This document shows positions 1 through 64,000 of a stretch of DNA of 64,000 nucleotides, one piece after another. The notes beneath the pieces are model-generated. The model had not been told where the DNA came from. It made no database searches and was given only the letters and a program-made list of their open reading frames with translations. A program made the translations under genes and the position numbers. Numbering within the stretch: position 1 is the first letter of the stretch; the number at the start of each line of letters is the position of its first letter. Source of the stretch: Oscillospiraceae bacterium (GTDB taxonomy: Bacteria; Bacillota; Clostridia; Oscillospirales; Acutalibacteraceae); contig JAISJQ010000055.1 of NCBI GenBank assembly GCA_031261445.1, positions 45,864 to 109,863 of the forward strand, in the 5' to 3' direction.

Positions 1-1
1 T

Positions 2-436
2 AAGAGGCACAAAATCACCATCGAAGAGGCGCTCACGCGCTACACCATTTACATCGAGACCTTCCTGCGCCGCCTGCCCGATCCGCAGGGCGACATGGAA
101 CGCTTTTGGGACAAACATCAGCACAAGATCAAGCCGTGGTATGAAGACATTCGCCGACCGGACGATCTGATCATCTCGGCCAGCCCGGAGGCCGAACTGT
201 CCGTGATTTGCCGACGGCTGGGCATCAATCAATTTTTGGGCACGCGCGTGGACGAAGAGACCATGACCATTACGCACTTCAATTTCCGCGAAAACAAAGT
301 CAAGTATTTCCGCGAGCAATACCCCGATGCCGTCATCGACACCCTCTACACCGATTCCTACAACGACCGCTGGCTCATGGACATCGCCACGCACGTAGTG
401 CTCGTCAAAGGCGACAAGCAGACGGTGCTGAAGTAG
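2..436 (+). CDS. HAD-superfamily phosphatase, 5'-truncated by window edge
   Basis: The frame is open from base 2, so the gene begins upstream and only about 144 C-terminal codons are present; the ATG at 95 in the ORF track is internal. The fragment fits a haloacid-dehalogenase hydrolase of subfamily IB (SerB-like phosphomonoesterases). LIISASPEAEL carries the motif II serine that holds the substrate phosphate, the Lys of ENKVKYF fits motif III, and TDSYNDRWLMDIA is the acidic magnesium-binding motif IV. The motif I aspartate nucleophile must lie outside the window and cannot be checked. The substrate is unknown. No hairpin follows the stop; the next signals belong to a separate small-RNA locus. 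Confidence 0.75.
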   Translation, partial: KRHKITIEEALTRYTIYIETFLRRLPDPQGDMERFWDKHQHKIKPWYEDIRRPDDLIISASPEAELSVICRRLGINQFLGTRVDEETMTITHFNFRENKVKYFREQYPDAVIDTLYTDSYNDRWLMDIATHVVLVKGDKQTVLK

Positions 437-451
437 GGTTTTCGGCAAACA

Positions 452-480
452 TTGACTTTCTTCGCGCAACCTGTTATAAT
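452..480 (+). promoter_or_regulatory. Promoter for candidate antisense RNA
   Basis: TTGACT (452-457), 17-base spacer, TATAAT (475-480). It reads into a stretch without an ORF that ends at the hairpin 586-629, which would give an RNA of about 140 bases. Confidence 0.6.
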
Positions 481-494
481 CTACAGCGGTGGCT

Positions 495-585
495 TCTAGA
501 AGTTAGATTTTAGATTCTAGATTTGTTAGCAAGAGCTTTTGCGACAACATCTAGTCTCTAGTCTCTGACATCTAGCATCTAGAAC
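495..585. repeat. Heptad repeat family A (TAGATNN)
   Basis: Two inverted arms of tandem 7-base words based on TAGATNN/CTAGANN, separated by about 25 bases. Other members lie at 5677-5705 and 34597-34640. Confidence 0.7.
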
Positions 586-629
586 AAGAAATAACCGCCC
601 TTCTCTCCAAAGATTTGCGGTTATTTCTT
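586..629. terminator. Bidirectional hairpin terminator
   Basis: Perfect 13-bp inverted repeat AAGAAATAACCGC / GCGGTTATTTCTT with an 18-base loop. The A/T-rich outer stem ends in T-runs on both strands, so it can end both convergent transcripts. Confidence 0.65.
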
Positions 630-659
630 AAATAGCATCATCTCGAGGATAGAAACCAC
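621..659 (-). pseudogene. Remnant of a small holin-like (TxpA-type) toxin
   Basis: On the minus strand a promoter (689-718) is followed by GTGGTTTCTATCCTCGAGAT..., which reads V-V-S-I-L-E-M-M-L-F-K-K-stop. The stop overlaps the terminator dyad. Short toxins of the TxpA/holin-like group start with a similar run, continue with one hydrophobic helix and end in lysines. Here the helix seems to be deleted, leaving 12 codons. Assignment rests on locus architecture and remembered sequence pattern, not on a search. Confidence 0.4.
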
Positions 660-688
660 CGTTATCTGGCAGTGCCACCATCTTCTAT

Positions 689-718
689 AGTATACACCTT
701 CTGCACCTGTTTTGTCAA
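689..718 (-). promoter_or_regulatory. Minus-strand promoter of the decayed toxin gene
   Basis: Minus strand TTGACA (713-718), 18-base spacer, TATACT (689-694); start expected near 682, reading towards the 586-629 hairpin. Confidence 0.6.
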
Positions 719-750
719 GTGCGGCAAACAAAATTGTATTTGGAGCCCCC

Positions 751-1461
751 ATGGCGCACGAACGCTTGCAGAAAATCATCTCGGCGGCGGGCTTGCTCTC
801 GCGGCGGGCGGCGGAGGATGCCATCCGCGCCGGGCGCGTGCTGGTCAACGGTCGCCGCGCGTCCATTGGTGAGAGCGCTGACCCCGCCGCTGACGAAATC
901 AAGCTGGACGGCGTGCTCGTGCGCGTGCAGCGTCAGCACCGCTACATTGCCCTGCACAAGCCGCGCGGGGTGGTGTGCACGCTGGCCGACGAGCGCGGCC
1001 GCCGCGCCCTGCCCGACCTGCTGGGGGACGTCCCCGAGCGCGTGTATCCCATTGGGCGGCTGGATCGCGACAGCGAGGGGCTGGTGCTACTGACCAACGA
1101 CGGCGCGTTCGCCAACCGCGTGATGCACCCGCGCACGCACATCGCCAAGACCTACCGCGTCACCATTGCCCCCGCGCTGACGGAGGAACAGCTGGCCACG
1201 TTTGCCGCCGGGATGCGCTTGGAGGACACCGTCACCGCGCCCGCGCGTATTCGCGAGATTGAGGCGCGGGAAGACCGTGCCGTGCTGGAGGTGGTGCTCT
1301 GGGAGGGCAAAAACCGCCAGATTCGCCGAATGCTCGATGCGCTCGGCGTGGAGACCCTGCGCCTGAAGCGCAAACAGATTGGCGGGGTGAAGCTGGGGAT
1401 GCTCCCGGCGGGTCAGTGGCGCGACTTGACGGCGGCGGAACTGGTCGGATTCCGAAATTAG
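751..1461 (+). CDS. 16S/23S rRNA pseudouridine synthase, RsuA/RluB family
   Basis: A 236-residue enzyme that converts one rRNA uridine to pseudouridine. The start is ATG 751 behind GGAG, not the TTG at 712 used in the ORF track. Residues 1-60 form an S4 RNA-binding domain (MAHERLQKIISAAGLLSRR). The catalytic aspartate sits in GRLDRDSEGLVLLTNDG, the RsuA/RluB/RluE/RluF signature, and the C-terminal EGKNRQIRRM block is typical of the family. Length matches RluB of Firmicutes, so 23S position 2605 is the likely target, but the sequence alone does not separate RluB from RsuA. It stands alone; neighbours are not functionally related. Confidence 0.9.
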   Translation: MAHERLQKIISAAGLLSRRAAEDAIRAGRVLVNGRRASIGESADPAADEIKLDGVLVRVQRQHRYIALHKPRGVVCTLADERGRRALPDLLGDVPERVYPIGRLDRDSEGLVLLTNDGAFANRVMHPRTHIAKTYRVTIAPALTEEQLATFAAGMRLEDTVTAPARIREIEAREDRAVLEVVLWEGKNRQIRRMLDALGVETLRLKRKQIGGVKLGMLPAGQWRDLTAAELVGFRN

Positions 1462-1613
1462 TCACGTTTTCGCCCTGTGAGGTATATTCCCGCGCCTCTG
1501 GCAATATATGGGAATGTAGAGGGCAAAAAACGGAAATCCGCCCAATTTTCACCCCAAAAACGCCAAATCTGCAAATACTTTTCAAAAAAGTTGCAAAAAA
1601 GTCCAAAAACCTC

Positions 1614-1642
1614 TTGACAAATCGCGCAAAAAAAGGTTTAAT
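1614..1642 (+). promoter_or_regulatory. Promoter of secreted-protein gene
   Basis: TTGACA (1614-1619), 17-base spacer, TTTAAT (1637-1642), followed by AAGGAGAG at 1701-1708 before ATG 1715. Confidence 0.7.
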
Positions 1643-1714
1643 ATACATGTGAGTTTTTAGCCGCTCTAATTTGGCGCGGCAAAACCGATTCATTCAATTT
1701 AAGGAGAGACCCCT

Positions 1715-2749
1715 ATGAAGAAGCTTTTGTCCGTGCTCTTGGTCATGGCACTCATCCTGTTGCCATTGGCCGCCGTGGTCACCTCGGCCGCCGCCGTCAT
1801 CGCCGTGAACAACGTCACCGCGATCATTGACCAGCTCAAGACCGTTGGTGCGACCGTCCCCGTGACGACGACCGCCCCCCCGGTGACTGAAGAAGACACC
1901 GACCCGCCCTCAGTGTCTGACACCACCCCTGACGTGCCTGGTGAAGTGACCTCCGATGACACCACCCCACCCGCGCCCGGTGAACCCACCACACCGGTTG
2001 TCACTAAGGTTGACGATGGCAAAACCTCCACCAAACCGACCGACAAGACCACCACCACCACAAAGCCAAATCCTGTTGGCGGCGTGCCCAGCACCCCTGC
2101 GGCTGTTCTTGACCTCTACAAGGCGGCTACAACAAAAGCGCAAAGCGCAACAGAAGTTAAGAAAAACGTCAACACAAAATTGACAGCGTTTGCGGGTACT
2201 GCCAACCTGTTGAAACTCACAGGCATGGATCTACCTTTAGGCGTTGGTAACGTTGGTGAGATCGTTAAAGATTTCCTTGGACAGCAACCAAAAGAATACA
2301 AACAAACTGGTAAAGAAGCACTTATTGTGTCTAGTTTGACGGCAAACGATATCACTGGAGCGGTTGCTGTAAAAGATGGTGCAAACACAAAGCTTACCAT
2401 CAGCATCAAAGGCGAAACCAATCCCAAGTATAACACCTCTGCCATCAGCCATGCGATTCCAGGTGGTGAAATCTTCGTTGAAGAAAATGTTCGTGCAGAA
2501 GTTGACCAAGCCGTTAAAGATTCGCTCAAAGGCCTAGTCAAGGTTACGATTGGTTCTATGACATTCATTACCAAGAATGTAAAAATTGTTGCCGTCATCA
2601 CCGCAGATAACAAATTCGTCAGCCTTACCCAAAGCTACGACTTTGATGCTGCTCTTGATAACGTCAAGATTACGTTGCTCGGTAGTGGCGACCATGGCGA
2701 AATGGCAAACAGCCATCGCGATGTTATCTATTCAAACTGGAAATACTAA
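1715..2749 (+). CDS. Secreted Thr/Pro-rich protein of unknown function
   Basis: Not recognised as a known family. 344 residues: a signal peptide (residues 1-28, MKKLLSVLLVMALILLPLAA then an Ala-rich cleavage region), a low-complexity Thr/Pro/Asp linker (about 48-125, with TTTTTK runs) that probably spans the wall or is a flexible stalk, and a folded C-terminal domain of about 210 residues rich in alternating hydrophobic positions, ending YSNWKY. There is no LPXTG motif, lipobox or C-terminal membrane anchor, so release or non-covalent surface binding is likely. It has its own promoter, a strong ribosome site and its own terminator, so it is a single-gene unit. Codon use becomes more A/T-rich after the linker. 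Confidence 0.75.
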   Translation: MKKLLSVLLVMALILLPLAAVVTSAAAVIAVNNVTAIIDQLKTVGATVPVTTTAPPVTEEDTDPPSVSDTTPDVPGEVTSDDTTPPAPGEPTTPVVTKVDDGKTSTKPTDKTTTTTKPNPVGGVPSTPAAVLDLYKAATTKAQSATEVKKNVNTKLTAFAGTANLLKLTGMDLPLGVGNVGEIVKDFLGQQPKEYKQTGKEALIVSSLTANDITGAVAVKDGANTKLTISIKGETNPKYNTSAISHAIPGGEIFVEENVRAEVDQAVKDSLKGLVKVTIGSMTFITKNVKIVAVITADNKFVSLTQSYDFDAALDNVKITLLGSGDHGEMANSHRDVIYSNWKY

Positions 2750-2763
2750 GATTTCCCTTTGAC

Positions 2764-2800
2764 AAAACAGCGGCACCCAAATGGGTGGCGCTGTTTTCTT
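2764..2800 (+). terminator. Rho-independent terminator
   Basis: AAAACAGCGGCACCC-AAAT-GGGTGGCGCTGTTTT followed by CTT; one internal mismatch. It lies 14 bases after the secreted-protein gene. Confidence 0.8.
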
Positions 2801-2827
2801 GACTTTGGGCGCGAGATGTGGTAGAAT
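2799..2827 (+). promoter_or_regulatory. Promoter of antitoxin-like gene
   Basis: TTGACT (2799-2804), 17-base spacer, TAGAAT (2822-2827). It starts directly at the end of the preceding terminator. Confidence 0.65.
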
Positions 2828-2841
2828 AAAGTTGTTAGAGG

Positions 2842-3114
2842 GTGAGAACTTTGGTCATCGAAACAGATTTGACGGAAGAAGAGCGCGAATGGATGCGCCA
2901 AGGGCGCGAGGAAATCGCGCGAGGCGAATTCGTTACGCTGGAGGATTTTAAGCGAGAGCTTGCTGACGATGTCGCGTCTCCAGAAGACATTCTCGCCCAC
3001 AAGCAGGCCATGGAAGATTATCGCAACGGGGAGTGCATCCCCTTTGCGGAGGTTGCCAGAAAATGGGGCGATGGCACAATGGATTTTGCGCGTGCTGTGG
3101 AACACTCTGTTTAA
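2842..3114 (+). CDS. Orphan RelB-like antitoxin-type protein with two similar halves
   Basis: 90 acidic, probably helical residues. Two segments resemble each other and the DNA-binding/toxin-binding helices of small RelB/Phd-like antitoxins: REEIARGEFVTLEDFKREL (about 22-40) and AMEDYRNGECIPFAEVARKW (about 55-74). The pattern is charged helix, R-N/R-G-E, hydrophobic pair, then acidic helix, so an internal duplication is possible. Start is GTG 2842 or TTG 2851, both reached from AGAGG/GGTGAG. It has its own promoter and terminator and no adjacent toxin gene, so it may be a stranded antitoxin or a small regulator. Function is inferred from weak similarity only. Confidence 0.45.
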   Translation: MRTLVIETDLTEEEREWMRQGREEIARGEFVTLEDFKRELADDVASPEDILAHKQAMEDYRNGECIPFAEVARKWGDGTMDFARAVEHSV

Positions 3115-3130
3115 CGCCACCTGAAATGAA

Positions 3131-3163
3131 AAAGAAGCCTACCCACGCGGCGGCTTCTTTTTT
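3131..3163 (+). terminator. Rho-independent terminator
   Basis: AAAGAAGCC / GGCTTCTTT stem with a 12-base loop followed by TTT. Confidence 0.8.
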
Positions 3164-3164
3164 C

Positions 3165-3193
3165 TTGCGTTCTGCCGCCATTTTTGGTATAAT
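3165..3193 (+). promoter_or_regulatory. Promoter of yaaA-recF-yqeK
   Basis: TTGCGT (3165-3170), 17-base spacer, TATAAT (3188-3193); TAGGAG ribosome site precedes ATG 3223. Confidence 0.7.
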
Positions 3194-3222
3194 ATGCCCA
3201 GCGCAAAGCGATAGGAGATTCC

Positions 3223-3462
3223 ATGCTCATCACCCTGCGGGTCAAAGCCGCCGAATCCGTCATCATCACCACGCCCAGCATTCGGCTGGAGGCGTTTTTG
3301 AAGTTCTGCGGCGCGGTGGAGAGCGGGGGACAAGCGAAAGTGCACATCGTGGGCGGCGAACTGCGGGTGAACGGCGAGCTGTGCACCCAGCGCGGGCGGC
3401 AACTGCGCCCCGGCGACAGAGTGACTGGCCTAGGCGGCGCGTGGCAGGTCGTCGCGGCATGA
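3223..3462 (+). CDS. yaaA: S4-domain protein YaaA
   Basis: 79 residues, almost entirely one S4 RNA-binding domain (IRLEAFLKFCGAVESGGQAK ... VNGELCTQRGRQLRPGD). Proteins of this size directly upstream of recF are the YaaA/RlbA type found in the dnaA-dnaN-yaaA-recF-gyrB cluster of Firmicutes, thought to act in ribosome assembly. Its stop overlaps the recF start (ATGA), so the two are translationally coupled. The gene has its own promoter here; dnaA and dnaN are not upstream, so the cluster has been split in this genome. Confidence 0.85.
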   Translation: MLITLRVKAAESVIITTPSIRLEAFLKFCGAVESGGQAKVHIVGGELRVNGELCTQRGRQLRPGDRVTGLGGAWQVVAA

Positions 3463-4532
3463 GGGTACTGGAACACAGCGTGCGCTCTTTTCGCAACCTG
3501 CACGAGCTACAATTCACGCCGTCCGCTGGCGTGAACCTGATTTGCGGGGACAATGGACAAGGCAAGACCAACACCGCCGAGAGCCTGTGGCTGCTCACGG
3601 GCTGCCAGAGTTTTCGCACCAAACGCCTGCGGGAGCTCATCGCCCACGGGCAGGACGCGGCGCAGATTGCCGCCCGCGTCTTTGCGGGGGAGCGAGAGCA
3701 AACCATTGAAATCCAGCTGGGGCAACGCCGCCGCGCGGTGTGCAACGGCATTGCGCTCGAGAGCCCGCACGCGCTGTTGGGGCTGTTCCCGGCGGTCATT
3801 TTTTCGCCGGATACGCTGGCGCTGGTGCGCGAGGGCGCGGGGCATCGCCGCCGCTTTTTGGACATCGCCATCAGCTTCCGCAAGCCCGCCTACGCCGCCG
3901 CGCTGAGCAAATACTGCAAGGTGCTCGACCAGCGCAACGCGCTCCTGCGCACGGGCGGCAGCCCCAAGGAGCTCGCGCCCTGGGACGGTCTGCTGGCGCA
4001 CTACGGGGCGGTGCTCATCGCCGCACGCGCGAAATACACGGCGGCACTCGCGCCGCTGTGCGCCTCCATCTACGGCGACCTGAGCGGCGAAGCGGAGACG
4101 CTGAGCTTGACCTACCAACCCTGCGTCCCGGCGGACGAGTTGAGCGAATATCTGCTGCTCTCCCTCTTCCAGCGCACGCTGGAGGCCGACCAGCGAGCCG
4201 GCTACACCACCGCCGGGGTGCACGCGGAGGACTTCGCGCTCCGACTGGATGGCCGCTCGGCGCGGGTGTTTGGCTCGCGCGGGCAGCAGCGTTGCTGTGC
4301 GCTGGCGTTGAAAATCGCGGAGGCAAGCCTGCTGTGCAAAGCACTGGACGACGCGCCCGTGGTCATCCTAGACGACGTGATGAGCGAGCTGGATGCCGCG
4401 CGACAGGCCGCGCTGCTGCGCTATTTGCAGGACTGGCAGGCGTTCATCACCTGCTGCGAAGTGCCCGCCGTGTTCGGCGAGAGCGATGCCACGCTGTTTC
4501 ACATGCGCGAGGGAAAATTGGTGACGGAGTAA
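3459..4532 (+). CDS. recF: DNA replication and repair protein RecF
   Basis: 357 residues, the usual RecF length. RecF is an SMC-like ATPase that loads RecA with RecO/RecR at gaps in single-stranded DNA. Walker A is GDNGQGKT (30-37); the C-terminal Walker B/D-loop is VVILDDVMSELDAAR. The start is ATG 3459, inside the end of yaaA; the ORF-track start at 3033 runs through yaaA in another frame and is wrong. yqeK follows after 4 bases, so yaaA-recF-yqeK is one transcript. The separation from dnaN/gyrB is unusual but known in rearranged genomes. Confidence 0.93.
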   Translation: MRVLEHSVRSFRNLHELQFTPSAGVNLICGDNGQGKTNTAESLWLLTGCQSFRTKRLRELIAHGQDAAQIAARVFAGEREQTIEIQLGQRRRAVCNGIALESPHALLGLFPAVIFSPDTLALVREGAGHRRRFLDIAISFRKPAYAAALSKYCKVLDQRNALLRTGGSPKELAPWDGLLAHYGAVLIAARAKYTAALAPLCASIYGDLSGEAETLSLTYQPCVPADELSEYLLLSLFQRTLEADQRAGYTTAGVHAEDFALRLDGRSARVFGSRGQQRCCALALKIAEASLLCKALDDAPVVILDDVMSELDAARQAALLRYLQDWQAFITCCEVPAVFGESDATLFHMREGKLVTE

Positions 4533-4536
4533 GCCG

Positions 4537-5085
4537 ATGGACGAGAAAAAACTGATGCAAACGCTCAGGGCGCGGCTCACGGACGCGCGGCTTGTGCACT
4601 CCGTCAACGTGGCCGAAAGCGCCCACGCGCTGGCGGAACGCTGGGGCGCAGACCCCGAAAAAGCCCACTGGGCGGGGCTGGCGCACGACGTGTGCAAGTG
4701 CGACAGTGTGGATAAAATGACGAATATTCTCACGCGTGCAGGCTATGATTTTCTGGACTGCGAGCGCGGCAACGCCAAGCTCCTGCACGCCCCCGCAGGC
4801 GCGACCTTCCTGCGCGAGAGCGGCCTGTGCGCGGACGATGACATCCTAGACGCGGTGCGTTATCACACCACGGGGCGTGCGGGGATGTCGCTGTTGGAAA
4901 AAGTGGTGTTCATGGCGGATCTCGTCAGTGCCGATCGGGACTACCCAGACGTGGAGACCGTCCGCCAAATGACCTTCAGCGATTTGGACGGCGCACTAAA
5001 CTACGCGCTCGCGTTCATCAAAGCGCAGCTCGAACGGCGCGGCGAAGCCATACACCCCAATTCAGTCGTGAGGGATGAGGATTGA
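4537..5085 (+). CDS. yqeK: HD-domain Ap4A hydrolase YqeK
   Basis: 182 residues of the HD phosphohydrolase superfamily, YqeK subfamily, which splits diadenosine tetraphosphate symmetrically into ADP. Metal ligands are visible in order: H of VHSVNVA, HD of LAHDVCK, H of LLHAPAG, H of RYHTTGRAGMS, and D of FMADLVSADRDYPDV, a block specific to YqeK. In many Firmicutes yqeK follows nadD; here it follows recF. The last codons (VVRDED-stop) come from a TGAGGNN heptad repeat that also encodes the C-terminus of the opposing gene, with which it overlaps by 24 bases. Confidence 0.88.
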   Translation: MDEKKLMQTLRARLTDARLVHSVNVAESAHALAERWGADPEKAHWAGLAHDVCKCDSVDKMTNILTRAGYDFLDCERGNAKLLHAPAGATFLRESGLCADDDILDAVRYHTTGRAGMSLLEKVVFMADLVSADRDYPDVETVRQMTFSDLDGALNYALAFIKAQLERRGEAIHPNSVVRDED

Positions 5086-5658
5086 GGCGTGAGGAATTTG
5101 GCGGCGTTGTTCTGCGTACAGCAACCACTTAATTTTGTCATGCACCACGAAAAAGTCCATGACATCGACCACAAAAATAAACTGTAGCACGCCGTGCAGG
5201 AGCAAGGTGGGGAACGAGACGCGGCGGTTGTTGTATTGCAGGGAGAGCCCCACGACGGCGAAAAGCGATGTGGGCACGAGCATCAGCCACGCAGATAAGT
5301 AGCCGATCCATGCAACCGCCACGCCAAAAGGCGTGATCAGGAGGGTTGTGCAGACAAGAAAATTGAGCACAAAGAAGGGGATGACGCCCAGCTTCAAGAG
5401 CAGTGTCAGCGCATTGAGCTGGCGCTGTTTGGCTATATCCGCTTGGATGTCTTTTGCGCTCTTTAGTAGTGCCATCACGCTGATATACGCCAACACGGTG
5501 GGCGCGAAAAGCATGGCAAGCCCCACGAACTCTAGGAGGGTGGTCAAGCGCTGTGCATGGGGCAGAAAAGTGGGCAACGCAAGCGAAGACACGAGCACGA
5601 CCAGCTGGCAGTCCGCGCACACAATCGTTGCAATCACAAGCTGTTTGATGCGCTTCAT
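5062..5658 (-). CDS. Integral membrane protein, unknown
   Basis: 198 residues with about five predicted membrane helices (about 8-30, 42-62, 87-110, 118-140, 155-175). ATG 5658 is preceded by GGAG. No family recognised; the length and helix pattern resemble small DUF-type membrane proteins of clostridia. The C-terminal ten residues (HASILIPHD) are encoded entirely by the heptad repeat shared with the end of yqeK, so the native end may have been longer or different. Confidence 0.6.
   Translation of the reverse strand: MKRIKQLVIATIVCADCQLVVLVSSLALPTFLPHAQRLTTLLEFVGLAMLFAPTVLAYISVMALLKSAKDIQADIAKQRQLNALTLLLKLGVIPFFVLNFLVCTTLLITPFGVAVAWIGYLSAWLMLVPTSLFAVVGLSLQYNNRRVSFPTLLLHGVLQFIFVVDVMDFFVVHDKIKWLLYAEQRRQIPHASILIPHD
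5066..5097. repeat. Heptad repeat family D (TGAGGNN) at a convergent gene junction
   Basis: Tandem words TGAGGGA-TGAGGAT-TGAGGCG-TGAGGAA. It supplies the yqeK stop and the last codons of the opposite gene. Confidence 0.8.
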
Positions 5659-5676
5659 GGACTCTCCAGTTCGGTG

Positions 5677-5705
5677 TTAGTTCCAGAAATCTAGAATCTA
5701 GATTA
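5677..5705. repeat. Heptad repeat family A remnant
   Basis: TTAGTTCCAGAAATCTAGAA-type words; the final TCTAGATTA contains the carD stop codon (minus strand TAA). Confidence 0.6.
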
Positions 5706-6236
5706 CCACATATCTTGTCGTTCGGGCGCGGTCGGTCCGTTGATTTTGCGCTCGATGTAGGCGGGCACGGTTTCGCGGGGGATGTCCAGCGCCACGGCCA
5801 GCTCTGTGAAGAGCAGCTCTTCGGCCAGCTTCATGAAGCGCTCATCCACCACGCCCAGCTTGCGCTTTTGGTCAACGACCTCCTGGCGCTTGGCATAAAT
5901 GGACATGGTCAGTGCCAGCAAATCCGCCAGATCGTGGCTGCGCATGGAGGCCTTGTAGTGCTCCTCCAGCTCGTTGAGCAGGTGGCTGTGGTCAATTTCC
6001 ACGTCGATGGTGGGAATCAGGGCAATCAAGTCTTCCGCCTCTTCTTTGGAGATGACCGGGCGCATGAAGATTTTGGCTTCCACGGGGGTGTAAATCTTGT
6101 TGTGTTCCTGATAAATGGGCGATAAAACGTAGTAGTCTTGGCTTTTCTCGCTGCGCGAGAAGGCACGCGCCGTGATATCCAAAATGCGGCAAACGCCGGT
6201 TGTTCCGTAGACAACGAGATCTCCGATATGATACAT
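5703..6236 (-). CDS. CarD-family transcriptional regulator
   Basis: 177 residues starting at ATG 6236 behind GGAG; the longer ORF-track start adds untranslated leader. N-terminal CarD/TRCF RNA-polymerase interaction domain (MYHIGDLVVYGTTGVCRI, about 1-60), then a helical DNA-binding part (about 65-165). CarD proteins bind the beta subunit of RNA polymerase and stabilise open complexes, mostly at rRNA promoters. The clostridial members are of this length. It has its own promoter (6300-6328) and is monocistronic; its stop codon lies in a family A repeat. Confidence 0.88.
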   Translation of the reverse strand: MYHIGDLVVYGTTGVCRILDITARAFSRSEKSQDYYVLSPIYQEHNKIYTPVEAKIFMRPVISKEEAEDLIALIPTIDVEIDHSHLLNELEEHYKASMRSHDLADLLALTMSIYAKRQEVVDQKRKLGVVDERFMKLAEELLFTELAVALDIPRETVPAYIERKINGPTAPERQDMW

Positions 6237-6299
6237 GTTTTTACACTCCAAAAAATCTATTAGCGGTAACGCACTATTCATTTGCGATGTGGGTCTATT

Positions 6300-6328
6300 A
6301 TTATAGCACATTTTCACAAAAAATGCAA
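6300..6328 (-). promoter_or_regulatory. carD promoter
   Basis: Minus strand TTGCAT (6323-6328), 17-base spacer, TATAAT (6300-6305), giving a leader of about 55 bases. Confidence 0.65.
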
Positions 6329-6352
6329 ATTCGCTGTTTGGGCTTAGGATAA

Positions 6353-6459
6353 GTAGGGTGGGCGCGTGCGCCCATACCCGCAGGGCACAGGCAAGGGTCG
6401 CCCCTACAAACTCTCACACCAACACCTATTCACTATTCACTATTACCTATTACCTAAAT
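6353..6459. repeat. Composite repeat: GTAGGGGC palindrome (family E) plus heptad family F
   Basis: 6353-6407 is a GTAGGG...CGCCCCTAC inverted element; 6425-6457 is a run of CTATTCA/CTATTAC heptads ending directly at the sigE stop codon. Confidence 0.75.
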
Positions 6460-7200
6460 TCAGTCCATCATCTCCACCTTCATTTTGTTCAAGATGCGCT
6501 TTTCCAGCCGCGAGATGTAGCTTTGCGAGATGCTCAGTTGGTCGGCAACTTCTTTTTGCGTGTATTCTCGCGCAAAGCCCAGTCCGAAGCGCATCCGGAT
6601 GATCAGCCGCTCCCGCGCACCCAGCGCACCCACCACCATCAGCAGGCGTTGCCGCTCGTCGGCGTCCTCCATCTCCTGCTGGATGCCGTCGCCCTCCGTG
6701 CCCAGCACGTCCGAGAGCAGCAGCTCGTTGCCGTCCCAGTCCACATTCAGCGGCTCGTCAAGGCTGATTTCGCTACGCTCCCGCGCGGTTTTGCGCAGGT
6801 GCATAAGGATTTCGTTCTCAATGCAGCGGCTGGCGTAGGTGGCCAGCTTTGTGTTTTTCTCCGGGTTAAACGTGCGCACGGCCTTGATCAGCCCAATGCT
6901 GCCGATGCCAATCAGGTCGTCCAGCGGCGTGTTGGTGTTCTCAAACTTGCGGGCAATATAGACCACCAAACGCAGGTTGTGTACAATCATCTTTTCGCGT
7001 GCACCCTCGTCGCCTTCGGCGATGCGCAGGAAGAGCGCGGCCTCCTCCTCCCGCGTGAGGGGCGGCGGTAGGGTCTGGCTCGTGCCGATATAATGCACGG
7101 GCGGCGCGAGCGCACGCGTCAGCCTCTGCCGGATTTGCGCCAGCCATGCGCGAAAGCGATGGAATAGACTCCGTTGTTCGGCCTGCACAGTTCTCTTCAT
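6460..7200 (-). CDS. sigE: Sporulation sigma factor SigE
   Basis: 246 residues. Sigma-70 region 2 ([21 protein letters not shown], then [32 protein letters not shown]) and region 4 HTH ([25 protein letters not shown]) are clear, and region 3 is short, as in the mother-cell sigma factors. SigE drives early mother-cell genes after asymmetric division. The N-terminal pro-sequence (residues 1 to about 30, [20 protein letters not shown]) is the part removed by SpoIIGA. Start ATG 7200 has GGAG upstream; it overlaps the spoIIGA stop, so the pair is coupled. ATG 7221 is a weaker alternative. Confidence 0.95.
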
Positions 7201-8072
7201 GGTGATTTCTCCTCGGCACATTGTTCAAAAAATACGCTGCCCACCAGCGCGGTGTATTCCCCACGCGCCAGCGTTTTGGGGTGGACGGCGATATAGACAT
7301 CCCGCGCCACAAAGCACCGTTTGCCCTGCCGTAGCTGCGCAAGCTCTGCGCGGAAGGCGGGCAAGACCCCCGCGCCGCCCACGCTGTGGTAGGGAATCAG
7401 GCGCAGGTTGCCGCCAGCGGCGGCGTTTTGGGCGTGCGTGCTACACTCCGGCGGGGTGATGCTGCGCACACTGGCGGCCTCACAAACAATCACCGCCGCG
7501 CCCGAAAATCCCTCGCGCAGGGCAGAGCCGCTGTCGAACAGTGCCGGGAGGGTGACGCGCTGCCCGCCCGCCTCAATCGTCAGGGTGAACGCGTGATTCT
7601 CCGGCGCTTTGCGTGCGGTCAAGAACGCGATGAGCCGCGTCACGGCGTAGCAAAACACTGTGCTCAGGGTGAGGGTGAGCACCGAGACATCAAAGTACAG
7701 CGCACCGTTTTGGTAGAGCATCCCGCGCGGCGCGAGCAGCGTCCACAGCGCGAGGAGCACCCCCGCAAAGAGGAAGTTGGCCAGCAAGAACGTGGCCACC
7801 GTGCGCAGAAAGACCCACTTGTCCCGCCCCCCAAACGTGACCCAAACGAGCAGTACACAGCCGATGAGCTTCATCAGCAGTGCCAAACTCCAGTGCATTT
7901 CTGGCAGAAAGATCACCAGCGACAGTGCGCCACCTAGTAGCGTCCCCAAAAGCAAACGCACGCGGCGCAGTTCCTGCCGCAGAAGCGTGGCGCTGGCCAG
8001 CAGGAGCAGTGCCGTGATGAACGCGTTGAGGAAGAGAAGCACATCTAAGTACACAACCCGTTGCAAAAGCAT
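7197..8072 (-). CDS. spoIIGA: Pro-sigma-E processing peptidase SpoIIGA
   Basis: About 291 residues: five N-terminal membrane helices ([20 protein letters not shown] first) and a C-terminal aspartic-protease-like domain with the catalytic [10 protein letters not shown]. SpoIIGA sits in the septal membrane and cleaves the SigE pro-sequence when signalled by SpoIIR. GTG 8084 of the ORF track lies upstream of the predicted transcription start, so ATG 8072 is used; GTG 8054, directly before YLDV, matches the start of B. subtilis SpoIIGA and is a serious alternative. Promoter region carries a Spo0A box. Confidence 0.92.
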
Positions 8073-8085
8073 CACCCCGGACACT

Positions 8086-8119
8086 ATTATAGCGCGTCCG
8101 AGGTGTTTATTGTGTCGAA
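8086..8119 (-). promoter_or_regulatory. Spo0A-dependent promoter of spoIIGA-sigE
   Basis: Minus strand TATAAT at 8086-8091, with an exact 0A box (TGTCGAA on the plus strand, 8113-8119) about 35-40 bases before the predicted start. The wide spacing (about 22 bases to the -35-like TTCGAC) copies the known spoIIG layout. Confidence 0.6.
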
Positions 8120-8120
8120 T

Positions 8121-8337
8121 TGCAGAGGGCAGAAGTCAGAGGACAGAAGACAGAGAGAGGATACAGGCACGAGGCGTGTAGGGGCGACCCTTGCCTGTGC
8201 CTGCGGGTATGGTCGCCCGTCTGTGTTTGCGGGAACACAGCGTGCGCACGGGGGCGTGCGCCCCTACAATTGGATTTTATCAGCCCCTATAGAGCCCCAC
8301 AATTGTTCATTGTCCATTGTCCATTGTTAATTGTATG
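8121..8337. repeat. Composite repeat: families B, E, E and C
   Basis: 8121-8160 CAGAGGN/CAGAAGN heptads; 8178-8267 two GTAGGGGC...GCCCCTAC palindromic units; 8298-8337 CATTGTN heptads whose TTAATTG end supplies the stop of the ABC gene. Confidence 0.8.
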
Positions 8338-10186
8338 AGAATTGGCTGTTGTACAGATTGGCGTAGAAGCCCTCCTGCGCCAGCAGCCCCGTGTGCGTGC
8401 CTTGCTCCACAATGTCGCCGTCGCGCAGGACGAGGATGAGGTCGGCGTCGCGGATGGTGGAGAGGCGGTGGGCAATGACGAAGCTGGTGCGTCCGCGCAT
8501 GAGGTTGCGCATGGCGCGTTGAATGCGCTCCTCCGTGCGGGTATCCACGGAACTGGTGGCCTCGTCCAGAATGAGGATGGGGCGATCGGCGAGGATGGAA
8601 CGCGCAATGGTGAGCAGTTGCCGCTGCCCTTGGGAGAGGTTGCCCGCGTCCTCGGCCAGATGGGTGTTGTAGCCCTCGGAGAGCGTCTTGATGAAATGGT
8701 CGGCGTGCGCGGCTTTGGCCGCGGCGATGACCTCCTCGTCCGTGGCGTCCAGCCGCCCATAGCGGATGTTCTCCAGAATCGTGCCCGAAAAGAGCCAGGT
8801 GTCTTGCAGCACCATCCCAAAGCCCTCCCGCAACGTGTGGCGGGGCAGGGTGCGGATGTCGTGGTTATCGATGAGGATTGCGCCGCTGTCCACGTCATAG
8901 AAGCGCATGAGGAGCTTGACGATGGTGGTTTTGCCCGCGCCGGTGGGGCCCACAATGGCCACAGTTTGGCCGGGCTGGACGTTGCAGCAAAAGTCGTTGA
9001 TGATGGTTTTCTCTGGCAGGTAGCCAAAGTGCACATGCTGAAAGTCGTTCGTGCCGCTGAAACGGGTGGGCACGGCGGTGGGGTCGACCACTGCGTCGGG
9101 GCTCTCTTCTTCCTCTTCTAGGAACTCGAACACACGCTCGGCGGCGGCGGCCATGGACTGGAACTGGTTGCCCACCTGTGCCAACTGCTGGATGGGCTGG
9201 GTGAAGTTGCGGATGTAGTTGATGAACGAGACGATGCTGCCCACGGTCAGCTCACCGCTGGCGGCCAGCACCGCGCCGTAGACCACCACGCCCACGTAAC
9301 CCAGATTGCCCACGAACTGCATGATGGGCATCATGAGCCCGGAGAGGAACTGGCTTTTCCACGCGCTGGTGAAGAGCTTTTCGTTCGTCTTCTTAAAGGT
9401 CTCCATGGCCGTGTCCTCGTAGCCAAAGAGCTTGACGACAGTCTGCCCGGCAAAGGTCTCTTCCACCTGACCGTTGATTTCGCCCAGATACTTCTGTTGG
9501 CGCTTGAAGTGCTTTTGGCTCAGAGACATGATGAGACCAATGAGCCCGGCGGAAATGGGGATGAGCAGCAGCGCGATGAGCGTCATTTTCCACGAGGTCT
9601 TGAACATCATCACCGCCACGCCGATGAGGCTGGTGACAGAGAAAATGAACTGCGTGAAGCACTGCTGGAGCGACTGGCTGAGGGTGTCCACATCGTTGGT
9701 GATGCGCGAGAGGATGTCGCCGATGGGTTGGCTCTCGAAGTAGCGCATAGGCAGGCGGCCGATTTTCTGGCTGATCTGCGTGCGGAACTTGTAGCTGATG
9801 TTTTGGCTAATCTGCGTGGCAATCAAGCCCTCGCATAGGTGCGCGAGTCCACTCGCCCCGTACAGCACCAGCAAGAAGCCCAGCGTGTAGCCAATCTTGC
9901 CCAGATCAATGTCGCCACTGCCGGAGCTTTTGGCCGTGATTCCCTGGGTCAGCAGGTCAAACGCCTCGCCCAGCACCTGTGGGCCATACACAAAGCACAC
10001 CGTGCCCGCGACAGAGAGGATGAGCACAAAGATGGATTGCACGGGGTATTCGCCTATGCGGCGCAGGAGCTTGCCCAGCGTGCCCTTAAAGTTCTTGGCC
10101 TTCTCCCCATGCATCCCGTGGCCACTGCCCGGGCCGTGGCGCGGGGGACGGGAGGTGGTGGAGGTGATTTTGGTGTTGTCAGCCAT
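8327..10186 (-). CDS. ABC exporter half-transporter, catalytically canonical subunit
   Basis: 619 residues: a cytoplasmic tail, six-helix exporter domain (about 45-345) and ATPase domain (about 370-615). Walker A GPTGAGKTT, Walker B ILILDEATSSVD with the catalytic Glu, and H-loop IAHRLSTI are all canonical, but the signature is LSQGQ instead of LSGGQ. The partner gene has the complementary defects, so this is the heterodimeric multidrug exporter type (LmrCD, BmrCD, TM287/288). Start ATG 10186 overlaps the partner's stop by 8 bases (marR-ABC-ABC operon). Substrate unknown; drug or peptide export is likely. Confidence 0.9.
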   Translation of the reverse strand: MADNTKITSTTSRPPRHGPGSGHGMHGEKAKNFKGTLGKLLRRIGEYPVQSIFVLILSVAGTVCFVYGPQVLGEAFDLLTQGITAKSSGSGDIDLGKIGYTLGFLLVLYGASGLAHLCEGLIATQISQNISYKFRTQISQKIGRLPMRYFESQPIGDILSRITNDVDTLSQSLQQCFTQFIFSVTSLIGVAVMMFKTSWKMTLIALLLIPISAGLIGLIMSLSQKHFKRQQKYLGEINGQVEETFAGQTVVKLFGYEDTAMETFKKTNEKLFTSAWKSQFLSGLMMPIMQFVGNLGYVGVVVYGAVLAASGELTVGSIVSFINYIRNFTQPIQQLAQVGNQFQSMAAAAERVFEFLEEEEESPDAVVDPTAVPTRFSGTNDFQHVHFGYLPEKTIINDFCCNVQPGQTVAIVGPTGAGKTTIVKLLMRFYDVDSGAILIDNHDIRTLPRHTLREGFGMVLQDTWLFSGTILENIRYGRLDATDEEVIAAAKAAHADHFIKTLSEGYNTHLAEDAGNLSQGQRQLLTIARSILADRPILILDEATSSVDTRTEERIQRAMRNLMRGRTSFVIAHRLSTIRDADLILVLRDGDIVEQGTHTGLLAQEGFYANLYNSQFSYN

Positions 10187-12434
10187 TGGACACACCCCCT
10201 TTCTGTAGTTCTTCTTCGCTCAGCTGACTGCGGGCAATCTCTTGGTATTCCGCGCAGCTTTGCATCAGCTCGCTGTGCGTGCCCTTGCCCACGATATGCC
10301 CTTCGTCCAGCACCAAGATTTGGTCGGCATGGAGCACGGTGGCGATGCGCTGGGCGACGATGATGACCGCCGCGTCGCTGATTTCGGTATGGATGGCGTG
10401 GCGCAGGGCGGCGTCGGTCTTAAAGTCCAGCGCGGAGAACGAATCATCGAACACAAAGAGTTTGGGGTCTTTGGCGATGGCGCGGGCAATGGCGAGGCGT
10501 TGCCGTTGACCGCCGGACACGTTCGTGCCGCCTTGGGCAATCTCGCTGCCGTATTGGTCGTCTTTCTCTAGGATGAAGTCCTCGGCCTGCGCAATGCGTG
10601 CGGCGCGGTGGAGCTCTTCTTCGCTGATGTCCTCCGAACCAAAGCGCAGGTTGCTCTCAATCGTGCCAGAGAAGAGCACGGCCTGCTGGGGGATATAGCC
10701 GATGAGGGAGCGCAGCTTTTTCTGGCTGAGCGCCCGCACGTCCACGCCGTCGATGGTCACGCTGCCTTCGGTGACATCATATAGGCGCGGGATGAGTTGC
10801 ACCAGCGTGGATTTGCCCGAACCCGTGCCGCCCAGAATGGCCGTGGTCTGCCCCGGCGTGGCGGTGAAGCTGATGTGTTCCAGCACGTTTTCTTCCGCGC
10901 CGGGGAAGCGGAAGGAGACATCGTCAAAGGCGACTTCACCCTTCCAATCCACGCCGTCGTCCTCATCGATGTAAGGATCGAGCACAGAGGGCGGCGTTTT
11001 GAGCACTTCATTGATGCGCCCGGCGGCCACTTCGGCGCGGGGCAAGAAGACGAAAATCATCGCCAGCATCACAAAGCTCATGACAATCTGCATGGTGTAG
11101 GACATGAACGCCATGATGCCGCCCAGTTGATCCGCCCCGCCAACCGCCGCGCCCTTCGCGCCGAACCACACAATCACCACCGTGAGCGCGTTGATAAAGA
11201 AGAAGAACACGGGCATCAGCCCCGCCATGGCGCGACCAGTGAAGAGTTGGTTTTTCAGCAGCGCGGCACTGGCCTCCTGCATCCGCTCTTCCTCGTGCTT
11301 TTCGCGGCTGAAGGCGCGGATGACGGGCACGCCCGTGAGGATTTCGCGGCTCACCAGATTCAGGCGATCCACCAGCGTTTGCATGATGCGGAATTTGGGC
11401 AGCACCGTGAGCGCCACGGCGACCAGCACCGCCAGCAAGGTGGCCACCGCCACCGCCAGAATCCAGCTCAAGTCGTTGTGTTCGTTGATGACCTTGATGA
11501 CGCCGCCCACGCCCAGCATGGGCGCATAGAGCACAATGCGGATGACCATGACCACGGCCATTTGGATGTGCTGGATGTCGTTGGTGGAGCGCGTGACGAG
11601 GGAGGCGGGGGAGAATTTGTCCAGCTCCGCACGGCTAAAGCTCAGCACGCGATGATAGAGCTGTCCGCGCAGTTTGCGGGCGATTTTCGCCGCCGCGCGT
11701 CCGGCCAGCAGCACCACAAAGATGGCGCACACCGTGGCGGCCAAGCTTACGCCCAGCATTTGCGCCCCGACTTTGATGATGTAGTCGCGTTGGATTTTGT
11801 CGGTATCCACGCCGATTTTGCTGTATTCTTCGCGCATCGCAGTGATGTCTTGCGCGGCCAAAAATTGCTCGGCAAAGTCGCCCATCTGGCCGCCGATCAT
11901 CTGCTCCATGCCCGCCAGCAGTTTTGCCTTCGCGCTGGGATCGGCCGCCTGCGCCATTCGTTGAAGCTCAGGGTTGGTCTGCTTGACCATCTCTTCCAGT
12001 CCCGCGCGCATTTGCGGGTCGGTCTCCGCCGGGAGCGCACGCAGTGTGGCCGGCAAGCCCAAAATCGCCAGCGGAACTTTGAGCAGTTCCTCCAACGCCG
12101 GGCGGACATCCTTTAGATCGGGCAGGTCGATGGTCTCCAAATCCCCCAGTGCCAAGGTCTGCTCCGCAAGCGGGGCATCGGGATTCTCCAGCCGATAGGC
12201 ATGGGTGAGTAGCGGAATTTTGTCTTCGGGGATGAACAGTTGCAAGTCCCCGAACATTTGGGCACTCATGCGCACGGGGATGGTCTCATCAATGCCGTAC
12301 TTCTGGATGCCCACATCCACTAGCTTTTTGGTGTATTCGGGCACCATCAGGTCGCACTGCACCTGCGCATACAGTAGCACCAGCACAATGAGCACAGAGC
12401 CCAGACAGTTCTTTAGGTAAGCGAAAATTTTCAA
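10179..12434 (-). CDS. ABC exporter half-transporter, degenerate-site subunit with large outer loop
   Basis: 751 residues. TM1 (about 8-30) is followed by about 190 residues outside the membrane before TM2 (MLGVSLAATVCAIFVVLLAG), an insertion that accounts for the extra length. ATPase domain: Walker A GGTGSGKST and signature NVSGGQRQRLA are intact, but the Walker B Glu is Asp (LFVFDDSFSALD) and the H-loop His is Gln (IVAQRIATV). These pair with LSQGQ of the partner to form one non-hydrolysing site, as in TM287/288. Start overlaps the marR stop (ATGA). The outer domain could bind ligand or gate substrate. Confidence 0.9.
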   Translation of the reverse strand: MKIFAYLKNCLGSVLIVLVLLYAQVQCDLMVPEYTKKLVDVGIQKYGIDETIPVRMSAQMFGDLQLFIPEDKIPLLTHAYRLENPDAPLAEQTLALGDLETIDLPDLKDVRPALEELLKVPLAILGLPATLRALPAETDPQMRAGLEEMVKQTNPELQRMAQAADPSAKAKLLAGMEQMIGGQMGDFAEQFLAAQDITAMREEYSKIGVDTDKIQRDYIIKVGAQMLGVSLAATVCAIFVVLLAGRAAAKIARKLRGQLYHRVLSFSRAELDKFSPASLVTRSTNDIQHIQMAVVMVIRIVLYAPMLGVGGVIKVINEHNDLSWILAVAVATLLAVLVAVALTVLPKFRIMQTLVDRLNLVSREILTGVPVIRAFSREKHEEERMQEASAALLKNQLFTGRAMAGLMPVFFFFINALTVVIVWFGAKGAAVGGADQLGGIMAFMSYTMQIVMSFVMLAMIFVFLPRAEVAAGRINEVLKTPPSVLDPYIDEDDGVDWKGEVAFDDVSFRFPGAEENVLEHISFTATPGQTTAILGGTGSGKSTLVQLIPRLYDVTEGSVTIDGVDVRALSQKKLRSLIGYIPQQAVLFSGTIESNLRFGSEDISEEELHRAARIAQAEDFILEKDDQYGSEIAQGGTNVSGGQRQRLAIARAIAKDPKLFVFDDSFSALDFKTDAALRHAIHTEISDAAVIIVAQRIATVLHADQILVLDEGHIVGKGTHSELMQSCAEYQEIARSQLSEEELQKGGVSNG

Positions 12435-12868
12435 AACGCTTCAACCTCCATTTCTTCTTTTGCGGCGGACAAAAATTGTCCGAACAGGGCGACGAATTGC
12501 TCCGCCTGCGTTTCCCCCATACGCGCCAGTGCGTTGCCCACGCGGTGGATTAGGTAGCGCTCCTTGATGGCGGTGTGCCGCTTGCCGTGCTCGGTGAGGT
12601 GTACCAGCACGCGGCGGCGGTCGTGCACGTCCGCTTCGCGCGTGATGTAGCCACGGTTTTCCAGATCGCTGAGCAAACTGGACATGCGCGGACCCGAATT
12701 TTGCAGTGCGCTGCTCAGGTCGCCGGGCAGTGCGCGGTTGCCGTGGTGACGCAGTTTTTCCATGGCTATGTGGTCGGCCTTGAGCATCTTGCCAAAGTTC
12801 TCCAGCACACTGCGGCGGTTTTCGCGCAGCAGCGTCAGGAAGGTCTCAGCCAGTTCGGTGCTTTCCAT
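12431..12868 (-). CDS. MarR-family repressor of the ABC exporter operon
   Basis: 145 residues from ATG 12868 (AAGGAG upstream); the ORF-track start at 13027 is in the promoter and repeat. Winged-helix MarR core: helix-turn-helix (ALPGDLSSALQNSGPRMSSLLSDLENRGYI) and wing DVHDRRRVLVHLTEHGK, about residues 45-105. MarR proteins are dimers released from DNA by small ligands. First gene of marR-ABC-ABC with 4-base overlap; an operator palindrome on its own -10 points to autoregulation, so exporter substrates may be the inducer. Confidence 0.9.
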   Translation of the reverse strand: MESTELAETFLTLLRENRRSVLENFGKMLKADHIAMEKLRHHGNRALPGDLSSALQNSGPRMSSLLSDLENRGYITREADVHDRRRVLVHLTEHGKRHTAIKERYLIHRVGNALARMGETQAEQFVALFGQFLSAAKEEMEVEAF

Positions 12869-12907
12869 GCTTGATTTCTCCTTTCGCAAAATAAATAACC
12901 ACCGTGA

Positions 12908-12928
12908 ATAGTTAGCGTGGCTAAGTAT
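12908..12928. promoter_or_regulatory. Candidate MarR operator
   Basis: ATAGTTAGC-GTG-GCTAAGTAT, two 9-base arms with one mismatch, lying on and just downstream of the -10 box of the marR promoter. Confidence 0.55.
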
Positions 12929-12952
12929 ATCACCCAGCAGGTGCAATGTCAA
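12924..12952 (-). promoter_or_regulatory. marR-ABC-ABC promoter
   Basis: Minus strand TTGACA (12947-12952), 17-base spacer, TATACT (12924-12929). Confidence 0.75.
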
Positions 12953-12984
12953 GCCCTTTTTTGCGATTTGTGAATAATGACAAA

Positions 12985-13062
12985 GCAGAGGGCAGATATC
13001 AGAGGACAGAAGGCTCAATTGCACCAAAGAGCTGTCTTCTGCCCTCTGATTTCTGATTTCTC
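12985..13062. repeat. Heptad repeat family B, two inverted arms
   Basis: GCAGAGGGCAGATATCAGAGGACAG... and its inverted arm CTGTCTTCTGCCCTCTGATTTCTGATT, with a short spacer. It ends about ten bases before the pgsA -35. Confidence 0.8.
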
Positions 13063-13072
13063 AAATGGTATA

Positions 13073-13101
13073 TTGTGATTTTGGCCGCAGTATGTTATAA
13101 T
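13073..13101 (+). promoter_or_regulatory. pgsA promoter
   Basis: TTGTGA (13073-13078), 17-base spacer, TATAAT (13096-13101). Confidence 0.65.
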
Positions 13102-13134
13102 AATAGAATACGAGTTTTGCACAGGGGGGACACA

Positions 13135-13779
13135 GTGGGTGCTTATATCAAAAAAAATCTAACCGTGCCGAATTTGATCTGCGTGGGGCGAATTTTGCTT
13201 TTGATCCCGTTTGTCTTGCTGTATTTGCGCGGGCAATACGCGTGGGCGCTGGGCTTATTGGTGCTCAGCGGCGTGTCGGACATTCTGGACGGCACGATTG
13301 CGCGTCGCTTCAACCAAGTGAGCGAGCTGGGCAAACTGCTCGACCCTGTGGCGGACAAAGTCACGCAAATCACGCTGGCCATCGTGCTGCTGATCCAATT
13401 CATGCACGCCCAAACGGAGCTCATGCGCACTTACGCTTGGATTTTCCTTGTGTTTTTGGGCAAGGACTTGTTCATGCTCGCGGGCGGCGCGGCGATGCTT
13501 TTGCTCAAGATGCGCCCACAACCGGCGGAGATTTTCGGCAAGATTTCCACCATCATGTTCTATATCATCATGTCGTTCCTGCTGGGCTTTGCGCCGGAGA
13601 TCGGCGCGATTGCGCAGCGCTACCCCGCGCTGACCTTCTCGCCAACGCTGGTAATTATTCTCGTCGCGCTCAGCGCCCTGCTCACCCTCGCCGCGCTGGC
13701 CAGCTACGTGCCGGGCATCGCAAAAGAAGTCAAACGCGGGTTTGCCGCGCGTGCGGCCTCTGCCTCCGAAGAAGTCTAA
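13135..13779 (+). CDS. pgsA: CDP-diacylglycerol-glycerol-3-phosphate 3-phosphatidyltransferase
   Basis: 214 residues from GTG 13135 (CAGGGGGGA upstream); the ORF-track start at 13075 is in the promoter. Makes phosphatidylglycerophosphate from CDP-diacylglycerol and glycerol-3-phosphate at the membrane. The CDP-alcohol phosphotransferase motif is complete: D49-x2-D52-G-x2-A-R57-x8-G66-x3-D70-x3-D74. About six membrane helices. Followed by the Clp ATPase gene after 17 bases and then mtaB after 2, so the three are probably cotranscribed. Cardiolipin synthase-like members are close relatives, but length and position favour PgsA. Confidence 0.88.
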   Translation: MGAYIKKNLTVPNLICVGRILLLIPFVLLYLRGQYAWALGLLVLSGVSDILDGTIARRFNQVSELGKLLDPVADKVTQITLAIVLLIQFMHAQTELMRTYAWIFLVFLGKDLFMLAGGAAMLLLKMRPQPAEIFGKISTIMFYIIMSFLLGFAPEIGAIAQRYPALTFSPTLVIILVALSALLTLAALASYVPGIAKEVKRGFAARAASASEEV

Positions 13780-13796
13780 GCTGAAGGAAAAAACAA

Positions 13797-16106
13797 ATGG
13801 AAATGTGCCAAGTCTGCGGGAAACGCCCCGCGCAGTTCAACATTGTGACCAAAGATGAAGCGGGCGAAACGCTCTCGCGCTGGCTGTGTTTGCCCTGTGC
13901 GCTGAAGGAAAACATCGGCCCGGCGCAGGCCATGCTCAAGAGTATGGGAATGCCCGAGGAGGAACTGGAGGGCATGGAAGAGCAGATGGAAGATCTGTTT
14001 GAAAACATGGATATGGAGGGCTTCACGCCGCCCATGGGCACGCAGTTGCCCCGCTTTGGCTTCTTTAATGGTGCGGGCCCGTTTGCGCCGCAGTTGCCAG
14101 AGGAAAAACCCGCCGAACCCGATGCCGCGCCCGCCAGCAAAGACAAAAAAGCGAAAAAGGCCAAGAAAAAACAAGAGAGCCCCGCCAAAGAGCCGCGCAA
14201 ATATCTGAGCAAATTCTGCACGGATTTGACCCAGCGTGCCCGAGACGGCAAGGTGGACAAGATCATCGGGCGCGACCGCGAAATCGCCCGCGCGGTGCAG
14301 ATTCTCTGCCGCCGCACCAAGAATAACCCCTGCCTCATCGGCGAGCCCGGCGTGGGGAAGACGGCCATCGCGGAGGGGCTGGCACTGAGAATCGCGGAAA
14401 GCGACGTGCCCGCGAAGCTACAAAACAAAGAGATCCAGCTGCTGGATTTGACGGCACTGGTGGCCGGGACAAGCTACCGCGGTCAGTTTGAGGCGCGTGT
14501 GCGCGGCCTAATCCAAGAGGTGAAGCAGGAGGGCAACATCATCCTCTTCATCGACGAAGTGCACAATCTGGTGGGCGCGGGCGGCGCGGAAGACGCGATG
14601 AACGCCGCGAACATCCTTAAGCCCGCCCTGAGCCGTGGGGAAATTCAGATCATCGGCGCGACGACTTTCAACGAATACCGCAAGCACATCGAAAAAGACA
14701 GCGCACTGGAGCGCCGCCTACAGCCCGTGAAGGTGGAAGAGCCCAGCCTGGAGGAAGCCTGCGAAGTACTGTTGGGCATCAAGAGCTACTACGAGGACTA
14801 CCACCGCGTGCGCATCTCTGACGCGCTGGTGCGACAGGCCGTCACGCTCAGCGAGCGGTATATCAACGACCGCTTTTTGCCGGACAAGGCCATCGACATT
14901 CTGGACGAGGCGTGTACGGCGGCGAATCTGCGCAACCCGGCCATCTCCGCGCTCGAAATCGCGGAGGCAAAAGTGGCCGAGGATACCGCCGAAATTGAGG
15001 AGCTGGAAGCCGCCGAGGAAATCGACTACGAGCGCATCGCCCGGCTGAAAGTCGCGCTGGCGCAAGCGGAAACGCGCCTGCCTGACCTGCGCGAAAAGGC
15101 CGCCGACAACCGCGTGGTGGTGGACGATCTCGCCCGCGCGATTCAGCTGTGGACAGGCATTCCGGCGCAGAAAATCTTGGAGAGTGACCTGCGCCGCCTG
15201 AGTGCGCTGGAGGACAATCTACGCCGTAAATTGGTGGGGCAGGAGGAGGCCGTAGGGCTGGTGGCCGCGGCGGTGCGGCGCGGTCGGGTGCAGATCAGCA
15301 CCCGCAGACGCCCGGCGAGTTTCATCTTTGTGGGTCCCACGGGCGTGGGCAAAACGGAGCTGGTGAAGCTACTGGCGCGGGAACTCTTCGACACGCCCGA
15401 GACGCTCATTCGGCTGGATATGAGCGAATTCATGGAAAAACACGCGGTTTCGCGCATCATCGGCTCGCCCCCGGGCTACGTGGGCTACGATGAGGCGGGG
15501 CAGTTGACGGAGAAAGTGCGCCGCAAGCCCTACTCCATCGTGCTCTTTGACGAGATTGAAAAAGCGCACCCGGACGTGATGAATATCCTCTTGCAGATCC
15601 TCGATGAGGGGAAAATTACCGATGCGCATGGCCGTAATGTGGATTTTTCCAACACGGTCATCGTCATGACCAGCAACGTGGGCAGCGACCGCAAGGAAAA
15701 TGTGCTGGGCTTTGGCAACACCCGCGCCGAATTCGCCAAAGAGAAGGCCTTGGCGGCACTGCGGGACTTCCTGCGCCCGGAATTCATTGGCCGCGTGGAC
15801 GAAGTGGTGGTCTTCCGCGACCTCGTGCGTGCCGACTACGAGCACATCGCGGGGCTGATGCTGGGCGAACTGGTCGAGCCGCTGAAGGACAAGGGCATCA
15901 CCCTCACGTGGCAGGACGACGTGCCCGCGCTCCTCGCCAAAGACGCTGGCGAGGGGGGGCGCGGCGCACGCGACCTGCGCAACGTCCTGCGCAAACAGGT
16001 GGAGGACAAAATCGCCACGCTGCTCATCCAAAACAGTGAAGAGCAGCTGCGCGGGATCTCTCTGGCGGTCAAAGACGATGCGCTGGACGTGGTTGGAACT
16101 GAATAA
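13797..16106 (+). CDS. Clp ATPase with N-terminal zinc finger (ClpE/ClpC-like)
   Basis: 769 residues, AAA+ unfoldase of the Clp/Hsp100 family. In place of the usual Clp N-domain there is a C4 zinc finger (CQVC ... CLPC, Cys 4, 7, 31, 34) as in ClpE, then a low-complexity Lys/Ala-rich linker (about 105-140). First ATPase domain has Walker A GEPGVGKT (about 182); a short coiled-coil middle domain follows (about 395-440); the second has GPTGVGKT (about 512) and the ClpB/ClpC sensor-2 C-terminus. It would feed unfolded proteins to ClpP. AAGGA precedes ATG 13797. Symbol not given because ClpE and ClpC hybrids occur in clostridia. Confidence 0.88.
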   Translation: MEMCQVCGKRPAQFNIVTKDEAGETLSRWLCLPCALKENIGPAQAMLKSMGMPEEELEGMEEQMEDLFENMDMEGFTPPMGTQLPRFGFFNGAGPFAPQLPEEKPAEPDAAPASKDKKAKKAKKKQESPAKEPRKYLSKFCTDLTQRARDGKVDKIIGRDREIARAVQILCRRTKNNPCLIGEPGVGKTAIAEGLALRIAESDVPAKLQNKEIQLLDLTALVAGTSYRGQFEARVRGLIQEVKQEGNIILFIDEVHNLVGAGGAEDAMNAANILKPALSRGEIQIIGATTFNEYRKHIEKDSALERRLQPVKVEEPSLEEACEVLLGIKSYYEDYHRVRISDALVRQAVTLSERYINDRFLPDKAIDILDEACTAANLRNPAISALEIAEAKVAEDTAEIEELEAAEEIDYERIARLKVALAQAETRLPDLREKAADNRVVVDDLARAIQLWTGIPAQKILESDLRRLSALEDNLRRKLVGQEEAVGLVAAAVRRGRVQISTRRRPASFIFVGPTGVGKTELVKLLARELFDTPETLIRLDMSEFMEKHAVSRIIGSPPGYVGYDEAGQLTEKVRRKPYSIVLFDEIEKAHPDVMNILLQILDEGKITDAHGRNVDFSNTVIVMTSNVGSDRKENVLGFGNTRAEFAKEKALAALRDFLRPEFIGRVDEVVVFRDLVRADYEHIAGLMLGELVEPLKDKGITLTWQDDVPALLAKDAGEGGRGARDLRNVLRKQVEDKIATLLIQNSEEQLRGISLAVKDDALDVVGTE

Positions 16107-16108
16107 AT

Positions 16109-17395
16109 ATGCAAACGCGTGAATATTCTCTGGAGGCGCCCAGCGCCACTTTTACGACGCTCGGTTGCAAGGTCAATCAGGCGGAAACCCGCCGTTTGGC
16201 CGATGCTTTGCGTGCGCGGGGTTGGCACATTGCAGAGAGCGGTGCGGCCAGCGATGTGGCGATTATCAACTCATGCGCCGTCACGGCCGAGAGCGTGCGC
16301 AAGACGCGGCAGGCTGTGCGCCGCCACAAAAAGCAGCACCCGAACGCGCTGGTGGTGCTCTGCGGTTGCATGGTGACGGTGAGCGAAAACCTCCGCGAGG
16401 CACTGCCCGAAGCGGACATTTTTCTCACGCAAGAGGAGAAGGAAACGCTGCCCGATGTGCTCCATCGTGCGCTCAAAATCCCCGCGCAGATCCCGCCCAT
16501 CGCGCCCCCGATCCCTCGTACTACCTCTGTTCGCGCGAGCGTGAAAATCCAGGACGGTTGCGACCGTTTTTGTAGCTATTGCGTGATTCCGCACGCGCGG
16601 GGACGGGCAAAATCCACCCTGCTGGACGACGTGCTGACCGAGTGCCGCGCCCTGCTGACGGGCGACACAAAAGAGCTGGTTCTCACGGGGATCAACCTCT
16701 CCACTTGGGGGCAGGAGTGGGGGTTGACCTTGGTGGATGTGGCACGCGCCGTGGGCGCACTGCCGGGGCTTTTGCGGCTGCGTTTGGGGTCGCTGGAGCC
16801 CTATTTGCTCACCGACACCGTGTGCACGCAGTTGGCGGAAATTCCCGCGCTGTGCCCACATTTTCACATTTCGCTACAAAGCGGGAGTGACAAAATTTTG
16901 CACGCCATGAACCGGCACTACAGCGCCGCGCAGTACGCCGCGCTCTGCGCAACCCTGCGCCAGCGCGTGCCGGGCTGCAGCATCACCACGGACATTCTGA
17001 CGGGTTTTCCCGGCGAAACGCAGGATGATTTTGCGGAAACGATGCAGTTCGCGATGAATATTGCTTTTGAAAAAGTGCATATTTTTCCATTCTCCGCCAG
17101 ACCTGGCACGCGTGCTTTTACCCTGCCCGACCCGCTCCCCCGCGCAGAAAAAGAACGCCGCGCACGCGAACTCGGTGCGGCGATGCGGGGGATTCGGCAG
17201 CAGTATCTGCAAAGCAATGTGGGACAGACGGTGGAAATCCTTGTGGAAGAGCGCGACGGCGAGGGCTTTTTGTGTGGCTACACGCCCAACTACACCGCCG
17301 TGCGTGCGCGGGGAGACGCGGACATCGGTACGCTGCAAAATGTTGTGATTACAGGCGTTGCGGGGGATCTGTGTGTCGGTGACGTGCTCTTGTAA
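16109..17395 (+). CDS. mtaB: tRNA (N6-threonylcarbamoyl-A37)-C2 methylthiotransferase MtaB
   Basis: 428 residues; radical-SAM enzyme that makes ms2t6A37 in ANN-decoding tRNAs. N-terminal methylthiotransferase domain with FTTLGCKVNQAE and two more cluster cysteines (NSCAV, CGCMV), radical-SAM CDRFCSYC (Cys 151, 155, 158), and a C-terminal TRAM RNA-binding domain (about 365-428). The TLGCKVNQ start separates MtaB from MiaB and RimO. ATG lies 2 bases after the Clp gene. Its end is 4 bases from the opposing patatin gene, with no hairpin between. Confidence 0.92.
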   Translation: MQTREYSLEAPSATFTTLGCKVNQAETRRLADALRARGWHIAESGAASDVAIINSCAVTAESVRKTRQAVRRHKKQHPNALVVLCGCMVTVSENLREALPEADIFLTQEEKETLPDVLHRALKIPAQIPPIAPPIPRTTSVRASVKIQDGCDRFCSYCVIPHARGRAKSTLLDDVLTECRALLTGDTKELVLTGINLSTWGQEWGLTLVDVARAVGALPGLLRLRLGSLEPYLLTDTVCTQLAEIPALCPHFHISLQSGSDKILHAMNRHYSAAQYAALCATLRQRVPGCSITTDILTGFPGETQDDFAETMQFAMNIAFEKVHIFPFSARPGTRAFTLPDPLPRAEKERRARELGAAMRGIRQQYLQSNVGQTVEILVEERDGEGFLCGYTPNYTAVRARGDADIGTLQNVVITGVAGDLCVGDVLL

Positions 17396-17399
17396 GGGG

Positions 17400-18266
17400 T
17401 CACGCCACGAGCGCATCGATGGCCGCGTGTTCCGCGAGCAGTTGCGCGGCGGCGGCGCGGCCGTCCGCCAGACCCACTTGGTAGAACTCCTCGAGCAGGG
17501 CGAGATTGGACGTGGTCAGCCCCACGGGGATGTCGCGGCTGGGGGCGACGACGAGCGCCGCGCCCTGCGTCTCCAGCGCGTCGATGAACGTGATGGAGCG
17601 GTTATAATTCTCGTGACGATTGTCCACTGCCGTGCTGATGCGCGGGTATTTGCGCAGGCTGTAGCGGTAGATGAGCTTGTGATTTTGCGGCGGTTTCACG
17701 TAGCCACGGGCACGCGCGAGCACCACCACCACGAGGTCGCAGCCCTTTGTGATGGCGCGTGCCACGGGGATGGAATCCACCACACCGCCATCGAAATACA
17801 GCGCAGAGCCCACGCGGACGGGTTTGCAGTAGCCCGGCACGCAGCAGGACGCCTTGAGGGCGCTGCAGTCGTCGGCGCTCACGTCGTCTTTGGTGAAGTA
17901 GCGGGCGCGGCAGGTGTAGGCCTCGGCGGCAACGAATTCCGCCTCGTAGGGCGATTCGCGCAGGGCGTTGAAGTCCAGCGGGTCGATTCGCGTGGAAAGT
18001 TCGCCGTATAAGTAGTCAAAATTGAAGAAGCCCTTGCCGTGGAGCATGTTGCCCATGCCCATGCACTGCGGGTCGAGCATGTGCTCGGTGTAGTAGCGGT
18101 GGTTGCGGCCTTTTTGCCCGGCGGCGAAGCTGAGCACGTTGGCCGCGCCCGCGCTTGTGCCGCAGGCGTATTCAAAGACCAGCCCCGCGTCCAAAAACGC
18201 ATCGAGCACGCCCGCGCCATAAATCCCGCGCATCCCGCCGCCCTCAACCACTAGGCCTGTTTTCAT
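17400..18266 (-). CDS. Patatin-like phospholipase/esterase
   Basis: 288 residues. Hallmarks of the patatin fold: oxyanion loop EGGGMRGIYGAG (8-19), nucleophile elbow GTSAG with Ser38, and DGG with Asp159 completing the Ser-Asp dyad. No signal peptide, so it acts in the cytoplasm or on the inner membrane face, on phospholipids or acyl esters. It belongs to the bacterial RssA/YjjU-like group of single-domain patatins. GGAG lies before ATG 18266. Adjacent to a NACHT gene; patatins occur as effectors in phage-defence systems, but GC content and separate spacing suggest this one is a housekeeping gene. Confidence 0.85.
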   Translation of the reverse strand: MKTGLVVEGGGMRGIYGAGVLDAFLDAGLVFEYACGTSAGAANVLSFAAGQKGRNHRYYTEHMLDPQCMGMGNMLHGKGFFNFDYLYGELSTRIDPLDFNALRESPYEAEFVAAEAYTCRARYFTKDDVSADDCSALKASCCVPGYCKPVRVGSALYFDGGVVDSIPVARAITKGCDLVVVVLARARGYVKPPQNHKLIYRYSLRKYPRISTAVDNRHENYNRSITFIDALETQGAALVVAPSRDIPVGLTTSNLALLEEFYQVGLADGRAAAAQLLAEHAAIDALVA

Positions 18267-18287
18267 GGGGAGCTCCTTGTTATGTAT

Positions 18288-20132
18288 TTAGTCATCATCA
18301 AGTTCGTAGTCATCGTTGAGTTCATCGAGTTCGTCTATATCTTCTTGTTGCCGTGCTTTTATGTCGTCTCGTAGCTTTTTGAGTGCTAGGTAGTGTTTAT
18401 AAGGCTCAGCGCTTTTATCAGTAAGAAAATCATATAGTCTTTTATCATTTTGTATATCTGAAAGAGATAGAAAAATCTCAAAATCTCGATCAATTTTATT
18501 TTCTTTACCAGAATATGTTGTGATGAAGTGGTCTCTTATAGAAGAATCCGTTTTCCAATAACCAAAAGAGGGAATTTCCGCGTACATAAACTGCAAGAAA
18601 TCTGGAAAATCATAATAAGAAATATCAAAACTATGAGTAATAGAAAATTTTTTTTCTGTCCTTAAACCATTGTATATTTCTCCGTATGTCAAAGCAACAC
18701 CGCGTAGTTTCATCAATGCCAAGGTTGGCGGTAAATCGCTTTTTTCAATCTTTTTGACACATTCCTCTAAAAATGGGAGAATTATATTACCTTCAAATCC
18801 TTCTTTATTCATGTCAAATAACATGAAAAACATTTTGTCGAAAAATAAACTGTATGGATTATTCTTAAGTAGAATTTTTGCAGCCTTTTTTTGCCATGCA
18901 TCATCTTTTTTCATAAAGTACACGGCTGTAAAATATTCTTGGAACGAACGATGTGAAAAACTATAGTCAAGTCCTTCTTGTATCAAGATGCAAACCGAAC
19001 TCATCAAATCCTGAATATAGTCATCAACATCCACTTTTGCTTTTTGACATGGTAGCTCTAGAAAATCCCGCAAGTCCGTTTCAGTAAAACGGGTTTGTTC
19101 TTTGGCATAGCTTCTGTAGCAAAACTCTGCCAATATAGAACGAAATGTGGTTGAAGATAGTCCTTCACAATGCAAGATGCGCTTATAGCCCTTAATCTTT
19201 GAATCATGTGTTGAGTAAAGTGTGTTGAATGCAGCGGCATAAAATTCGTGTAGCTTCTCTGGAATTGTAGCATAGTTATCAAAAGTTTGCAACATAATAT
19301 TGAGCAATAATGGGTTGCTCGCAAAATCTTCATGGCTTTCATATAGATCTTCATCCAATCGCTGTAAAAATCGCTCTTTTAGTTCTTCGTCATACTCTAG
19401 CTTACGCACCAAGCTCATCGCCTGCTCTTTGCTCAAAGGTTGCATTTCCAGCACTGTAAAACGCTCCCATGCGGCAAAGCCTTCGCTGGGGCGTGAGGAC
19501 AGAACAAATTTGTTTTTATGGTATTTATCGCAAAAATCATTGATTTTTTGTAAGGCTTTGCTGCTTTGACTTTCTGGGATTTCGTCAAAGGCATCCAGCA
19601 ACAACAAGAAAAGCCCTTTTCTTAAGGCGTACTCAAATGCCTCTTGCGACAAACAAAACCCAAATTTTGACACGGACGTATAGATCAGTTCAAGTAGCGG
19701 TTGGTTCGCTTCCAATGTCCGTAGCTCAACATAAATGGGAATTCCGATGGGTTCGTCACGTTTTTTGGTGCGAATAGCATCCACAAAAAAGTGTTTCATC
19801 ATCATGGATTTCCCCATGCCACCGCTACCAGAAATAATCAAGAAATTTGACTGCGCAGCTTGAAAAACATCTCTGACTTCTTTCGCACTTACAATCTTAT
19901 CATCTCTGCCATACGACAAAAAATTATGGACATAAAAATCATAGATACGGCGTGGAGAATCCTTATACAGGATTGTTTTCGACCAAGAATATCGATCAAA
20001 TGCATCGTGCAAATAGTCCGTAAACGCAGTGCGCATATCTACCTTGTACTTGTCACTGATGTCCTTGCCCAAAGAAATTATTTCTTTTAGAACAAAATCT
20101 GGAATTGCCTTCCGCACATCTGGTACTGCCAT
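18288..20132 (-). CDS. NACHT-domain STAND NTPase, candidate phage-defence protein
   Basis: 614 residues, clearly more A/T-rich than both flanking genes. N-terminal about 80 residues are an unrecognised effector-like region. The NACHT NTPase follows: Walker A GSGGMGKS (102-109), Walker B LLLLDAFDEI (Asp180, Asp183, Glu184), sensor SSRPSEGF, and the winged-helix region. FSHRSFQEYFTAVYFM in the middle is the conserved block found in bacterial NACHT proteins. No leucine-rich, WD or TPR repeats; the C-terminus ends in a run of Asp/Glu (DELDELNDDYELDDD). Such bNACHT proteins are known single-gene antiphage sensors. TGGAG precedes ATG 20132. The substrate or trigger cannot be told. Confidence 0.75.
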   Translation of the reverse strand: MAVPDVRKAIPDFVLKEIISLGKDISDKYKVDMRTAFTDYLHDAFDRYSWSKTILYKDSPRRIYDFYVHNFLSYGRDDKIVSAKEVRDVFQAAQSNFLIISGSGGMGKSMMMKHFFVDAIRTKKRDEPIGIPIYVELRTLEANQPLLELIYTSVSKFGFCLSQEAFEYALRKGLFLLLLDAFDEIPESQSSKALQKINDFCDKYHKNKFVLSSRPSEGFAAWERFTVLEMQPLSKEQAMSLVRKLEYDEELKERFLQRLDEDLYESHEDFASNPLLLNIMLQTFDNYATIPEKLHEFYAAAFNTLYSTHDSKIKGYKRILHCEGLSSTTFRSILAEFCYRSYAKEQTRFTETDLRDFLELPCQKAKVDVDDYIQDLMSSVCILIQEGLDYSFSHRSFQEYFTAVYFMKKDDAWQKKAAKILLKNNPYSLFFDKMFFMLFDMNKEGFEGNIILPFLEECVKKIEKSDLPPTLALMKLRGVALTYGEIYNGLRTEKKFSITHSFDISYYDFPDFLQFMYAEIPSFGYWKTDSSIRDHFITTYSGKENKIDRDFEIFLSLSDIQNDKRLYDFLTDKSAEPYKHYLALKKLRDDIKARQQEDIDELDELNDDYELDDD

Positions 20133-20174
20133 GGTGTTTCTCCATTTTCTAGATTATTATTTGTTCCGACAACC

Positions 20175-20711
20175 TCACGGACTCCTAGGAAACGTCAAGT
20201 TATACTTATCAATATTGCTCTGAATAATGCGCTCGGCGGGGGCGCGGCCTAGGGTTTCTAGAATCGCGGTTTCTTTGTGCTCAAGTTGCTTGTAGACGTT
20301 GAAAAAGTGCTCGATTTCCTCTAGAATGTGCGGCGGCAGGGCGCTGATGTCATGATATTCGTTCCACGTTGGCTCTTTGATGGGGATGGCGATGATTTTG
20401 TGATCCAGCTCGCCTGTGTCCTCCATGCTGATGACGCCGATGGGGTAGCAGCGCACGATGGACATGGGCGCGAGCGGCTCGCTGCACAGCACAAGCACGT
20501 CCAGCGGGTCGTGGTCATCGCTGAGCGTGCGCGGGATGAAGCCGTAGTTGGCGGGGTAGTGGGTGGAGGTGTAGAGCACGCGGTCGAGGATGAGCGCGCC
20601 GCTCTCCTTGTCCAGCTCGTACTTATTCTTGCCGCCCTTGCTGATTTCGATGACGGCAATGAAGTCGTAGCTACGGATGCGCGGCTCGGAGATGTCGTGC
20701 CAGAGGTTCAT
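20175..20711 (-). CDS. ppa: Inorganic pyrophosphatase, family I
   Basis: 178 residues. Hydrolyses pyrophosphate to phosphate in the cytoplasm and pulls biosynthetic reactions forward. The family I signature is present as DDHDPLDVL (Asp66-Asp71), with YPANYGFIPRT before it and the conserved Lys/Asp around EPTWNEYHD. AGGTGG lies before ATG 20711. It has its own strong promoter (20764-20792), divergent from the flavoprotein gene. Many clostridia use family II or membrane pyrophosphatases instead, so the soluble family I enzyme is informative about the lineage. Confidence 0.92.
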   Translation of the reverse strand: MNLWHDISEPRIRSYDFIAVIEISKGGKNKYELDKESGALILDRVLYTSTHYPANYGFIPRTLSDDHDPLDVLVLCSEPLAPMSIVRCYPIGVISMEDTGELDHKIIAIPIKEPTWNEYHDISALPPHILEEIEHFFNVYKQLEHKETAILETLGRAPAERIIQSNIDKYNLTFPRSP

Positions 20712-20763
20712 ATTCCACCTACTTTATTTTGTTGCACAAAAATGTTCGCGATGATGCAATCTT

Positions 20764-20792
20764 ATTATACAGTTTTCAGCACGGTTTGTCAA
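20764..20792 (-). promoter_or_regulatory. ppa promoter
   Basis: Minus strand TTGACA (20787-20792), 17-base spacer, TATAAT (20764-20769). Confidence 0.75.
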
Positions 20793-20822
20793 ATATGCAC
20801 GCCCAAAAAGTGCGCTCGGCAC

Positions 20823-20851
20823 TTGCAAATCGGCCACAGACGTGCTATAAT
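20823..20851 (+). promoter_or_regulatory. Promoter of OYE-like flavoprotein gene
   Basis: TTGCAA (20823-20828), 17-base spacer, TATAAT (20846-20851); the predicted start lies only about 12 bases before the gene. Confidence 0.65.
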
Positions 20852-20869
20852 GATGCAAACGAGGGGAGC

Positions 20870-22975
20870 GTGAGCGCGTTGGCAGAGGATGCCGCACTGG
20901 GTTTGGATGTTTTTCCACGGCTGTTTTCGCCGGGACAAATCGGCACTTGTGAGACCAAAAACCGCATCGTCATGGCACCCATGGTGATGGGCACGGGCAC
21001 GCCCGGCGGCGGGCCCGGCGAGCAGATGTGCGCCTACTACGAAGCCCGTGCGCGGGGCGGCGCGGGGCTCATCATCACCGAGTGCGTGCGCGTGGACGAC
21101 CACACCGGGCCGCTCGCCCCTTGCCAAATCTCCCTGACGCACGACCGCCACATCGCGCCGCTGAAAGCGATGATTGACCGCGTCCACGCCCACGGCAGCA
21201 AGATTTTTTGCCAGCTGCACCACCCCGGGCGGCAGAACTACGGCATCCTCGTGGGCACAATGCGCCTGAGCTTGCTGTCTGGGCGGATTTTCCCGCCCTA
21301 CTGGAAGCTCTTCTTCAAGGTGGCGCAGCTCGCGCCCCTGATGGAGAAAACGGGACTGCTCCCCGCCGTGGCCGGCGCGTCCGACATCCCCTGCGCCCAC
21401 CAAAAACAAAATACCCGCGCCCTGCGTGTCCGCGAAATCCAAAACATCGTCGCCGCCTTTGGCGACGCGGCGTTGCGTGCGCAAAAAGCGGGCGCGGACG
21501 GCGTGGAGCTCCACGGCGCACACGGCTACCTCATCCAGCAGTTTCTGAGCCCCTACACCAACAACCGCACGGACGCCTACGGCGGCTCGCGCGAAAACCG
21601 CCTGCGTTTTCTGCGGGAGATTTTCGCGGATATTCAGCACAAGTGCGGCAAAGATTTTCCCATTGTCGTGCGCCTGACGGTGGACGAATTCTACCCCGAC
21701 GGCAAGGGCATTGTGCTGGACGAGGGCGTAGCGCTGGCCAAAGCCATTGAACAGCTGGGCGCGGCGGCCATCGATGTCTCCTCCGCCAGCTACGAGCGCA
21801 TGAACTACTGGCTAGAGCCCACCACCTTTGCCGTGGGCTGGCGGAAGCATTTGGCGGCGGCGGTGAAAGCGGCGGTGCGCATCCCCGTCATCGCGGCCAA
21901 CCTCATCCGCTCGCCAGAACAAGCCGAGGCACAACTGGCCGAGGGCACGCAGGACTTCATCAGCTTGGGTCGCCCGTGGCTGGCCGACCCCGACTGGGCG
22001 GAGAAAATCCGCACGGGACGCGCCCACGAGGTGACCCGCTGCATCAACTGCCTGTGGTGCTTCCAGTCCATGTTGGACGGCGCGTGGACGGGCAAGCCCG
22101 GCCAGTGCGCCCTCAACCCCCTCTGCGGACAGGAATACAAACAAGTCCCCCTTACCCCTCGTGCCTCATCCCGCATCACTGTTATCGGTGCGGGGGTGTC
22201 TGGCCTGACGGCGGCGCGGGTGCTGGCAGAGCGCGGCTTCGCGGTGACGGTACTGGAACAAAAGGATGCCCCCGGCGGACAAGTGAATCTGGCCGACAAA
22301 CCGCCCCACAAGGAGCGCCTGCACTGGTGCATCGACGACCTTTTGACAAAGTGCGCGGCGCTGGGCGTCACGATTCGCTATAATACCGCCGCCACGGCGG
22401 AGACCGTGCGTGCTCTCGCGCCCCAAGCGATTTTCCTCGCCACGGGTGCGCATGATTTTGTCCCGCCCATTGCGGGCGCGGACGGCGAAAATGTGTTGTT
22501 CCCCGTCGATGTGCTGGACGGCAAGCGGGACTGGACGGGCAAGCGCGTGCTCGTGGCCGGCTCTGGGCTCACGGGCTTGGAGACCGCCGAATATCTGGCG
22601 GACAAGGGCGCGAGCGTTGCCATCATCGAGATGGCCGACACCGTCGCGCCCGGGGCATATCACCAGCACATTGACGACGCGCTGCTGCATCTGGACGCGG
22701 CGGGTGTGGCGATCCACACGGGCGAAAAACTCCTGCGCATTGCCGCGGACGGTGCTGTGACGGAAAATCAGCAAACAGGGCAGGAGACGCAGCATCCCGC
22801 CGATGCGGTGGTGCTCTCGCTGGGCATTCGCGCAGAGAACGCCTTAGCCGACACACTGCGCCCCATCTGCCCCGTCATCCCGGTGGGCGATGCCGAAAAG
22901 CCGGGCAACATCGCCACGGGCGTGCACAGCGCATATCGCGCGGCCACTAAGTACGCGGCAGAAATCAGCCGCTGA
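20870..22975 (+). CDS. Old-yellow-enzyme/2,4-dienoyl-CoA reductase-like Fe-S flavoprotein
   Basis: About 701 residues. N-terminal FMN TIM barrel (about 15-345; HGAHGYLIQQFLSPYTNNRTD is the OYE active-site block), a [4Fe-4S] segment (CINCLWC...CALNP), then a two-dinucleotide domain with GAGVSGLTAARVLAERG and GSGLTGLETAEYLADKG for FAD and NAD(P)H. This is the architecture of FadH and of clostridial enoate/bile-acid reductases, which reduce conjugated C=C bonds. GTG 20870 is used; TTG 20879 is better placed for GAGGGGAG. Between the Fe-S and FAD parts, a heptad-like stretch encodes a short linker. Substrate not predictable. Confidence 0.85.
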   Translation: MSALAEDAALGLDVFPRLFSPGQIGTCETKNRIVMAPMVMGTGTPGGGPGEQMCAYYEARARGGAGLIITECVRVDDHTGPLAPCQISLTHDRHIAPLKAMIDRVHAHGSKIFCQLHHPGRQNYGILVGTMRLSLLSGRIFPPYWKLFFKVAQLAPLMEKTGLLPAVAGASDIPCAHQKQNTRALRVREIQNIVAAFGDAALRAQKAGADGVELHGAHGYLIQQFLSPYTNNRTDAYGGSRENRLRFLREIFADIQHKCGKDFPIVVRLTVDEFYPDGKGIVLDEGVALAKAIEQLGAAAIDVSSASYERMNYWLEPTTFAVGWRKHLAAAVKAAVRIPVIAANLIRSPEQAEAQLAEGTQDFISLGRPWLADPDWAEKIRTGRAHEVTRCINCLWCFQSMLDGAWTGKPGQCALNPLCGQEYKQVPLTPRASSRITVIGAGVSGLTAARVLAERGFAVTVLEQKDAPGGQVNLADKPPHKERLHWCIDDLLTKCAALGVTIRYNTAATAETVRALAPQAIFLATGAHDFVPPIAGADGENVLFPVDVLDGKRDWTGKRVLVAGSGLTGLETAEYLADKGASVAIIEMADTVAPGAYHQHIDDALLHLDAAGVAIHTGEKLLRIAADGAVTENQQTGQETQHPADAVVLSLGIRAENALADTLRPICPVIPVGDAEKPGNIATGVHSAYRAATKYAAEISR
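22149..22179. repeat. Heptad-like family D copy inside a coding linker
   Basis: Reverse strand reads TGAGGCA-CGAGGGG-TAAGGGG, three 7-base words close to TGAGGNN. It is 21 bases long, thus in frame, and lies exactly between the Fe-S and FAD domains. Confidence 0.45.
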
Positions 22976-22990
22976 ACCGCAGCGGCTGAT
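22964..22990 (+). terminator. Hairpin overlapping the flavoprotein stop codon
   Basis: ATCAGCCGCT-7-AGCGGCTGAT, perfect 10-bp stem including the stop codon; only a weak T-run further on, so termination may be partial. Confidence 0.45.
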
Positions 22991-23029
22991 GGACTTATAA
23001 GGACTATTTTTGAAAGGACTGACCCAACC

Positions 23030-24298
23030 GTGAAACATGACATTCATGACGGACTTGTGACCTATATGGTCGATGGCGTCACCGAAATCGTCGACAAGTT
23101 CAAGAACCGCGCCCCCGGCACAAAATCGGAGCGCGATGCGCAGGATTTTCAGGCAGAGAAACTCAAAGCGTTTGCGGACAGCGTTGTTGTGGAGGACTTC
23201 ACTGAGCACCCCGCCGCCTTCATGGGCTTCATCCCGCTGGCCGCGCTGTTCACCATCGCCAGCTTCATGCTCTATTGGTGGAATCCCGGCGCGGAGGGCA
23301 GACCCTCTGTGGCGTGGACTTTCGGCATTCTGGCGGTCTTGCTGCCGCTCTTCGCCGTGCTGATGTTCCTCTTTGAGTTCCTGCTCTATCGCGACTTTGT
23401 GGACTTCTTGTTCCCCAAAAAGCAGAGCAAAAACGTCTATGCCACCTACAAACCCACGGGCGAAGTCCAGCGGCGCATCATCTTCGGCGGGCACACGGAC
23501 GTGGCCAACGAGTGGACATACCAGTGGCTGGGCGGCGCAAAGGCGCTGGGCCCGGTCATCGTGGGCGCGGTGGGCACGATTTTCTACGCCTTCGTGCTCA
23601 ATACCCTGCGTCTCATCAAGGGTCTGCCAGACATCAACGGCGGTTGGAAGACGGCGGGCATCGTGGCCATCTGCACCATTCCCTTCGCCATCGCCATCAT
23701 GTTTTTCATCAACTACAAAATCCTTGTGGACGGCGCGAACGACAACCTCTCGGCCAATTTCGTTTCGGCGGCGGTCATCAAAGACCTGCACGACCGTGGC
23801 GTGCGCTTTGAGAACACAGAGGTGGCGGTGCTGCTCTCTGGCTCAGAAGAAGCGGGACTGCGCGGCGCGAAAGCCTTCGCCAAGCGCCACCACAAAGAAC
23901 TGAAAGAGGTGGAGACCATCTTCATCTCTTTGGACACCATGACCGACACCGACCAGCTCATGGTCTACAATCGCGGTTGCACGGGCATGGTCAAGGACGA
24001 CTACGCCGTGGCCGATCTGCTGCAACAGGCAGGCGAAAACGTGGGCAAGGAACTCCCCATCGCGGGGCTGTATCCCGGCGCGGTGGATGCCGAGGCGTTC
24101 AGCATGTACGGTCTGCGCAGCTGCGGATTCTGCGGCCTGCGCCACGACCCGCCCGCCAAATACTTCTACCACACCCGCAACGACGACGTGGCGCACCTGA
24201 ATCCCGAATGCCTAGCCGTCTCGCTGGACATCTGCCTAGAGGCCGCCGAAATTTTCGACGCCACAGGCATGGCGCCGTTTGATGCCGCAAGGGGCTAA
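23030..24298 (+). CDS. Membrane-embedded M28-family zinc aminopeptidase
   Basis: 422 residues. Zinc ligands of peptidase family M28 are visible: His155 (FGGHTDV), Asp238 (GANDNLSA), the Glu pair of GSEEAGLRG, Asp of SLDTMTD and the late His of YHTRNDD. Unusually four membrane helices are built in: two before the catalytic part (about 66-83, 97-120) and two (about 174-195, 208-227) between the first and second zinc ligand. Because two helices separate them, both ligands face the same side. GTG 23030 follows GAAAGGA. Substrate unknown; probable peptide turnover at the membrane. Confidence 0.78.
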   Translation: MKHDIHDGLVTYMVDGVTEIVDKFKNRAPGTKSERDAQDFQAEKLKAFADSVVVEDFTEHPAAFMGFIPLAALFTIASFMLYWWNPGAEGRPSVAWTFGILAVLLPLFAVLMFLFEFLLYRDFVDFLFPKKQSKNVYATYKPTGEVQRRIIFGGHTDVANEWTYQWLGGAKALGPVIVGAVGTIFYAFVLNTLRLIKGLPDINGGWKTAGIVAICTIPFAIAIMFFINYKILVDGANDNLSANFVSAAVIKDLHDRGVRFENTEVAVLLSGSEEAGLRGAKAFAKRHHKELKEVETIFISLDTMTDTDQLMVYNRGCTGMVKDDYAVADLLQQAGENVGKELPIAGLYPGAVDAEAFSMYGLRSCGFCGLRHDPPAKYFYHTRNDDVAHLNPECLAVSLDICLEAAEIFDATGMAPFDAARG

Positions 24299-24301
24299 GA
24301 G

Positions 24302-24419
24302 GCATGAGGGGTCAGGTATGAGGCGTGAGGGGATACGCGTTATCGGGGCAACCACAAGGGTTGCCCCTACAATGATTGGGTATCTGGCCACAACACGGGC
24401 GGCAGGTTGCCGCCCCTAC
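24302..24419. repeat. Composite repeat: family D heptads and two family E palindromes
   Basis: TGAGGGG-TCAGGTA-TGAGGCG-TGAGGGG (24305-24332) starts 4 bases after the M28 stop; GGGGCAACC...GGTTGCCCCTAC (24345-24370) and GGGCGGC...GCCGCCCCTAC (24397-24419) follow. Confidence 0.8.
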
Positions 24420-24438
24420 ACGTGAATCAGCGATTTCC

Positions 24439-24463
24439 AGTGCCTGCTTCGCAGGCACTTTTT
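24439..24463 (+). terminator. Rho-independent terminator
   Basis: AGTGCCTGC-TTC-GCAGGCACT followed by TTTT. It closes the M28 transcript; nothing else is seen between 24463 and the next promoter. Confidence 0.8.
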
Positions 24464-24537
24464 GTGCTCTCCAATGACCACCCAACCACACATCTCAAAA
24501 CATCTGAAGAAAAATCCCCAAAAATCCGCCCAAACGC

Positions 24538-24566
24538 TTGCAAAAATCCGCGCTATCTGCTAGAAT
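24538..24566 (+). promoter_or_regulatory. Promoter of alpha-mannosidase gene
   Basis: TTGCAA (24538-24543), 17-base spacer, TAGAAT (24561-24566); AAGGAGA at 24584-24590. Confidence 0.65.
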
Positions 24567-24602
24567 ACTGGCGGGAACAAAACAAGGAGAGGACTACCCA
24601 CC

Positions 24603-27600
24603 ATGCCAAACAATCCGTTCAACAAACCGTCCATCTACGCCGTGGCCACCGCCCACCTAGACACCGTCTGGAACTGGGACTTTGAAACCACCATCAGAGA
24701 GTATATTTTGAACACCTTGCGAGAAAATTTTGCGCTCTTTGAGAAGTACCCCGACTATGTCTTCAGCTTTGAGGGCAGCTATCGCTACGAGCTCATGGAG
24801 GAATACTACCCAGAGCTCTTCGCCCGTCTGCGCGAGTACATCCAGCAAGGTCGCTGGCACGTCACGGGCTCGAGCTACGAGAACGGCGACGTGAACATCC
24901 CCTCCGCCGAAGCTCTGTTTCGCAACATCCTCTACGGCAACGGCTATTTCGCCAAAACCTTCGGCAAGCGCAGCACCGACATCTTCCTGCCCGACTGTTT
25001 CGGCTTTGGGACGCAGTTGCCCACCATCGCCGCCCACGCCAACTTGACGGGCTTCACCACCCAAAAGCTCACCTGGTCGAGCTCCGTGGGCATTCCGTTC
25101 GACTTGGGCCGCTGGCAGGGCGTGGACGGCAGCCAGATTTTCGCGTCACTCAACGCGCTCAGCTACGTTGGCCGCCCCAAGAAGTTCCGCAAACACAAAG
25201 AGGCGCTGAAAAAACTGAAGATCAACCGCGAAAAATACGGTCTGAATGCCACCTACATGTACTACGGCACGGGCGACATCGGCGGCGCACCCAAAGAATT
25301 CTGCGTGGCCGCGCTGGAAAAAGAGCTGGCCGAGAACAGCAAAAAATCCGTGGAAGTCATCAGCGCTTCGGCGGATCAGGTCTTCCGCGATTTTGCGCAG
25401 TACCTCACGCCTGAGGCGCAGTCCAACCTGCCCCTGTTCACGGGCGAGCTCATCTCCACCAACCACGGCGTGGGCTGCTACACCTCCCGCGCCATCGGCA
25501 AACGCTGGAACAAGCAGGGCGAGTGGCTGGCGGACGCCGCCGAACGCTTCGCCGTGGCGGCTCTCTGGCTGGGTGCGCAGGAGTACCCGCAGAGCGTGCT
25601 GGACACCGCCTGGAAACGACTCATCGCCCACCAGTTCCACGACGATATCACCGGCACTAGCTTGGCGCGTGTCTATCAGCGCAGTTGGAACGACTACGCG
25701 CTCTCCCTCAACCAGCTGACCACGCAGTACGCCGCCGCCGTGCGTGCCGTGCGCCGCCAGATGGACGACCGCTTTGTCCGCGGCACGTGCGTCACCGTGG
25801 CCAACCCCACCGCCTATGATCGCACAGAAGTGGTGCAGGCGACCATCCCCGCCGCCGACGGCAATGTGCGCGTGCTCGACCACACGGGCAAGGTGCTCCC
25901 CACGCAGATGATCAGCACGGACGGCAAGAGTACCACGTTGGCGTTTTTGGCGACTGTCCCCGCGAGCGGTCTGGCGCTCTTTGACGCACAACCCGGCGAT
26001 GCACCCGCGGGTGCGCCCCTCGTCACGGTCACCCAAGACACGCTGGAGAACGATAAGCTGCGCGTGAAGATTGACGCGCATGGTGACATCAGCGAAATCT
26101 ACGACAAAACGCTCTGCCGCGGTCTACTCACCGCGCCCATCCAAACAGAGCTGTTCAAGTACGCGGGCAGCAAGGCCTATCCCGCTTGGGAACTGCGCTA
26201 CAGACAACAAATGCGTGCGCCCGTCTCCCGTGCTGACCATCCCACGGTGGAAATCGTGGCCGGCGGTGGCGTGCGTGCCGCGCTGAAAATCACCCGCACG
26301 GCAGAGGGCAGCACCTTTGTGCAGACCCTCACGCTCGATGCCGCGTCCAGCGTGCTGCGCGTGGAGAACGACATCGACTGGCAGAGCCGCGAGCGTCTAC
26401 TCAAGACGCGCTTCCCGCTCAGCAGTCCCAGCGAACTGGCCAGCTACGACGTGGGCGTGGGCGTCACCCAGCGGGGCGTGAACACGCCGAAAGTCTACGA
26501 AGTGCCCGCACAAAACTTCGCCGATCTCTCCAATGCGGAGTTCGGCGTGTCGATCCTCAGCGACTGCAAATACGGTTGGGATCACCCGGACGCAGGCACA
26601 CTGCGCCTGACGGGCATCCACACCCCCCGCTGGCCGTTCCGCCCGGAGAGCGCCCAGCACGAGCTGGACATTGGCCGCAATCTATACGCCTATGGCATTT
26701 TTGGTCACCTAGGCGCGAAGCTTTCGGACACGCAGAAGGCCGCGCTGTGCTTCAATCAGCCGCTCACGGCCTTTGTGGATACGGGCTGTCGCAACGCCCA
26801 GAGTACCCTGCCCTCCGCGTGGGGTTTCGCGCAGCTCAGCGAGCCGGGCGCGGCGATCCGCGCCATCAAAAAGGCGCAGGACGGCGACGAAATCATTGTG
26901 CGCGTGCAAGAAATTGTGGGCGAAGGTCACCCTGGCGTGCGCCTGACGTTGGCGGCGGAAATCCTTTCCGTGCGCGAAGTCTGGGCGAGCGAGGAGTCCA
27001 AACCCGTGGAGACGCTATCCAACAGTGCCACGCTAGAAAATGGCGCACTGGTGTTTGATCTGGCGGCCTATGAGCCCAAAACCTTTGCCCTGCGCTTGTT
27101 TGCGCCCGAAAAAGTAGAGAATCCGGCGCACAGCGTGTCCCTCGCGTTCCAAGGCGATGTGGCGGTGACGAGCCCGCAATCTGCCCCCGCCGATGGCGTT
27201 TTGGGCGGCATGACCATCCCGGCGGAGCTGTACCCCACAGAGATCCTCTGCGGCGAAATCCTGCACAGCCTGAACGGCCAAGCCCTGCGCTGTGCCGGGC
27301 AAGAGCTCACCCTGCCGGACGGGGCGCAGAGCGTGCAGCTACTCCTAGCGAGCGTAAACGGCGACAAGGATGCCGTCGTCAGTGTCTCCACAGAAACGCA
27401 CACCATCCGCGTGCAGGATGCGCTGGAGCGCATCGCCACGTGGGATCTGCCCTATCTGGGCGACAAGGCACGCGTCAAGCCGGCGGCACTGGCGTGGAAC
27501 GCCACGCATATGCACACGGCGGCGGGTGACGTCATCGCGCAGCAGTGCTACCTGTTCGCCTACGACTTCCCCGTCCTGCCCGGTAGCACCACCCTGACCC

Positions 27601-27650
27601 TGCCCGAAGACAGCGACATCCTGCTATTCGGTGCAGGCTGCGAGGTGTGA
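24603..27650 (+). CDS. GH38 alpha-mannosidase
   Basis: 1015 residues. Glycoside hydrolase family 38 cuts alpha-mannosyl links of N-glycans or mannan oligosaccharides. The zinc-binding HLDTVW (His18, Asp20) and the nucleophile in FLPDCFGFGTQLP (Asp130) are present, as is the middle-domain motif HQFHDDITGTS. The rest is the long beta-sandwich part (about 400-1015). No signal peptide, so it degrades imported oligosaccharides in the cytoplasm. Monocistronic with its own promoter; no transporter or other sugar gene is next to it. The stop codon lies in a TGAGGNN repeat. Confidence 0.9.
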   Translation: MPNNPFNKPSIYAVATAHLDTVWNWDFETTIREYILNTLRENFALFEKYPDYVFSFEGSYRYELMEEYYPELFARLREYIQQGRWHVTGSSYENGDVNIPSAEALFRNILYGNGYFAKTFGKRSTDIFLPDCFGFGTQLPTIAAHANLTGFTTQKLTWSSSVGIPFDLGRWQGVDGSQIFASLNALSYVGRPKKFRKHKEALKKLKINREKYGLNATYMYYGTGDIGGAPKEFCVAALEKELAENSKKSVEVISASADQVFRDFAQYLTPEAQSNLPLFTGELISTNHGVGCYTSRAIGKRWNKQGEWLADAAERFAVAALWLGAQEYPQSVLDTAWKRLIAHQFHDDITGTSLARVYQRSWNDYALSLNQLTTQYAAAVRAVRRQMDDRFVRGTCVTVANPTAYDRTEVVQATIPAADGNVRVLDHTGKVLPTQMISTDGKSTTLAFLATVPASGLALFDAQPGDAPAGAPLVTVTQDTLENDKLRVKIDAHGDISEIYDKTLCRGLLTAPIQTELFKYAGSKAYPAWELRYRQQMRAPVSRADHPTVEIVAGGGVRAALKITRTAEGSTFVQTLTLDAASSVLRVENDIDWQSRERLLKTRFPLSSPSELASYDVGVGVTQRGVNTPKVYEVPAQNFADLSNAEFGVSILSDCKYGWDHPDAGTLRLTGIHTPRWPFRPESAQHELDIGRNLYAYGIFGHLGAKLSDTQKAALCFNQPLTAFVDTGCRNAQSTLPSAWGFAQLSEPGAAIRAIKKAQDGDEIIVRVQEIVGEGHPGVRLTLAAEILSVREVWASEESKPVETLSNSATLENGALVFDLAAYEPKTFALRLFAPEKVENPAHSVSLAFQGDVAVTSPQSAPADGVLGGMTIPAELYPTEILCGEILHSLNGQALRCAGQELTLPDGAQSVQLLLASVNGDKDAVVSVSTETHTIRVQDALERIATWDLPYLGDKARVKPAALAWNATHMHTAAGDVIAQQCYLFAYDFPVLPGSTTLTLPEDSDILLFGAGCEV

Positions 27651-27826
27651 GAAATGAGGATTCAGGCGTGAGGATTTTGTAGGGACGCCAATCTGCCGCC
27701 CGTGATAGCAGATGCCCCATTGTAGGGGCGACCCTTGTGGTCGCCCGCTGTTGAGAAGGCAGAAGACAGAGGACAGAAGACAGGTTTTTGGGCGCAATTC
27801 TGCCCTCTGTCTTCTGCCTTCTCTCA
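27648..27826. repeat. Composite repeat: families D, E and B between convergent genes
   Basis: TGAGAAA-TGAGGAT-TCAGGCG-TGAGGAT from the mannosidase stop (27648); GTAGGGGCGACC...GGTCGCCC near 27722-27749; inverted CAGAAGA/CAGAGGA heptads 27757-27823 ending at the thrC stop. Confidence 0.85.
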
Positions 27827-29305
27827 AGCCAGAAAATCCAGCACCGCGTCTTGCAGGCGATCCTTGGCGACCACATTGGGGAAGCGGACGGCTTTGCCCT
27901 GTAGCGCCAGCAGTTGCGGGGGACAGGGCACGCCCGAAAACGCCGCTAGCTGCGTGGCCTGCGCGAACTCGTCGCCCTGCGGTGTCTGCCCAATGGCCGA
28001 GAGCACGGGCGAGACAAACTTGAAGGGGCTGGCCGTGGCGGCAATGACCGCTGGGGTCTGGTCGCCCGTTTCGCGGCGATACTGCGCCAGCGCGTGTACG
28101 CCCACGGCGGTGTGCGGGTCGCAGAGATAGTGCGCGTTTTTCCACGTGTCGCCAATGGTGCTCTTCGTTGCCTCTTCGTCGGCGGAGTCCGCCCAGAAGA
28201 GGGATTGGAGTTTCGCCAGCACGCTGTCGGGCACGGTGTAGCTGCCCGTCTCTTTCAGCGAGCGCATCCATGCGGCCGTCTGCCCCGCGTCGCGGTCGGC
28301 CAGCAGGAACAATAGCCGCTCCAGATTGCTGGAGATGAGGATGTCCATGCTGGGCGAGATGGTGGTGTAAAAATCCCGCCGCGCGGTGTACGTGCCCGTG
28401 CGGATGAAGTCCGTCAGGACGCGGTTGCGGTTGCTGGCGCACAGGAGCTTGCCCACGGGCAGCCCCATCTCCCGCGCAAAGTAGGCGGCCAAAATGTTGC
28501 CGAAATTCCCCGTGGGGACAACAAAGTGCACCTGGTCGCCCAGCCGCACCGTGCCGTTTTTGACTAGATCCACATACGCGCTGAAATAATACACAATCTG
28601 CGGCACCAGACGCCCCCAGTTGATGGAGTTCGCGCTGGAGAACGCCAACGACTTTTCCCGCAGTTTTGCGCACACCGCCGGGTCGGTGAAGATTTCCTTC
28701 ACGCCGGTTTGGGCATCGTCAAAGTTGCCCTCCACGGCGCAGACACCCACATTGTTGCCCGCCTGCGTGACCATCTGCAGGCGTTGCATGGGGCTGACGC
28801 CCTCTTGCGGATAGAAGACCAACACGTGCGTGCCGGGCACATCGCGGAAGCCTTCCAGCGCGGCCTTGCCCGTGTCGCCGGACGTGGCCACCAAAATCAC
28901 CAGTTCCCCCGCGCCGGACTTCTGCGCACTCTTCGCCAGCAACCACGGCAAGAGCTGCAACGCCATGTCTTTGAACGCGCAGGTTGGGCCGTGGAACAGT
29001 TCCGACAGATAGGTCGTGTCGTCCAGCCGGGCGAGCGGCGCAATCTCCGAGCGAGCGAACTGCGCACCGTAAGCGCCCTGCACGCATTCGCGCAATTCAT
29101 CGGCAGAAAAATCCGTTAAATAGGGCGCGAGAATCTTTTGGGCACGCGCAACATAAGGCAGGTCGGCTAGTTGGCCGATTTCGGCGAGGGATAGGGTGGG
29201 AATCTCCGCCGGCAGATACAGGCCGCCCTCGGGGGAAAGTCCCCGGGCAATGGCTTGGGCAGAGCTGACGCGCACAGCCGCATCCCGCGTGCTTTGGTAA
29301 TCCAT
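27824..29305 (-). CDS. thrC: Threonine synthase
   Basis: 493 residues from ATG 29305 (AAGGAC upstream); the ORF-track start at 29326 is a TTG. PLP enzyme that converts O-phosphohomoserine to threonine. The N-terminal YQSTRD and GLYLP blocks and the PLP lysine Lys112 in HGPTCAFKDMALQ are typical of the bacterial ThrC of about 490 residues, as is ATSGDTGKAALEGF. Single gene with its own promoter (29355-29384); hom and thrB are not adjacent, and the leader is too short for a T-box. The stop codon is at the edge of a family B repeat. Confidence 0.93.
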   Translation of the reverse strand: MDYQSTRDAAVRVSSAQAIARGLSPEGGLYLPAEIPTLSLAEIGQLADLPYVARAQKILAPYLTDFSADELRECVQGAYGAQFARSEIAPLARLDDTTYLSELFHGPTCAFKDMALQLLPWLLAKSAQKSGAGELVILVATSGDTGKAALEGFRDVPGTHVLVFYPQEGVSPMQRLQMVTQAGNNVGVCAVEGNFDDAQTGVKEIFTDPAVCAKLREKSLAFSSANSINWGRLVPQIVYYFSAYVDLVKNGTVRLGDQVHFVVPTGNFGNILAAYFAREMGLPVGKLLCASNRNRVLTDFIRTGTYTARRDFYTTISPSMDILISSNLERLLFLLADRDAGQTAAWMRSLKETGSYTVPDSVLAKLQSLFWADSADEEATKSTIGDTWKNAHYLCDPHTAVGVHALAQYRRETGDQTPAVIAATASPFKFVSPVLSAIGQTPQGDEFAQATQLAAFSGVPCPPQLLALQGKAVRFPNVVAKDRLQDAVLDFLA

Positions 29306-29354
29306 GATGCTGTCCTTTTCGGGCAAGTTTGTCGGTCCAACGCCGAACGGACAT

Positions 29355-29384
29355 ATTATACCGTTTTGCGGGGGGAGATGTCAA
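29355..29384 (-). promoter_or_regulatory. thrC promoter
   Basis: Minus strand TTGACA (29379-29384), 18-base spacer, TATAAT (29355-29360). Confidence 0.7.
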
Positions 29385-29398
29385 GCCAAAGGCTTGTC

Positions 29399-29500
29399 TA
29401 GGTAATAGGTAATAGTGAATAGTGAATAGGTGTTGAGATTATGAGGTGCGAGGGTAGGGGCGGATGATAATCCCAACACCTATTCACTATTACCTATTCA
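29399..29500. repeat. Heptad repeat family F, two inverted arms
   Basis: TAGGTAA-TAGGTAA-TAGTGAA-TAGTGAA-TAGG, a spacer of about 45 bases, and the inverted arm CACCTATTCACTATTACC. The right end supplies the rnfB stop (minus strand TGA). Confidence 0.85.
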
Positions 29501-30286
29501 CTGAATCGCGCCGACGGGGCAGACTTTGGCGCATTCGCCGCAGGCGATGCAGCGGTCGGCGTCGATGCGTGCCATAAAGTTCGTCACTTTCGCCGCACCG
29601 TTGGGGCAGACTTTTTCGCACTTCTTGCAGCCGATGCAGCCCTTCGTGCAGACCTTGCGGGTGTCGCCGCCCTTGAGGGTGGAGCAGCACAGCACGGCGG
29701 GCACAGGGTGCTCTTTTTGAACCAGCACAATCAGATCTTTGGGGCATACCGCCACGCAGGCCTTGCACGCGCGGCATTTTTCACTTTCCACACGCGCAAT
29801 GCCGTCCGGGCAGACGCGAATGGCATCGTAGGGGCAGACCACCGCGCAGTCGCCCAGACCGATGCAGCCGCAGGGGCAGGCCTTCACGCCGCCGGCTAGC
29901 TGGGCGGCCATGCGGCACGAGCGCATCCCGCTGTAGTGATAGGTCTTTTTGGCCACATTCTCGCCGCCCTGACAGCGCACCACGGCCACTTGCGGCACAA
30001 TGTGCTCGCTGGAAAAGCCCGTCAGTTTGCCGATCTCCTGCGCGACTTCGTCGCCGCCCGGCGCACAGAGACCCGCGTTGGTTTCCGCGCCCGTGTGCAA
30101 GGCCTTCGCGTAGCCCGCGCAGCCGCTGAAGCCGCACGCGCCGCAGTTGACGCCGGGCAGCACGGCCAGAATGTGCTCTTCGTGCTCGTCCACCGGCACG
30201 GCCAGCTTTTCGGACACAAACGCCAGCCCCAGCCCCAAAACCAGCGCCAGAGCCGCAACAAACCCAATCGGTATGATAATCTGCAT
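29498..30286 (-). CDS. rnfB: Rnf complex subunit RnfB (Fe-S)
   Basis: 262 residues from ATG 30286; the longer ORF-track start reads through a repeat. RnfB takes electrons from reduced ferredoxin. One N-terminal membrane helix (MQIIIPIGFVAALALVLGLG), a [4Fe-4S] 'Fe-S' domain (GVNCGACGFSGCAGYA), then four ferredoxin-like cysteine sets including CRACKACVAVCP, CIGCKKCEKVCP and CIACGECAKVCP. This cluster-rich form is typical of clostridial RnfB. Last gene of rnfCDGEAB, but separated from rnfA by 98 bases holding an inverted heptad repeat, the only real gap in the operon. Confidence 0.93.
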   Translation of the reverse strand: MQIIIPIGFVAALALVLGLGLAFVSEKLAVPVDEHEEHILAVLPGVNCGACGFSGCAGYAKALHTGAETNAGLCAPGGDEVAQEIGKLTGFSSEHIVPQVAVVRCQGGENVAKKTYHYSGMRSCRMAAQLAGGVKACPCGCIGLGDCAVVCPYDAIRVCPDGIARVESEKCRACKACVAVCPKDLIVLVQKEHPVPAVLCCSTLKGGDTRKVCTKGCIGCKKCEKVCPNGAAKVTNFMARIDADRCIACGECAKVCPVGAIQ

Positions 30287-30302
30287 AAAAAACCCACTTT
30301 TC

Positions 30303-30389
30303 CAATTAACAATTGACAATGAACAATTGCACATGGTGCGCGGTGTAGCCCTGCAAACAATTGTACATTGTTCTTTGTTCATTGTTAAT
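30303..30389. repeat. Heptad repeat family C between rnfA and rnfB
   Basis: Inverted arms AATTAACAATTGACAATGAA and ATTGTACATTGTTCTTTGTT... with a central spacer; supplies the rnfA stop. In the mRNA it would fold into a long A/U-rich hairpin. Confidence 0.85.
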
Positions 30390-30975
30390 TAAAAATATTT
30401 TCAGCGATGCCCGCAAAGCCTAGGAAGGACATGCTCACCAAGCTGGCGGCGGCCAGCGTGGCGGGCAAGCCCTTGAGGGATTTCGGGATCTCCGCGCTCT
30501 CCAGCCGCTCGCGCACGCCCGCAAAGAGGATCATCGCCACCAAAAAGCCCAGTCCGCCCGCCAGAGAGGTCGCCAGTGCTTGCGGGTAGTCCAGCTGATT
30601 TTGGATGTTCAGCAACACCACGCCCAGCACCGCGCAGTTGGTCGTGATGAGCGGCAGGTAGATGCCCAGCGCGTCATACAGCGGCGGCAAAAAGCGCTTG
30701 AGAACGACTTCCAGTAGCTGCACTAAGCCGGCGATCACTAGGATGAACACCACCGTTTGCAGGTATTCCAAGCCGCGCGGGACGAGGAGGTACGCGTTGA
30801 TGGGCCACGTGGCCGCCGTGGCCAGCACCATCACGAAGATGACCGCAACGCTCATCCCCGCCGCTGTGCCCACTTTTTTGCTCACGCCCAAAAACGGGCA
30901 GATGCCCAAAAATCGCGCCAGCACAAAGTTTTGCGTCAGGATGCCCGTGATGAGGATGGTGATGAAAATCTTCAT
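30385..30975 (-). CDS. rnfA: Rnf complex membrane subunit RnfA
   Basis: 196 residues from ATG 30975, GGAGG upstream, overlapping the rnfE stop (ATGA). Six membrane helices of the RnfA/NqrE type; FVLARFLGICPFLGVSK and PLITTNCAVLG hold the cysteines that bind an intramembrane [2Fe-2S] cluster together with RnfE in the Rnf/NQR structures. Carries electrons across the membrane as part of the sodium- or proton-pumping ferredoxin:NAD+ oxidoreductase. Its stop codon is in the family C repeat. Confidence 0.94.
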   Translation of the reverse strand: MKIFITILITGILTQNFVLARFLGICPFLGVSKKVGTAAGMSVAVIFVMVLATAATWPINAYLLVPRGLEYLQTVVFILVIAGLVQLLEVVLKRFLPPLYDALGIYLPLITTNCAVLGVVLLNIQNQLDYPQALATSLAGGLGFLVAMILFAGVRERLESAEIPKSLKGLPATLAAASLVSMSFLGFAGIAENIFN

Positions 30976-31703
30976 GCGCTCGCCTCCTCTGGGTGACAGG
31001 TGGCGGCCATGGGGCAGTTGCCGCAGACAGAGGATGGCGGTGCTTTGTCCCGCCCAATTTTGGACGAGAGCGCAATGAGTAGTCCGAACACCAGCAGCCC
31101 CCCCGGTGCCATGATGAAGAACGCGATGGGGGCGAGGTAGTTCCCCTCGCCCAGCAGCGTCCAACCGTTAAAGCCGCCCAGCGTGTTCTCGCCAAAAACG
31201 CCCAGCAGGCTCTGCGCCCCGCTCAGGAACGTGCCCGCGCCGAGGATCTCGCGCACCGTGCCCATGCACAGCAGGGCGGCCGTGAAGCCCACGCCCATGC
31301 CCGCGCCGTCCGCCGCGCTGGCCAGCACGGGGTTTTGCCCCGCAAAGGCCTCCGCGCGTCCCAGCAAGATGCAGTTGACGGTGATCAGCGGCAAAAACAC
31401 GCCCAGTGCCACGTCCAGTGCCGGCACAAACGCCTTGACGAGCATTTGCACCACGCTGGTGAAGGACGCGATGACCACGATATACGCCGGGATGCGCAGT
31501 TTATCCGGGATGATTTTGCGCAGTGCCGAGACGGTGACGTTGGCGCAGATGAGCACCAGCAAGACGGCGATGCCCATGCCCAGCGCGTTGACGGCGGAGC
31601 TGGTCACCGCCAAAGTGGGGCAAGTGCCCAGCACGAGGCGCAGCACGGGGTTCTCCCGCAGGATGCCCTTGCTGAATTCTTTGGATAGTGCAGTTTTGGC
31701 CAT
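30972..31703 (-). CDS. rnfE: Rnf complex membrane subunit RnfE
   Basis: 243 residues; six membrane helices, homologous to RnfA in inverted topology, with the cluster cysteines in LGTCPTLAVTSS and PLITVNCILLGR. Start ATG overlaps the rnfG stop (TAATG). The C-terminal tail after the last helix carries an extra cysteine motif, CGNCPMAATC, outside the core fold; similar Cys-rich tails are remembered from some clostridial RnfE proteins and could bind metal. Confidence 0.93.
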   Translation of the reverse strand: MAKTALSKEFSKGILRENPVLRLVLGTCPTLAVTSSAVNALGMGIAVLLVLICANVTVSALRKIIPDKLRIPAYIVVIASFTSVVQMLVKAFVPALDVALGVFLPLITVNCILLGRAEAFAGQNPVLASAADGAGMGVGFTAALLCMGTVREILGAGTFLSGAQSLLGVFGENTLGGFNGWTLLGEGNYLAPIAFFIMAPGGLLVFGLLIALSSKIGRDKAPPSSVCGNCPMAATCHPEEASA

Positions 31704-32257
31704 TATTGCCCGTCCTTTCCGATTTTTGCGGCGTTCTTTAGGGCGGTGTTGACTGCCAGCGTCACCGCGCGGCTGGTGATGGTTGCCCCGGTGATGGCCT
31801 GAATTTCGTTGCCGGCAGGCGCATTCTTACTCACCGCAATGCCCATACGTTTGGCCACGAACTGCGTCAAAAAGGACGCATTCTCCGCCTTCATGCCCAG
31901 CCCCGGCGTCTCGCTCAGGCTCAGGATCTCCACGCCCAGCACCGCGCCGTCTGGACTGACGGCGGTCATCACGGTGATGTCGCCGCCGTAGCCCGTCGCC
32001 GCTGTGTTCCACACAGTGCCCAGAGCATCGCCCTGTGCGTCTTCTGCGCGGAAATACGCCGTGCCGTCGGGCAATGCCGCGTCGTGAAACGCCGTGGCCG
32101 AGGGGATGAGTTTGGCCATGGTGGCTTGTTGCGTCTGCTTCTCCCGCTGAGCGATTTTGGGCGCGGTGAGGCTGTTGGTCACGACCAGTGCCGCCGCGCA
32201 CAGCAAGCAGATGACCGTCAAAATCACGGCCGGGACGAGAATTTTGCTTTTCTTCAT
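31703..32257 (-). CDS. rnfG: Rnf complex flavoprotein subunit RnfG
   Basis: 184 residues: one N-terminal membrane helix (about 7-28) and an FMN-binding domain outside the cytoplasm. Covalent FMN attaches to the threonine of the ITGATITS motif (Thr159). LSLSETPGLGMKAE is the conserved second FMN-contact region. Electrons pass from RnfA/E to RnfG and RnfD. It lies 2 bases after rnfD and overlaps rnfE by one base. Confidence 0.94.
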   Translation of the reverse strand: MKKSKILVPAVILTVICLLCAAALVVTNSLTAPKIAQREKQTQQATMAKLIPSATAFHDAALPDGTAYFRAEDAQGDALGTVWNTAATGYGGDITVMTAVSPDGAVLGVEILSLSETPGLGMKAENASFLTQFVAKRMGIAVSKNAPAGNEIQAITGATITSRAVTLAVNTALKNAAKIGKDGQ

Positions 32258-32259
32258 GC

Positions 32260-33234
32260 TCAGCTCTCCTGTTCCTTAGAGGCTTTTTGGCTCTTTTTCA
32301 CAGAGCCGAAAATCTTGGGTTGTGTGACGCGCTCAAGGAGCGGCGTGGCGATGTTCATGAGCAAAATGGCGTAGCTGACGCCCTCGGGCATGTTGCCCCA
32401 GAGGCGAATGACCAGCGTCACCCCGCCACAGCCCAGCGCATAGAGCACCTTGCCCCAAGGCGTCATGGGGCTGGTAACGTAGTCCGTCGCCATAAAGAAT
32501 GCGCCCAACAGCAGGCCGCCCGTGAGCACCTGCCGCGCCGCAAAAGCGGCATCCAAGCCGCCCGCGAGGAACATCCCCACGGCCACCGTGCCGATGAAGA
32601 CCAGCGGGATGATGGGGGAGATGATGCGCTTACACAGCAGATACAGGCCGCCCAGCAGGAGCGCGGCCGCGCAGACCTCGCCGTAGCTGCCGCCGTGCTG
32701 TCCCAGCAGGAGGGCGAGCCAGTCGGGGGCATCGCCGCCTGTTTTCAGGATCGCCAAAGGGGTCGCGCCCGTGAGGGCATCGGTGGTGACAGCGGCTTTG
32801 GGCAGATCCCAAGTGGTCAGCGCGATGGGGAAGGAGATGAGCAGGAAAATCCGCCCGGCGATGGCGGGGTTGGCGAAGTTGTGCCCCAGACCGCCGAAAA
32901 ACTGTTTGACCACGATGATGGCAAACGCCGTGCCCAGCGCGGCCATCCACAGCGGCACGCCCACGGGCAGACAAAACGCCAGCAGTGTGCCCGTTACGGC
33001 GGCGGAGAGGTCGCCCAACGTGGACGGCTTTTTGAACAGCGAGCGGATGCCCCACTCGCTCACCAGCGCCGTGCCGATGCACACCAGCGTGACGATCAGC
33101 GAGCGCCAGCCGAAAATCCACACGGCGGCAATTTGCGCGGGCACGAGGGCAATGAGCACATCGAGCATAACGCCTGTGCTGGTTTCCGCCGCGCGAATAT
33201 GGGGCGGCGCGGTGACGGTGACGAGTTTGCTCAT
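32260..33234 (-). CDS. rnfD: Rnf complex membrane flavoprotein RnfD
   Basis: 324 residues from ATG 33234 (AAAGGAGG), overlapping the rnfC stop (ATGA); the ORF-track start at 33447 lies inside rnfC. NQR2/RnfD family with about ten membrane helices; the covalent-FMN threonine is Thr158 in DALTGATPLA. GGLGHNFANPAIAGR is the family block. Part of the ion-translocating core. Lys/Glu-rich C-terminal tail is cytoplasmic. Confidence 0.94.
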   Translation of the reverse strand: MSKLVTVTAPPHIRAAETSTGVMLDVLIALVPAQIAAVWIFGWRSLIVTLVCIGTALVSEWGIRSLFKKPSTLGDLSAAVTGTLLAFCLPVGVPLWMAALGTAFAIIVVKQFFGGLGHNFANPAIAGRIFLLISFPIALTTWDLPKAAVTTDALTGATPLAILKTGGDAPDWLALLLGQHGGSYGEVCAAALLLGGLYLLCKRIISPIIPLVFIGTVAVGMFLAGGLDAAFAARQVLTGGLLLGAFFMATDYVTSPMTPWGKVLYALGCGGVTLVIRLWGNMPEGVSYAILLMNIATPLLERVTQPKIFGSVKKSQKASKEQES

Positions 33235-34583
33235 GCTTTTGTCGCCTCCTTTTGGATGTGCTCTTTGGCCAGACGCATGTGCTGCACCAGCGGCTTGCCC
33301 GCCGGGCAGGTGTAGGCGCAACAGCCGCATTCCATGCAGGTCTCTGTGCCGATGCGCCGCAGGGTGTCTATGTCGCCCAACTGTAGCGCACCCTCCGCTT
33401 TGGCGGGCATCAGGCTCAGGGGACAGGCGCGGTTGCAGCGACCGCAATGCAGACAGTTTCGCTCAGGCTTGACGAACTTTTCGCCCTGCGCAAACGCCAG
33501 AATGGCGTTGTTCTGCTTGAGCGTGGGGAAGTCCGCGTGCGGGAGCGCAAAGCCCATCATGGGGCCGCCCGCGATGATTTTGTACGGCTCTTCGGTCGTC
33601 AGACCGCCGCAGAAGTCGAGGATATCCCGCACGCTCGTCCCGATGGGGGCGCGCACGTTTTTGGGCTCTGCCACCGCCGAACCGTCCACCGTCAGCGAGC
33701 GGGACACCAACGGCTTGCCCGTTTTGAAGTATCTATATAAAGTAGAGACCGTGGTGACGTTGAGCACCATGCAACCCGTATCCGCCGGGAGCGCACCCAC
33801 GGGCACTTTGCGCCCCAACGCCGCCCAGATCATCAGCTTTTCCGCGCCTTGGGGGTAGCGGCTCTTGAGGGTCATGAGCTGCACAGCGTGGGTGCGGTCG
33901 CGCACGTCTTGGGCGATTTTTTGCAGGTGATAGAACACGTCGGTCTTGTTGTCCTCCACCGCGATGATGATGCGCTTGAAGTTGAACTGCTCCAGCAGCA
34001 GATACACGCCCCGCAGCAGGTCGCGGGACTGATCCAAACACTCGCGGTAGTCCACCGTGATGTAGGGCTCGCACTCCGCCGCGTTGATGATGAGCGTATC
34101 CACGTGCTTTTCCGGCGGTACAGTGAGCTTCACGTGCGTCGGGAAGCCCGCGCCGCCCAGCCCCACTAGGCCGCTCTCGCGCACGGCCTTGAGGAAGTCC
34201 GCCGTGTTTTGGACAATAGGCGGCGCAATCTCTGGGCAGAGCGTCATCAGGCCGTCACTCTCAATGGTGATGACCCCCGCGCGGATGGAGTTGGGCAGCA
34301 GGTGCTCGCCGATGGCCGTCACCGTGCCCGAAACGCTCGCGTGAATGGGCGCGGAGACAAACGCGTCCGTGTCCGCAATCTTCTGTCCCACGGTCACGCG
34401 CTCGCCTACCTTAACAATGGGGGCGCAGGGTGCACCGATGTGCTGGCGCATACTGAGCATCACCTGCGTGGGCGTGGGGATGCGCGTGATTTCGCAACCC
34501 GCCGTGTTTTTTTGGTGCGGCACGGGCACGCCGCCATGGATGCGGCGCACAGCGCGGAAAACGTCATGCGGGATTTGTTTCAT
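33231..34583 (-). CDS. rnfC: Rnf complex NADH-side subunit RnfC
   Basis: 450 residues from ATG 34583 (GGGAG upstream; the codon before it is TTG). Peripheral subunit where NAD+ is reduced. N-terminal biotinyl-lipoyl-like part, Rossmann-like NADH/FMN domain (GLVGLGGAGFPTHVKL), SLBB-like domain, and two [4Fe-4S] sets CLHCGRCNRACP and CMECGCCAYTCP at the C-terminus. First gene of rnfCDGEAB. Upstream lie 185 bases of repeats and then the Gx transporter gene on the same strand. Confidence 0.94.
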   Translation of the reverse strand: MKQIPHDVFRAVRRIHGGVPVPHQKNTAGCEITRIPTPTQVMLSMRQHIGAPCAPIVKVGERVTVGQKIADTDAFVSAPIHASVSGTVTAIGEHLLPNSIRAGVITIESDGLMTLCPEIAPPIVQNTADFLKAVRESGLVGLGGAGFPTHVKLTVPPEKHVDTLIINAAECEPYITVDYRECLDQSRDLLRGVYLLLEQFNFKRIIIAVEDNKTDVFYHLQKIAQDVRDRTHAVQLMTLKSRYPQGAEKLMIWAALGRKVPVGALPADTGCMVLNVTTVSTLYRYFKTGKPLVSRSLTVDGSAVAEPKNVRAPIGTSVRDILDFCGGLTTEEPYKIIAGGPMMGFALPHADFPTLKQNNAILAFAQGEKFVKPERNCLHCGRCNRACPLSLMPAKAEGALQLGDIDTLRRIGTETCMECGCCAYTCPAGKPLVQHMRLAKEHIQKEATKA

Positions 34584-34596
34584 CAAATTCTCCCAG

Positions 34597-34782
34597 TCTA
34601 GATGCTAGATATTAGATGTTAGATGCTAGAGGTTAGATTCTTGGTCGCCGAATTTGTAGGGGCACACGCCTCGTGCGCCCGCTGGGAATGCAGTGTTGGC
34701 ATGGGTCAGCGGGCGGCAGATTGCCGCCCCTACGGGTGGATGGCGATTGGATCAGTGCGCCTCTGTATCCTCATTCCTCACG
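34597..34782. repeat. Composite repeat: families A, E, E and D
   Basis: TAGATGC-TAGATAT-TAGATGT-TAGATGC-TAGAGGT heptads (34597-34640); GTAGGGGC elements 34656-34733; reverse TGAGGAA-TGAGGAT words 34768-34781, which supply the Gx-transporter stop. Confidence 0.85.
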
Positions 34783-35286
34783 GCTTAATACAGGCAGTAG
34801 GATTTTCGATACTGTGCCTGTCAGTGCGCCAGCTAGGAGCGAGAAGACCAGCAGCACGGGCGCGGCGACGGCGAGCTTGCTCGTCCCCATGAGGACGCAC
34901 GCGGCGAGCAGTTGCCCGGCGTTGTGCGCCACGGCGCTCAGGATGCTCACGCCCAGCAGCCCCAATTTGGGCACGCGCAGCAGCAGGAGCATCACGCCTG
35001 TGCTCAGCAGGCCGCCCGCTAGGCTCAGCAAGGCCGCGGTCGTGCCGCGCGTGACGAGGGCAAACATGGCCTTTAATAAGGTAAGCGCCAACGCGGCCGA
35101 CCAATCCAGAGAAAGCGCGGTGAAGAGCACCGCGATGTTCGCCAGCCCCGGCTTTGCGCCCGGCGGCAAATAGGGCAGGGGCGGCAGCAGACTCTCTAGG
35201 AAAGAGAGCGTCAGCGTCAGCGCGGCCAGAATGCCCAAAAGTGCCACGCGCCGCGTGCGGATTTGTTCCTTGCGCACATCACGCAC
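34771..35286 (-). CDS. Gx transporter family membrane protein (HepI-like)
   Basis: 171 residues, five to six membrane helices. The block LSFLESLLPPLPYLPPGAKPG is typical of the 'Gx transporter'/heptaprenyl diphosphate synthase component I family, an ECF-S-like fold with unknown substrate. In clostridia such genes commonly sit next to rnf or apbE-type genes, which fits here. Start GTG 35286 is very close to the predicted transcription start; C-terminal REE-stop comes from a TGAGGNN repeat. Confidence 0.75.
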   Translation of the reverse strand: MRDVRKEQIRTRRVALLGILAALTLTLSFLESLLPPLPYLPPGAKPGLANIAVLFTALSLDWSAALALTLLKAMFALVTRGTTAALLSLAGGLLSTGVMLLLLRVPKLGLLGVSILSAVAHNAGQLLAACVLMGTSKLAVAAPVLLVFSLLAGALTGTVSKILLPVLSREE

Positions 35287-35298
35287 CCCCGATGACGT

Positions 35299-35327
35299 AT
35301 TATAGCAGATTCGCGCACAAAATGAAA
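35299..35327 (-). promoter_or_regulatory. Candidate promoter of Gx transporter/rnf operon
   Basis: Minus strand TATAAT (35299-35304) with a weak TTTCAT -35 (35322-35327) at 17 bases. Confidence 0.45.
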
Positions 35328-35329
35328 GA

Positions 35330-35616
35330 CCCTTTGTGAAGTTTGCGGAAGTTTGCGACGGAATAAAATTCCAATCACCCCCATAAAAATGCGTTATGCG
35401 TGGCAGAAAGCGAGGAAGTGGGCAAAATGTGAAAAAAAAATGAAAAAAACTTCTCTTTTTTCCAAAATAGCAACAACTTAGGTATCGAAATGGTGTATAA
35501 TGCTCATTGAAGAGTTATCACTCGTGGCAACTTTGGATAAAACGCGCGAAAAGGTTTCAAAATTGTTGCAAGTGTAATCCGAACAACACGCACATAAAAC
35601 AAGGAGGTCCTAAGAA
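35330..35616 (+). promoter_or_regulatory. A/T-rich leader of the giant-protein gene
   Basis: No gene. TATAAT at 35496-35501 is the best -10, without a good -35; it would give a leader of about 110 bases. A perfect AAGGAGGT (35601-35608) precedes ATG 35617. No riboswitch recognised. Confidence 0.4.
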
Positions 35617-38600
35617 ATGAAGAAATTCTTACGCAAGCTCCCGCGGCGAACATTGAGCATCGTGCTCAGTGTGCTGATGGTGCTCTCTGCGGTGGCCGTT
35701 GTGGTCCCGCTGATGGCCTTGTCGGTCGTTGCGGCCGTCGCCGACGGCGACACGAACTCCAACGCCTGGGCAACAGCTGCAGACGATGTGGAAAAGATCG
35801 TCTGGCTACACGAAACCCTGCCTGGTGCTGCGGCCAACCAGTACGCAAACAACTGGTTCCAAGCTGCGGGTACCTATGCGGCGGCGCAGTACTTTAACTA
35901 CAATCCAAGCAAGAACGTCTATGACACGACAGTTTTTAACGGCGGCGCCCATGGTTCTCCGAACGATAACGCCACCTCTATGGCGAAATCTGAGGACGGA
36001 CTTGAGGCGAACGAAACGGCGCTGATGAACACTGCTAAGAGCAGATTGACCGGCGACAGAGGCGTGCTGACCTTTTCCAAAAGTGTGGCTGAGCAAACGC
36101 GCCTGAAGAACTATCGCCCGCAAATCACCAACATGGGCAACTTGAAGGATGAAGTTGTTGTTTCGGCTAGCTTCACGGTCACGGGTGCTGAAGGTGCTTG
36201 GACCGAACGCTGGGATTCTACCAGCGGCAACGACACTGTAAAGAACGCCCAAGGCTATGCGTGGGTGTATATGTCCGCCAAGTCTGCTCTTACCCAAACC
36301 AAAACGGGCGTTATCCCCAAGGCCATGCACGTGTATGACGACTACTTTGTGCCTGCCATCTTGGATCGTAGCCCCGTTGGGGAAACGCTTGAAACCATTC
36401 AGGGGTGGCTTGACGAGGCACGGGCGGTCATCAACACCTTTGAAGCCACTTCTGGCATAGACCTAGATTGGGCCTACGGCATCATCGGCGAGAAAAAGGG
36501 CAAAGTTGATGCCTACATCGACCTACTTGAGTTCACTCTGACGCTCCCGCAGTATGTGGAGATGGCCGAGTGGTTCCAAGGTCCTGCGGTTGGTCAAACC
36601 GTTGTTATCAACGAGAATCTCAACCAAACAAACTATAACCGCCCGGCCGGCTACGAACCGCGCACCTTCGAGAACGACGTTGCTTACTACTATGGCGACG
36701 ATGCGAGCGCGAAGTACACGCTGGCGGAGCTGGAGGCTCTGCACCTGTTGGCCGTGAGCAAGCTTGCCCAACTGCGTGCCATTGAGAGCAAACTCACGCA
36801 GTGGTCTGTGCTGGTTGCTACAGCAGCTTTGGGCGGCGTGAACATTGATCTGGACTGGGATCAGGTCTGGATTGACAACCTTTACAAAACCGTTGTGCAG
36901 TTCAAACTACACAATATGCTGGACGAAGCGAAGCTCTTGATTGCTGAATCCGATAATCCCCACGAGGGCGTGGCGGACAACTTGAATCCAGACGATCCCG
37001 CAGAGCCTTTTGTGGATTCCGACTATCGCCTGTCGACACAGCGCGTTGTGACCATCAAAGAGATTTTGTCTGGTGACATTGATGCACTCAATGCGTACCG
37101 CGCACAAAGCTTGGACGCGATTGTGGATGCCATCTTTGCGGGTGACTATACGCAAACCAAACTCACCGAGCGCAGAGACTTGCTCAACCATGAGTACGGT
37201 TACCGCGTGGAACTGGGCTTCAGTGAAGAAGTTTGGTACAGCTACCGCGACTTCTTTACCCCGATGTCCGCCAGAAATTGGGCGACCACCAAGCCCGCCG
37301 ATGCCATCGCGCTCTACCTGAGCGAGGAAGAGCACGGCAACGCACCGAAACCCGCCTATAAGGGTTACCAAAAGAACGTCATCGCCTATAACGCGCTGAA
37401 GGCACAGGCACAAGCCGCCCTGAGTGCGCAAGAATTCGGTGAGATCTACGGCGCGTATTCCGAAGACGTGATTATCCCCACGGAAAACATCATCCTCAAT
37501 GGTATTGCGCTGAGCCTGACGAGCTATGTCTACACAGGTATGCAGATCATTGCCAACCTTGAGGAAGCAAACAAAATCCACATTGCCGGCGACACCATTG
37601 ATGTCATCTCTTGGGCGACATTTGCCCAACTGGAAGAAGTCATCAAAACCATTGATGTGGGCGTCTATGAGTTCCTGAAAGACACAAGCAACCTGTGGCG
37701 CTTGGGCACAGCCGACCCGGCCTATACCGCGACAGAAACCGAAACCGATTATCTGTGGCTCATCAACGTTGTGCTCAAGAAGATCAACGACTTTAAAGAT
37801 CATCCTGAGAACTACTATGTATCGACCGATCTGGAAGCCCCCGAGCGTCCCGCCACAGCAAATGACTTTGCGCCCGGGCACAACTACACCGCCACGGACG
37901 ACAAGATGCTCACCGTGCTCAACAAGCTCGACACCTTCCTGTCCACCGGCGACCTGAACAGCCTGCCGCTCGATGCGCTGGGTCTGGATCTCAATTCCAT
38001 TCTCGGCGGTTTAGGCGCAGCTCCCAGTGGCGCACTCAACGTGCCCTCTATCCTCCAAGCCGTTCTGGAAGGCATGCTCCTGAACAACGACACCATCAAC
38101 ATGATCGTTGGCATGGTCTATCCCATGGTTTTGCCGCAATTTGAAAAAGAGTTTAAAAATATTGCGCAACCGAGCATGTTGGACGGCATGGGTGATGGTC
38201 AGATTGTGGAAATCACCCTGCGTCCGTTGCATGACCTGTTTGGCAACAGTGCCTTGAAGGGTCTTCGTTGGACGCAAAACAACGGTCAACTGAACGGCGC
38301 ACCGCCGGCCGACTTCACACTCCCCAACAACACCTTGTCAGATCTGCGTCTGTATCCTGACCTCATGGCCGACGCGCTCGATCCCGTGAAGTTTGCATCC
38401 GCCTACAACGCATTGAAGAAGACGTATAGTGATCACCCAGAACTGAGCACGCCGATCACCATAATGAATAGCAATCCACCCATTTACAACGGCTATTTCT
38501 ATGATCTAGATGTCTGGCACGATGCCAACATCTTTGATTCCAAACTCGGTCGCGATGCGCGAGGCAACCCCATTTTGAATGCGGACGGCGTTGCGGAAGG

Positions 38601-41600
38601 CACCTACACCATTGACTGGGGTCTAGACGGTCTGACCGGCACGGAGTTGCGCACAAGATTTGTGGACGCACTGGGCGCGGCACTCGGCGGTTTGCTCCCG
38701 CTCCTGCGCACCATCTTCGCTGGCGTTTCTTATCAAGGTTTCCACGACAACATTGGTGAAGCGCACGGCTACGCATCCGATAGCCAAGCATCCAACCCCA
38801 TCCCCCTCAACTTGGGACCCTCACGCGGCGGCAACAGCGGCAACTTGGCGCAAGAAGGATTCGATGGGCAAGCAGGAAACATCACCATGTCCGGCATCTA
38901 TCTGAACCTAACCATTCCGCCCATCAAGGGTTACCAAACCCTGCTTACCCCCATCTTCGAGACACTGGCGGGCACGGATTCCGCAATCCTCGACAAGATT
39001 CCAGCCATCACAACGCTGGCCACCAATACGGACTATGGTAAGCCGACCACTGCCCCCGTGCTCAATCGGCGTATTGGTGCAAACGGTGCCAGCGGTAGCA
39101 CGGGACAAAATGAAAGTTCAAGTGGCAACGAAACGCGTAAAGCAGTAGTTTCAGTTGCTATCATCGGTGAGGTGGCATCGGCCACATCTCACCAAGGCAT
39201 TGCAAGTTACTATCGCTATGCCACCAATCCCAACTACACCTATCCAAAGACATCGCTTGCAGTAGGCGCAACGCCGCTGGTCACAGAAACTGCAGTCACC
39301 AAGGCATCGAGAAACTTGGTGGCGGCCATCTTCGACCCAATCTTTGCCTATGTGGATAAACTAGGCGCAGCACCGCTCTCCGTCATTGAAGAGCTCCTCC
39401 CCAACTTGTTCTATGCGCTCAGCTTCAACAAGATTGCTGGCGCACTGGAAGGCTTGGATCTGTCCATCAACATTGACGCCGATGGCTGGTTGCGTTTGGG
39501 CTACCTCCACGCGAACGCCCACAATCAAGTCGTCTTGAACTTGCCCGATGGCACGCTTAAAGAAGGCATTAAGCTATACATTGATGGCACAGGGTGTGCA
39601 AAAGATACAACAGCCAATATCGCTGTTGAAGCCTTGGTCAAGGAAATCAAACCAGTGGAAATGCCCCTGAGCGGCATCATTGCCGATGCCCTCCCCGGCG
39701 GCATTCCCTCCTCTGTGGCTGACCTCATGGCACTGCTCCCGTTGGGTGACATCGGCGACGTTCTGCCGCCCTTCAACCCTGGCCGCATCATGACCTACGG
39801 CGGCGCACAGCCCGGCCCTGGCGGACTGAAGTCTCTCGCCAGTAAGGATCTCGACGGCACGCGTCACTACATCGTGGCCGACAAGCCCGACGTGACCCAC
39901 GCCATGCTCGGCTCTATCCTGAGCAAATTTGCCCCGGCCATGAACACCCCCGAAGGTCTCGCGGCCATCGTGGAACTCATTGTCCCGCAGGCATACGCCA
40001 ACATCCCCGTCAATTTCACCGACCCAACGTTCAACACTGTCTCTTATCCCGATTGGTGGGCAGGTGCTGACACAGCGCAAGATCCCGAAAAAGAAGCTGG
40101 CGCAATCGCCGACGGACAGTATATCCTCGACAACGCCAACGGTATCCTTGATTTGGCGTGGCAGATCTTCTTCCAGAAGAGCGGCACGTTCGGCGATGGA
40201 CTGAAGGCAATCATCAACGATCTTGCTCTGGGCACAATTTCCTTCTCGGAACTCGTGGATCAGATCCAAGGCTTCCTGACGGAAGGCGAACTGGCCGCAA
40301 CGCTCGATAGCTTCTCCAGCCTGCTCTCCTCCGCAATTGTCATCGGCGGTCAAACCGTTGACGTGGCGGCGATCATTGATGGCCTGAAGAACTACGACGC
40401 ATCTGCAGTCACCGTGACCAACCTCGAAGAGCTCGTGGATGCCCTGATCGACCTCCTCGCGCCCCTCGGTCCTGTGTTCGACTTCATCTTCTCTGGCAAA
40501 GATCTCGAGATTTTGGACATCGACGCTGGCAATGGCAGCGAAACCTTGGTCAAAGCGCTAGGCTACAACGGCTATGCTGACGGTCTGTTCTACATTCTGG
40601 AAGCATTGGCGAAACCCCTCGGCGTTGCTGTGACCGCCCCGGCGGCCTATGCGGCACTGGGCACAAATTACGCAGGCAAACTGCACGCCATCCTCGATCC
40701 GATCCTCGGCGTGCTCCAACAAGTGGAGACCGACCCGGTTGGTAGTGTTCTGGATCTCGTCCCGAACCTGCTCTACTTCATCTCTAAACCTGCCAACGAA
40801 GCCGATGGCACGTCTAGCCCGCTGGAATTGGCACTCAACGGTGCGTTCCACTCCATCTTCGTGCTCCTCGACACACTCGCCCCGCTGTTCAACGTCTCTG
40901 ACCTCCTCGCCGACATCAGTCTACCAGAAGGCATCAGCCTCATTGGCGGCGTGAAACTCGACGTGCAAGCGTTGATTGGCGAGCTGCCGTTTGAACTGAG
41001 CAAACTGCTCGTTGGTGTCCTCGACACGAACGACCGCACAGTCATCACCGACCGCGTTGGATTGCTCTTCGCCATCCTTAAAGAAGTGGGTGCGCTGGCC
41101 TTCGTCACCGACAACGGCTACGAAGCCCTCACCTACCTCATCCAATACGAGAAGTTCCCGAACCCCGAATTGGTGGATTACGCAGTAGCCGCGGCGGCTG
41201 TCAATGTCAATCGTGCGGATCACGCATGGCTGACGGATACAGAGCTCAACTACATCCGCGCGAATGCGGACGGCGTCATCAACTGGGCATGGGATTACCT
41301 GCTCTACTCCAACCCGGCTGGCAAACCTTGGCTCGAAGACATCGTCAATGGTGCTATCGGCGGCGGGTTTGAGCTCAAAGCCACACTGTCCGAAACCGTT
41401 CAGGCACTCTTCGGCAACGACTTCCTCGTGAAGGATAACCTCGACCTGATCGTCGACATCGTCAAGGGCCTGAAGGCCACACTCGATGGCATCGAGATCC
41501 CGGCCATTAAGGTTGAAGCGTTGGGTCTGGAAAGCGACAGCTCGCTGACACTCACCTCGCTGATTAAGAAGTTGCTGACCGTCGGCGGCGAAGGCGTTGA

Positions 41601-44007
41601 CCTTGACGCAATCTTCGCACCGTTCGTGGCCTACGACCCGGCCACAGTGACCATCGACAACCAAGCGCAGTTTAAGGCAAAACTCTACGAACTGCTTTCA
41701 CCGGCCGTGCCGCTCCTGCTCTTCTTCCTCACCGGAAAAGACATCAAAGTCATCGACGACGCTGGCGTGAACAACGGCAATGGATTCATCACCGCATTCG
41801 GTTACGAAGGCTACAAGAATGGCTTGCTCCCGATCCTCGCTGGTCTGGGCGCTGACATCGACGGTTACCTCGCAACCATCATGGACTACGACACCTTCGC
41901 CGATTCGGCAACAACGAACACCCAGCGCTTGGAAGCGATCGTTGAACCGATTCTGTTCTTCCTGAACAAGTTGACCTCCGCGCCGACGGATACCCTGTTG
42001 CACACGTTGCCCAACCTGCTCTACCTCATCAGCGACGCAAACGGCGACTCCATCCTCTCGCAGTCTGTCAACAATTTGGTCTACACGATTTCCGTCCTCG
42101 CACCGTATATCGCACCGCTTCAGTCCATCTGGGAAGGCACAGTTGCCCCGATCCTCGAGAGCATCGGTGGGCTCAACGCAACCGTGGCCGACCTGCTCGG
42201 CGGATTCCTTGATGCCGATGTGGCACAGTTCATCGTTGGCACAGTGACCGAATATGACGCTTCCCTGAAGTCTATCGGCAAAGCCAACAATGCCAGCTAC
42301 GTTAAAGTGGACCTGAACGGCTTGCTCGTGCAAGTGCTCGACCTGTTGGGCGCACTGGATATCATCGAAGAAAACGGTTTGACCGGTCTCGTGTATCTGT
42401 TGCAACCCGGCGATCCCGCCAAACCTGGCCCGATTGTCTATCCTGCACTCAACAACGGCGATCCTGGTGGGGAGCGCAACGAATGGTGGACGAAGGCACA
42501 CGAAACCTATGTCATCGACCGCGCGGATGACTTTGTCAACAAACTCTGGACTGTCCTCTTCGGTGTACCGTTTGGTTCGCTGGATCTGGAAGGCGCAACG
42601 GACGGGGCCGCAAGCGAAGCGAGCACCTTCCTGACCAACCTGCTGGGCAGTGCAGTTTACACGCAAGACAACTTCGACATGATCGTTGGCGGCTTGCAAG
42701 GCGTCATCCCCGAACTCGCCAATTCCGAAGTCCTGCCCGGTCGCACGCTTGGCGACATCCTCGCAGAAGCTGTCACCGTGGGCAATAAGCACATCGATGT
42801 GCTAACCATCCTCAACAAGTTGGCCGCTTGGAAGCAAACTGCACCTGTCGACAACCAGAACGGTTTCGTCACGCAACTCGTTTCCTTCCTCGCACCGCTG
42901 ATGCCGATCCTCGATTTCGTCCTGGCTGGCGAAGACCTCCGTATCCTCCAAGGCCGCTCAGACATCGACAACGGTAAGGGCTTTGTCAAGGCGTTTGGTT
43001 ACGATGGTTACCAGTACGGCTTGATCCCGATCTACGAAGCACTGCTCAAACCGCTCGGTAAAGAGAGTGCTATCCTAACAAAAGATCAGTGGGTCAACCT
43101 GCCCACCGATGAACAAAGACTGCAAGCAGTCCTTGACCCGATCCTCTTGGCAGTGGAACAACTCCTGACCGATCCTGTCAACACACTGCTCACACTCCTG
43201 CCGAACATTGCCTACTTCATCAATGATGCAAACGGCGATTCCCTGCTCCAACAGAGCCTTGACCGCATCCTCTTCTCCATCAACACGGTTGTTGAGGAAG
43301 CACTCCTGACCGATACCCTCCAAGGTGCAATTGGCCAGTGGCCCATCAAGATCTCTGTCAGCGCGATCCTCGAAGACCTCATCGGTGGTTTGAACCTGCC
43401 GATCTCTGCGGCTGGCGTCATCGAAGGCCTGATCATCGGTGAGTTGAAAGACTACACCTCTGCATCCGGCGCACCGGCGAAGTATATCGTGTCGAAAGAC
43501 AATGGCGACCGCGGCGCAGTCCTGACGGCCATCCTCCGCATCGCAATCAACGCGGTTGTGACGGAAGAAAACCGCCTGAAGGTTCTCGACCTGCTCGTGA
43601 ACACGCTGAACCTGAGCGGCACTGCCTACGCAGTTGTCAACCAAACGCTCAAAGATATTCTGGTGTTCTTTAAGCAGGGCGGCACAACGCAATGGGGCAA
43701 CAAGGTTTACGGCGCGGACATCGTGCTCAACCTCGTGTTCGTCCTCGCGTATGGCGCTGACAAAGTCGTCTGCTCGTTCTACGACAACTGGCAAAATGTC
43801 AATGCCGTAGTGCGCACGACTTACGAGAAGTTACTTGCCTCGAACAAGTATGATTCCTCGTTTGCCCAACACGCCCAGGCGTTCACAGATCGCTATATCA
43901 AAGAGATCTTCACGCCGAAGGAAGGCTTTGCCCAGTTTGGATTCATCTCGTTCTTCCAAAACATCTTCGCTTGGTTCAAAAAGATCTTCGGATACTTCTT
44001 TGGCTAA
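35617..44007 (+). CDS. Giant secreted repeat protein (2796 residues), unknown function
   Basis: Signal peptide (residues 1-42: MKKFLRKLPRRTLSIVLSVL, then a hydrophobic run to AVADGD), then about 2750 residues outside the cell. From about residue 1200 the protein is built of diverged units of roughly 400-450 residues. Markers of a unit: G-K/E-DL..L, then GYxGYxxGL (residues 1649, 2062, 2461), then DPIL...PNLLYFI (prolines 1262, 1716, 2132, 2529). Units are rich in short Leu/Ile helices, suggesting an all-helical solenoid. No LPXTG, SLH, dockerin or catalytic motif recognised. The end FFQNIFAWFKKIFGYFFG is aromatic and cationic. Perfect ribosome site, own terminator; about 13% of the window. 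Confidence 0.8.
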   Translation: MKKFLRKLPRRTLSIVLSVLMVLSAVAVVVPLMALSVVAAVADGDTNSNAWATAADDVEKIVWLHETLPGAAANQYANNWFQAAGTYAAAQYFNYNPSKNVYDTTVFNGGAHGSPNDNATSMAKSEDGLEANETALMNTAKSRLTGDRGVLTFSKSVAEQTRLKNYRPQITNMGNLKDEVVVSASFTVTGAEGAWTERWDSTSGNDTVKNAQGYAWVYMSAKSALTQTKTGVIPKAMHVYDDYFVPAILDRSPVGETLETIQGWLDEARAVINTFEATSGIDLDWAYGIIGEKKGKVDAYIDLLEFTLTLPQYVEMAEWFQGPAVGQTVVINENLNQTNYNRPAGYEPRTFENDVAYYYGDDASAKYTLAELEALHLLAVSKLAQLRAIESKLTQWSVLVATAALGGVNIDLDWDQVWIDNLYKTVVQFKLHNMLDEAKLLIAESDNPHEGVADNLNPDDPAEPFVDSDYRLSTQRVVTIKEILSGDIDALNAYRAQSLDAIVDAIFAGDYTQTKLTERRDLLNHEYGYRVELGFSEEVWYSYRDFFTPMSARNWATTKPADAIALYLSEEEHGNAPKPAYKGYQKNVIAYNALKAQAQAALSAQEFGEIYGAYSEDVIIPTENIILNGIALSLTSYVYTGMQIIANLEEANKIHIAGDTIDVISWATFAQLEEVIKTIDVGVYEFLKDTSNLWRLGTADPAYTATETETDYLWLINVVLKKINDFKDHPENYYVSTDLEAPERPATANDFAPGHNYTATDDKMLTVLNKLDTFLSTGDLNSLPLDALGLDLNSILGGLGAAPSGALNVPSILQAVLEGMLLNNDTINMIVGMVYPMVLPQFEKEFKNIAQPSMLDGMGDGQIVEITLRPLHDLFGNSALKGLRWTQNNGQLNGAPPADFTLPNNTLSDLRLYPDLMADALDPVKFASAYNALKKTYSDHPELSTPITIMNSNPPIYNGYFYDLDVWHDANIFDSKLGRDARGNPILNADGVAEGTYTIDWGLDGLTGTELRTRFVDALGAALGGLLPLLRTIFAGVSYQGFHDNIGEAHGYASDSQASNPIPLNLGPSRGGNSGNLAQEGFDGQAGNITMSGIYLNLTIPPIKGYQTLLTPIFETLAGTDSAILDKIPAITTLATNTDYGKPTTAPVLNRRIGANGASGSTGQNESSSGNETRKAVVSVAIIGEVASATSHQGIASYYRYATNPNYTYPKTSLAVGATPLVTETAVTKASRNLVAAIFDPIFAYVDKLGAAPLSVIEELLPNLFYALSFNKIAGALEGLDLSINIDADGWLRLGYLHANAHNQVVLNLPDGTLKEGIKLYIDGTGCAKDTTANIAVEALVKEIKPVEMPLSGIIADALPGGIPSSVADLMALLPLGDIGDVLPPFNPGRIMTYGGAQPGPGGLKSLASKDLDGTRHYIVADKPDVTHAMLGSILSKFAPAMNTPEGLAAIVELIVPQAYANIPVNFTDPTFNTVSYPDWWAGADTAQDPEKEAGAIADGQYILDNANGILDLAWQIFFQKSGTFGDGLKAIINDLALGTISFSELVDQIQGFLTEGELAATLDSFSSLLSSAIVIGGQTVDVAAIIDGLKNYDASAVTVTNLEELVDALIDLLAPLGPVFDFIFSGKDLEILDIDAGNGSETLVKALGYNGYADGLFYILEALAKPLGVAVTAPAAYAALGTNYAGKLHAILDPILGVLQQVETDPVGSVLDLVPNLLYFISKPANEADGTSSPLELALNGAFHSIFVLLDTLAPLFNVSDLLADISLPEGISLIGGVKLDVQALIGELPFELSKLLVGVLDTNDRTVITDRVGLLFAILKEVGALAFVTDNGYEALTYLIQYEKFPNPELVDYAVAAAAVNVNRADHAWLTDTELNYIRANADGVINWAWDYLLYSNPAGKPWLEDIVNGAIGGGFELKATLSETVQALFGNDFLVKDNLDLIVDIVKGLKATLDGIEIPAIKVEALGLESDSSLTLTSLIKKLLTVGGEGVDLDAIFAPFVAYDPATVTIDNQAQFKAKLYELLSPAVPLLLFFLTGKDIKVIDDAGVNNGNGFITAFGYEGYKNGLLPILAGLGADIDGYLATIMDYDTFADSATTNTQRLEAIVEPILFFLNKLTSAPTDTLLHTLPNLLYLISDANGDSILSQSVNNLVYTISVLAPYIAPLQSIWEGTVAPILESIGGLNATVADLLGGFLDADVAQFIVGTVTEYDASLKSIGKANNASYVKVDLNGLLVQVLDLLGALDIIEENGLTGLVYLLQPGDPAKPGPIVYPALNNGDPGGERNEWWTKAHETYVIDRADDFVNKLWTVLFGVPFGSLDLEGATDGAASEASTFLTNLLGSAVYTQDNFDMIVGGLQGVIPELANSEVLPGRTLGDILAEAVTVGNKHIDVLTILNKLAAWKQTAPVDNQNGFVTQLVSFLAPLMPILDFVLAGEDLRILQGRSDIDNGKGFVKAFGYDGYQYGLIPIYEALLKPLGKESAILTKDQWVNLPTDEQRLQAVLDPILLAVEQLLTDPVNTLLTLLPNIAYFINDANGDSLLQQSLDRILFSINTVVEEALLTDTLQGAIGQWPIKISVSAILEDLIGGLNLPISAAGVIEGLIIGELKDYTSASGAPAKYIVSKDNGDRGAVLTAILRIAINAVVTEENRLKVLDLLVNTLNLSGTAYAVVNQTLKDILVFFKQGGTTQWGNKVYGADIVLNLVFVLAYGADKVVCSFYDNWQNVNAVVRTTYEKLLASNKYDSSFAQHAQAFTDRYIKEIFTPKEGFAQFGFISFFQNIFAWFKKIFGYFFG
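40498..43290 (+). repeat. Three long internal repeats of the giant protein
   Basis: Protein-level repeats: GYNGYADGL, GYEGYKNGL, GYDGYQYGL at 413- and 399-residue spacing, each followed about 70 residues later by the PNLLYFI-type block. A fourth, partial copy has only the PNLFYAL block at residue 1262. Confidence 0.8.
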
Positions 44008-44036
44008 GAAAGTGTTGACGGTTTGACCGACAAACG

Positions 44037-44071
44037 AGCGCCCCGCACCCAACTTGGGTGCGGGGCGCTTT
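44037..44071. terminator. Strong hairpin between convergent genes
   Basis: AGCGCCCCGCACCC-AACTT-GGGTGCGGGGCGCT, perfect 14-bp stem; only two Ts follow on the plus strand. Confidence 0.75.
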
Positions 44072-44127
44072 GCAAAAAATGCGCGCACACAGTTGAAATG
44101 TGTGCGCCAATGTGTTATAATGAGAAC

Positions 44128-45036
44128 TCAGAAATGCGTTTCGATGACTTTCTCGCAAGTTCTGGGGGAGTAGAGCCAGTGTTCTATGCGGTTGCTTCGC
44201 ACATAGTAGAAGGGAGATTCGGGTGTGATGGTTTGCGAAAATGCATCCACAAGCACAAGCTTGATCTTCATTTTCTCCGGGATGATCGCTTTGACATAAA
44301 CACTACAGGACATGCCCGCGTGCAAACCCGGCACAAACTCTGCCAGCCCGGAAAGGTTGGGCGTGAGTTCGACAAAGATTCCGTAATGTTCAACCGAGCG
44401 GATGATGCCCGGCACTGTGTCGCCAATGTTGAAGTTCGCGGCGTTTTCGCTCCAAGTGCCCAACAACTCCTTCATCGTCAGCGTGATGCGTCCGCAATGG
44501 TCAATATTGCGCACGGCGGCTCTGATCTTCATCCCAACGCGCAGACGTTGGCATGGATGCTCGATGCGGGAAACGCAGATTTGACTGACGGGTAGCAGTG
44601 CGCTGATGCCCGCGCCCACGTCACAAAAAACGCCAAAGGATTCTAGGCGCGTGACAACAGCAGTCACGATGTGACCCGGCTGCAGGGAGCGCAGATATTC
44701 CTGACAGCAAGCGGATTGCACCGCTTTGCGCGAAAGAAAGACTGTATCGCCACAAAAGCGCTCGACAATGAATTGCACAGGTTTGTTGACACGTGTCAAC
44801 AGTGCGACATCGCGTACTTGTCCGTTATCGATCCCCAACGCGCCCTCACTGCGCGGGATTACGCCCCGCATCGTCCCCAAAGAAACGTGCAAATTGTGCG
44901 CACTGTCACACAAAATCGCGCGACTTTCCAACACTTGTCCCGCTGCCTGCGCCTGCTTGAGTGACGCTTCATTCTGCATCGCACGCACATTTTCATCGTC
45001 GGCTATGAGTGCGCCCTCGGGGAGAAAAATGCGCAT
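44128..45036 (-). CDS. S1 RNA-binding domain protein (ribosomal protein S1-like)
   Basis: 302 residues from ATG 45036 (GAGGTG upstream). Three S1/OB folds: a degenerate one (about 33-100), a good one (GHIVTAVVTRLESFGVFCDVG, about 118-190) and another (GDTVPGIIRSVEHYGIFVEL, about 200-265). The size is below true six-domain S1 and like the short S1-type proteins of Firmicutes, which bind mRNA or ribosomes. Cysteines are unusually frequent. Divergent from holA with a 57-base gap. Exact role not clear. Confidence 0.78.
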   Translation of the reverse strand: MRIFLPEGALIADDENVRAMQNEASLKQAQAAGQVLESRAILCDSAHNLHVSLGTMRGVIPRSEGALGIDNGQVRDVALLTRVNKPVQFIVERFCGDTVFLSRKAVQSACCQEYLRSLQPGHIVTAVVTRLESFGVFCDVGAGISALLPVSQICVSRIEHPCQRLRVGMKIRAAVRNIDHCGRITLTMKELLGTWSENAANFNIGDTVPGIIRSVEHYGIFVELTPNLSGLAEFVPGLHAGMSCSVYVKAIIPEKMKIKLVLVDAFSQTITPESPFYYVRSNRIEHWLYSPRTCEKVIETHF

Positions 45037-45093
45037 TTCTTGCACCTCATCTACAGTTGGTTCATATTAATTTATGGCGCAAAAGGAGTAAAC

Positions 45094-46146
45094 ATGCCTC
45101 TAATCAGTGAAAAAGAATTGCGTCAGCGTGAAAAATCCGGGAATTTGGGCGGCGTGTTTTTTATCTACGGGGAGGACAGCTATCGTTCCGCTCTTGCGGT
45201 GAAAGCACTGCAGAAAGCGGCTGGCGGCGAAGGGGGATTCGCCTCGCGCAGTTTTGCGGGGAAAGAGGTGGATCTTGACGATGTGGCAGAGGCTGTCACA
45301 ACCGTGTCACTCAGTGGCGGGGGTGTCTGTGTGACGGTGCGTGACCTAGCGTTCGATGCCCTGAGCGACGGGCAAGTCAAGAAGCTCAAGGAACTGACCC
45401 AGCTTGTCCCGCCGGAGAGCACGCTGATTTTTTGGCATAGCGCGTCCGAAATCAAGAAGACAGCACGCACGCGCTCCCTTATTAAGTTATTCACGGAGCG
45501 CGGACATGTGCTAGATTGTGAAAAAATGACCGCCAGAGAACTGGAAAAAGTGCTCTCTGAAGGCGCAAAACGGCGCGGTTGCCACTTTGCGCCCGGTGTG
45601 GTGGGTTACCTCGTCCAGTCCGTGGGGACAGAGCTCAACTTGTTGCAACATGAACTGGAAAAATTGTGCGATTATGCCGCTGGGAAGGGGGCGGACGCAA
45701 TCACCGCCGAGACGGTCGATGCGCTCTGCGCAAAAACCGTGGAGGCCACCGCCTTTGATCTGACCCGCGCACTTTTGGCGGGGGAACGTGCCCGCGCGTT
45801 GAAATTGTTGGAATCCTTGTTCGCCCAGCGCGTAGAACCGCTCATGATTTTGGGCGCGATGAATACGTCGTTCATCGATCTATACCAAGTGAAGCTGGCG
45901 CAAATGGCACGCTGTAGCACAAGCGAGCTGGCGCAGCTCCTGCCGGGCATGTACAAAGGGCGCGAATTCCGCCTGCGCAACGCGGGTGGACGCGCCAGCG
46001 CACTTTCGTTGCCGCGCCTACGCGCTTGCCTGAAATACCTCGCGGAGGCGGACACGCTGCTCAAGTCCGCGCCCGCTCCGGCGCGTCCGTTGCTCGAGCG
46101 AACCGTGCTGTCTTTGGGATTGGCGCTCGCGCCAGCAAGGCGGTGA
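45094..46146 (+). CDS. holA: DNA polymerase III delta subunit
   Basis: 350 residues from ATG 45094 (AAAGGAG). Clamp-loader subunit that opens the beta clamp. N-terminal AAA+ part without a Walker A lysine motif (VFFIYGEDSYRSALAVKAL is the family start), then the C-terminal collar domain (TAFDLTRALLAGERARALKLL). Length and order of blocks match Firmicute HolA. The TOPRIM gene starts inside its stop (GTGA), so they are coupled; rpsT, a frequent neighbour, is absent. Confidence 0.9.
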   Translation: MPLISEKELRQREKSGNLGGVFFIYGEDSYRSALAVKALQKAAGGEGGFASRSFAGKEVDLDDVAEAVTTVSLSGGGVCVTVRDLAFDALSDGQVKKLKELTQLVPPESTLIFWHSASEIKKTARTRSLIKLFTERGHVLDCEKMTARELEKVLSEGAKRRGCHFAPGVVGYLVQSVGTELNLLQHELEKLCDYAAGKGADAITAETVDALCAKTVEATAFDLTRALLAGERARALKLLESLFAQRVEPLMILGAMNTSFIDLYQVKLAQMARCSTSELAQLLPGMYKGREFRLRNAGGRASALSLPRLRACLKYLAEADTLLKSAPAPARPLLERTVLSLGLALAPARR

Positions 46147-46748
46147 GCAGGACGGAACAGCAGAAAATCGTCCTCCGGCAGGCCGTTCTCGTGGAGGGCA
46201 AGTACGACAAAGCGAAGCTCGCGTCCCTGCTGGACGCGCTGATCATCGACCTGGACGGCTTCCATATCTTCCACAATCGGGCGCGTTTGCAACTCATCCG
46301 CCGTTTAGCCAGCGAGCGCGGGGTTGTGATTTTCACCGACAGTGACCGCGCGGGCTTTCAGATTCGCGCCTATCTCAAAGGTGCGTTGCCGTCGGAACAG
46401 GTTTGGCACGCCTATTTGCCGGACATTTTTGGTAAAGAGCGGCGCAAGGTGGTGCCCTCTGCCGAGGGGAAAATCGGCGTGGAAGGCGCGAGCCGACAAG
46501 TGATTATCGAGGCGCTGGCGCGTGCGGGGGTGCACCAGATTCCCAGTGCGGATACGGCAGAGCGCATCACCAAACTGGATTTATTTGAAGCCGGCCTGTC
46601 TGGAAAATCCGATAGCCGGGCGCGGCGGATGCACCTGCTGCGCTCGTTGGATCTGCCCGCCAATCTGCCCACCAACACCCTGCCGGGCGTGCTCAGTGCG
46701 CTGATGAGCCGTGCTCAATTCTTTGAAGCCGCCCTGAAGAGCGACTAA
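46143..46748 (+). CDS. TOPRIM-domain nuclease, ribonuclease M5-like
   Basis: 201 residues from GTG 46143 overlapping holA by 4 bases; the ORF-track start is in the wrong reading context. TOPRIM motifs: VLVEGKYDKAKL with the catalytic Glu and FTDSDRAGFQIR with the metal-binding DxD. RNase M5 (RnmV) matures 5S rRNA and has this size and fold. The C-terminal half (about 110-200, ITKLDLFEAGL ... RSLDLPANLPTN) is the DUF4093-type extension. It may act on rRNA or another structured RNA. Confidence 0.75.
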   Translation: MSRTEQQKIVLRQAVLVEGKYDKAKLASLLDALIIDLDGFHIFHNRARLQLIRRLASERGVVIFTDSDRAGFQIRAYLKGALPSEQVWHAYLPDIFGKERRKVVPSAEGKIGVEGASRQVIIEALARAGVHQIPSADTAERITKLDLFEAGLSGKSDSRARRMHLLRSLDLPANLPTNTLPGVLSALMSRAQFFEAALKSD

Positions 46749-46769
46749 ATTGTCAGGCATTTTGCGACC

Positions 46770-48305
46770 TTATTTGGACAAACCGTCCGCTTTTGGTGCG
46801 ACAAAAATCGTGGTGTAGGTGTGATAGATGACCATGCCCGGTCGCGCGGCGGCGGGCTTTTTCAGGGACTTTGCGGGGACGATGTCCACCGCCACTTTCC
46901 CGCTCTCGCGTGCGCTGGAGTGCCAAGCCGCCAGCGCGGCGGCCTGTTCGGTCACGGAGTTCGGGATTGCGCGATCCATGGCGCGAATGAGCACGTGCGC
47001 ACCGGGCACTTTTTGCGCGTGCAGCCACAGGTCGCCGCGGCGCGACTGCCGAAAAGTCAGCTGTTCATTTTGTGCCGCCGTGCGCCCAATCTGCACGGTG
47101 AACCCTTCCAATTCCAGCGAAATGGGCGCAAGAGGGCGCGTTTTTTTGGACGCTTTTGCGTGCGTGCGTCTCTCTGGAAGCAAGCCTTCGGCCACCAATT
47201 CGCCCCGCAAAGCGGCGATTTCTTCGCTACTTGTGGCGCGTCTTAAGGCATCCAGCGCATCGGCCAAATAGGCGCAGTCCGCCTCACCCGCCACGATCAA
47301 CCCGCGTAGTGCCTCTTGCGCCGTGCGGGCTTTTTGGTAGCGTTTGTAATATTGTTGCGCATTGGCGCTGGGGGAGAGGCGCGGGTCAGCGGGAATGCGC
47401 AAAATTTCGCCGCCGTTGTAGTAATCCTCCACGTCATAAAAAGCCGCGCCGGGCGTTAATTGAAACTGCTGGGCGAGGATCAGTTCGCCGTATTTTTTCA
47501 GCGTTTCCCGATCTTCCGCACGGGCGAGGTCGCACTTTTGGTTTTCCACACGCCGCTGTGTACGGCTGCGCAGTGTTTCGAGCGTTTGCCGCAGACCGCC
47601 GTCCAAGCGGGCGCGTCGTTCCGCCTGATCGCGCTGGCTGAACAGGCTCTCTAGCCGGGCAGACAGGGGCGGCAGTTGCCCGTCTTCCGCTTCTCCACAC
47701 GCCCACTTTTCCAAGATTTCGCTTCGCGGTGGCAGTGCCCGCGCGTGGTAGTTTTCGGGGCGTGGCGGGGGCGCATAGGGCACGCCGGGCAGGAGGACAC
47801 GCGCCGCGCGTCCCCGCGCGTCCATCTCCGGGTACACCCGCCGCAGGGCATCGAGCACCACGCCGCCTTGCAACAGTAGCACGTTGGCCCGCGTGGGGAT
47901 CAGTTCAAGACAGAGCGTCAGTGCCTGCGGGTCGCCCAGTTCGTCCGTAGCAGAAAAGTCCAAATACAGTACCCGATCGCCGTCCTCTTGTCGCACGGTC
48001 AGCAAGCGTGCACCGCCCAGATGCTTGCGCAAAAACATACAGAACATGGGTGGCGTGGCCGGGTTTTCGGGCGACTGGCTGATGAAGTGCACGCGCGGCG
48101 CGTCCGGGCGGGCGCAGATCAGCAGGCGCAGGGGGGCGTTGTAGGGGCACGCCATGGCGTGCCCGGCTGCGTCCGCACGTGCCGTGTTTTTCAGCACCAA
48201 CACCAGCTCCCGCGCACCGGGCTGGTGGATTTTCTCCACACGTGCGCCGACCGCGAGGGCGATTTCGTCCCGCAGATAGTGCAGCGTCGCGGCATCAAGC
48301 GTCAT
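46770..48305 (-). CDS. rqcH: Ribosome quality-control factor RqcH (NFACT family), with in-frame repeat insertion
   Basis: 511 residues, shorter than the usual 560-590. RqcH binds stalled 50S subunits and adds alanine tails. NFACT-N: KIHQPGARELVLVL, PPMFCMFLRKHLGG and DGDRVLYLDF with the Asp-Arg pair needed for tRNA recruitment. NFACT-R: SRRGDLWLHAQKVPGAHVLI. The middle coiled coil is shortened. Residues around AAGHAMACPYNAP are encoded by a 20-bp perfect GGGCACGCCATGGCGTGCCC palindrome of the GTAGGGGC family and have no counterpart in B. subtilis RqcH as recalled. ATG 48305 overlaps the flavoprotein gene by 11 bases. Confidence 0.88.
   Translation of the reverse strand: MTLDAATLHYLRDEIALAVGARVEKIHQPGARELVLVLKNTARADAAGHAMACPYNAPLRLLICARPDAPRVHFISQSPENPATPPMFCMFLRKHLGGARLLTVRQEDGDRVLYLDFSATDELGDPQALTLCLELIPTRANVLLLQGGVVLDALRRVYPEMDARGRAARVLLPGVPYAPPPRPENYHARALPPRSEILEKWACGEAEDGQLPPLSARLESLFSQRDQAERRARLDGGLRQTLETLRSRTQRRVENQKCDLARAEDRETLKKYGELILAQQFQLTPGAAFYDVEDYYNGGEILRIPADPRLSPSANAQQYYKRYQKARTAQEALRGLIVAGEADCAYLADALDALRRATSSEEIAALRGELVAEGLLPERRTHAKASKKTRPLAPISLELEGFTVQIGRTAAQNEQLTFRQSRRGDLWLHAQKVPGAHVLIRAMDRAIPNSVTEQAAALAAWHSSARESGKVAVDIVPAKSLKKPAAARPGMVIYHTYTTIFVAPKADGLSK
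48141..48164. repeat. Family E palindrome inside rqcH
   Basis: GTAGGGGCACGCCATGGCGTGCCC; the last 20 bases are a perfect palindrome. Same head sequence as the intergenic GTAGGGGC elements. Confidence 0.8.
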
Positions 48306-48879
48306 GTTGTGCTCCCAATTTTTCCAGTAGCCACACGATGTTTTCGCCTAGGTGCACCATGGTCTCCACGCCCTCTTCGTCCCGCGCAAAGTCGCCGGGG
48401 TCGCGGGCGAGAGACATGTGCCAATACGTGCTACCCGGTTGCACCATGCCGCTGATGAAGAAAAAGTGGTTGATGGAGTCGAGCACATGCACGCTCCCCG
48501 CGCGGCGCACCGCCGCCACGGATGCGCCAATTTTGCGTGTGAAGCTGCGCCCGTCAAACAGCGCGATAAAGCCGCAGCGGTCAATCACCGCCTTGAGCTC
48601 TGGCGTCAGGTCGGCAAAGTAGGTGGGCGAGCCCATAAGGATCACGTCCGCGTCCCGCATTTTTGGGTACAGCTCGTTGATCCAGTCGTCTTGCGTGCAG
48701 CGCCCCGGCCTGTCCTCACAGCCCCAGCAGGAGGTGCAGCCGCGCACAGGCCGTCCGCCCGCTTGATAAAATTCGGTCTCGTGCCCAGCGTCCGCCGTGA
48801 CTTCCAGCACCGCCCGGAGCATGTGCGCCGTATTGCCGTTTTTGTGCGGACTGCCGTTGATGGCGAGGATTTTTGACAT
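48295..48879 (-). CDS. Iron-sulfur flavoprotein / NADPH-dependent FMN reductase family
   Basis: 194 residues from ATG 48879 (GGAGG upstream). Flavodoxin-like fold with FMN phosphate loop GSPHKNGNTAHML (about 9-21) and MGSPTYFADLTPELK. The compact cysteine motif CTSCWGCEDRPGRC (C-x2-C-x2-C-x6-C) matches the [4Fe-4S] site of the Isf family from methanogens and anaerobes, which moves electrons between ferredoxin and acceptors or removes oxygen species. First gene of a two-gene unit with rqcH. Confidence 0.85.
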   Translation of the reverse strand: MSKILAINGSPHKNGNTAHMLRAVLEVTADAGHETEFYQAGGRPVRGCTSCWGCEDRPGRCTQDDWINELYPKMRDADVILMGSPTYFADLTPELKAVIDRCGFIALFDGRSFTRKIGASVAAVRRAGSVHVLDSINHFFFISGMVQPGSTYWHMSLARDPGDFARDEEGVETMVHLGENIVWLLEKLGAQHDA

Positions 48880-48951
48880 GCGTGCCTCCATTTCTAACGT
48901 TCCGTACTATTATACCAGTCGCCGCGGAAAAAAGCAATTGGCAAAAGTCGG

Positions 48952-48980
48952 TTGAATTCCCGCGCGAAATGTGGTATACT
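48952..48980 (+). promoter_or_regulatory. parAB promoter
   Basis: TTGAAT (48952-48957), 17-base spacer, TATACT (48975-48980). Confidence 0.65.
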
Positions 48981-49008
48981 TTGTCGTGACAGGATCAAGG
49001 GAGTACGT

Positions 49009-49773
49009 ATGGGCAAGATTATCGCAATTGTGAATCAAAAAGGTGGCGTGGGCAAAACCACCTCCGCCGTTAATTTGGCCGCCGCACTGGGCGGGCTAGA
49101 CCGCACGGTGCTGCTTGTGGACATTGACCCACAGGGCAACGCCACCAGCGGCTTTGGGGTCAACAAGCGTGCGCTACAAAGCAGCAGTTATGATGTGCTC
49201 ATCGGCGGCAGTCCGGCACGCGCGGCGGTGCTGCGCACGCAGTTCACGGGCGTGTACCTGCTGCCCTCCACCATGACGTTGGCAGGCGCGGAACTGGAGC
49301 TCGTCGACATTGAGCGCAGAGAAGCGCGACTGAAGGATGCCCTCGCGCCCATCCGCGATGTGTTTGATTACATCCTGCTCGATTGCCCGCCCTCGCTGGG
49401 TTTGTTGACACTCAATGGTCTCGTGGCGGCGGATACCTACTTAGTGCCCATTCAGTGCGAGTTTTACGCGCTGGAAGGTCTGAGCCAGCTGACCAACACC
49501 GTGCGCAAGGCCAAACAGGCCTATAACTCCCTGCTGGACATCGAAGGCGTGCTGCTGACCATGTATGACAGCCGCCTGAACCTGACGGGGCAAGTGGTGG
49601 AGGAAATTAAAAAGTACTTCCCGCGCAAGGTGTATGCGTCTGTCATTCCCCGCAATGTGCGCCTGAGCGAAGCGCCCAGCTTTGGCCAGCCGGTGATGTA
49701 TTACGACCCGGCCAGCCGTGGCAGTGAGGCCTATAACGCCTTTGCGCGGGAATTTTTATCGCTCCAGCACTGA
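49009..49773 (+). CDS. parA: Chromosome-partitioning ATPase ParA/Soj
   Basis: 254 residues from ATG 49009 (AAGGGAG); the ORF-track start is in the promoter. Deviant Walker A KGGVGKTT (11-18), Walker A' DIDPQGNAT and Walker B ILLDCPPSLGLLT. Binds DNA as ATP dimer; with ParB it moves origins and in sporulating Firmicutes controls DnaA. Without an N-terminal HTH it is the chromosomal Soj type. parB follows after 28 bases. Confidence 0.93.
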   Translation: MGKIIAIVNQKGGVGKTTSAVNLAAALGGLDRTVLLVDIDPQGNATSGFGVNKRALQSSSYDVLIGGSPARAAVLRTQFTGVYLLPSTMTLAGAELELVDIERREARLKDALAPIRDVFDYILLDCPPSLGLLTLNGLVAADTYLVPIQCEFYALEGLSQLTNTVRKAKQAYNSLLDIEGVLLTMYDSRLNLTGQVVEEIKKYFPRKVYASVIPRNVRLSEAPSFGQPVMYYDPASRGSEAYNAFAREFLSLQH

Positions 49774-49801
49774 CTTTTGCAAAAAGAACGGAGAAAGATT
49801 C

Positions 49802-50698
49802 ATGGCAGTTAAACGAGGTCTGGGGCGCGGCTTGGATGCGCTGTTTGCCGTCAACGACCTGCCCGGTGCGGACATCAACGCCGGCGAAGCGGGCACGCTG
49901 GCTCTCAACGAGATTGAGCCCAACCGCGGGCAACCGCGCAAGTCCTTTGACGAGGGCGCACTGCGGGAACTGGCGGATTCCATTCGTGAGCACGGCGTAT
50001 TGCAGCCCTTGTTGGTGCGTCCCCGCGCGGAGGGCGGCTATCAGCTCGTGGCCGGCGAGCGGCGGTATCGCGCGGCGCGTTTGGCTGGGCTGACGCAAGT
50101 GCCCGTGGTCATCCGCGAGCTGAACGATTCCCAAGCCATGGCCGCCGCCCTGATTGAAAACCTGCAGCGCGAGGATCTCAACCCCATTGAAGAAGCGCTG
50201 GGCTATAAAGAACTGCTCACGCAGCTGGAGCTGACGCAGGAGCAAGTGGCCAAATCCGTGGGCAAAAGCCGCTCAGCGGTGGCCAACAGCCTGCGCCTGC
50301 TGGAGATGGATTTTCCCATTGTGACCGCACTGCGCGAGGGGCAGATCACCGCCGGGCACGCCCGCGCACTGGCCATGTTCCCGGAGGATAACGCGACCCG
50401 TGCCGAAGCCTTGCGTGGCGCGATTCAGGGCACGTCTGTGCGGCAACTGGAGCGCATGGCGCAGGAGGCGTGCAAAGAAAACATCAGCAAGTTCTTACCC
50501 AAAGAGGCCAAACCCCAACGCCGCCGGGAGAGCTTTTTTGATGAAGTGGAACTGAGCCTGAACGAGGGCTTGGGGCGCAAAATCCGTGTGCGCGGCACGA
50601 CCTTCGCCAAGCCCGGCGTGCTGGAAGTCCCCTTTGAGTCGCGCGAAGAGCTGGAAGCCCTAGCGCAACTGCTCGAGCAGTTTGCCAGCAAAGCCTAA
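49802..50698 (+). CDS. parB: ParB/Spo0J CTPase clamp
   Basis: 298 residues from ATG 49802 (GGAG). N-terminal ParA-activating tail (KRGLGRGLDALF), CTP-binding motifs GERRYR (85-90) and ENLQREDLN (119-127), HTH for parS (about 145-165, TQEQVAKSVGKSRSAVAN) and a C-terminal dimer domain. Loads at parS sites and recruits SMC. No parS consensus was noticed in the window by eye. The parAB pair is away from gidB/rpmH here. Confidence 0.93.
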   Translation: MAVKRGLGRGLDALFAVNDLPGADINAGEAGTLALNEIEPNRGQPRKSFDEGALRELADSIREHGVLQPLLVRPRAEGGYQLVAGERRYRAARLAGLTQVPVVIRELNDSQAMAAALIENLQREDLNPIEEALGYKELLTQLELTQEQVAKSVGKSRSAVANSLRLLEMDFPIVTALREGQITAGHARALAMFPEDNATRAEALRGAIQGTSVRQLERMAQEACKENISKFLPKEAKPQRRRESFFDEVELSLNEGLGRKIRVRGTTFAKPGVLEVPFESREELEALAQLLEQFASKA

Positions 50699-50728
50699 GA
50701 CAGCGCTGATTTCATTGCGATTTAACCC

Positions 50729-50847
50729 GTAGGGGCGCACATCTAGTCAGCGGGCGCACGGGGCGTGCGCCCCTACATGTCAGAGATCAGAGGACAGATT
50801 CGATCACAAAACTCTGTCCTCTGCCCTCTGATTTCTGTCATCTGATT
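50729..50847. repeat. Composite repeat: family E palindrome and family B heptads
   Basis: GTAGGGGCGCAC...GTGCGCCCCTAC (50729-50775) then inverted CAGAGNN heptads (50780-50847) ending exactly at the purC -35. Confidence 0.85.
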
Positions 50848-50874
50848 GACTTTCGCGCCGCTACGCGGTATAAT
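50846..50874 (+). promoter_or_regulatory. purC promoter
   Basis: TTGACT (50846-50851), 17-base spacer, TATAAT (50869-50874). The -35 abuts the repeat; no purine riboswitch fits in the short leader. Confidence 0.75.
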
Positions 50875-50904
50875 ATGCACAACACAGCTATCAAGGAGAA
50901 CACC

Positions 50905-51612
50905 ATGGAAAAGCTCGCGCAACTCTACGAGGGCAAGGCCAAACGCGTCTATGCCACCGCCGACCCCGACATCCTCATCGTGGACTACAAGGACGACGCC
51001 ACCGCGTTCAACGGCCTGAAGAAGGGCACAATCAGCGGCAAGGGCGTTATCAACAATAAAATGAGCAACTTTGTCTGTGCTCTGCTGGAAAAAGAGGGCA
51101 TTCCGACCCACCTTGTGCAGGAGCTGAGCGCACGCGAAACCGCCGTGAAAAAGGTGGAGATCGTGCCGCTGGAGGTTATTATCCGCAACCGCGCGGCGGG
51201 CAGCATGGCCAAACGCCTTGGGCTGGAGGAAGGCCGCGCACTGCTCTGCCCCGTGTTTGAGTTATCCTACAAAGACGACGACCTAGGTGACCCGCTCATT
51301 GTGGAGTCCCACGCGCTGGCGTGCGGCTTTGCCACGGCAGAGGAGATCGAGACCATCAAGGCCTACGCGCTGAAGATCAACGAGCTGCTGTGCGCCTACT
51401 TTGCCACGAAGAACGTGGAGCTCATTGACTTCAAGCTGGAGTTCGGTCGCTACCACGGGCAAATCATCCTCGCCGACGAAATCAGCCCCGACACCTGCCG
51501 CTTCTGGGACATGACGACCCACGAGAAGCTGGACAAAGACCGTTTCCGCCGCGACCTCGGCTCAGTCGAAGAGGCCTATGAAGAAATGGCGAGACGACTA
51601 GGTCTACAATGA
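50905..51612 (+). CDS. purC: SAICAR synthetase
   Basis: 235 residues from ATG 50905 (AAGGAGA). Joins aspartate to CAIR in purine synthesis. [15 protein letters not shown] is the ATP-binding start, [20 protein letters not shown] and [22 protein letters not shown] are family blocks. Single-domain bacterial PurC length. Separate from other pur genes here. The stop TGA belongs to a CAATGAA heptad repeat. Confidence 0.95.
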
Positions 51613-51700
51613 ACAATTGACAATGTACAATGAACAATTATTGGTGGGTAACTGCCTGTGTTCCAATAATTGTTCATTGTTCTTTGTCCATTGTTAATTA
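51606..51700. repeat. Heptad repeat family C between purC and proA
   Basis: Inverted arms ACAATGAACAATTGACAATG and ...TTGTTCATTGTTCTTTGTCC with a central spacer; starts within the last codons of purC and ends 7 bases before the proA ribosome site. Confidence 0.85.
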
Positions 51701-51716
51701 GTATAAGGAGCCCACC

Positions 51717-52955
51717 GTGCAAGAACTTGGTACACGCGCACGCGCCGCGCAAAGACTGTTGGCCAAAGCCGACAGCGGTACGAAACGTGCCGCTCTGGGT
51801 ACGATTGCCGACGCGTTGCTTGCGGCGCAAGACGGGATTCTTGCCGCCAACGCGCTGGATTTGGATGCCGCGCGCACAAACGGCATGACGGACAGCCTGC
51901 TCGACCGTCTAACGCTCACACCAGAGCGCATTGCGGGCATGGTGCAGGGCGTGCGTGATGTCGCGAGCGAAGACGACCCCGTGGGGCATGTGCGCTGGGG
52001 GGCGGTGCGCCCAAACGGCTTGCGGATTGAGAAAATCACCGTGCCGCTGGGCGTGGTGGGCGTGATTTTTGAGGCGCGTCCCAATGTCTGCAGCGACGCG
52101 GCGGCGCTGTGCCTGATGGCCGGCAACGCCTGCATTCTGCGCGGCGGCAAGGAGGCCATCCACGCCAACACCGCCATCGCCGACACCATGCGCGCCGCGC
52201 TGACCGCCAGTGGTCTGCCCGCTGATTGCGTGCAGCTCATCACCGACACCAGCCGCCAGAGCGCCACCGACCTCATGCACGCGGTGGGGTTGATTGATGT
52301 GCTCATTCCGCGCGGCGGCGCGGGGCTGATTCGCGCCGTGGTGGAAAACGCACGTGTGCCCGTCATTGAAACCGGCGCGGGGAATTGTCATATCTACGTG
52401 GACGCGGGCGCGGACATCGACATGGCCGCCAACATCGTCTACAACGCCAAAACCAGCCGCCCGTCCGTGTGCAATGCGGCGGAAAGTCTGCTGGTACACA
52501 AAGAGATTGCCGCGACGGCATTGCCCGTTATCGCTGCCAAGCTTGCGCAGAAGAACGTGGAATTGCGCGGCGATGCGGCCACCTGCGCCCTCCTCCCCGC
52601 CGCCAAGCCCGCGACAGAAGACGACTGGGGCACGGAATACGGCGACTACATCATGAGCGTGAAGATTGTGGACAATATCGACGAGGCCATCGCCCACATT
52701 GCGCACTACTCCACCCACCACAGCGAGGCGATCGTCACGCAGGACTACGCCCGCGCGGAGCAATTTCTCGCCGAAGTGGACAGCGCGGCGGTGTACGTCA
52801 ACGCGTCCACCCGCTTCACCGACGGCGGCGAGTTTGGCTTCGGCGCGGAGATCGGCATCAGCACACAAAAGCTGCACGCCCGCGGGCCGCTGGGTCTGGG
52901 CAATCTGGTGAGCGAGAAGTACGTCATTCGCGGTAGCGGGCAGGTGCGTTGCTAG
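51717..52955 (+). CDS. proA: Gamma-glutamyl phosphate reductase
   Basis: 412 residues from GTG 51717 (ATAAGGAG). Reduces glutamyl-5-phosphate to the semialdehyde in proline synthesis. Aldehyde-dehydrogenase fold with catalytic Cys in SRPSVCNAAESLL, VIFEARPNVCSDAAAL, and FTDGGEFGFGAEIGIST. proB is not adjacent. It has no promoter of its own that I can see, so it may be read from purC through the hairpin repeat. Confidence 0.94.
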   Translation: MQELGTRARAAQRLLAKADSGTKRAALGTIADALLAAQDGILAANALDLDAARTNGMTDSLLDRLTLTPERIAGMVQGVRDVASEDDPVGHVRWGAVRPNGLRIEKITVPLGVVGVIFEARPNVCSDAAALCLMAGNACILRGGKEAIHANTAIADTMRAALTASGLPADCVQLITDTSRQSATDLMHAVGLIDVLIPRGGAGLIRAVVENARVPVIETGAGNCHIYVDAGADIDMAANIVYNAKTSRPSVCNAAESLLVHKEIAATALPVIAAKLAQKNVELRGDAATCALLPAAKPATEDDWGTEYGDYIMSVKIVDNIDEAIAHIAHYSTHHSEAIVTQDYARAEQFLAEVDSAAVYVNASTRFTDGGEFGFGAEIGISTQKLHARGPLGLGNLVSEKYVIRGSGQVRC

Positions 52956-53021
52956 ACATTCGATGTCGGACTAGACGTTTGCATCGGTTTTGAGACAGCG
53001 TGTGCGCGAGCGCGAAAACGC

Positions 53022-53050
53022 TTGAATTTATGCGCGTTCTGTGTTATAAT
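53022..53050 (+). promoter_or_regulatory. tRNA-Ser promoter
   Basis: TTGAAT (53022-53027), 17-base spacer, TATAAT (53045-53050), 10 bases before the broken tRNA copy. No other promoter is seen before the intact tRNA. Confidence 0.7.
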
Positions 53051-53060
53051 TTTGTCACAC

Positions 53061-53100
53061 GGAGAGGTACCGAAGTGGTCATAACGGGGCGGTCTTGAAA
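53061..53100 (+). pseudogene. 5' half of tRNA-Ser, broken after the anticodon loop
   Basis: GGAGAGGTACCGAAGTGGTC... is identical over 40 bases to the intact tRNA-Ser at 53249 except one base in the anticodon loop (CTTGAAA here, CCTGAAA there). It ends right after the anticodon loop. Typical of an integration event that replaced one half of the tRNA gene. Confidence 0.85.
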
Positions 53101-53101
53101 T

Positions 53102-53272
53102 GTGTTAAGCGATTTGGAACACACCCACGGCAAAGCATTGAAACAACTGGATTTTTTGAAGTCCGAAAGCGAAAATCTCTTGGAGTTCTCTCCTGAAGTT
53201 CTCTCCGATTTCCATCGAGCGATTTTAGGAGTTCTCAATATCTCACTTGGAGAGGTACCGAAGTGGTCATAA
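53102..53272 (+). pseudogene. Short ORF fragment between the tRNA copies
   Basis: GTG 53102 opens 56 codons (VLSDLEHTHGKALKQLDFLK...) that run into the intact tRNA. The composition is protein-like, A/T-rich and unrelated to flanking genes. Probably the end of a gene of a lost mobile element. Too short for the ORF track; no function assigned. Confidence 0.3.
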
Positions 53273-53337
53273 CGGGGCGGTCCTGAAAACCGTTAGCGCG
53301 CAAGCGCACATGGGTTCGAACCCCATCCTCTCCGCCA
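53249..53337 (+). tRNA. tRNA-Ser (anticodon UGA)
   Basis: 89 bases with encoded CCA. Acceptor GGAGAGG/CCTCTCC, discriminator G, long variable arm (GCGCGCAAGCGC), T-arm GGGTTCGAACCCC. The anticodon loop is CCTGAAA, which puts TGA at positions 34-36 but C at position 33 where U is almost universal; the broken copy has the normal T. Class II form and G73 fit serine. Confidence 0.88.
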
Positions 53338-53340
53338 CTT

Positions 53341-53391
53341 GCAAAGCCGCAGAATAGCAGGGTTTCTTGCTTGTTCGGCGGCTTTGCTTTT
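53341..53391 (+). terminator. Terminator after tRNA-Ser
   Basis: GCAAAGCCGC ... GCGGCTTTGC with a 27-base loop, then TTTT. Confidence 0.7.
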
Positions 53392-53475
53392 GCCCAGAAA
53401 AACGCGATTTTGCGGGCGTTTTTTGAGGACGTTGGAGAGAGCTTTGACCAAATTGAAGAGAAGTCCATGCCTGTT

Positions 53476-54645
53476 TTAGGACACCACAGATAGTGCCGCA
53501 CACAGTCCCTGCTCCATTGCCTGCGCGGAGTTCAGCTTGGAGTTGTAGTCTAGGTGGGCGTAGATGTTCGCCGTGGTGGAGAAGTCGCTGTGCCCTAGCC
53601 ACTCCTGAATTTGCTTCATGGGGACACCATTGGCCAGTAGGAGTGATGCACAGCTGTGCCGCAGGTCGTGGAAGCGGATGCGGCGCAGACCGTGTTTTTC
53701 CAGCAACTTTGGGAACGCCTGCGTGACATAGTCTGGGCTGAACCGGTCGCCCATCTGGTTCACGCAGATGTAGTCGCGGTAGGTTTCGTTGTAGCATTTG
53801 CCGCACAGTTCACGGAATTGTGCCTGTTGCGCCTGCACAGCCAACAGCTTTTCGCGAAAGACGGGCACCAAGGGCAGCGTGCGCATACTGGATTTGGTCT
53901 TTGTGCTGTCCTGTGCGCTGATTTGCCGCTTGCCGTTCAGGTTGTAGCTCGTGACGGTGTGGTTGATGGTCAGGGTGTTTTGCGCAAAGTCAATGGCATC
54001 CCAGCGCAACCCCACCACCTCGCTGCGGCGCAGTCCGTAGAATCCGCCCAGCAGGACTGGCACTTCCAAGAGTGTTCCTTTGCTGATTGCAAAGAGCCGC
54101 TCCATCTCGCTGCAGTCGTAGAAACTCGCTTTGAATCGCTTGATTTTTGGACGTTCCACCTTGTCGGCGGGATTGGTCTCAAGCAAGTCCATCTTCACGG
54201 CGTATTTCAAAGCCTTGTGGATTACTGCGTGATAGTGAATGACCGACAGTGCCTTGATGCGCTCCAACTGAATCAGATAGAACCGCTGGATGTCTTGAGG
54301 TCTCAAGTCGTCCAACATAACCATCTTGTCGCCGAAGTATGGGGCGAGGGTGCTTTTGACGATTTGGCTGTAGGAAGCAAAGGTGGTTGGCGCAACAGTG
54401 GTTTTGACCACGTCAAGCCAATTGACAAGAAAGTCTGAAAAGAGCATAGACTGCTCCCACGCCTTGCGACCGTCTGCTGAGAACGTCTTTCTGGCTTCTG
54501 CGAGTTTGGTTTCGGCTTTCTTTTTGTTGCCCTTTACGGTCAACCCTGTGGGAATCCACTTCGTTTTGCGCTTGTTGAAAGCATCGTTGTAACTCAAAAC
54601 GATGTAGAAAAAGCCTTTCTTTTCTTGTAAGTGTCCAGCTACCAT
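53476..54645 (-). CDS. Tyrosine-type site-specific integrase
   Basis: 389 residues from ATG 54645 (AAAGGAGG). N-terminal arm-binding domain (about 1-60), core-binding SAM-like domain (about 65-165), and catalytic domain with Arg206 (GLRRSEVVGL), HDLRH (His326, Arg329), His352 (LGHSD) and nucleophile Tyr362 (ANIYAHLD). Tn916/phage-type integrase. It lies 138 bases from the 3' end of tRNA-Ser and points towards it, the standard position for an element integrated at that tRNA. A small HTH gene follows upstream in the same orientation. Confidence 0.93.
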   Translation of the reverse strand: MVAGHLQEKKGFFYIVLSYNDAFNKRKTKWIPTGLTVKGNKKKAETKLAEARKTFSADGRKAWEQSMLFSDFLVNWLDVVKTTVAPTTFASYSQIVKSTLAPYFGDKMVMLDDLRPQDIQRFYLIQLERIKALSVIHYHAVIHKALKYAVKMDLLETNPADKVERPKIKRFKASFYDCSEMERLFAISKGTLLEVPVLLGGFYGLRRSEVVGLRWDAIDFAQNTLTINHTVTSYNLNGKRQISAQDSTKTKSSMRTLPLVPVFREKLLAVQAQQAQFRELCGKCYNETYRDYICVNQMGDRFSPDYVTQAFPKLLEKHGLRRIRFHDLRHSCASLLLANGVPMKQIQEWLGHSDFSTTANIYAHLDYNSKLNSAQAMEQGLCAALSVVS

Positions 54646-54765
54646 GTGTAGCCTCCTTTCGATTTTTGACATGTGTGTGCGTATCCGAACACCTGCAATC
54701 ACTACTCCATAAGTTTAACAGGTGCGGCCGCAGGTGTCGAATGTGCAAATTGGTTTTTTGCAGAT

Positions 54766-54969
54766 TTAAGCAACCATCAATCCCAAATACTTCAACAAGT
54801 TGAGTTTGGGGATGCGAAAGAAGCGTCCGATTTTGATGTGCTTGATTTTTCCCTCGTGCAGTAGCTGGTAGCAGGTCTTGGTAGAAACGCCGAGGACACC
54901 ACTCAAGTCATTTACGGTCAGCAAGTCTGGCAGCTTTTTCAGCACATATTGATAGATCTCAGCACACAT
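54766..54969 (-). CDS. Excisionase-like helix-turn-helix protein
   Basis: 67 residues with the MerR/excisionase 'DNA-binding domain' pattern: LLTVNDLSGVLGVSTKTCYQ, LLHEGKIKHIKIGR, FRIPKLNLLKYL. Such proteins direct excision by the adjacent integrase. Its first 11 bases overlap the end of the MazF gene, so toxin and recombination factor are translationally linked. Confidence 0.8.
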   Translation of the reverse strand: MCAEIYQYVLKKLPDLLTVNDLSGVLGVSTKTCYQLLHEGKIKHIKIGRFFRIPKLNLLKYLGLMVA

Positions 54970-55324
54970 GCTGCGTCCTCCTCGCCATCCCCAAACTCAG
55001 CGCCAGCGCGGCCTCCACCCGTGCCATGCGCCGCTCGTCCAGCCAGCCGCAGTATGTTCCCAAACGGGACTTGTCCAACGTGCGCAGCTGTTCCAACAGG
55101 ACGATGGAATGTTTAGATAGCCCCGCAAAGCCTGTGAGATCAATGTGGGTGGGCAGGGGGTTCTTCTCTCGGCTGGTGATGGCGGCCACGATGACGGTGG
55201 GGCTGTGTTTGTTTCCTACGTCGTTGGAGAGAATGAGCACGGGGCGGTTGCCGCCCTGCTCCGAGCCTGTGATGGGGTCGAGGTCGGCGAAGTAGATTTC
55301 GCCGCGATGCATTTCGTCTAACAT
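54959..55324 (-). CDS. MazF/PemK-family endoribonuclease toxin
   Basis: 121 residues from ATG 55324 (GGAGG at 10 bases). RGEIYFADLDPITGSEQGGNRPVLILSND is seen at the start in two family blocks (RGEIYFADLDP; QGGNRPVLILSND), then VIVAAITS and the C-terminal LSKHSIVLLEQLRTLDKSRL, all MazF. The toxin cuts single-stranded RNA. No MazE-like antitoxin gene precedes it; the overlapping downstream gene is an excisionase-like HTH protein instead. Confidence 0.85.
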   Translation of the reverse strand: MLDEMHRGEIYFADLDPITGSEQGGNRPVLILSNDVGNKHSPTVIVAAITSREKNPLPTHIDLTGFAGLSKHSIVLLEQLRTLDKSRLGTYCGWLDERRMARVEAALALSLGMARRTQHVC

Positions 55325-55580
55325 TTTTGAATTCCTCCGTTTGATTGCATGATTAAGTACCACTCCGCGCAGCGGGATGGTTTCTTTCTGCTTCTCTTTC
55401 TTTTTCTAAAGAAAGAGAAGGACAGGCAGCAGACGGCGGGGGCGAACCGCGCCACGAGGACTTGCACCTCCAACGGACATGCCTATGCCCGTCCGCATTC
55501 AGCGGGTGTATCATTATCCCCAACGTGCAGAAACAACTGGACGCCGCCCAGTTTCAGCCCAGAGCTTCGCTCGCCCAATG

Positions 55581-55654
55581 CAGGCGTGAGGTGTGAGGGC
55601 ACAGGACTGAGGTTTTGTTTTCCTCATGCCTGAATCCTGTTCCCTTATTCCTCA
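55581..55654. repeat. Family D heptads, inverted pair, inside the mobile element
   Basis: CAGGCGTGAGGTGTGAGGGC and inverted CCTCATGCCTGAATCCTG...TTCCTCA. The only heptad repeat noticed in the 53-64 kb accessory part. Confidence 0.6.
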
Positions 55655-55744
55655 ATAGGGGTCATGGCGAGAGATGGACTGCCGACACGTTGGGAACGTA
55701 TCTGCTGCCTGGTTTATTCGATTGTCAAAGAACGATGAGCGGGA

Positions 55745-55781
55745 GAGCCAATGTCCATTTCGTTTGCACGTTGGCTCTTTT
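55745..55781 (+). terminator. Orphan terminator-like hairpin
   Basis: GAGCCAATGT / ACGTTGGCTC, 10 pairs, 13-base loop, then TTTT on the plus strand, where no gene precedes it. Confidence 0.4.
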
Positions 55782-55830
55782 ACCTCTCACCCTATAGCCG
55801 TTGGGAGGCTACCTTTTGACAACCTGTGCG

Positions 55831-56235
55831 CTAAACTTCCACAAACGACGCTTTGATTCGTGCCATCCTTTTATAGATCGCCTGACGTGTCACGCCCAGT
55901 GCCTCGGCGATTTCTGCGTGTGTGTACCTGCCTCCGACCAACAATGTGAGCACCTTTTTGTCCCCATCCGAAAGCGCGTCTATCTGCGCGGTAAGCGCTT
56001 GGTTGTTGATTTCGTCCAGCCAGTCGCTTGGGTGTTCGGGGGCACTTTGCGTAAGCAAATCCTCGTAGGTGTCCGTGTGCTCATAGAACGCGCGGTCGCG
56101 CTTGAATTGCGCCCACTCGAAGTCGTGTAATTCCTGTATGTCTGTCGCGCACATTCCCGCCGCGCGGCACTCGTGTTCCTGCTGTGCCCACTGTTCCAGA
56201 AACAGCTTCTTTGCCAGTCCGTTGTTGTATGCCAT
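55831..56235 (-). CDS. Sigma-70-like/HTH regulator of the mobile element
   Basis: 134 residues. C-terminal HTH of the sigma region 4 type: LTAQIDALSDGDKKVLTLLV, GGRYTHAEIAEALGVTRQAI, YKRMARIKASF (about 78-134). The N-terminal part is acidic and helical without a region 2. Similar small sigma-like proteins regulate transfer genes in Tn916-like elements. GGAGG precedes ATG 56235 but lies in a long hairpin (56243-56287). No adjacent conjugation genes are seen. Confidence 0.7.
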   Translation of the reverse strand: MAYNNGLAKKLFLEQWAQQEHECRAAGMCATDIQELHDFEWAQFKRDRAFYEHTDTYEDLLTQSAPEHPSDWLDEINNQALTAQIDALSDGDKKVLTLLVGGRYTHAEIAEALGVTRQAIYKRMARIKASFVEV

Positions 56236-56242
56236 TGTTTTT

Positions 56243-56287
56243 CCTCCGAATTTGAATTTGGATAGCTCTCAAATTCAAGTTCGGAGG
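56243..56287 (-). promoter_or_regulatory. Hairpin that buries the ribosome-binding site of the sigma-like gene
   Basis: In the minus-strand mRNA CCTCCGAACTTGAATTTG and CAAATTCAAATTCGGAGG pair over 17 of 18 positions around a 9-base loop. The GGAGG at its 3' end is the Shine-Dalgarno of the gene starting at 56235. Confidence 0.6.
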
Positions 56288-56305
56288 GGCGCGTATTCTG
56301 GTCAA

Positions 56306-56335
56306 TAAAAAATCCTTTCAGCCAAAGCGGAAAGG
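56306..56335 (-). terminator. Second terminator behind the zinc-finger gene
   Basis: Minus strand CCTTTCCGC-TTT-GGCTGAAAGG followed by ATTTTTTATT. Confidence 0.6.
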
Positions 56336-56340
56336 AAATC

Positions 56341-56420
56341 AAAAACAAAAGAGCCGTATGAAAATCGGGCAGACTGCCGTTGAAAAGTCGCCTAGTCGGG
56401 CAACTGTTTTCATACGGCTC
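56341..56420 (-). terminator. Terminator with perfect 14-bp stem
   Basis: GAGCCGTATGAAAA / TTTTCATACGGCTC with a 42-base loop; on the minus strand TTTTGTTTTT follows. Confidence 0.7.
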
Positions 56421-56480
56421 GTAGGAAGTCTGCGATTTTCATCGGCTCCAAGGCACGGTTCGTTATTCAATTGTCGGGTT

Positions 56481-56729
56481 TTACGCGGTCAGCAGTCGGT
56501 ATCGGATCGTACCGTTGCGGCACAGCACCACGTTGTAGATGGCTTCGCGCTTGCATTTTCGGCACTTGGCTTGAATGTGCCCGCGGGCATCGTCGAAAAC
56601 ATGCACGGCGCAGGCACCGCAAAAGTGACAGCGAAGCACCTTCTTCGGTCTATTCTCCGCGCCAACGCTGTGTTTGCGGATTCTTTGCAAGACTGCGGCG
56701 GAAAGGAATGGATTAGCTGGCTCTTGCAC
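56481..56729 (-). CDS. Small zinc-finger protein (KTR/Com-like)
   Basis: 82 residues from GTG 56729 (GGGAGGAAT); the ORF-track start lies inside the upstream gene. C-terminal zinc ribbon CHFCGAC ... CRKCKREAIYNV (two CxxC pairs), resembling the Cys-rich KTR and Mu Com families found on mobile elements, probably RNA- or DNA-binding. Overlaps the end of the ImmA gene by 17 bases, so it is the second gene of that transcript, which ends at the tandem terminators. Confidence 0.65.
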   Translation of the reverse strand: MQEPANPFLSAAVLQRIRKHSVGAENRPKKVLRCHFCGACAVHVFDDARGHIQAKCRKCKREAIYNVVLCRNGTIRYRLLTA

Positions 56730-57408
56730 AGATTCCTCCCTGCTGTGAGTGGGTTTCCACAAGCCCCAACTCACGCAAACGGATGAGCAGCGCGTTCGTG
56801 GACACGCACAAATCTTGCGCCAAATACCGTGCCCCAATGTAGTCCTCACGGGCAATGCCCCTGTCGGTCAGCTGGATTTTGCGGCGTCCCCACCATCGCG
56901 CATAGCCACACCGCACGAGCGGTTCTGGCATCAGCAGGACTGCCCCCAACGCGTTTGCCTGCCACTCCTCCCAATCGCTCGCCGTGTGCAGTTGGCGGCA
57001 GGAGTATGTTTGCCCCGCCACAACGCTGCCTCGTCGGCTATGTCCGAGTTGCGCCTCTTCCAGACGATACAAAATCTGGTGGGAACACTCATGGGCAAGC
57101 GTGAATCGCCGCCGACCGCGGCAGTAGATCGGGCGCAGGGAGTCGTCCAGCAACACGGTGTCTTGCGGAACGGTGATCGTTTCGTCTTTCCCGCGAATCT
57201 TTAGTTCCAGCTGGATGCTCTGAAAGGTGGTCAGCCCCAGTATCTGCCCAGTGTCGGAGAGCCGTTGGTACTGTGGGTTCAGCCCGAGGTACTCTGTGGC
57301 CAAACCCTCAATGTTCACGGAAGCCCAGCCCTCGGGCATGGTCTGGTAGAAGTCGGCAAGCACTTCTATTCCGATTCGCTCGATATCTTTCTTGGATAGG
57401 TATAGCAT
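56713..57408 (-). CDS. ImmA/IrrE-family metallopeptidase
   Basis: 231 residues from ATG 57408 (AAGGAGG). Zinc motif HECSH (106-110) in RRFTLAHECSHQIL and the third ligand region in WEEWQANALGAVLLMP. ImmA cleaves the repressor of ICEBs1-type elements after DNA damage, releasing integrase genes. C-terminal HTH-like part (about 175-225). No ImmR/cI-type repressor gene is adjacent, which is odd; the target may be the sigma-like or the zinc-finger protein. Confidence 0.85.
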   Translation of the reverse strand: MLYLSKKDIERIGIEVLADFYQTMPEGWASVNIEGLATEYLGLNPQYQRLSDTGQILGLTTFQSIQLELKIRGKDETITVPQDTVLLDDSLRPIYCRGRRRFTLAHECSHQILYRLEEAQLGHSRRGSVVAGQTYSCRQLHTASDWEEWQANALGAVLLMPEPLVRCGYARWWGRRKIQLTDRGIAREDYIGARYLAQDLCVSTNALLIRLRELGLVETHSQQGGICARAS

Positions 57409-57828
57409 GAGTGGTGAACCTCCTTGAAATGATGCAGCAATTGGTACATTTGTTCTGATGCCTGTATAGTATAGAACATTTGGTCGAGTTTGTCAATGGT
57501 GAACTTTGGGAATTCATGTGGAGGTTTTTGTCGCTCCTAATCTTTGGTCGCTGTTGAGAAGTTATGGATGACGATTGGTTCGCCTTAATGCACAAGAACT
57601 AAACCACTATCGCCTTTAGACGGTAGTGGTTTAGTCATGCTTATGACGTTTTTCCCATGTGATAGTCATACTGTAATAGATTTGAATTTCCGTGTGTTGT
57701 GTGTCAATTGAAATTCGTTAAATTATTTGCACTAATGTGATATAGTTTTAGATTGCCGTAGATTGCTAGAATCAAACGAGGTTGTAAACACCACCAGTCC
57801 TTGAGGCAAACAAAATCGAAATTGCGTT
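57409..57828. other. 420-base A/T-rich gap with promoter and dyad; no gene
   Basis: Contains the ImmA promoter (57468-57496), half-sites TTTGTTC/GAACATT around it, and a 14-bp dyad CTAAACCACTATCG/CGGTAGTGGTTTAG (57599-57634) without a T-run. No ORF or RNA gene recognised. Confidence 0.5.
57468..57496 (-). promoter_or_regulatory. ImmA-gene promoter with possible operator
   Basis: Minus strand TTGACA (57491-57496), 17-base spacer, TATACT (57468-57473). TTTGTTC (57450s) and GAACATT (57473-57480) form an inverted pair around the -10. Confidence 0.6.
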
Positions 57829-59079
57829 TCATCCTTCTTTATTCAGTTCCTCCATCGTCACACCACGATTATGACGAATCGGCTTCCAAGTTGTGCGCGG
57901 GAAAATCAATGCCGAAAGCACAACAACACCATAGGAAAGCAAGAAGATTGGAAATGTTAAGATTGCCATTCCGGTGGGTCTCTTCGTTTTCTTATCAAAA
58001 AGAAAAAGGGCTGGGATTTGGTGAACCAGAAAGAGTGCGAGCATTGCACTTAACAATAATAGACCAAAACCATTTAGTATTTGCTCGGAATTTAGGGTTG
58101 TCACGATGATATGCGCGATAAGTCCAACGGTAGCTAAGCCCAGCATTGGCAGGGTTGCTAGGCACATCATGGCATCGAACAAACGCAACCTGTAGCCTTT
58201 GGTGGATAAACCATGTGCCATTTTCCTGCCCTCGTACCTAATGCACTGAAACGTACCATTAACCCAACGACGACGTTGGGTTAATGACTGCGAAAACTCG
58301 GTAGGTTGGTCATCATAAAACACCGCTTCGTGAGCATATATCACGCGCCGACCTGCGATGATATTTTGCAGCGAAAACTCGGAATCTTCGCTCATGGTTT
58401 TGGTCTGCCAGCCTGTTTCTTTGATGATGTCGATGCAGAAACAGAACCCAGTACCACCCACAAAAGCAGAAAGTCCCAAACGTGTGCGCGGCAAATAATA
58501 AAACCGACAAAGTGTGCTCCAATAGATTGCATAGTAGCCGCTGACAAGGCTGTCGCGGGGATTTTTTGCACAACGGTAACCTTGTACAATTTGGTGTCCA
58601 GCACACAGTTGGCGATTCATTTCACCTAGGAATTCAGCATCCGCTAAATTATCCGCATCAAATACACACATCGCATCATATTTTTCGGGATATTCTTTTA
58701 ACAAAATGTCGAAAATCCAATGAAGGGCAAACCCTTTCCCGACTTCTCTATTATTAAAACGCTCAAATGTCAGTGCACCACAGGAGCGCGCGACTTCCGC
58801 TGTGTAATCCGTACAATTATCTGCAACTACGATTATATCAAACAATTCGCTTGGGTAATTTTGCTGTTTCAAACTCTCAATTAGGTAGGCAATTACGTCT
58901 TGTTCATTTCGCGCCGCAATAATGATGGCAAAACGATGTTGTCTGTTAGGGATTATTTCAGCCTTTTGAGGACGCTTTAATCCAAACAGAGCAATAAAAA
59001 GCTGATAAAATAGATACAACGAAACCGCAACGCTAATAGCATTCCGAGTGATCTGCAGCGTCATCAAAAAAACATCCAT
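57829..59079 (-). CDS. Membrane glycosyltransferase, family GT2
   Basis: 416 residues; ATG 59079 is better placed for GGAG than 59085. One N-terminal helix, GT-A domain (about 50-270) with AARNEQDV, VADNCTDYT, the DxD in VFDADNLAD, GGTGFCF, EDSEFSLQ and QRRRWVNGT, then three to four helices. The ED and QxxRW motifs are those of processive enzymes that make and export polysaccharide (cellulose/hyaluronan/PNAG-like). Last gene of the A/T-rich minus-strand set; follows the next gene after 10 bases. Product unknown. Confidence 0.85.
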   Translation of the reverse strand: MDVFLMTLQITRNAISVAVSLYLFYQLFIALFGLKRPQKAEIIPNRQHRFAIIIAARNEQDVIAYLIESLKQQNYPSELFDIIVVADNCTDYTAEVARSCGALTFERFNNREVGKGFALHWIFDILLKEYPEKYDAMCVFDADNLADAEFLGEMNRQLCAGHQIVQGYRCAKNPRDSLVSGYYAIYWSTLCRFYYLPRTRLGLSAFVGGTGFCFCIDIIKETGWQTKTMSEDSEFSLQNIIAGRRVIYAHEAVFYDDQPTEFSQSLTQRRRWVNGTFQCIRYEGRKMAHGLSTKGYRLRLFDAMMCLATLPMLGLATVGLIAHIIVTTLNSEQILNGFGLLLLSAMLALFLVHQIPALFLFDKKTKRPTGMAILTFPIFLLSYGVVVLSALIFPRTTWKPIRHNRGVTMEELNKEG

Positions 59080-59089
59080 TTCCATTCTC

Positions 59090-60046
59090 CTATAGCGTTT
59101 CTTTTAGTTCTCGATAAAATTTGCGCATAATGGCGGGTTCGTCTTTACTTATCTGTTGCAGTGCAATACAGATATTTTCTACGGTTTTTTGTTTGTTGCA
59201 TCTACTTATATTGTATTTCAATGCGCAGCTTTGTATTGCTTTCACAATGTTCAATAACTTTTGATATTCCAATGCTGCGGTGCTTTCTTTTACTAGTGCG
59301 CACATCATATCTATAATCAATTGCTTGTGCTCTTGCAAGACCCTAAAGGGGCGTAAATCGAATAGTTCGCCAGTTCCGATATGTTCTCTGCGAAACATCA
59401 CAGCATATTTAGCGCAGGCACAGGCATTGAAGCTTTTTGGCAACGCATTATGTGCGTAGAAAAAGATATCACGCTTTACCTTTTTCACGTTTAGCGTTGG
59501 TGGAGTATAGTGCTCTGGCAACCAAAAGAAGTGGTGGGACATATTGTTTTTTTTGTAACCGAAATCAGTACTGGCTGGTGGAAATGCTTGTGCAACATCG
59601 TCGTAGCTTATTTGAATGGTTTTGTATTCAAATGTATGGCAGGACGTATCAAGTACATAGCCAGCCGCAGTGAACTCTCGATTTCCATCATCGAAGCCGT
59701 AAATCAGCCAATCATGATACCACTCGCGGTCAAACAGAACATTGGTAATGTGCTTGGCATTGAGCACAAGCACGGCATACTTACCTGCCTGTATGCCTGC
59801 GCGTACCCGTTGAACGACATCGAGCGCGGTAGAATCGAAATACTCGTGTTCGAATTGCTCTTTGGCATAGAATTTAGCTTGATAACTCAGTGGCAGGTGT
59901 GAATTTTCATAACGCAAGGTCAAGTAGTGATTATATAGCACTCCCGAAAGGTCGCACCCATGGGCAGAGAGGACACTAAAGTAGTAGGCGAGGTAGGTGT
60001 AGACACGGATGGGGGAATTGATGACAATGGGGAGGATAGCATTCAT
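59090..60046 (-). CDS. Unrecognised protein with weak BtrH/C39-like features
   Basis: 318 residues, no signal peptide or membrane helix. The stretch HDWLIYGFDDGNREFTAAGY followed by YKTIQISYDDVAQAF recalls the N-terminal domain of BtrH and related cysteine-peptidase-fold proteins in peptide or aminoglycoside gene clusters (His, then Y-G-F/Y-D-D). The usual catalytic Cys is not obvious near the N-terminus (SAHGCDLSG is a candidate). GAGG precedes ATG 60046. Sits directly before the GT2 gene. Function uncertain; could be an acyl transferase-like helper. Confidence 0.4.
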   Translation of the reverse strand: MNAILPIVINSPIRVYTYLAYYFSVLSAHGCDLSGVLYNHYLTLRYENSHLPLSYQAKFYAKEQFEHEYFDSTALDVVQRVRAGIQAGKYAVLVLNAKHITNVLFDREWYHDWLIYGFDDGNREFTAAGYVLDTSCHTFEYKTIQISYDDVAQAFPPASTDFGYKKNNMSHHFFWLPEHYTPPTLNVKKVKRDIFFYAHNALPKSFNACACAKYAVMFRREHIGTGELFDLRPFRVLQEHKQLIIDMMCALVKESTAALEYQKLLNIVKAIQSCALKYNISRCNKQKTVENICIALQQISKDEPAIMRKFYRELKETL

Positions 60047-60157
60047 TTGATAACCTCGTTACACACATTTTGAAATAGAACCAACCACCCCCACGTGCTG
60101 CCCACGTATTGGGCACTCATGTGCGAGTTTGTTTGGCTATATTCTTGCGCTTATTTA

Positions 60158-60586
60158 CTAGTCAACCTTTTTATTTTGGCTTTCCAGTGTTTTTTGCATA
60201 AATTCGTCTAGCTTTTCTTTAAAGAATAAGCGGTAGGTGTCCTTAATTGGGTTTCCACTTTCATCTGTATTTCCTGTATCATACTCCAAAGTAACATAAG
60301 TACCTTCGAGTAGCCCTGCTTTAAGCAATTCATTAATGACATCAGCCCCGTTATATAATCCCAAATATTCATTTGCATCCCCTTCGTGCATATATTCAGG
60401 AGTAGCCTCTATCGTCGCCGTGCTGGTACTTGTACCACCGGATACGTAAATCTTGCTGACCTCTTTACCGATAATTGAACCGACTACGGATGCAGCAACA
60501 ATCAATCCGATGCTCAAACACAAGCAGAAGATGACGGTTAGTATTCCTTTTTGGAAAAAGGATGATTTGAAGATTTTGTAACTCAT
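60158..60586 (-). CDS. Single-pass membrane protein with outside HTH-like domain (copy 1)
   Basis: 142 residues from ATG 60586 (GGGGAAAG). Basic N-terminus and one helix (about 12-38) place the C-terminus outside. After a Ser/Thr linker, the domain EYLGLYNGADVINELLKAGL ... YRLFFKEKLDEFMQ follows the excisionase/MerR-type HTH pattern. Shares layout with the neighbour 60644-61045. Unknown role. Confidence 0.5.
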   Translation of the reverse strand: MSYKIFKSSFFQKGILTVIFCLCLSIGLIVAASVVGSIIGKEVSKIYVSGGTSTSTATIEATPEYMHEGDANEYLGLYNGADVINELLKAGLLEGTYVTLEYDTGNTDESGNPIKDTYRLFFKEKLDEFMQKTLESQNKKVD

Positions 60587-60643
60587 AATCTTTCCCCATG
60601 CTTTCATAGTCAGATCGAGCATTTACATAGCAAGATAGAGCGA

Positions 60644-61045
60644 CTATTTTTTGTCTGCGGTGGATGTTTCTTCGGAAAAGAGCTGATCCATGAGTTCAAT
60701 CAATCCATCTTTTTTTATTATTATGTAGTACGCAATAGTATCCTCATATAGATTGTCCTCTGGCACAATGAGAATACACGATTTTTCTAATCGCCCAGAT
60801 TCTATAAATCTTCTGAGCACACTTTCTTCAAGTTTGGTGAAGCTAAGTGCCTGGTTAAAGGTCAAATAGCTTGAGCTGTCGGAGCTGTCGGCAATCGCCA
60901 CATCGAATTGCGTTGGTACTGAGAAACTGGAACTTGCGCTGCCAAGATTGTCCGAAATAGTATAACCTATTATCACTGAACCCGCAATAACGCTAAGGGC
61001 AAGCGCAAAACAGGAAAACAGGATTGCAAAAGACCACTTTTTCAT
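60644..61045 (-). CDS. Single-pass membrane protein with outside HTH-like domain (copy 2)
   Basis: 133 residues from ATG 61045 (GGAGG); the long ORF-track start is upstream leader. One helix (about 5-30), Ser-rich linker, then YLTFNQALSFTKLEESVLRR FIESGRLEKS ... YYIIIKKDGLIELMDQLF, which closely follows excisionase-type HTH sequences (YLTxxEA..., V..LI.SGRL, ...I.K.DL..FL). Charge distribution puts this domain outside the cell, where DNA binding makes little sense; a peptide- or wall-binding role is more likely. Confidence 0.5.
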   Translation of the reverse strand: MKKWSFAILFSCFALALSVIAGSVIIGYTISDNLGSASSSFSVPTQFDVAIADSSDSSSYLTFNQALSFTKLEESVLRRFIESGRLEKSCILIVPEDNLYEDTIAYYIIIKKDGLIELMDQLFSEETSTADKK

Positions 61046-61402
61046 AGGAACGTCCTCCGTTACATAATTGTATACAACGACACGCGTTTTATTAAGTATA
61101 CACTTTATTGTGCTATTTGTCAAGCTTTTCAGCGATATCGCATGGCAAAAACATTTACTTTTTTGAGGTTCTGGAGCGAATAGGCCGTCCACAATTTAAG
61201 AGGAATCCATTTTCAATGACACTATCGTCTCCAAAACCGCAAAAACATCTTTATTTTTGCTAAAGAAAAAGTAAGTGCTTTTGCCTTGGCAATATCGTGG
61301 GAAAGGTAACAAGGTTAGTGAGGTTTCACACAACTAAATGCTTGCCATCCACCCACTACAATCGGTTTGTTGCTATTTCATTTAGAAACGCGTATGATTG
61401 TC
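61046..61402. other. 357-base A/T-rich gap; no gene
   Basis: Separates two minus-strand genes. TATA-like and poly-A/T stretches are present (a possible -10 for the 60644 gene near 61080-61100), but no hairpin terminator or RNA is clear. Confidence 0.4.
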
Positions 61403-62113
61403 TTACTTCACATTCTCAAACGGCACTTTATCTGTGACTGTGTCAGTATATGCAGCGGCGCTGATTTTGGATGGATTGCTAATGTCTTTCGCATAATAAA
61501 CTGTTTGATTTATTGTGCCGTCTTTTGTAAACTGCACTGGCGAATTACCCGTTGTGCCCACCTTATATACCTTAATAATGGCAGTTTCTTCTGGAGGATA
61601 TACATATAATTTGTGCGTTTCCGACCATGTAGTATTGTTGGAGAAAAACGTATATTTTACACTTACCAAATATACTCTTCCGACTCTAGCAACTCTCCAC
61701 ACCTTTCCACTGGGGACGTCTGGGGATCGCGTCATTTCGCTAGTGAAAGTTTTTGCTTTTTCCATGGAGCCCGTTACCTGTCCAGCCCATGTATCATTTT
61801 TAGCACCAATGCTCCCGCCTACGCTAATTTTTAGGTTGTCCGATTCTGTCAATTTGTCCCACTGCCCCCAACCTTTTGAATCGGCGTAACGTATAAAGCA
61901 ATGGTCTTTATAGTCTAGTATGGTTGCCTCGTTTGCCCAGTAGTTGTACCCAAACTTGACGACAGAGTCATCAATGCAAGAGCCGAGCATATAATTAGCA
62001 CTGCCAGTTGCCGCAAATGCTGAGAGTGACATTGCACCAATGGCGCTGAAGATCATGGCGATGACCATAATCATGCTGATGAGTTTCTTGATTCGTTTGT
62101 TTTTACTAAACAT
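61403..62113 (-). CDS. Secreted protein of unknown function
   Basis: 236 residues from ATG 62113 (AAAGGAG). Signal peptide MFSKNKRIKKLISMIMVIAM...SAFA, cleavage expected after AFA (about 34). The mature part has alternating beta-strand patterns with many Trp/Tyr (GKVWRVARVGRVYLVSVKYT; TWSETHKLYVYPPEE), so a beta-sandwich is likely. No anchor. Not recognised. It lies 71 bases after the surface-protein gene and may be its partner. Confidence 0.6.
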   Translation of the reverse strand: MFSKNKRIKKLISMIMVIAMIFSAIGAMSLSAFAATGSANYMLGSCIDDSVVKFGYNYWANEATILDYKDHCFIRYADSKGWGQWDKLTESDNLKISVGGSIGAKNDTWAGQVTGSMEKAKTFTSEMTRSPDVPSGKVWRVARVGRVYLVSVKYTFFSNNTTWSETHKLYVYPPEETAIIKVYKVGTTGNSPVQFTKDGTINQTVYYAKDISNPSKISAAAYTDTVTDKVPFENVK

Positions 62114-62184
62114 TTTGAAATTCTCCTTTAATTTTGATGTTTTTCTTTTTGATATTAGCCGCGACCAGCGGATATGGATGCTTA

Positions 62185-63576
62185 TCACATTCTTAGGTAC
62201 ACCGTTTTTGTGAAGGACGGATATAGAACATTATCGTTTGAAGCGATAATTGCGAAATCGTCTTTCGCGGAATATCGCAAAACAAACCCACGAGAAATTT
62301 CTTGTTCAATTATTCCCACAAATTGCGAGGCCAAAATAAAGTTGCTTATATCAAAAGTCAGATAATTGTTTTCAGGCTGCTCTTTTGCATATGGAGTCAG
62401 AGCACTTTCTGGCAATTTCGTTTCCCAAGTTATATCTGCACTCGCCCACTCTCCGTTCACATCATATAGTTCAAGCGCAGTGTCATTTGGAATAGACAGC
62501 GTCGGAATATGCAATGTGACTTTTGGGGCGTTTTGCCCTTTTGCCAGAGAACTTGGAACCCCAAGGCGCATAAAATCCCAGCCTTCGCCAAGCGTTGGGT
62601 GGTTACCAAGTACCGCGTAGTTTCTCAAATAGGAGTTGTCCTTAAATTTTGAATACACGCTACTGTCAGGCGTACTTGATACATAAAGCTCAAACGACAT
62701 ATCTAATTTAAGAGGATACACATTTAAAGCGGACGAAAATTCCTTAGGAATTGTTACATTCAGTATGTTTTCCCCATCATATAAATCGCAATCTATTGTA
62801 GCGTCAATCGATAGGGCGCCATTGGCCGTTTTGGTGATCGGTTGATAAATCACTGAGTTAATCTCGCCATCGGCTTCAAACAGGACATACCCTTTTTCAC
62901 CTTTCTGGGATAACCCGCCTGACGAGGTCACTTTGAATTGCAGGCTGTTTTCTTCCAGCTTTTCTTTTACGATAATCTCGGCTCTTATCCCCGATTTGGT
63001 TGGATACATCACAACGTCTACTGCATTTGATGAAAAAGAAACAGCATCGACCCTGTCGCCATACATATTGGTGTGTTGCAGTTTTTGGCCGTCAGAAAAC
63101 ACTTGTGAAACTGTCTGCAAAGCAAAAGATAGTTCCTTTTTTCCTTCTTGTATCATGAAGTCACCGTGAACGTTCGCTGGAAAATATGACTTAATAGAAT
63201 TCGCTTCATTTTCATAAGCGAAGCCTTTCTTCTTGGAATCAATAATTTGATTGCTGATAAATTTGTATTTACCCCCAGTTTTAAACATTACTGGGGAACT
63301 AAATACATACTGCGCAAAAGTCCCGTCAGCCTGTTTGAATACAATTGAGCGATCCGAATCATATTGGGGAATGTGCTGCCCATTTTCTATCGCCTCTATC
63401 GCGGAGAGAACATTAAGTTTCCCGTTATTAATTGCGAATTCACCACTATAGTTGCTGTAAGGATTTTTGAACACGAAGAGAGCCAATGTAATCAAGACAA
63501 TAACAAGAAAAACAGAAACAACGCAAATAAGCGGTTTCTTTTTTTCTATCCTTGTTGAATGTTTTTGAGTACTCAT
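62185..63576 (-). CDS. Membrane-anchored surface protein with DNRLRE-like domain
   Basis: 463 residues, one N-terminal helix (about 15-36). The region RSIVFKQADGTFAQYVFSSP followed by GKYKFISNQI resembles the start of WapA/Rhs-type wall proteins, and NSYLRNYAVLGNHPTLGEGW...RLGVPSSL...YDVNGEWASADITWE is the DNRLRE (CBM-like) domain normally found before Rhs/YD repeats. Here no YD repeats or toxin follow: it is a free-standing version. GGAGG precedes ATG 63576, which lies 1 base from the CYTH stop, so the genes are coupled. Confidence 0.6.
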   Translation of the reverse strand: MSTQKHSTRIEKKKPLICVVSVFLVIVLITLALFVFKNPYSNYSGEFAINNGKLNVLSAIEAIENGQHIPQYDSDRSIVFKQADGTFAQYVFSSPVMFKTGGKYKFISNQIIDSKKKGFAYENEANSIKSYFPANVHGDFMIQEGKKELSFALQTVSQVFSDGQKLQHTNMYGDRVDAVSFSSNAVDVVMYPTKSGIRAEIIVKEKLEENSLQFKVTSSGGLSQKGEKGYVLFEADGEINSVIYQPITKTANGALSIDATIDCDLYDGENILNVTIPKEFSSALNVYPLKLDMSFELYVSSTPDSSVYSKFKDNSYLRNYAVLGNHPTLGEGWDFMRLGVPSSLAKGQNAPKVTLHIPTLSIPNDTALELYDVNGEWASADITWETKLPESALTPYAKEQPENNYLTFDISNFILASQFVGIIEQEISRGFVLRYSAKDDFAIIASNDNVLYPSFTKTVYLRM

Positions 63577-63577
63577 T

Positions 63578-64000
63578 TTACTTAACCTCCAAAGGATATA
63601 AACACTGAATTAGGCGTTCCAATTTTGATGAAGTGCAATTGTCCCCATCGTTGCTTTCTGAAATTGTGCACAACAAATCTTCGGGCATCCCCCCACCCAC
63701 CTCAACCTCCACCTCAAAATCTCTCACGCCGCAGTAGTCGCTGATGTCAAAGTCGATGTTCGTGCCGTCGGGCAGGGCGAACCGTGTGCGCTGGGTGCGC
63801 AGGTGTCCGAGTAGCGTGAAAGTGTCGTCGCCGTCCAGTCCAACGATCTCTGCGCGAATCGACTCTGGCAAACTGTCCACGGGGTATTTGCTCTCCCGCG
63901 CCGTGCGGACTGCGCCGTCAAACGCCAAGTTTTCTTTCTTCTCAAGCACAAACGCGCCGCGCTTTTCCCGCACGCGCAGGGTGATTTGCCGCTGATACAG
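63578..64000 (-). CDS. CYTH-domain protein, truncated by window edge
   Basis: The frame is open to base 64000, so the N-terminus lies outside the window. ITLRVREKRGAFVLEKKENL, RTRFALPDGTNIDFDISDY and FEVEVEVGG are the beta strands of a triphosphate-tunnel (CYTH) enzyme such as YjbK, which act on triphosphates (thiamine triphosphate, polyphosphate). The catalytic ExExK must be upstream. The part beyond 63660 is GC-rich, the last 80 bases are A/T-rich like the following genes, so its 3' end may be at a recombination border. Confidence 0.65.
   Translation of the reverse strand: MYQRQITLRVREKRGAFVLEKKENLAFDGAVRTARESKYPVDSLPESIRAEIVGLDGDDTFTLLGHLRTQRTRFALPDGTNIDFDISDYCGVRDFEVEVEVGGGMPEDLLCTISESNDGDNCTSSKLERLIQCLYPLEVK

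Follow-up and report, generated by a model that had tools for sequence, protein, structure and literature searches.

A newly defined helix-rich module builds giant, probably envelope-bound proteins in a family of Clostridia

The stretch of DNA analysed here (64,000 nucleotides of an Oscillospiraceae bacterium, hereafter the window) carries a gene for a protein of nearly 300 kDa, and this raises the question of what such a protein is made of, where it resides and what it may do. A sequence-only reading had described it as a secreted surface protein with new-looking repeats. Its 2,796-residue reading frame was given exactly, being open over all codons, and the ribosome site that it had called perfect is an AGGAGG 9 nt ahead of the ATG (Table 1). 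With this Shine-Dalgarno sequence, a signal peptide and, shortly past the stop codon, a strong terminator hairpin, the ORF at 35617-44007 is a real single-gene unit. The TATAAT further upstream is at most suggestive of a -10 box, since a promoter scan upstream of the gene found no full sigma-70 match. The gene stands by itself: upstream, on the other strand, lies what we take to be an rnf-type electron-transport operon; downstream come an S1-domain gene on the opposite strand and a gene that is presumably holA. From its composition, the mature protein has ~297 kDa and a pI of 4.4, and the giant contains only two cysteines. Homologues of similar layout occur in three species of the same genus.

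Table 1. The giant gene, its expression signals and the regions of its product (positions in the window; residues of the protein)
Feature	Position	Strand	Remark
TATAAT, possible -10 box for a promoter of the gene itself	35496..35501	+	115 nt upstream of the start codon
Shine-Dalgarno AGGAGG	35602..35607	+	9 nt 5' of ATG
Giant-protein ORF	35617..44007	+	open frame of 2796 codons; 2796 aa
Signal peptide MKKFLRKLPRRTLSIVLSVLMVLSAVAVVVPLMALSVVAA, residues ~1-42	35617..35742	+	start matches relative L039
N-terminal region, residues 43-514	35743..37158	+	hardly conserved even inside the genus
Weakly conserved region, residues 515-757	37159..37887	+	phmmer E 1e-7 and weaker
Module copy 1, split by inserts (residues 758-1131, 1216-1455)	37888..39981	+	profile E 1.4e-16, 2.5e-16
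Module copy 2, residues 1497-1851	40105..41169	+	profile E 1.5e-57
Module copy 3, residues 1874-2271	41236..42429	+	profile E 6.6e-65; tree sister of copy 2
Module copy 4, terminal, residues 2293-2670	42493..43626	+	profile E 4.6e-82
Conserved C-terminal domain, residues 2671-2773	43627..43935	+	phmmer against relatives
Amphipathic tail FGFISFFQNIFAWFKKIFGYFFG, proposed membrane tether	43936..44004	+	hydrophobic moment 0.50 at mean hydrophobicity 0.47
Terminator-like hairpin	44036..44071	+	GC-rich 16-pair stem; region z-score -7.7

The repeats had been proposed from two recurring motifs. GYxGYxxGL was found at all three positions given for it (residues 1649, 2062 and 2461), and three of the four sites cited for a PNL-type motif (1262, 1716 and 2132) carry PNLxY, whereas the fourth has the variant PNIAYF. 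No repeats were seen when the giant was compared to itself by BLAST in one piece; when overlapping segments were compared to each other, repeats of ~400 residues appeared with E-values down to 1e-44. One pair of units reaches 156 bits, whereas no score in 200 shuffles exceeded 37 bits, so the repeats are far above chance, and pairwise identity among the units is 33-38%. An iterated profile of 353 positions recovers four module copies, not three: three are full, and the first is diverged and split into halves that cover positions 5-172 and 166-344 of the model, with the PNLFY motif at residue 1262 falling inside it. The repeat units are hence real, and their count, which had been read from motifs, is refined to four. 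Among 42 aligned modules, GYxxGL/I and P(N)xxYF are among the most conserved positions; the giant matches the profile over most of its ~353 positions and carries both of these signatures, which mark the new family.

Is the module a known domain? The giant matched 0 families in Pfam-A and NCBIfam and had no match in PHROGs or among PDB sequences, and 42 modules scanned singly against the family libraries gave scattered chance-level matches, each in one or two members. A unit falling into a Pfam family would have spoken against the novelty of the repeats, and this was searched for and not found. Modelling one unit with AlphaFold, as had been proposed, gave a confident structure from the 42-module alignment (pLDDT 84, pTM 0.84), a mostly helical domain with short hairpins. 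Foldseek with this model found nothing in the PDB (best E 0.55, TM 0.12) and no match below 0.001 in BFVD. A model of 923 residues comprising two modules and the C-terminal end is moderate (pLDDT 69, pTM 0.52), and it too had no Foldseek match below 0.001; its weak matches to HEAT-type helical solenoids (karyopherins, E 0.0065 to 0.1) have TM-scores of ~0.1, indicating generic helix packing and not kinship. As far as the searched libraries go, the repeats are as new as they looked, and the module represents a domain family that had not been catalogued before.

The family has a narrow distribution. The module was found in 66 of the 398 sampled genomes of the same GTDB family of Clostridia. When the order was sampled, it occurred in 3 of 295 genomes, including the window's own and one of the same family; in a sample of the class (391 genomes), there was, besides the own genome, one weak match, in a 74%-complete assembly. 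The module is thus nearly confined to one GTDB family and, because it is present in just 22 of its 135 sampled genera, it is an accessory, lineage-specific trait; the important function that had been deduced from the length of the gene and its ribosome site does not follow from them. Module-bearing proteins range from ~850 to 10,643 residues and contain from one to at least 13 copies, and there are several divergent paralogues per genome. The largest are single ORFs, one of 9,406 residues in which 13 full copies were found (G007, contig C13, L047-L048) and one of 10,643 residues (G532, contig C13). The libraries that we searched miss this domain family, although it builds such proteins and is spread over at least 22 genera of gut-type Clostridia.

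A search for related loci with the full giant gave none, and one with a C-terminal alignment gave six named loci. The genome of the window (2 Mb in 75 contigs, about 90% complete), of which about 1.6 Mb was read, holds more relatives beyond the window giant. One (P0002, L009:6693-16223) has 3,176 aa and six modules and runs off the end of contig C57; another (P0003, L010:2-5125) has 1,707 aa, with a signal peptide and an N-terminal part, and runs off the start of contig C26. The two contig ends overlap by 9 bases, with the frame reading across, and paralogues of the corresponding long layout exist in G001 (4,327 aa) and G002 (4,112 aa), for which reasons we infer that the two pieces are probably one gene of ~4,880 residues broken by the assembly. 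Separately, a single stop divides a third giant of G002 (L040:7677-12965) into two neighbouring frames, 845 and 917 residues long; the gene may be decaying, the assembly may be in error, or there may be two genes. The same-genus genomes G001 and G002 appear to correspond to MAGs from the guts of the termites Mastotermes darwiniensis (Md513; PMC12483993) and Glyptotermes (Gsp477; PMC11707648), and the window bacterium is probably a gut bacterium from a termite.

How did the arrays evolve? In a tree of 103 modules, copies 2 and 3 of the giant are sisters (support 100/96), which implies a duplication within this gene, and copy 4 clusters with L228 and with the terminal modules of the genus's other giants (support 100/94). 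In three species, the internal modules of the long paralogue are orthologous position by position; the own genome has one additional copy, of recent origin. Copy number thus changes by internal tandem duplication, with the last module and the C-terminal domain being kept. Arrays that grow from within and retain their end fit selection on length or spacing rather than on catalysis.

The regions flanking the modules differ in their conservation. The signal peptide, at about residues 1-42, bears out the earlier claim of secretion; residues 1-38 are 71% identical to the start of a relative in G001 (L039). Alignments of the closest relatives to the giant begin only around residue 415-515: residues 43-414 have no detectable conservation within the genus, and residues 415-757 are weakly conserved in phmmer comparisons with relatives. 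At the other end, residues 2670-2796 match with E-values of 8.5e-41 to 8.2e-31 within the genus and of 2.4e-11 and weaker in other genera. Conservation of the C-terminal 127 residues and its lack at the N-terminus give the pattern of a fixed base with a variable tip.

The base also tells where the protein may reside. After the conserved C-terminal domain, the giant ends in the tail GFISFFQNIFAWFKKIFGYFFG, which is modelled as a helix with low confidence in the 923-residue model and would turn K, Q, S, K and N to one side and F, I and W to the opposite one. Its AW.KK.F pattern is invariant in 8/8 giants of the genus, and an aromatic/lysine tail is also present in P0002, L038-L043, L049 and L051-L054. 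It occupies the position held in other relatives by anchors: 1) a C-terminal transmembrane helix in L050, L057, L211 and others, with a basic end in L050, L057 and 15 further operon loci; and 2) sortase-type ends in L045 (SPDTGD), L046, L213 and L225. A further relative, L227, has an N-terminal lipobox (SASC). The window giant has neither an LPxTG-type sorting motif, although its genome encodes sortases, nor a transmembrane segment (no 19-residue segment of the mature protein exceeds a mean hydrophobicity of 0.67), nor a lipobox, as its first cysteine is at residue 1327. Unrelated anchors on the same module imply that the envelope address is shared, so the surface location claimed from the sequence gains from the relatives, and envelope location is well supported by these comparisons. 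Relatives of the giant also contain Big_2 repeats and, near the Pfam cut-off, GLUG repeats, both typical of surface proteins. In one giant (L053:4702-15048), GLUG-type repeats just over that cut-off are found in the N-terminal part, so that here the module shares a protein with other surface repeats. The earlier statement that the giant has no recognisable adhesin or anchor domain stands for LPxTG motifs and known adhesin domains, and must be amended for the amphipathic tail in the anchor position. This tail is probably a membrane tether, and the replacement suggests tethering by it in place of the known anchors of homologues.

Similar aromatic/basic tails end two other proteins of the own genome, DFFRKIIEFFQRIFGFFGF in L101:1247-2953 (-) and FDFFVKFADFLRKIPLF in L168:19180-19698 (+). 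We considered the aromatic tail as a widespread sorting signal in this genome and found no support for it, as there were few clear further cases. The statistical link between such tails and signal peptides in the own genome comes from few, partly spurious cases, seven with a signal peptide and two without. Tails of the L101 and L168 type are too few to prove a general signal.

Taking these elements together, we put about even confidence in the reading that the giant is a membrane-tethered, stalk-like surface protein with a variable N-terminal tip, used for attachment. It would be exported by the Sec route and retained on the cell envelope by the amphipathic Trp/Phe/Lys helix at its C-terminus, which would sit in the cytoplasmic membrane at its outer face. 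The four tandem helix-rich modules, of ~350-400 residues each, would build an elongated acidic shaft carrying the fast-changing N-terminal ~500 residues outward, like a stalked adhesin, and the cell could then attach, probably, to food particles, gut protists or neighbouring cells. The shaft is a conjecture, as the geometry between modules comes from the model with a pTM of 0.52, and attachment is one as well, no ligand-binding domain having been recognised.

Giant repeat-built surface proteins are known as a kind; what is new, within the libraries and papers searched, is the module, together with its tail and with the transporter link described below. According to a paper on Apilactobacillus kunkeei (PMC12863079), this Gram-positive insect symbiont also has several extracellular surface proteins of 3,000-8,000 residues (Giant1-5), for which a long, extended shape is predicted, and Giant1-4 have an N-terminal beta-solenoid like that of serine-rich repeat proteins, whereas the window giant has its helix-rich module and no recognised beta-solenoid, the comparison being one of descriptions. 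Sortase-anchored repetitive adhesins share with the giant the signal peptide, the long repeat array and the variable distal end, and the four relatives with sortase-type ends bring the likeness further, but the giant itself has neither their motif nor a known adhesin domain.

A different role for the module is suggested by its commonest small form, a protein of ~850-1,070 aa with two modules and a transmembrane end. In 16/16 such loci, picked by protein length, the gene is directly upstream of a gene encoding an ABC_tran+FtsX protein of ~915 aa, the intergenic distance being -14 to +20 nt in 14 of them. In the module tree, the first and the second operon modules fall into two clades that mirror each other across genera, which argues that the pair is old and was inherited together. 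Among genomes of the family, a full-length orthologue of the transporter (E<1e-200, with a query from a module-positive genome) was found in 21 of 55 that have the module and in 0 of 25 that lack it (Fisher p 9e-5, for genomes that are related and not independent). In MacB/FtsX transporters, ATP binding drives the movement of extracytoplasmic domains (PMC8277102). The module might then do its work outside the cell as part of a type VII (MacB/FtsX-like) ABC transporter system: the two-module protein and the transporter would be a single machine, and the giants would be its clients or expanded partners, handled at the cell surface through mechanotransmission. We regard this, the main rival reading, as unlikely. 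Type VII transporters have extracytoplasmic partners such as MacA; the two-module protein has no NCBIfam match and is thus not recognisably MacA-like. Four other genomes (G002, G003, G012 and G013) have giants and no full-length transporter orthologue was found in them; in G001, a homologue of the transporter occurs, and its examined flank contains no module gene. The window genome also lacks a full-length orthologue, in an assembly about 90% complete where a copy may have been missed, and dependence of the window giant on such a transporter was rejected on this ground. Together, the window genome and G001 suggest that giants do not need the transporter, and the window gene is not its operon partner, standing alone beside rnf-like genes, the S1-domain gene and holA. 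Still, the two-module form suggests that the older role of the module may be transporter-linked. It is rather improbable, in our view, that ATP from the transporter pulls or assembles module arrays outside the cell, that this was the ancestral job and that some lineages expanded the arrays to ~10,000 residues; if it were true, there would be an ATP-driven system for the assembly or movement of giant surface proteins in Gram-positive bacteria. The two-gene operon offers a handle on the function of the family and, if the link is functional, on the connection between giant surface proteins and envelope transporters driven by ATP. One two-module protein, L227:5330-8488 (-), the one with the lipoprotein signal SASC, is encoded in a different context, with no adjoining ABC transporter.

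Two further roles for the array seem very unlikely to us. First, the giant could be a component of a paracrystalline S-layer or coat, with repeats packing laterally; its size, acidity, richness in repeats and secretion would suit this, as would an end of the non-covalent type, and one relative has a sub-threshold SbsC-type match (E 0.009), but no S-layer homology or other cell-wall-binding domain was found in any scanned member, and the spread of sizes and the divergent paralogues in each genome are unlike one abundant coat protein. Second, and with as little likelihood, the modules could bind lipids, fatty acids or another hydrophobic ligand, and the array serve for capture or storage: the module model is mostly helical and the helices are rich in Leu and Ala (up to 17% Leu per 400 residues), but these fit ordinary packing equally well, and the PDB has no structural match to lipid carriers or to anything else. 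That the giant is released and delivered to neighbouring cells as a toxin or antagonism factor would fit its size, its variable end and the several copies per genome, yet this is barely credible, given that the variable end is N-terminal, that no toxin domain was recognised and that relatives are anchored to their producer by transmembrane, sortase-type or lipid ends. The tethered stalk remains our preferred reading of the giant.

Two other features of the window deserve mention. A gene for a NACHT/STAND-type NTPase (18288-20132, minus strand; PF05729, E 1.1e-11) lies in an island of 40% GC in sequence of ~60% GC, between patatin-like and inorganic pyrophosphatase genes; it was likely acquired and possibly serves in defence. 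From 53249 to 64000, the window contains an integrated mobile element that reaches the contig end: a tRNA-Ser is followed by a tyrosine integrase (53476-54702) and an excisionase-like ORF, GC falls to 41-43%, and the element carries a family 2 glycosyltransferase (57829-59085) and a sigma-70-like regulator.

Follow-up and report, generated by a model that had tools for sequence, protein, structure and literature searches.

The rqcH gene in the window (the whole stretch of 64,000 nucleotides that was analysed) carries a GTAG-headed REP within its open frame. The reading put forward here, with a probability of roughly 0.9, is that a GTAG REP entered rqcH in frame, is translated as GHAMACPY and is tolerated as an extension of a surface loop. 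The element is a GTAG-superfamily REP, belonging to a family which has expanded specifically in this species, and its presence in rqcH clearly adds one more case to a phenomenon already known, without introducing a new kind of element. It provides a well-supported case, outside the groups previously described, of a mobile palindrome made part of a conserved protein. The coordinates of the relevant features are collected in Table 1.

Table 1. Features discussed in the text. Positions without a prefix refer to the window, and prefixed positions to the named contig or locus.
Feature	Position	Strand	Basis or remark
rqcH, 511-aa RqcH/NFACT protein (NFACT_N + NFACT-R)	46770..48305	-	ORF, Pfam, solved relatives, fold match
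Site of missing RqcH residues, rqcH codons ~182-214	47664-47762		alignment with relatives
rqcH codons 40-60, loop ~14 residues longer than in 106 relatives	48126..48188	-	alignment, AlphaFold2
GTAG-headed REP GTAGGGGCACGCCATGGCGTGCCC	48141..48164	+	window sequence; 8 exact genome copies
Perfect 20-bp palindrome GGGCACGCCATGGCGTGCCC	48145..48164	.	RNA form: 8-bp stem, 4-nt loop
Intergenic REP, same family, GTAGGGGCAACCCTTGTGGTTGCCCC	24345..24370	-	palindrome scan
Intergenic REP GTAGGGGCGGCAACCTGCCGCCC	24397..24419	-	palindrome scan
Intergenic REP GTAGGGGCGACCCTTGTGGTCGCCC	27722..27746	+	palindrome scan
Intergenic REP GTAGGGGCACACGCCTCGTGCGCCC	34656..34680	+	palindrome scan
Intergenic REP GTAGGGGCGGCAATCTGCCGCCC	34711..34733	-	palindrome scan
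Two GTAGGGGC heads, opposite orientation, downstream of ParB-like ORF	50729..50776	.	
RAYT	C56:24038-24508 (L113:3012-3560)	-	E 2.9e-49 to RAYT alignment; only one detected in genome
In-gene REP, mutS	L224:12543-12570		
In-gene REP, mutS2	L228:19101-19124		
In-gene REP, radA	L230:5575-5602		
In-gene REP, nadB	L232:2438-2461 + adjoining bases		
REP-like 24-mer, nifS-type gene	L229:6124-6147		

The product of the host gene matches Pfam NFACT_N (E 5.8e-77) together with NFACT-R_1, and its closest solved relatives by sequence are the structures of B. subtilis RqcH (7aqc/7as8), with which the fold match agrees. The presence of both NFACT-N and NFACT-R domains in an RqcH fold identifies it as a member of RqcH/NFACT. 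Codons 48-55, read from the minus strand, coincide exactly and in phase with the 24-bp REP, which contains no stop codon in this frame. As the original prediction described, the stretch is a perfect 20-bp palindrome with a GTAGGGGC head (48141-48148), so that a short palindrome comes after an unpaired GTAG foot, the layout that defines GTAG REPs. The REP does encode residues of rqcH, but the peptide named in that prediction, AAGHAMACPYNAP, overruns the element at both ends, the REP itself accounting for the eight residues given above. No other perfect palindrome of at least 20 bp is found in the window, where first-order simulations yield 0.1. For the head word, 14 copies were counted in the window where 1.1 would be expected (shuffle maximum 4), and most of the remaining copies are likewise heads of palindromes.

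The window belongs to a 1.99-Mb MAG of 75 contigs with a completeness of 90%. Across these ~2 Mb there are 692 copies of the word TGTAGGGGC, compared with 56 of its reversed form, while four congeners hold 2-14 copies, which do not exceed their own controls; the family is estimated at roughly 600 copies. A GTAGGG head followed by a palindrome gave 345 hits at 335 places within 734 kb of stretches, part of which had been selected for containing the rqcH 24-mer, with four permuted heads giving 1-15. The 24-mer itself occurs exactly at eight places in the genome and at 19 when up to 3 mismatches are allowed (control 0). The repeats are therefore numerous and dispersed, as GTAG REPs are, and mostly extragenic, with about 10 of the 335 places, the rqcH copy included, inside a coding-like open frame. 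Many stem subfamilies are housed within the common GTAGGGGC...GCCC frame.

The stretch is absent from the relatives of the window RqcH. In an alignment of 106 relatives, ranging from congeners (identity of 54-62% across the columns in common) to Bacillales, the segment corresponding to residues 38 to 62 of the window protein, 25 residues long, is represented by 10-12 residues in 106 of 106, making this loop length unique among the 107 sequences. The codon-level comparison with four congeners likewise lacks the stretch, as do B. subtilis RqcH and the other PDB relatives. The original prediction had placed a short loop at this position of the NFACT-N domain in B. subtilis and had named REP-free relatives carrying the same residues as the observation that would count against an insertion; such residues were found neither among the 106 relatives nor in the B. 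subtilis protein. It had further anticipated that a structural model would show the extra residues as a loop, and this is what the AlphaFold2 model shows: residues 40-58 form a low-confidence loop flanked by strands 33-39 and 59-64, with pLDDT values of 54 for residues 41-50 and 73 for residues 51-60 against a mean of 86.9.

The net gain of ~14 residues (~42 bp) exceeds the 8 codons (24 bp) of the REP, leaving a surplus of 18 bp unexplained, and the alignment can alternatively be drawn with an 11-residue insertion and a second one of 3 residues. Given this excess in length, the event is more than a bare, clean insertion of the REP. Because even the closest relatives show no more than 54-62% identity in RqcH, its exact junctions are unreadable.

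Further in-gene copies were selected by open frame and codon usage and then by hand, leaving about 10. Their hosts are rqcH, radA, mutS, mutS2, a U32 protease, nadB, a nifS-type gene, an amylase-like gene, a folB-folK frame and the RAYT. The copies in radA, the U32 protease, mutS and nadB are in frame. Candidates at L068, L079, L080:10975, L218 and L234:12247 were removed on visual inspection, being palindromes at ORF edges or due to chance. Among the cases compared, radA offers the cleanest empty site: there, a 28-bp double-foot REP, directly before LVLIDSIQT, encodes VGARHDVPL and replaces ~13 bp, or four residues, for a net gain of 5 aa. At the empty site, each of the four congeners has four residues, as have three further members of the family, and two of the congeners read SKPG; with such clear empty sites, the outcome of an insertion could be read almost at base level. 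A net gain of 11 aa accompanies the REP of the U32 protease and one of 6 aa that of nadB in comparison with E. coli NadB, while the mutS REP sits in a linker whose length varies. Behind the nadB REP comes a partial inverted copy (GTAGGGGCACGTCATGACGTGCCC tgcggg TATGACGTGCCCCTAC), an arrangement that may be intermediate in kind between a pair of REPs and the double-foot form. The nifS-type gene carries a REP-like 24-mer with one mismatch over conserved codons, and comparison with PDB relatives revealed no net insertion at this word, which either arose by chance or replaced native codons. In-gene REP words are thus not always clean insertions.

A search of this genome with Pfam Y1_Tnp detected no transposase, a result that proved misleading because an alignment of RAYTs from relatives located one gene. 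Weak Y1_Tnp matches in two family members adjoin copies of TGTAGGGGC, and the search profile was built from an alignment of four such proteins. The gene product also matches the NCBIfam model REP_Tyr_transpos (REP-associated tyrosine transposase) with an E of 1.8e-15, below the cut-off. Its frame contains two inverted REPs, which give VGGDVHIAP and RGDVDIAPY. One precedes the HuH motif and the other lies between HuH and Y, with two more REPs just downstream of the gene; RAYTs of relatives carry in-frame REPs with other stems at one or both of these places. The genome thus encodes a RAYT with REPs both inside and 3' of the gene, as GTAG REPs do, with the in-frame REPs within tnpAREP that mark TnpAREP subclass 2.4. 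The stem of the internal REPs, GGGGCGATGTCCACATCGCCCC, differs from that of the rqcH REP, so another transposase may have moved the rqcH subfamily; the RAYT of one congener (G003) carries a stem, ACGTCATGACGT, nearly identical to that of the rqcH element.

What mobilises the family in trans is probably a RAYT, a REP-associated HUH transposase. Other RAYTs cleave beside the hairpin in vitro, with the GTAG helping in site choice (PMC8266576). In the proposed mechanism, the REP would be a tiny, non-autonomous mobile hairpin spread by RAYT/TnpAREP (HUH/tyrosine) via single-stranded DNA. The enzyme would copy or move single-stranded hairpins, the majority of which land or survive intergenically, and in this species the family has grown to its present size. 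One copy, presumably moved by a RAYT, would have entered rqcH at the NFACT-N beta-hairpin loop between the two strands named above, where it would have been translated and tolerated because it brought no stop and altered the length by a multiple of three. The original prediction that the element is mobile holds at the level of the family, to which the evidence applies: the excess of TGTAGGGGC over the congeners, the eight identical 24-mers, other in-frame copies with empty congener sites, and a RAYT bearing the same class of repeat.

That acceptance in a surface loop was also foreseen agrees with the modelled structure, and RqcH bearing the REP loop probably still works. The contrary proposal, in which the rqcH genes of this genus are decaying and the REP is a sign of relaxed selection, not a harmless loop that has been accepted, is unlikely but draws on several observations. 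Window RqcH lacks ~50-60 residues at 185-213 (NFACT-N/middle region) that are found in congeners and most relatives. The rqcH of congener G002 (L031, G002:C115:16500-20000) is broken by stops and frameshifts, which denotes either loss of RqcH in the genus or poor assembly. The window branch is also somewhat longer, with 57 and 54% amino acid identity to G001 and G004 against 62-65% among congeners. Because of the lost residues and the broken G002 copy, relaxed selection may have helped the REP to be accepted. Against decay, the 511-aa frame is open over its full length, and NFACT-R and the DR motif are retained. Moreover, the gene still looks constrained, since its codon positions differ from those of G003 by 0.29/0.27/0.60, the third about twice the second, and a like insertion occurs in RadA, a protein 78-83% identical to those of four congeners.

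Tolerated insertion also has to be weighed against a function for the REP, in which expression is tuned through an early mRNA hairpin, or through a protein bound to the DNA hairpin, with the loop as a by-product. This is very improbable. The stretch does fold as the 8-bp stem with a 4-nt loop, and REPs have been proposed as both RNA and DNA elements (PMC3733652); yet the segment as a whole folds in an ordinary way (z -1.5, with 18 of 200 shuffles equally good), and regulation of rqcH by an mRNA hairpin was set aside on these values. Chance insertion is favoured because the hairpin is present in no relative and in-gene copies occur at unrelated genes and positions. An origin of the palindrome by chance within a lineage-specific loop is practically negligible: the nifS-type word at L229:6124 demonstrates that REP-like words can occur over native codons without net insertion, but the exact rqcH 24-mer occurs 8 times against 0 in the control, and the length of the loop has no counterpart among the sequences compared.

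GTAG REPs within genes, RAYT genes with REPs in them and REPs with a double foot have all been published before (PMC3733652; PMC6006769). The GTAG superfamily, including its intragenic members (Di Nocera et al., 2013; PMC3733652), shares with the present elements the GTAG foot, a palindrome of 20-30 bp, hundreds of mainly intergenic copies, some pairs in opposite orientation and some in-frame copies in genes, several of them repair genes. The excess in repair genes published for GTAG REPs of other phyla is echoed here by mutS, mutS2 and radA, which make up 3 of the ~10 in-gene cases. The present family differs in combining many stem subfamilies within one frame and in having rqcH as a new host; the main text of PMC3733652 mentions neither Firmicutes or Clostridia nor MutS or RadA. 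TnpAREP subclass 2.4 REPtrons, described in 2018 as abundant in Cyanobacteria and Bacteroidetes (PMC6006769), likewise have stems with G-C pairs at the foot, double-foot REPs (GTAG...CTAC) and in-frame REPs between the HuH and Y motifs of tnpAREP, whereas the RAYT found here carries a second REP before HuH. This likeness is drawn from features and from Pfam/NCBIfam and alignment searches. Rickettsia palindromic elements (RPE) are also palindromic repeats translated in frame within functional genes, but those of R. conorii terminate in CGTC, a class of repeats without an accompanying transposase (PMC3733652); the rqcH element has a GTAG foot rather than a CGTC terminus, with a RAYT in the genome. 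The rqcH case is new, as are its occurrence in an uncultured oscillospiracean genus and the way in which the in-gene copies of this genome concentrate in a single stem subfamily.

Regarding this concentration, the ACGYCATGRCGT subfamily lies inside genes in 7 of 12 cases against 3 of 323 (Fisher 1e-9, this genome). The GCACG[TC]CATG[GA]CGTGC subfamily includes the 28-bp double-foot palindrome, which is open in one frame and gives VGARHDVPL on both strands. It is quite improbable that this stem is suited to genes, replacing native codons, and acts as a loop donor biased to repair or quality-control genes. The preference of the ACGYCATGRCGT subfamily for genes is weakened because copies of the same 28-mer in congeners are mostly extragenic: G003 has just one copy clearly within a gene, that in the RAYT, and the majority of those in G002 lie outside genes as well. 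With these copies and the nifS-type case without net insertion in mind, the preference was kept as a lead only, albeit a testable one on REPs that are better tolerated in, or targeted to, coding DNA.

Other repeats are present in the window. Short simple repeats of the AATAGTGAATAGTGAATAGG, GCAGAAGACAGAGGACAG and CAATTGTTCATTGTCC types are arranged as inverted pairs at 29399-29498, 27753-27823 and 51605-51699, one pair enclosing a GTAGGGGC (29454), and look like a second repeat class. Two 65-nt direct repeats (53043-53107 and 53231-53295), 83% alike, resemble the neighbouring tRNA genes.
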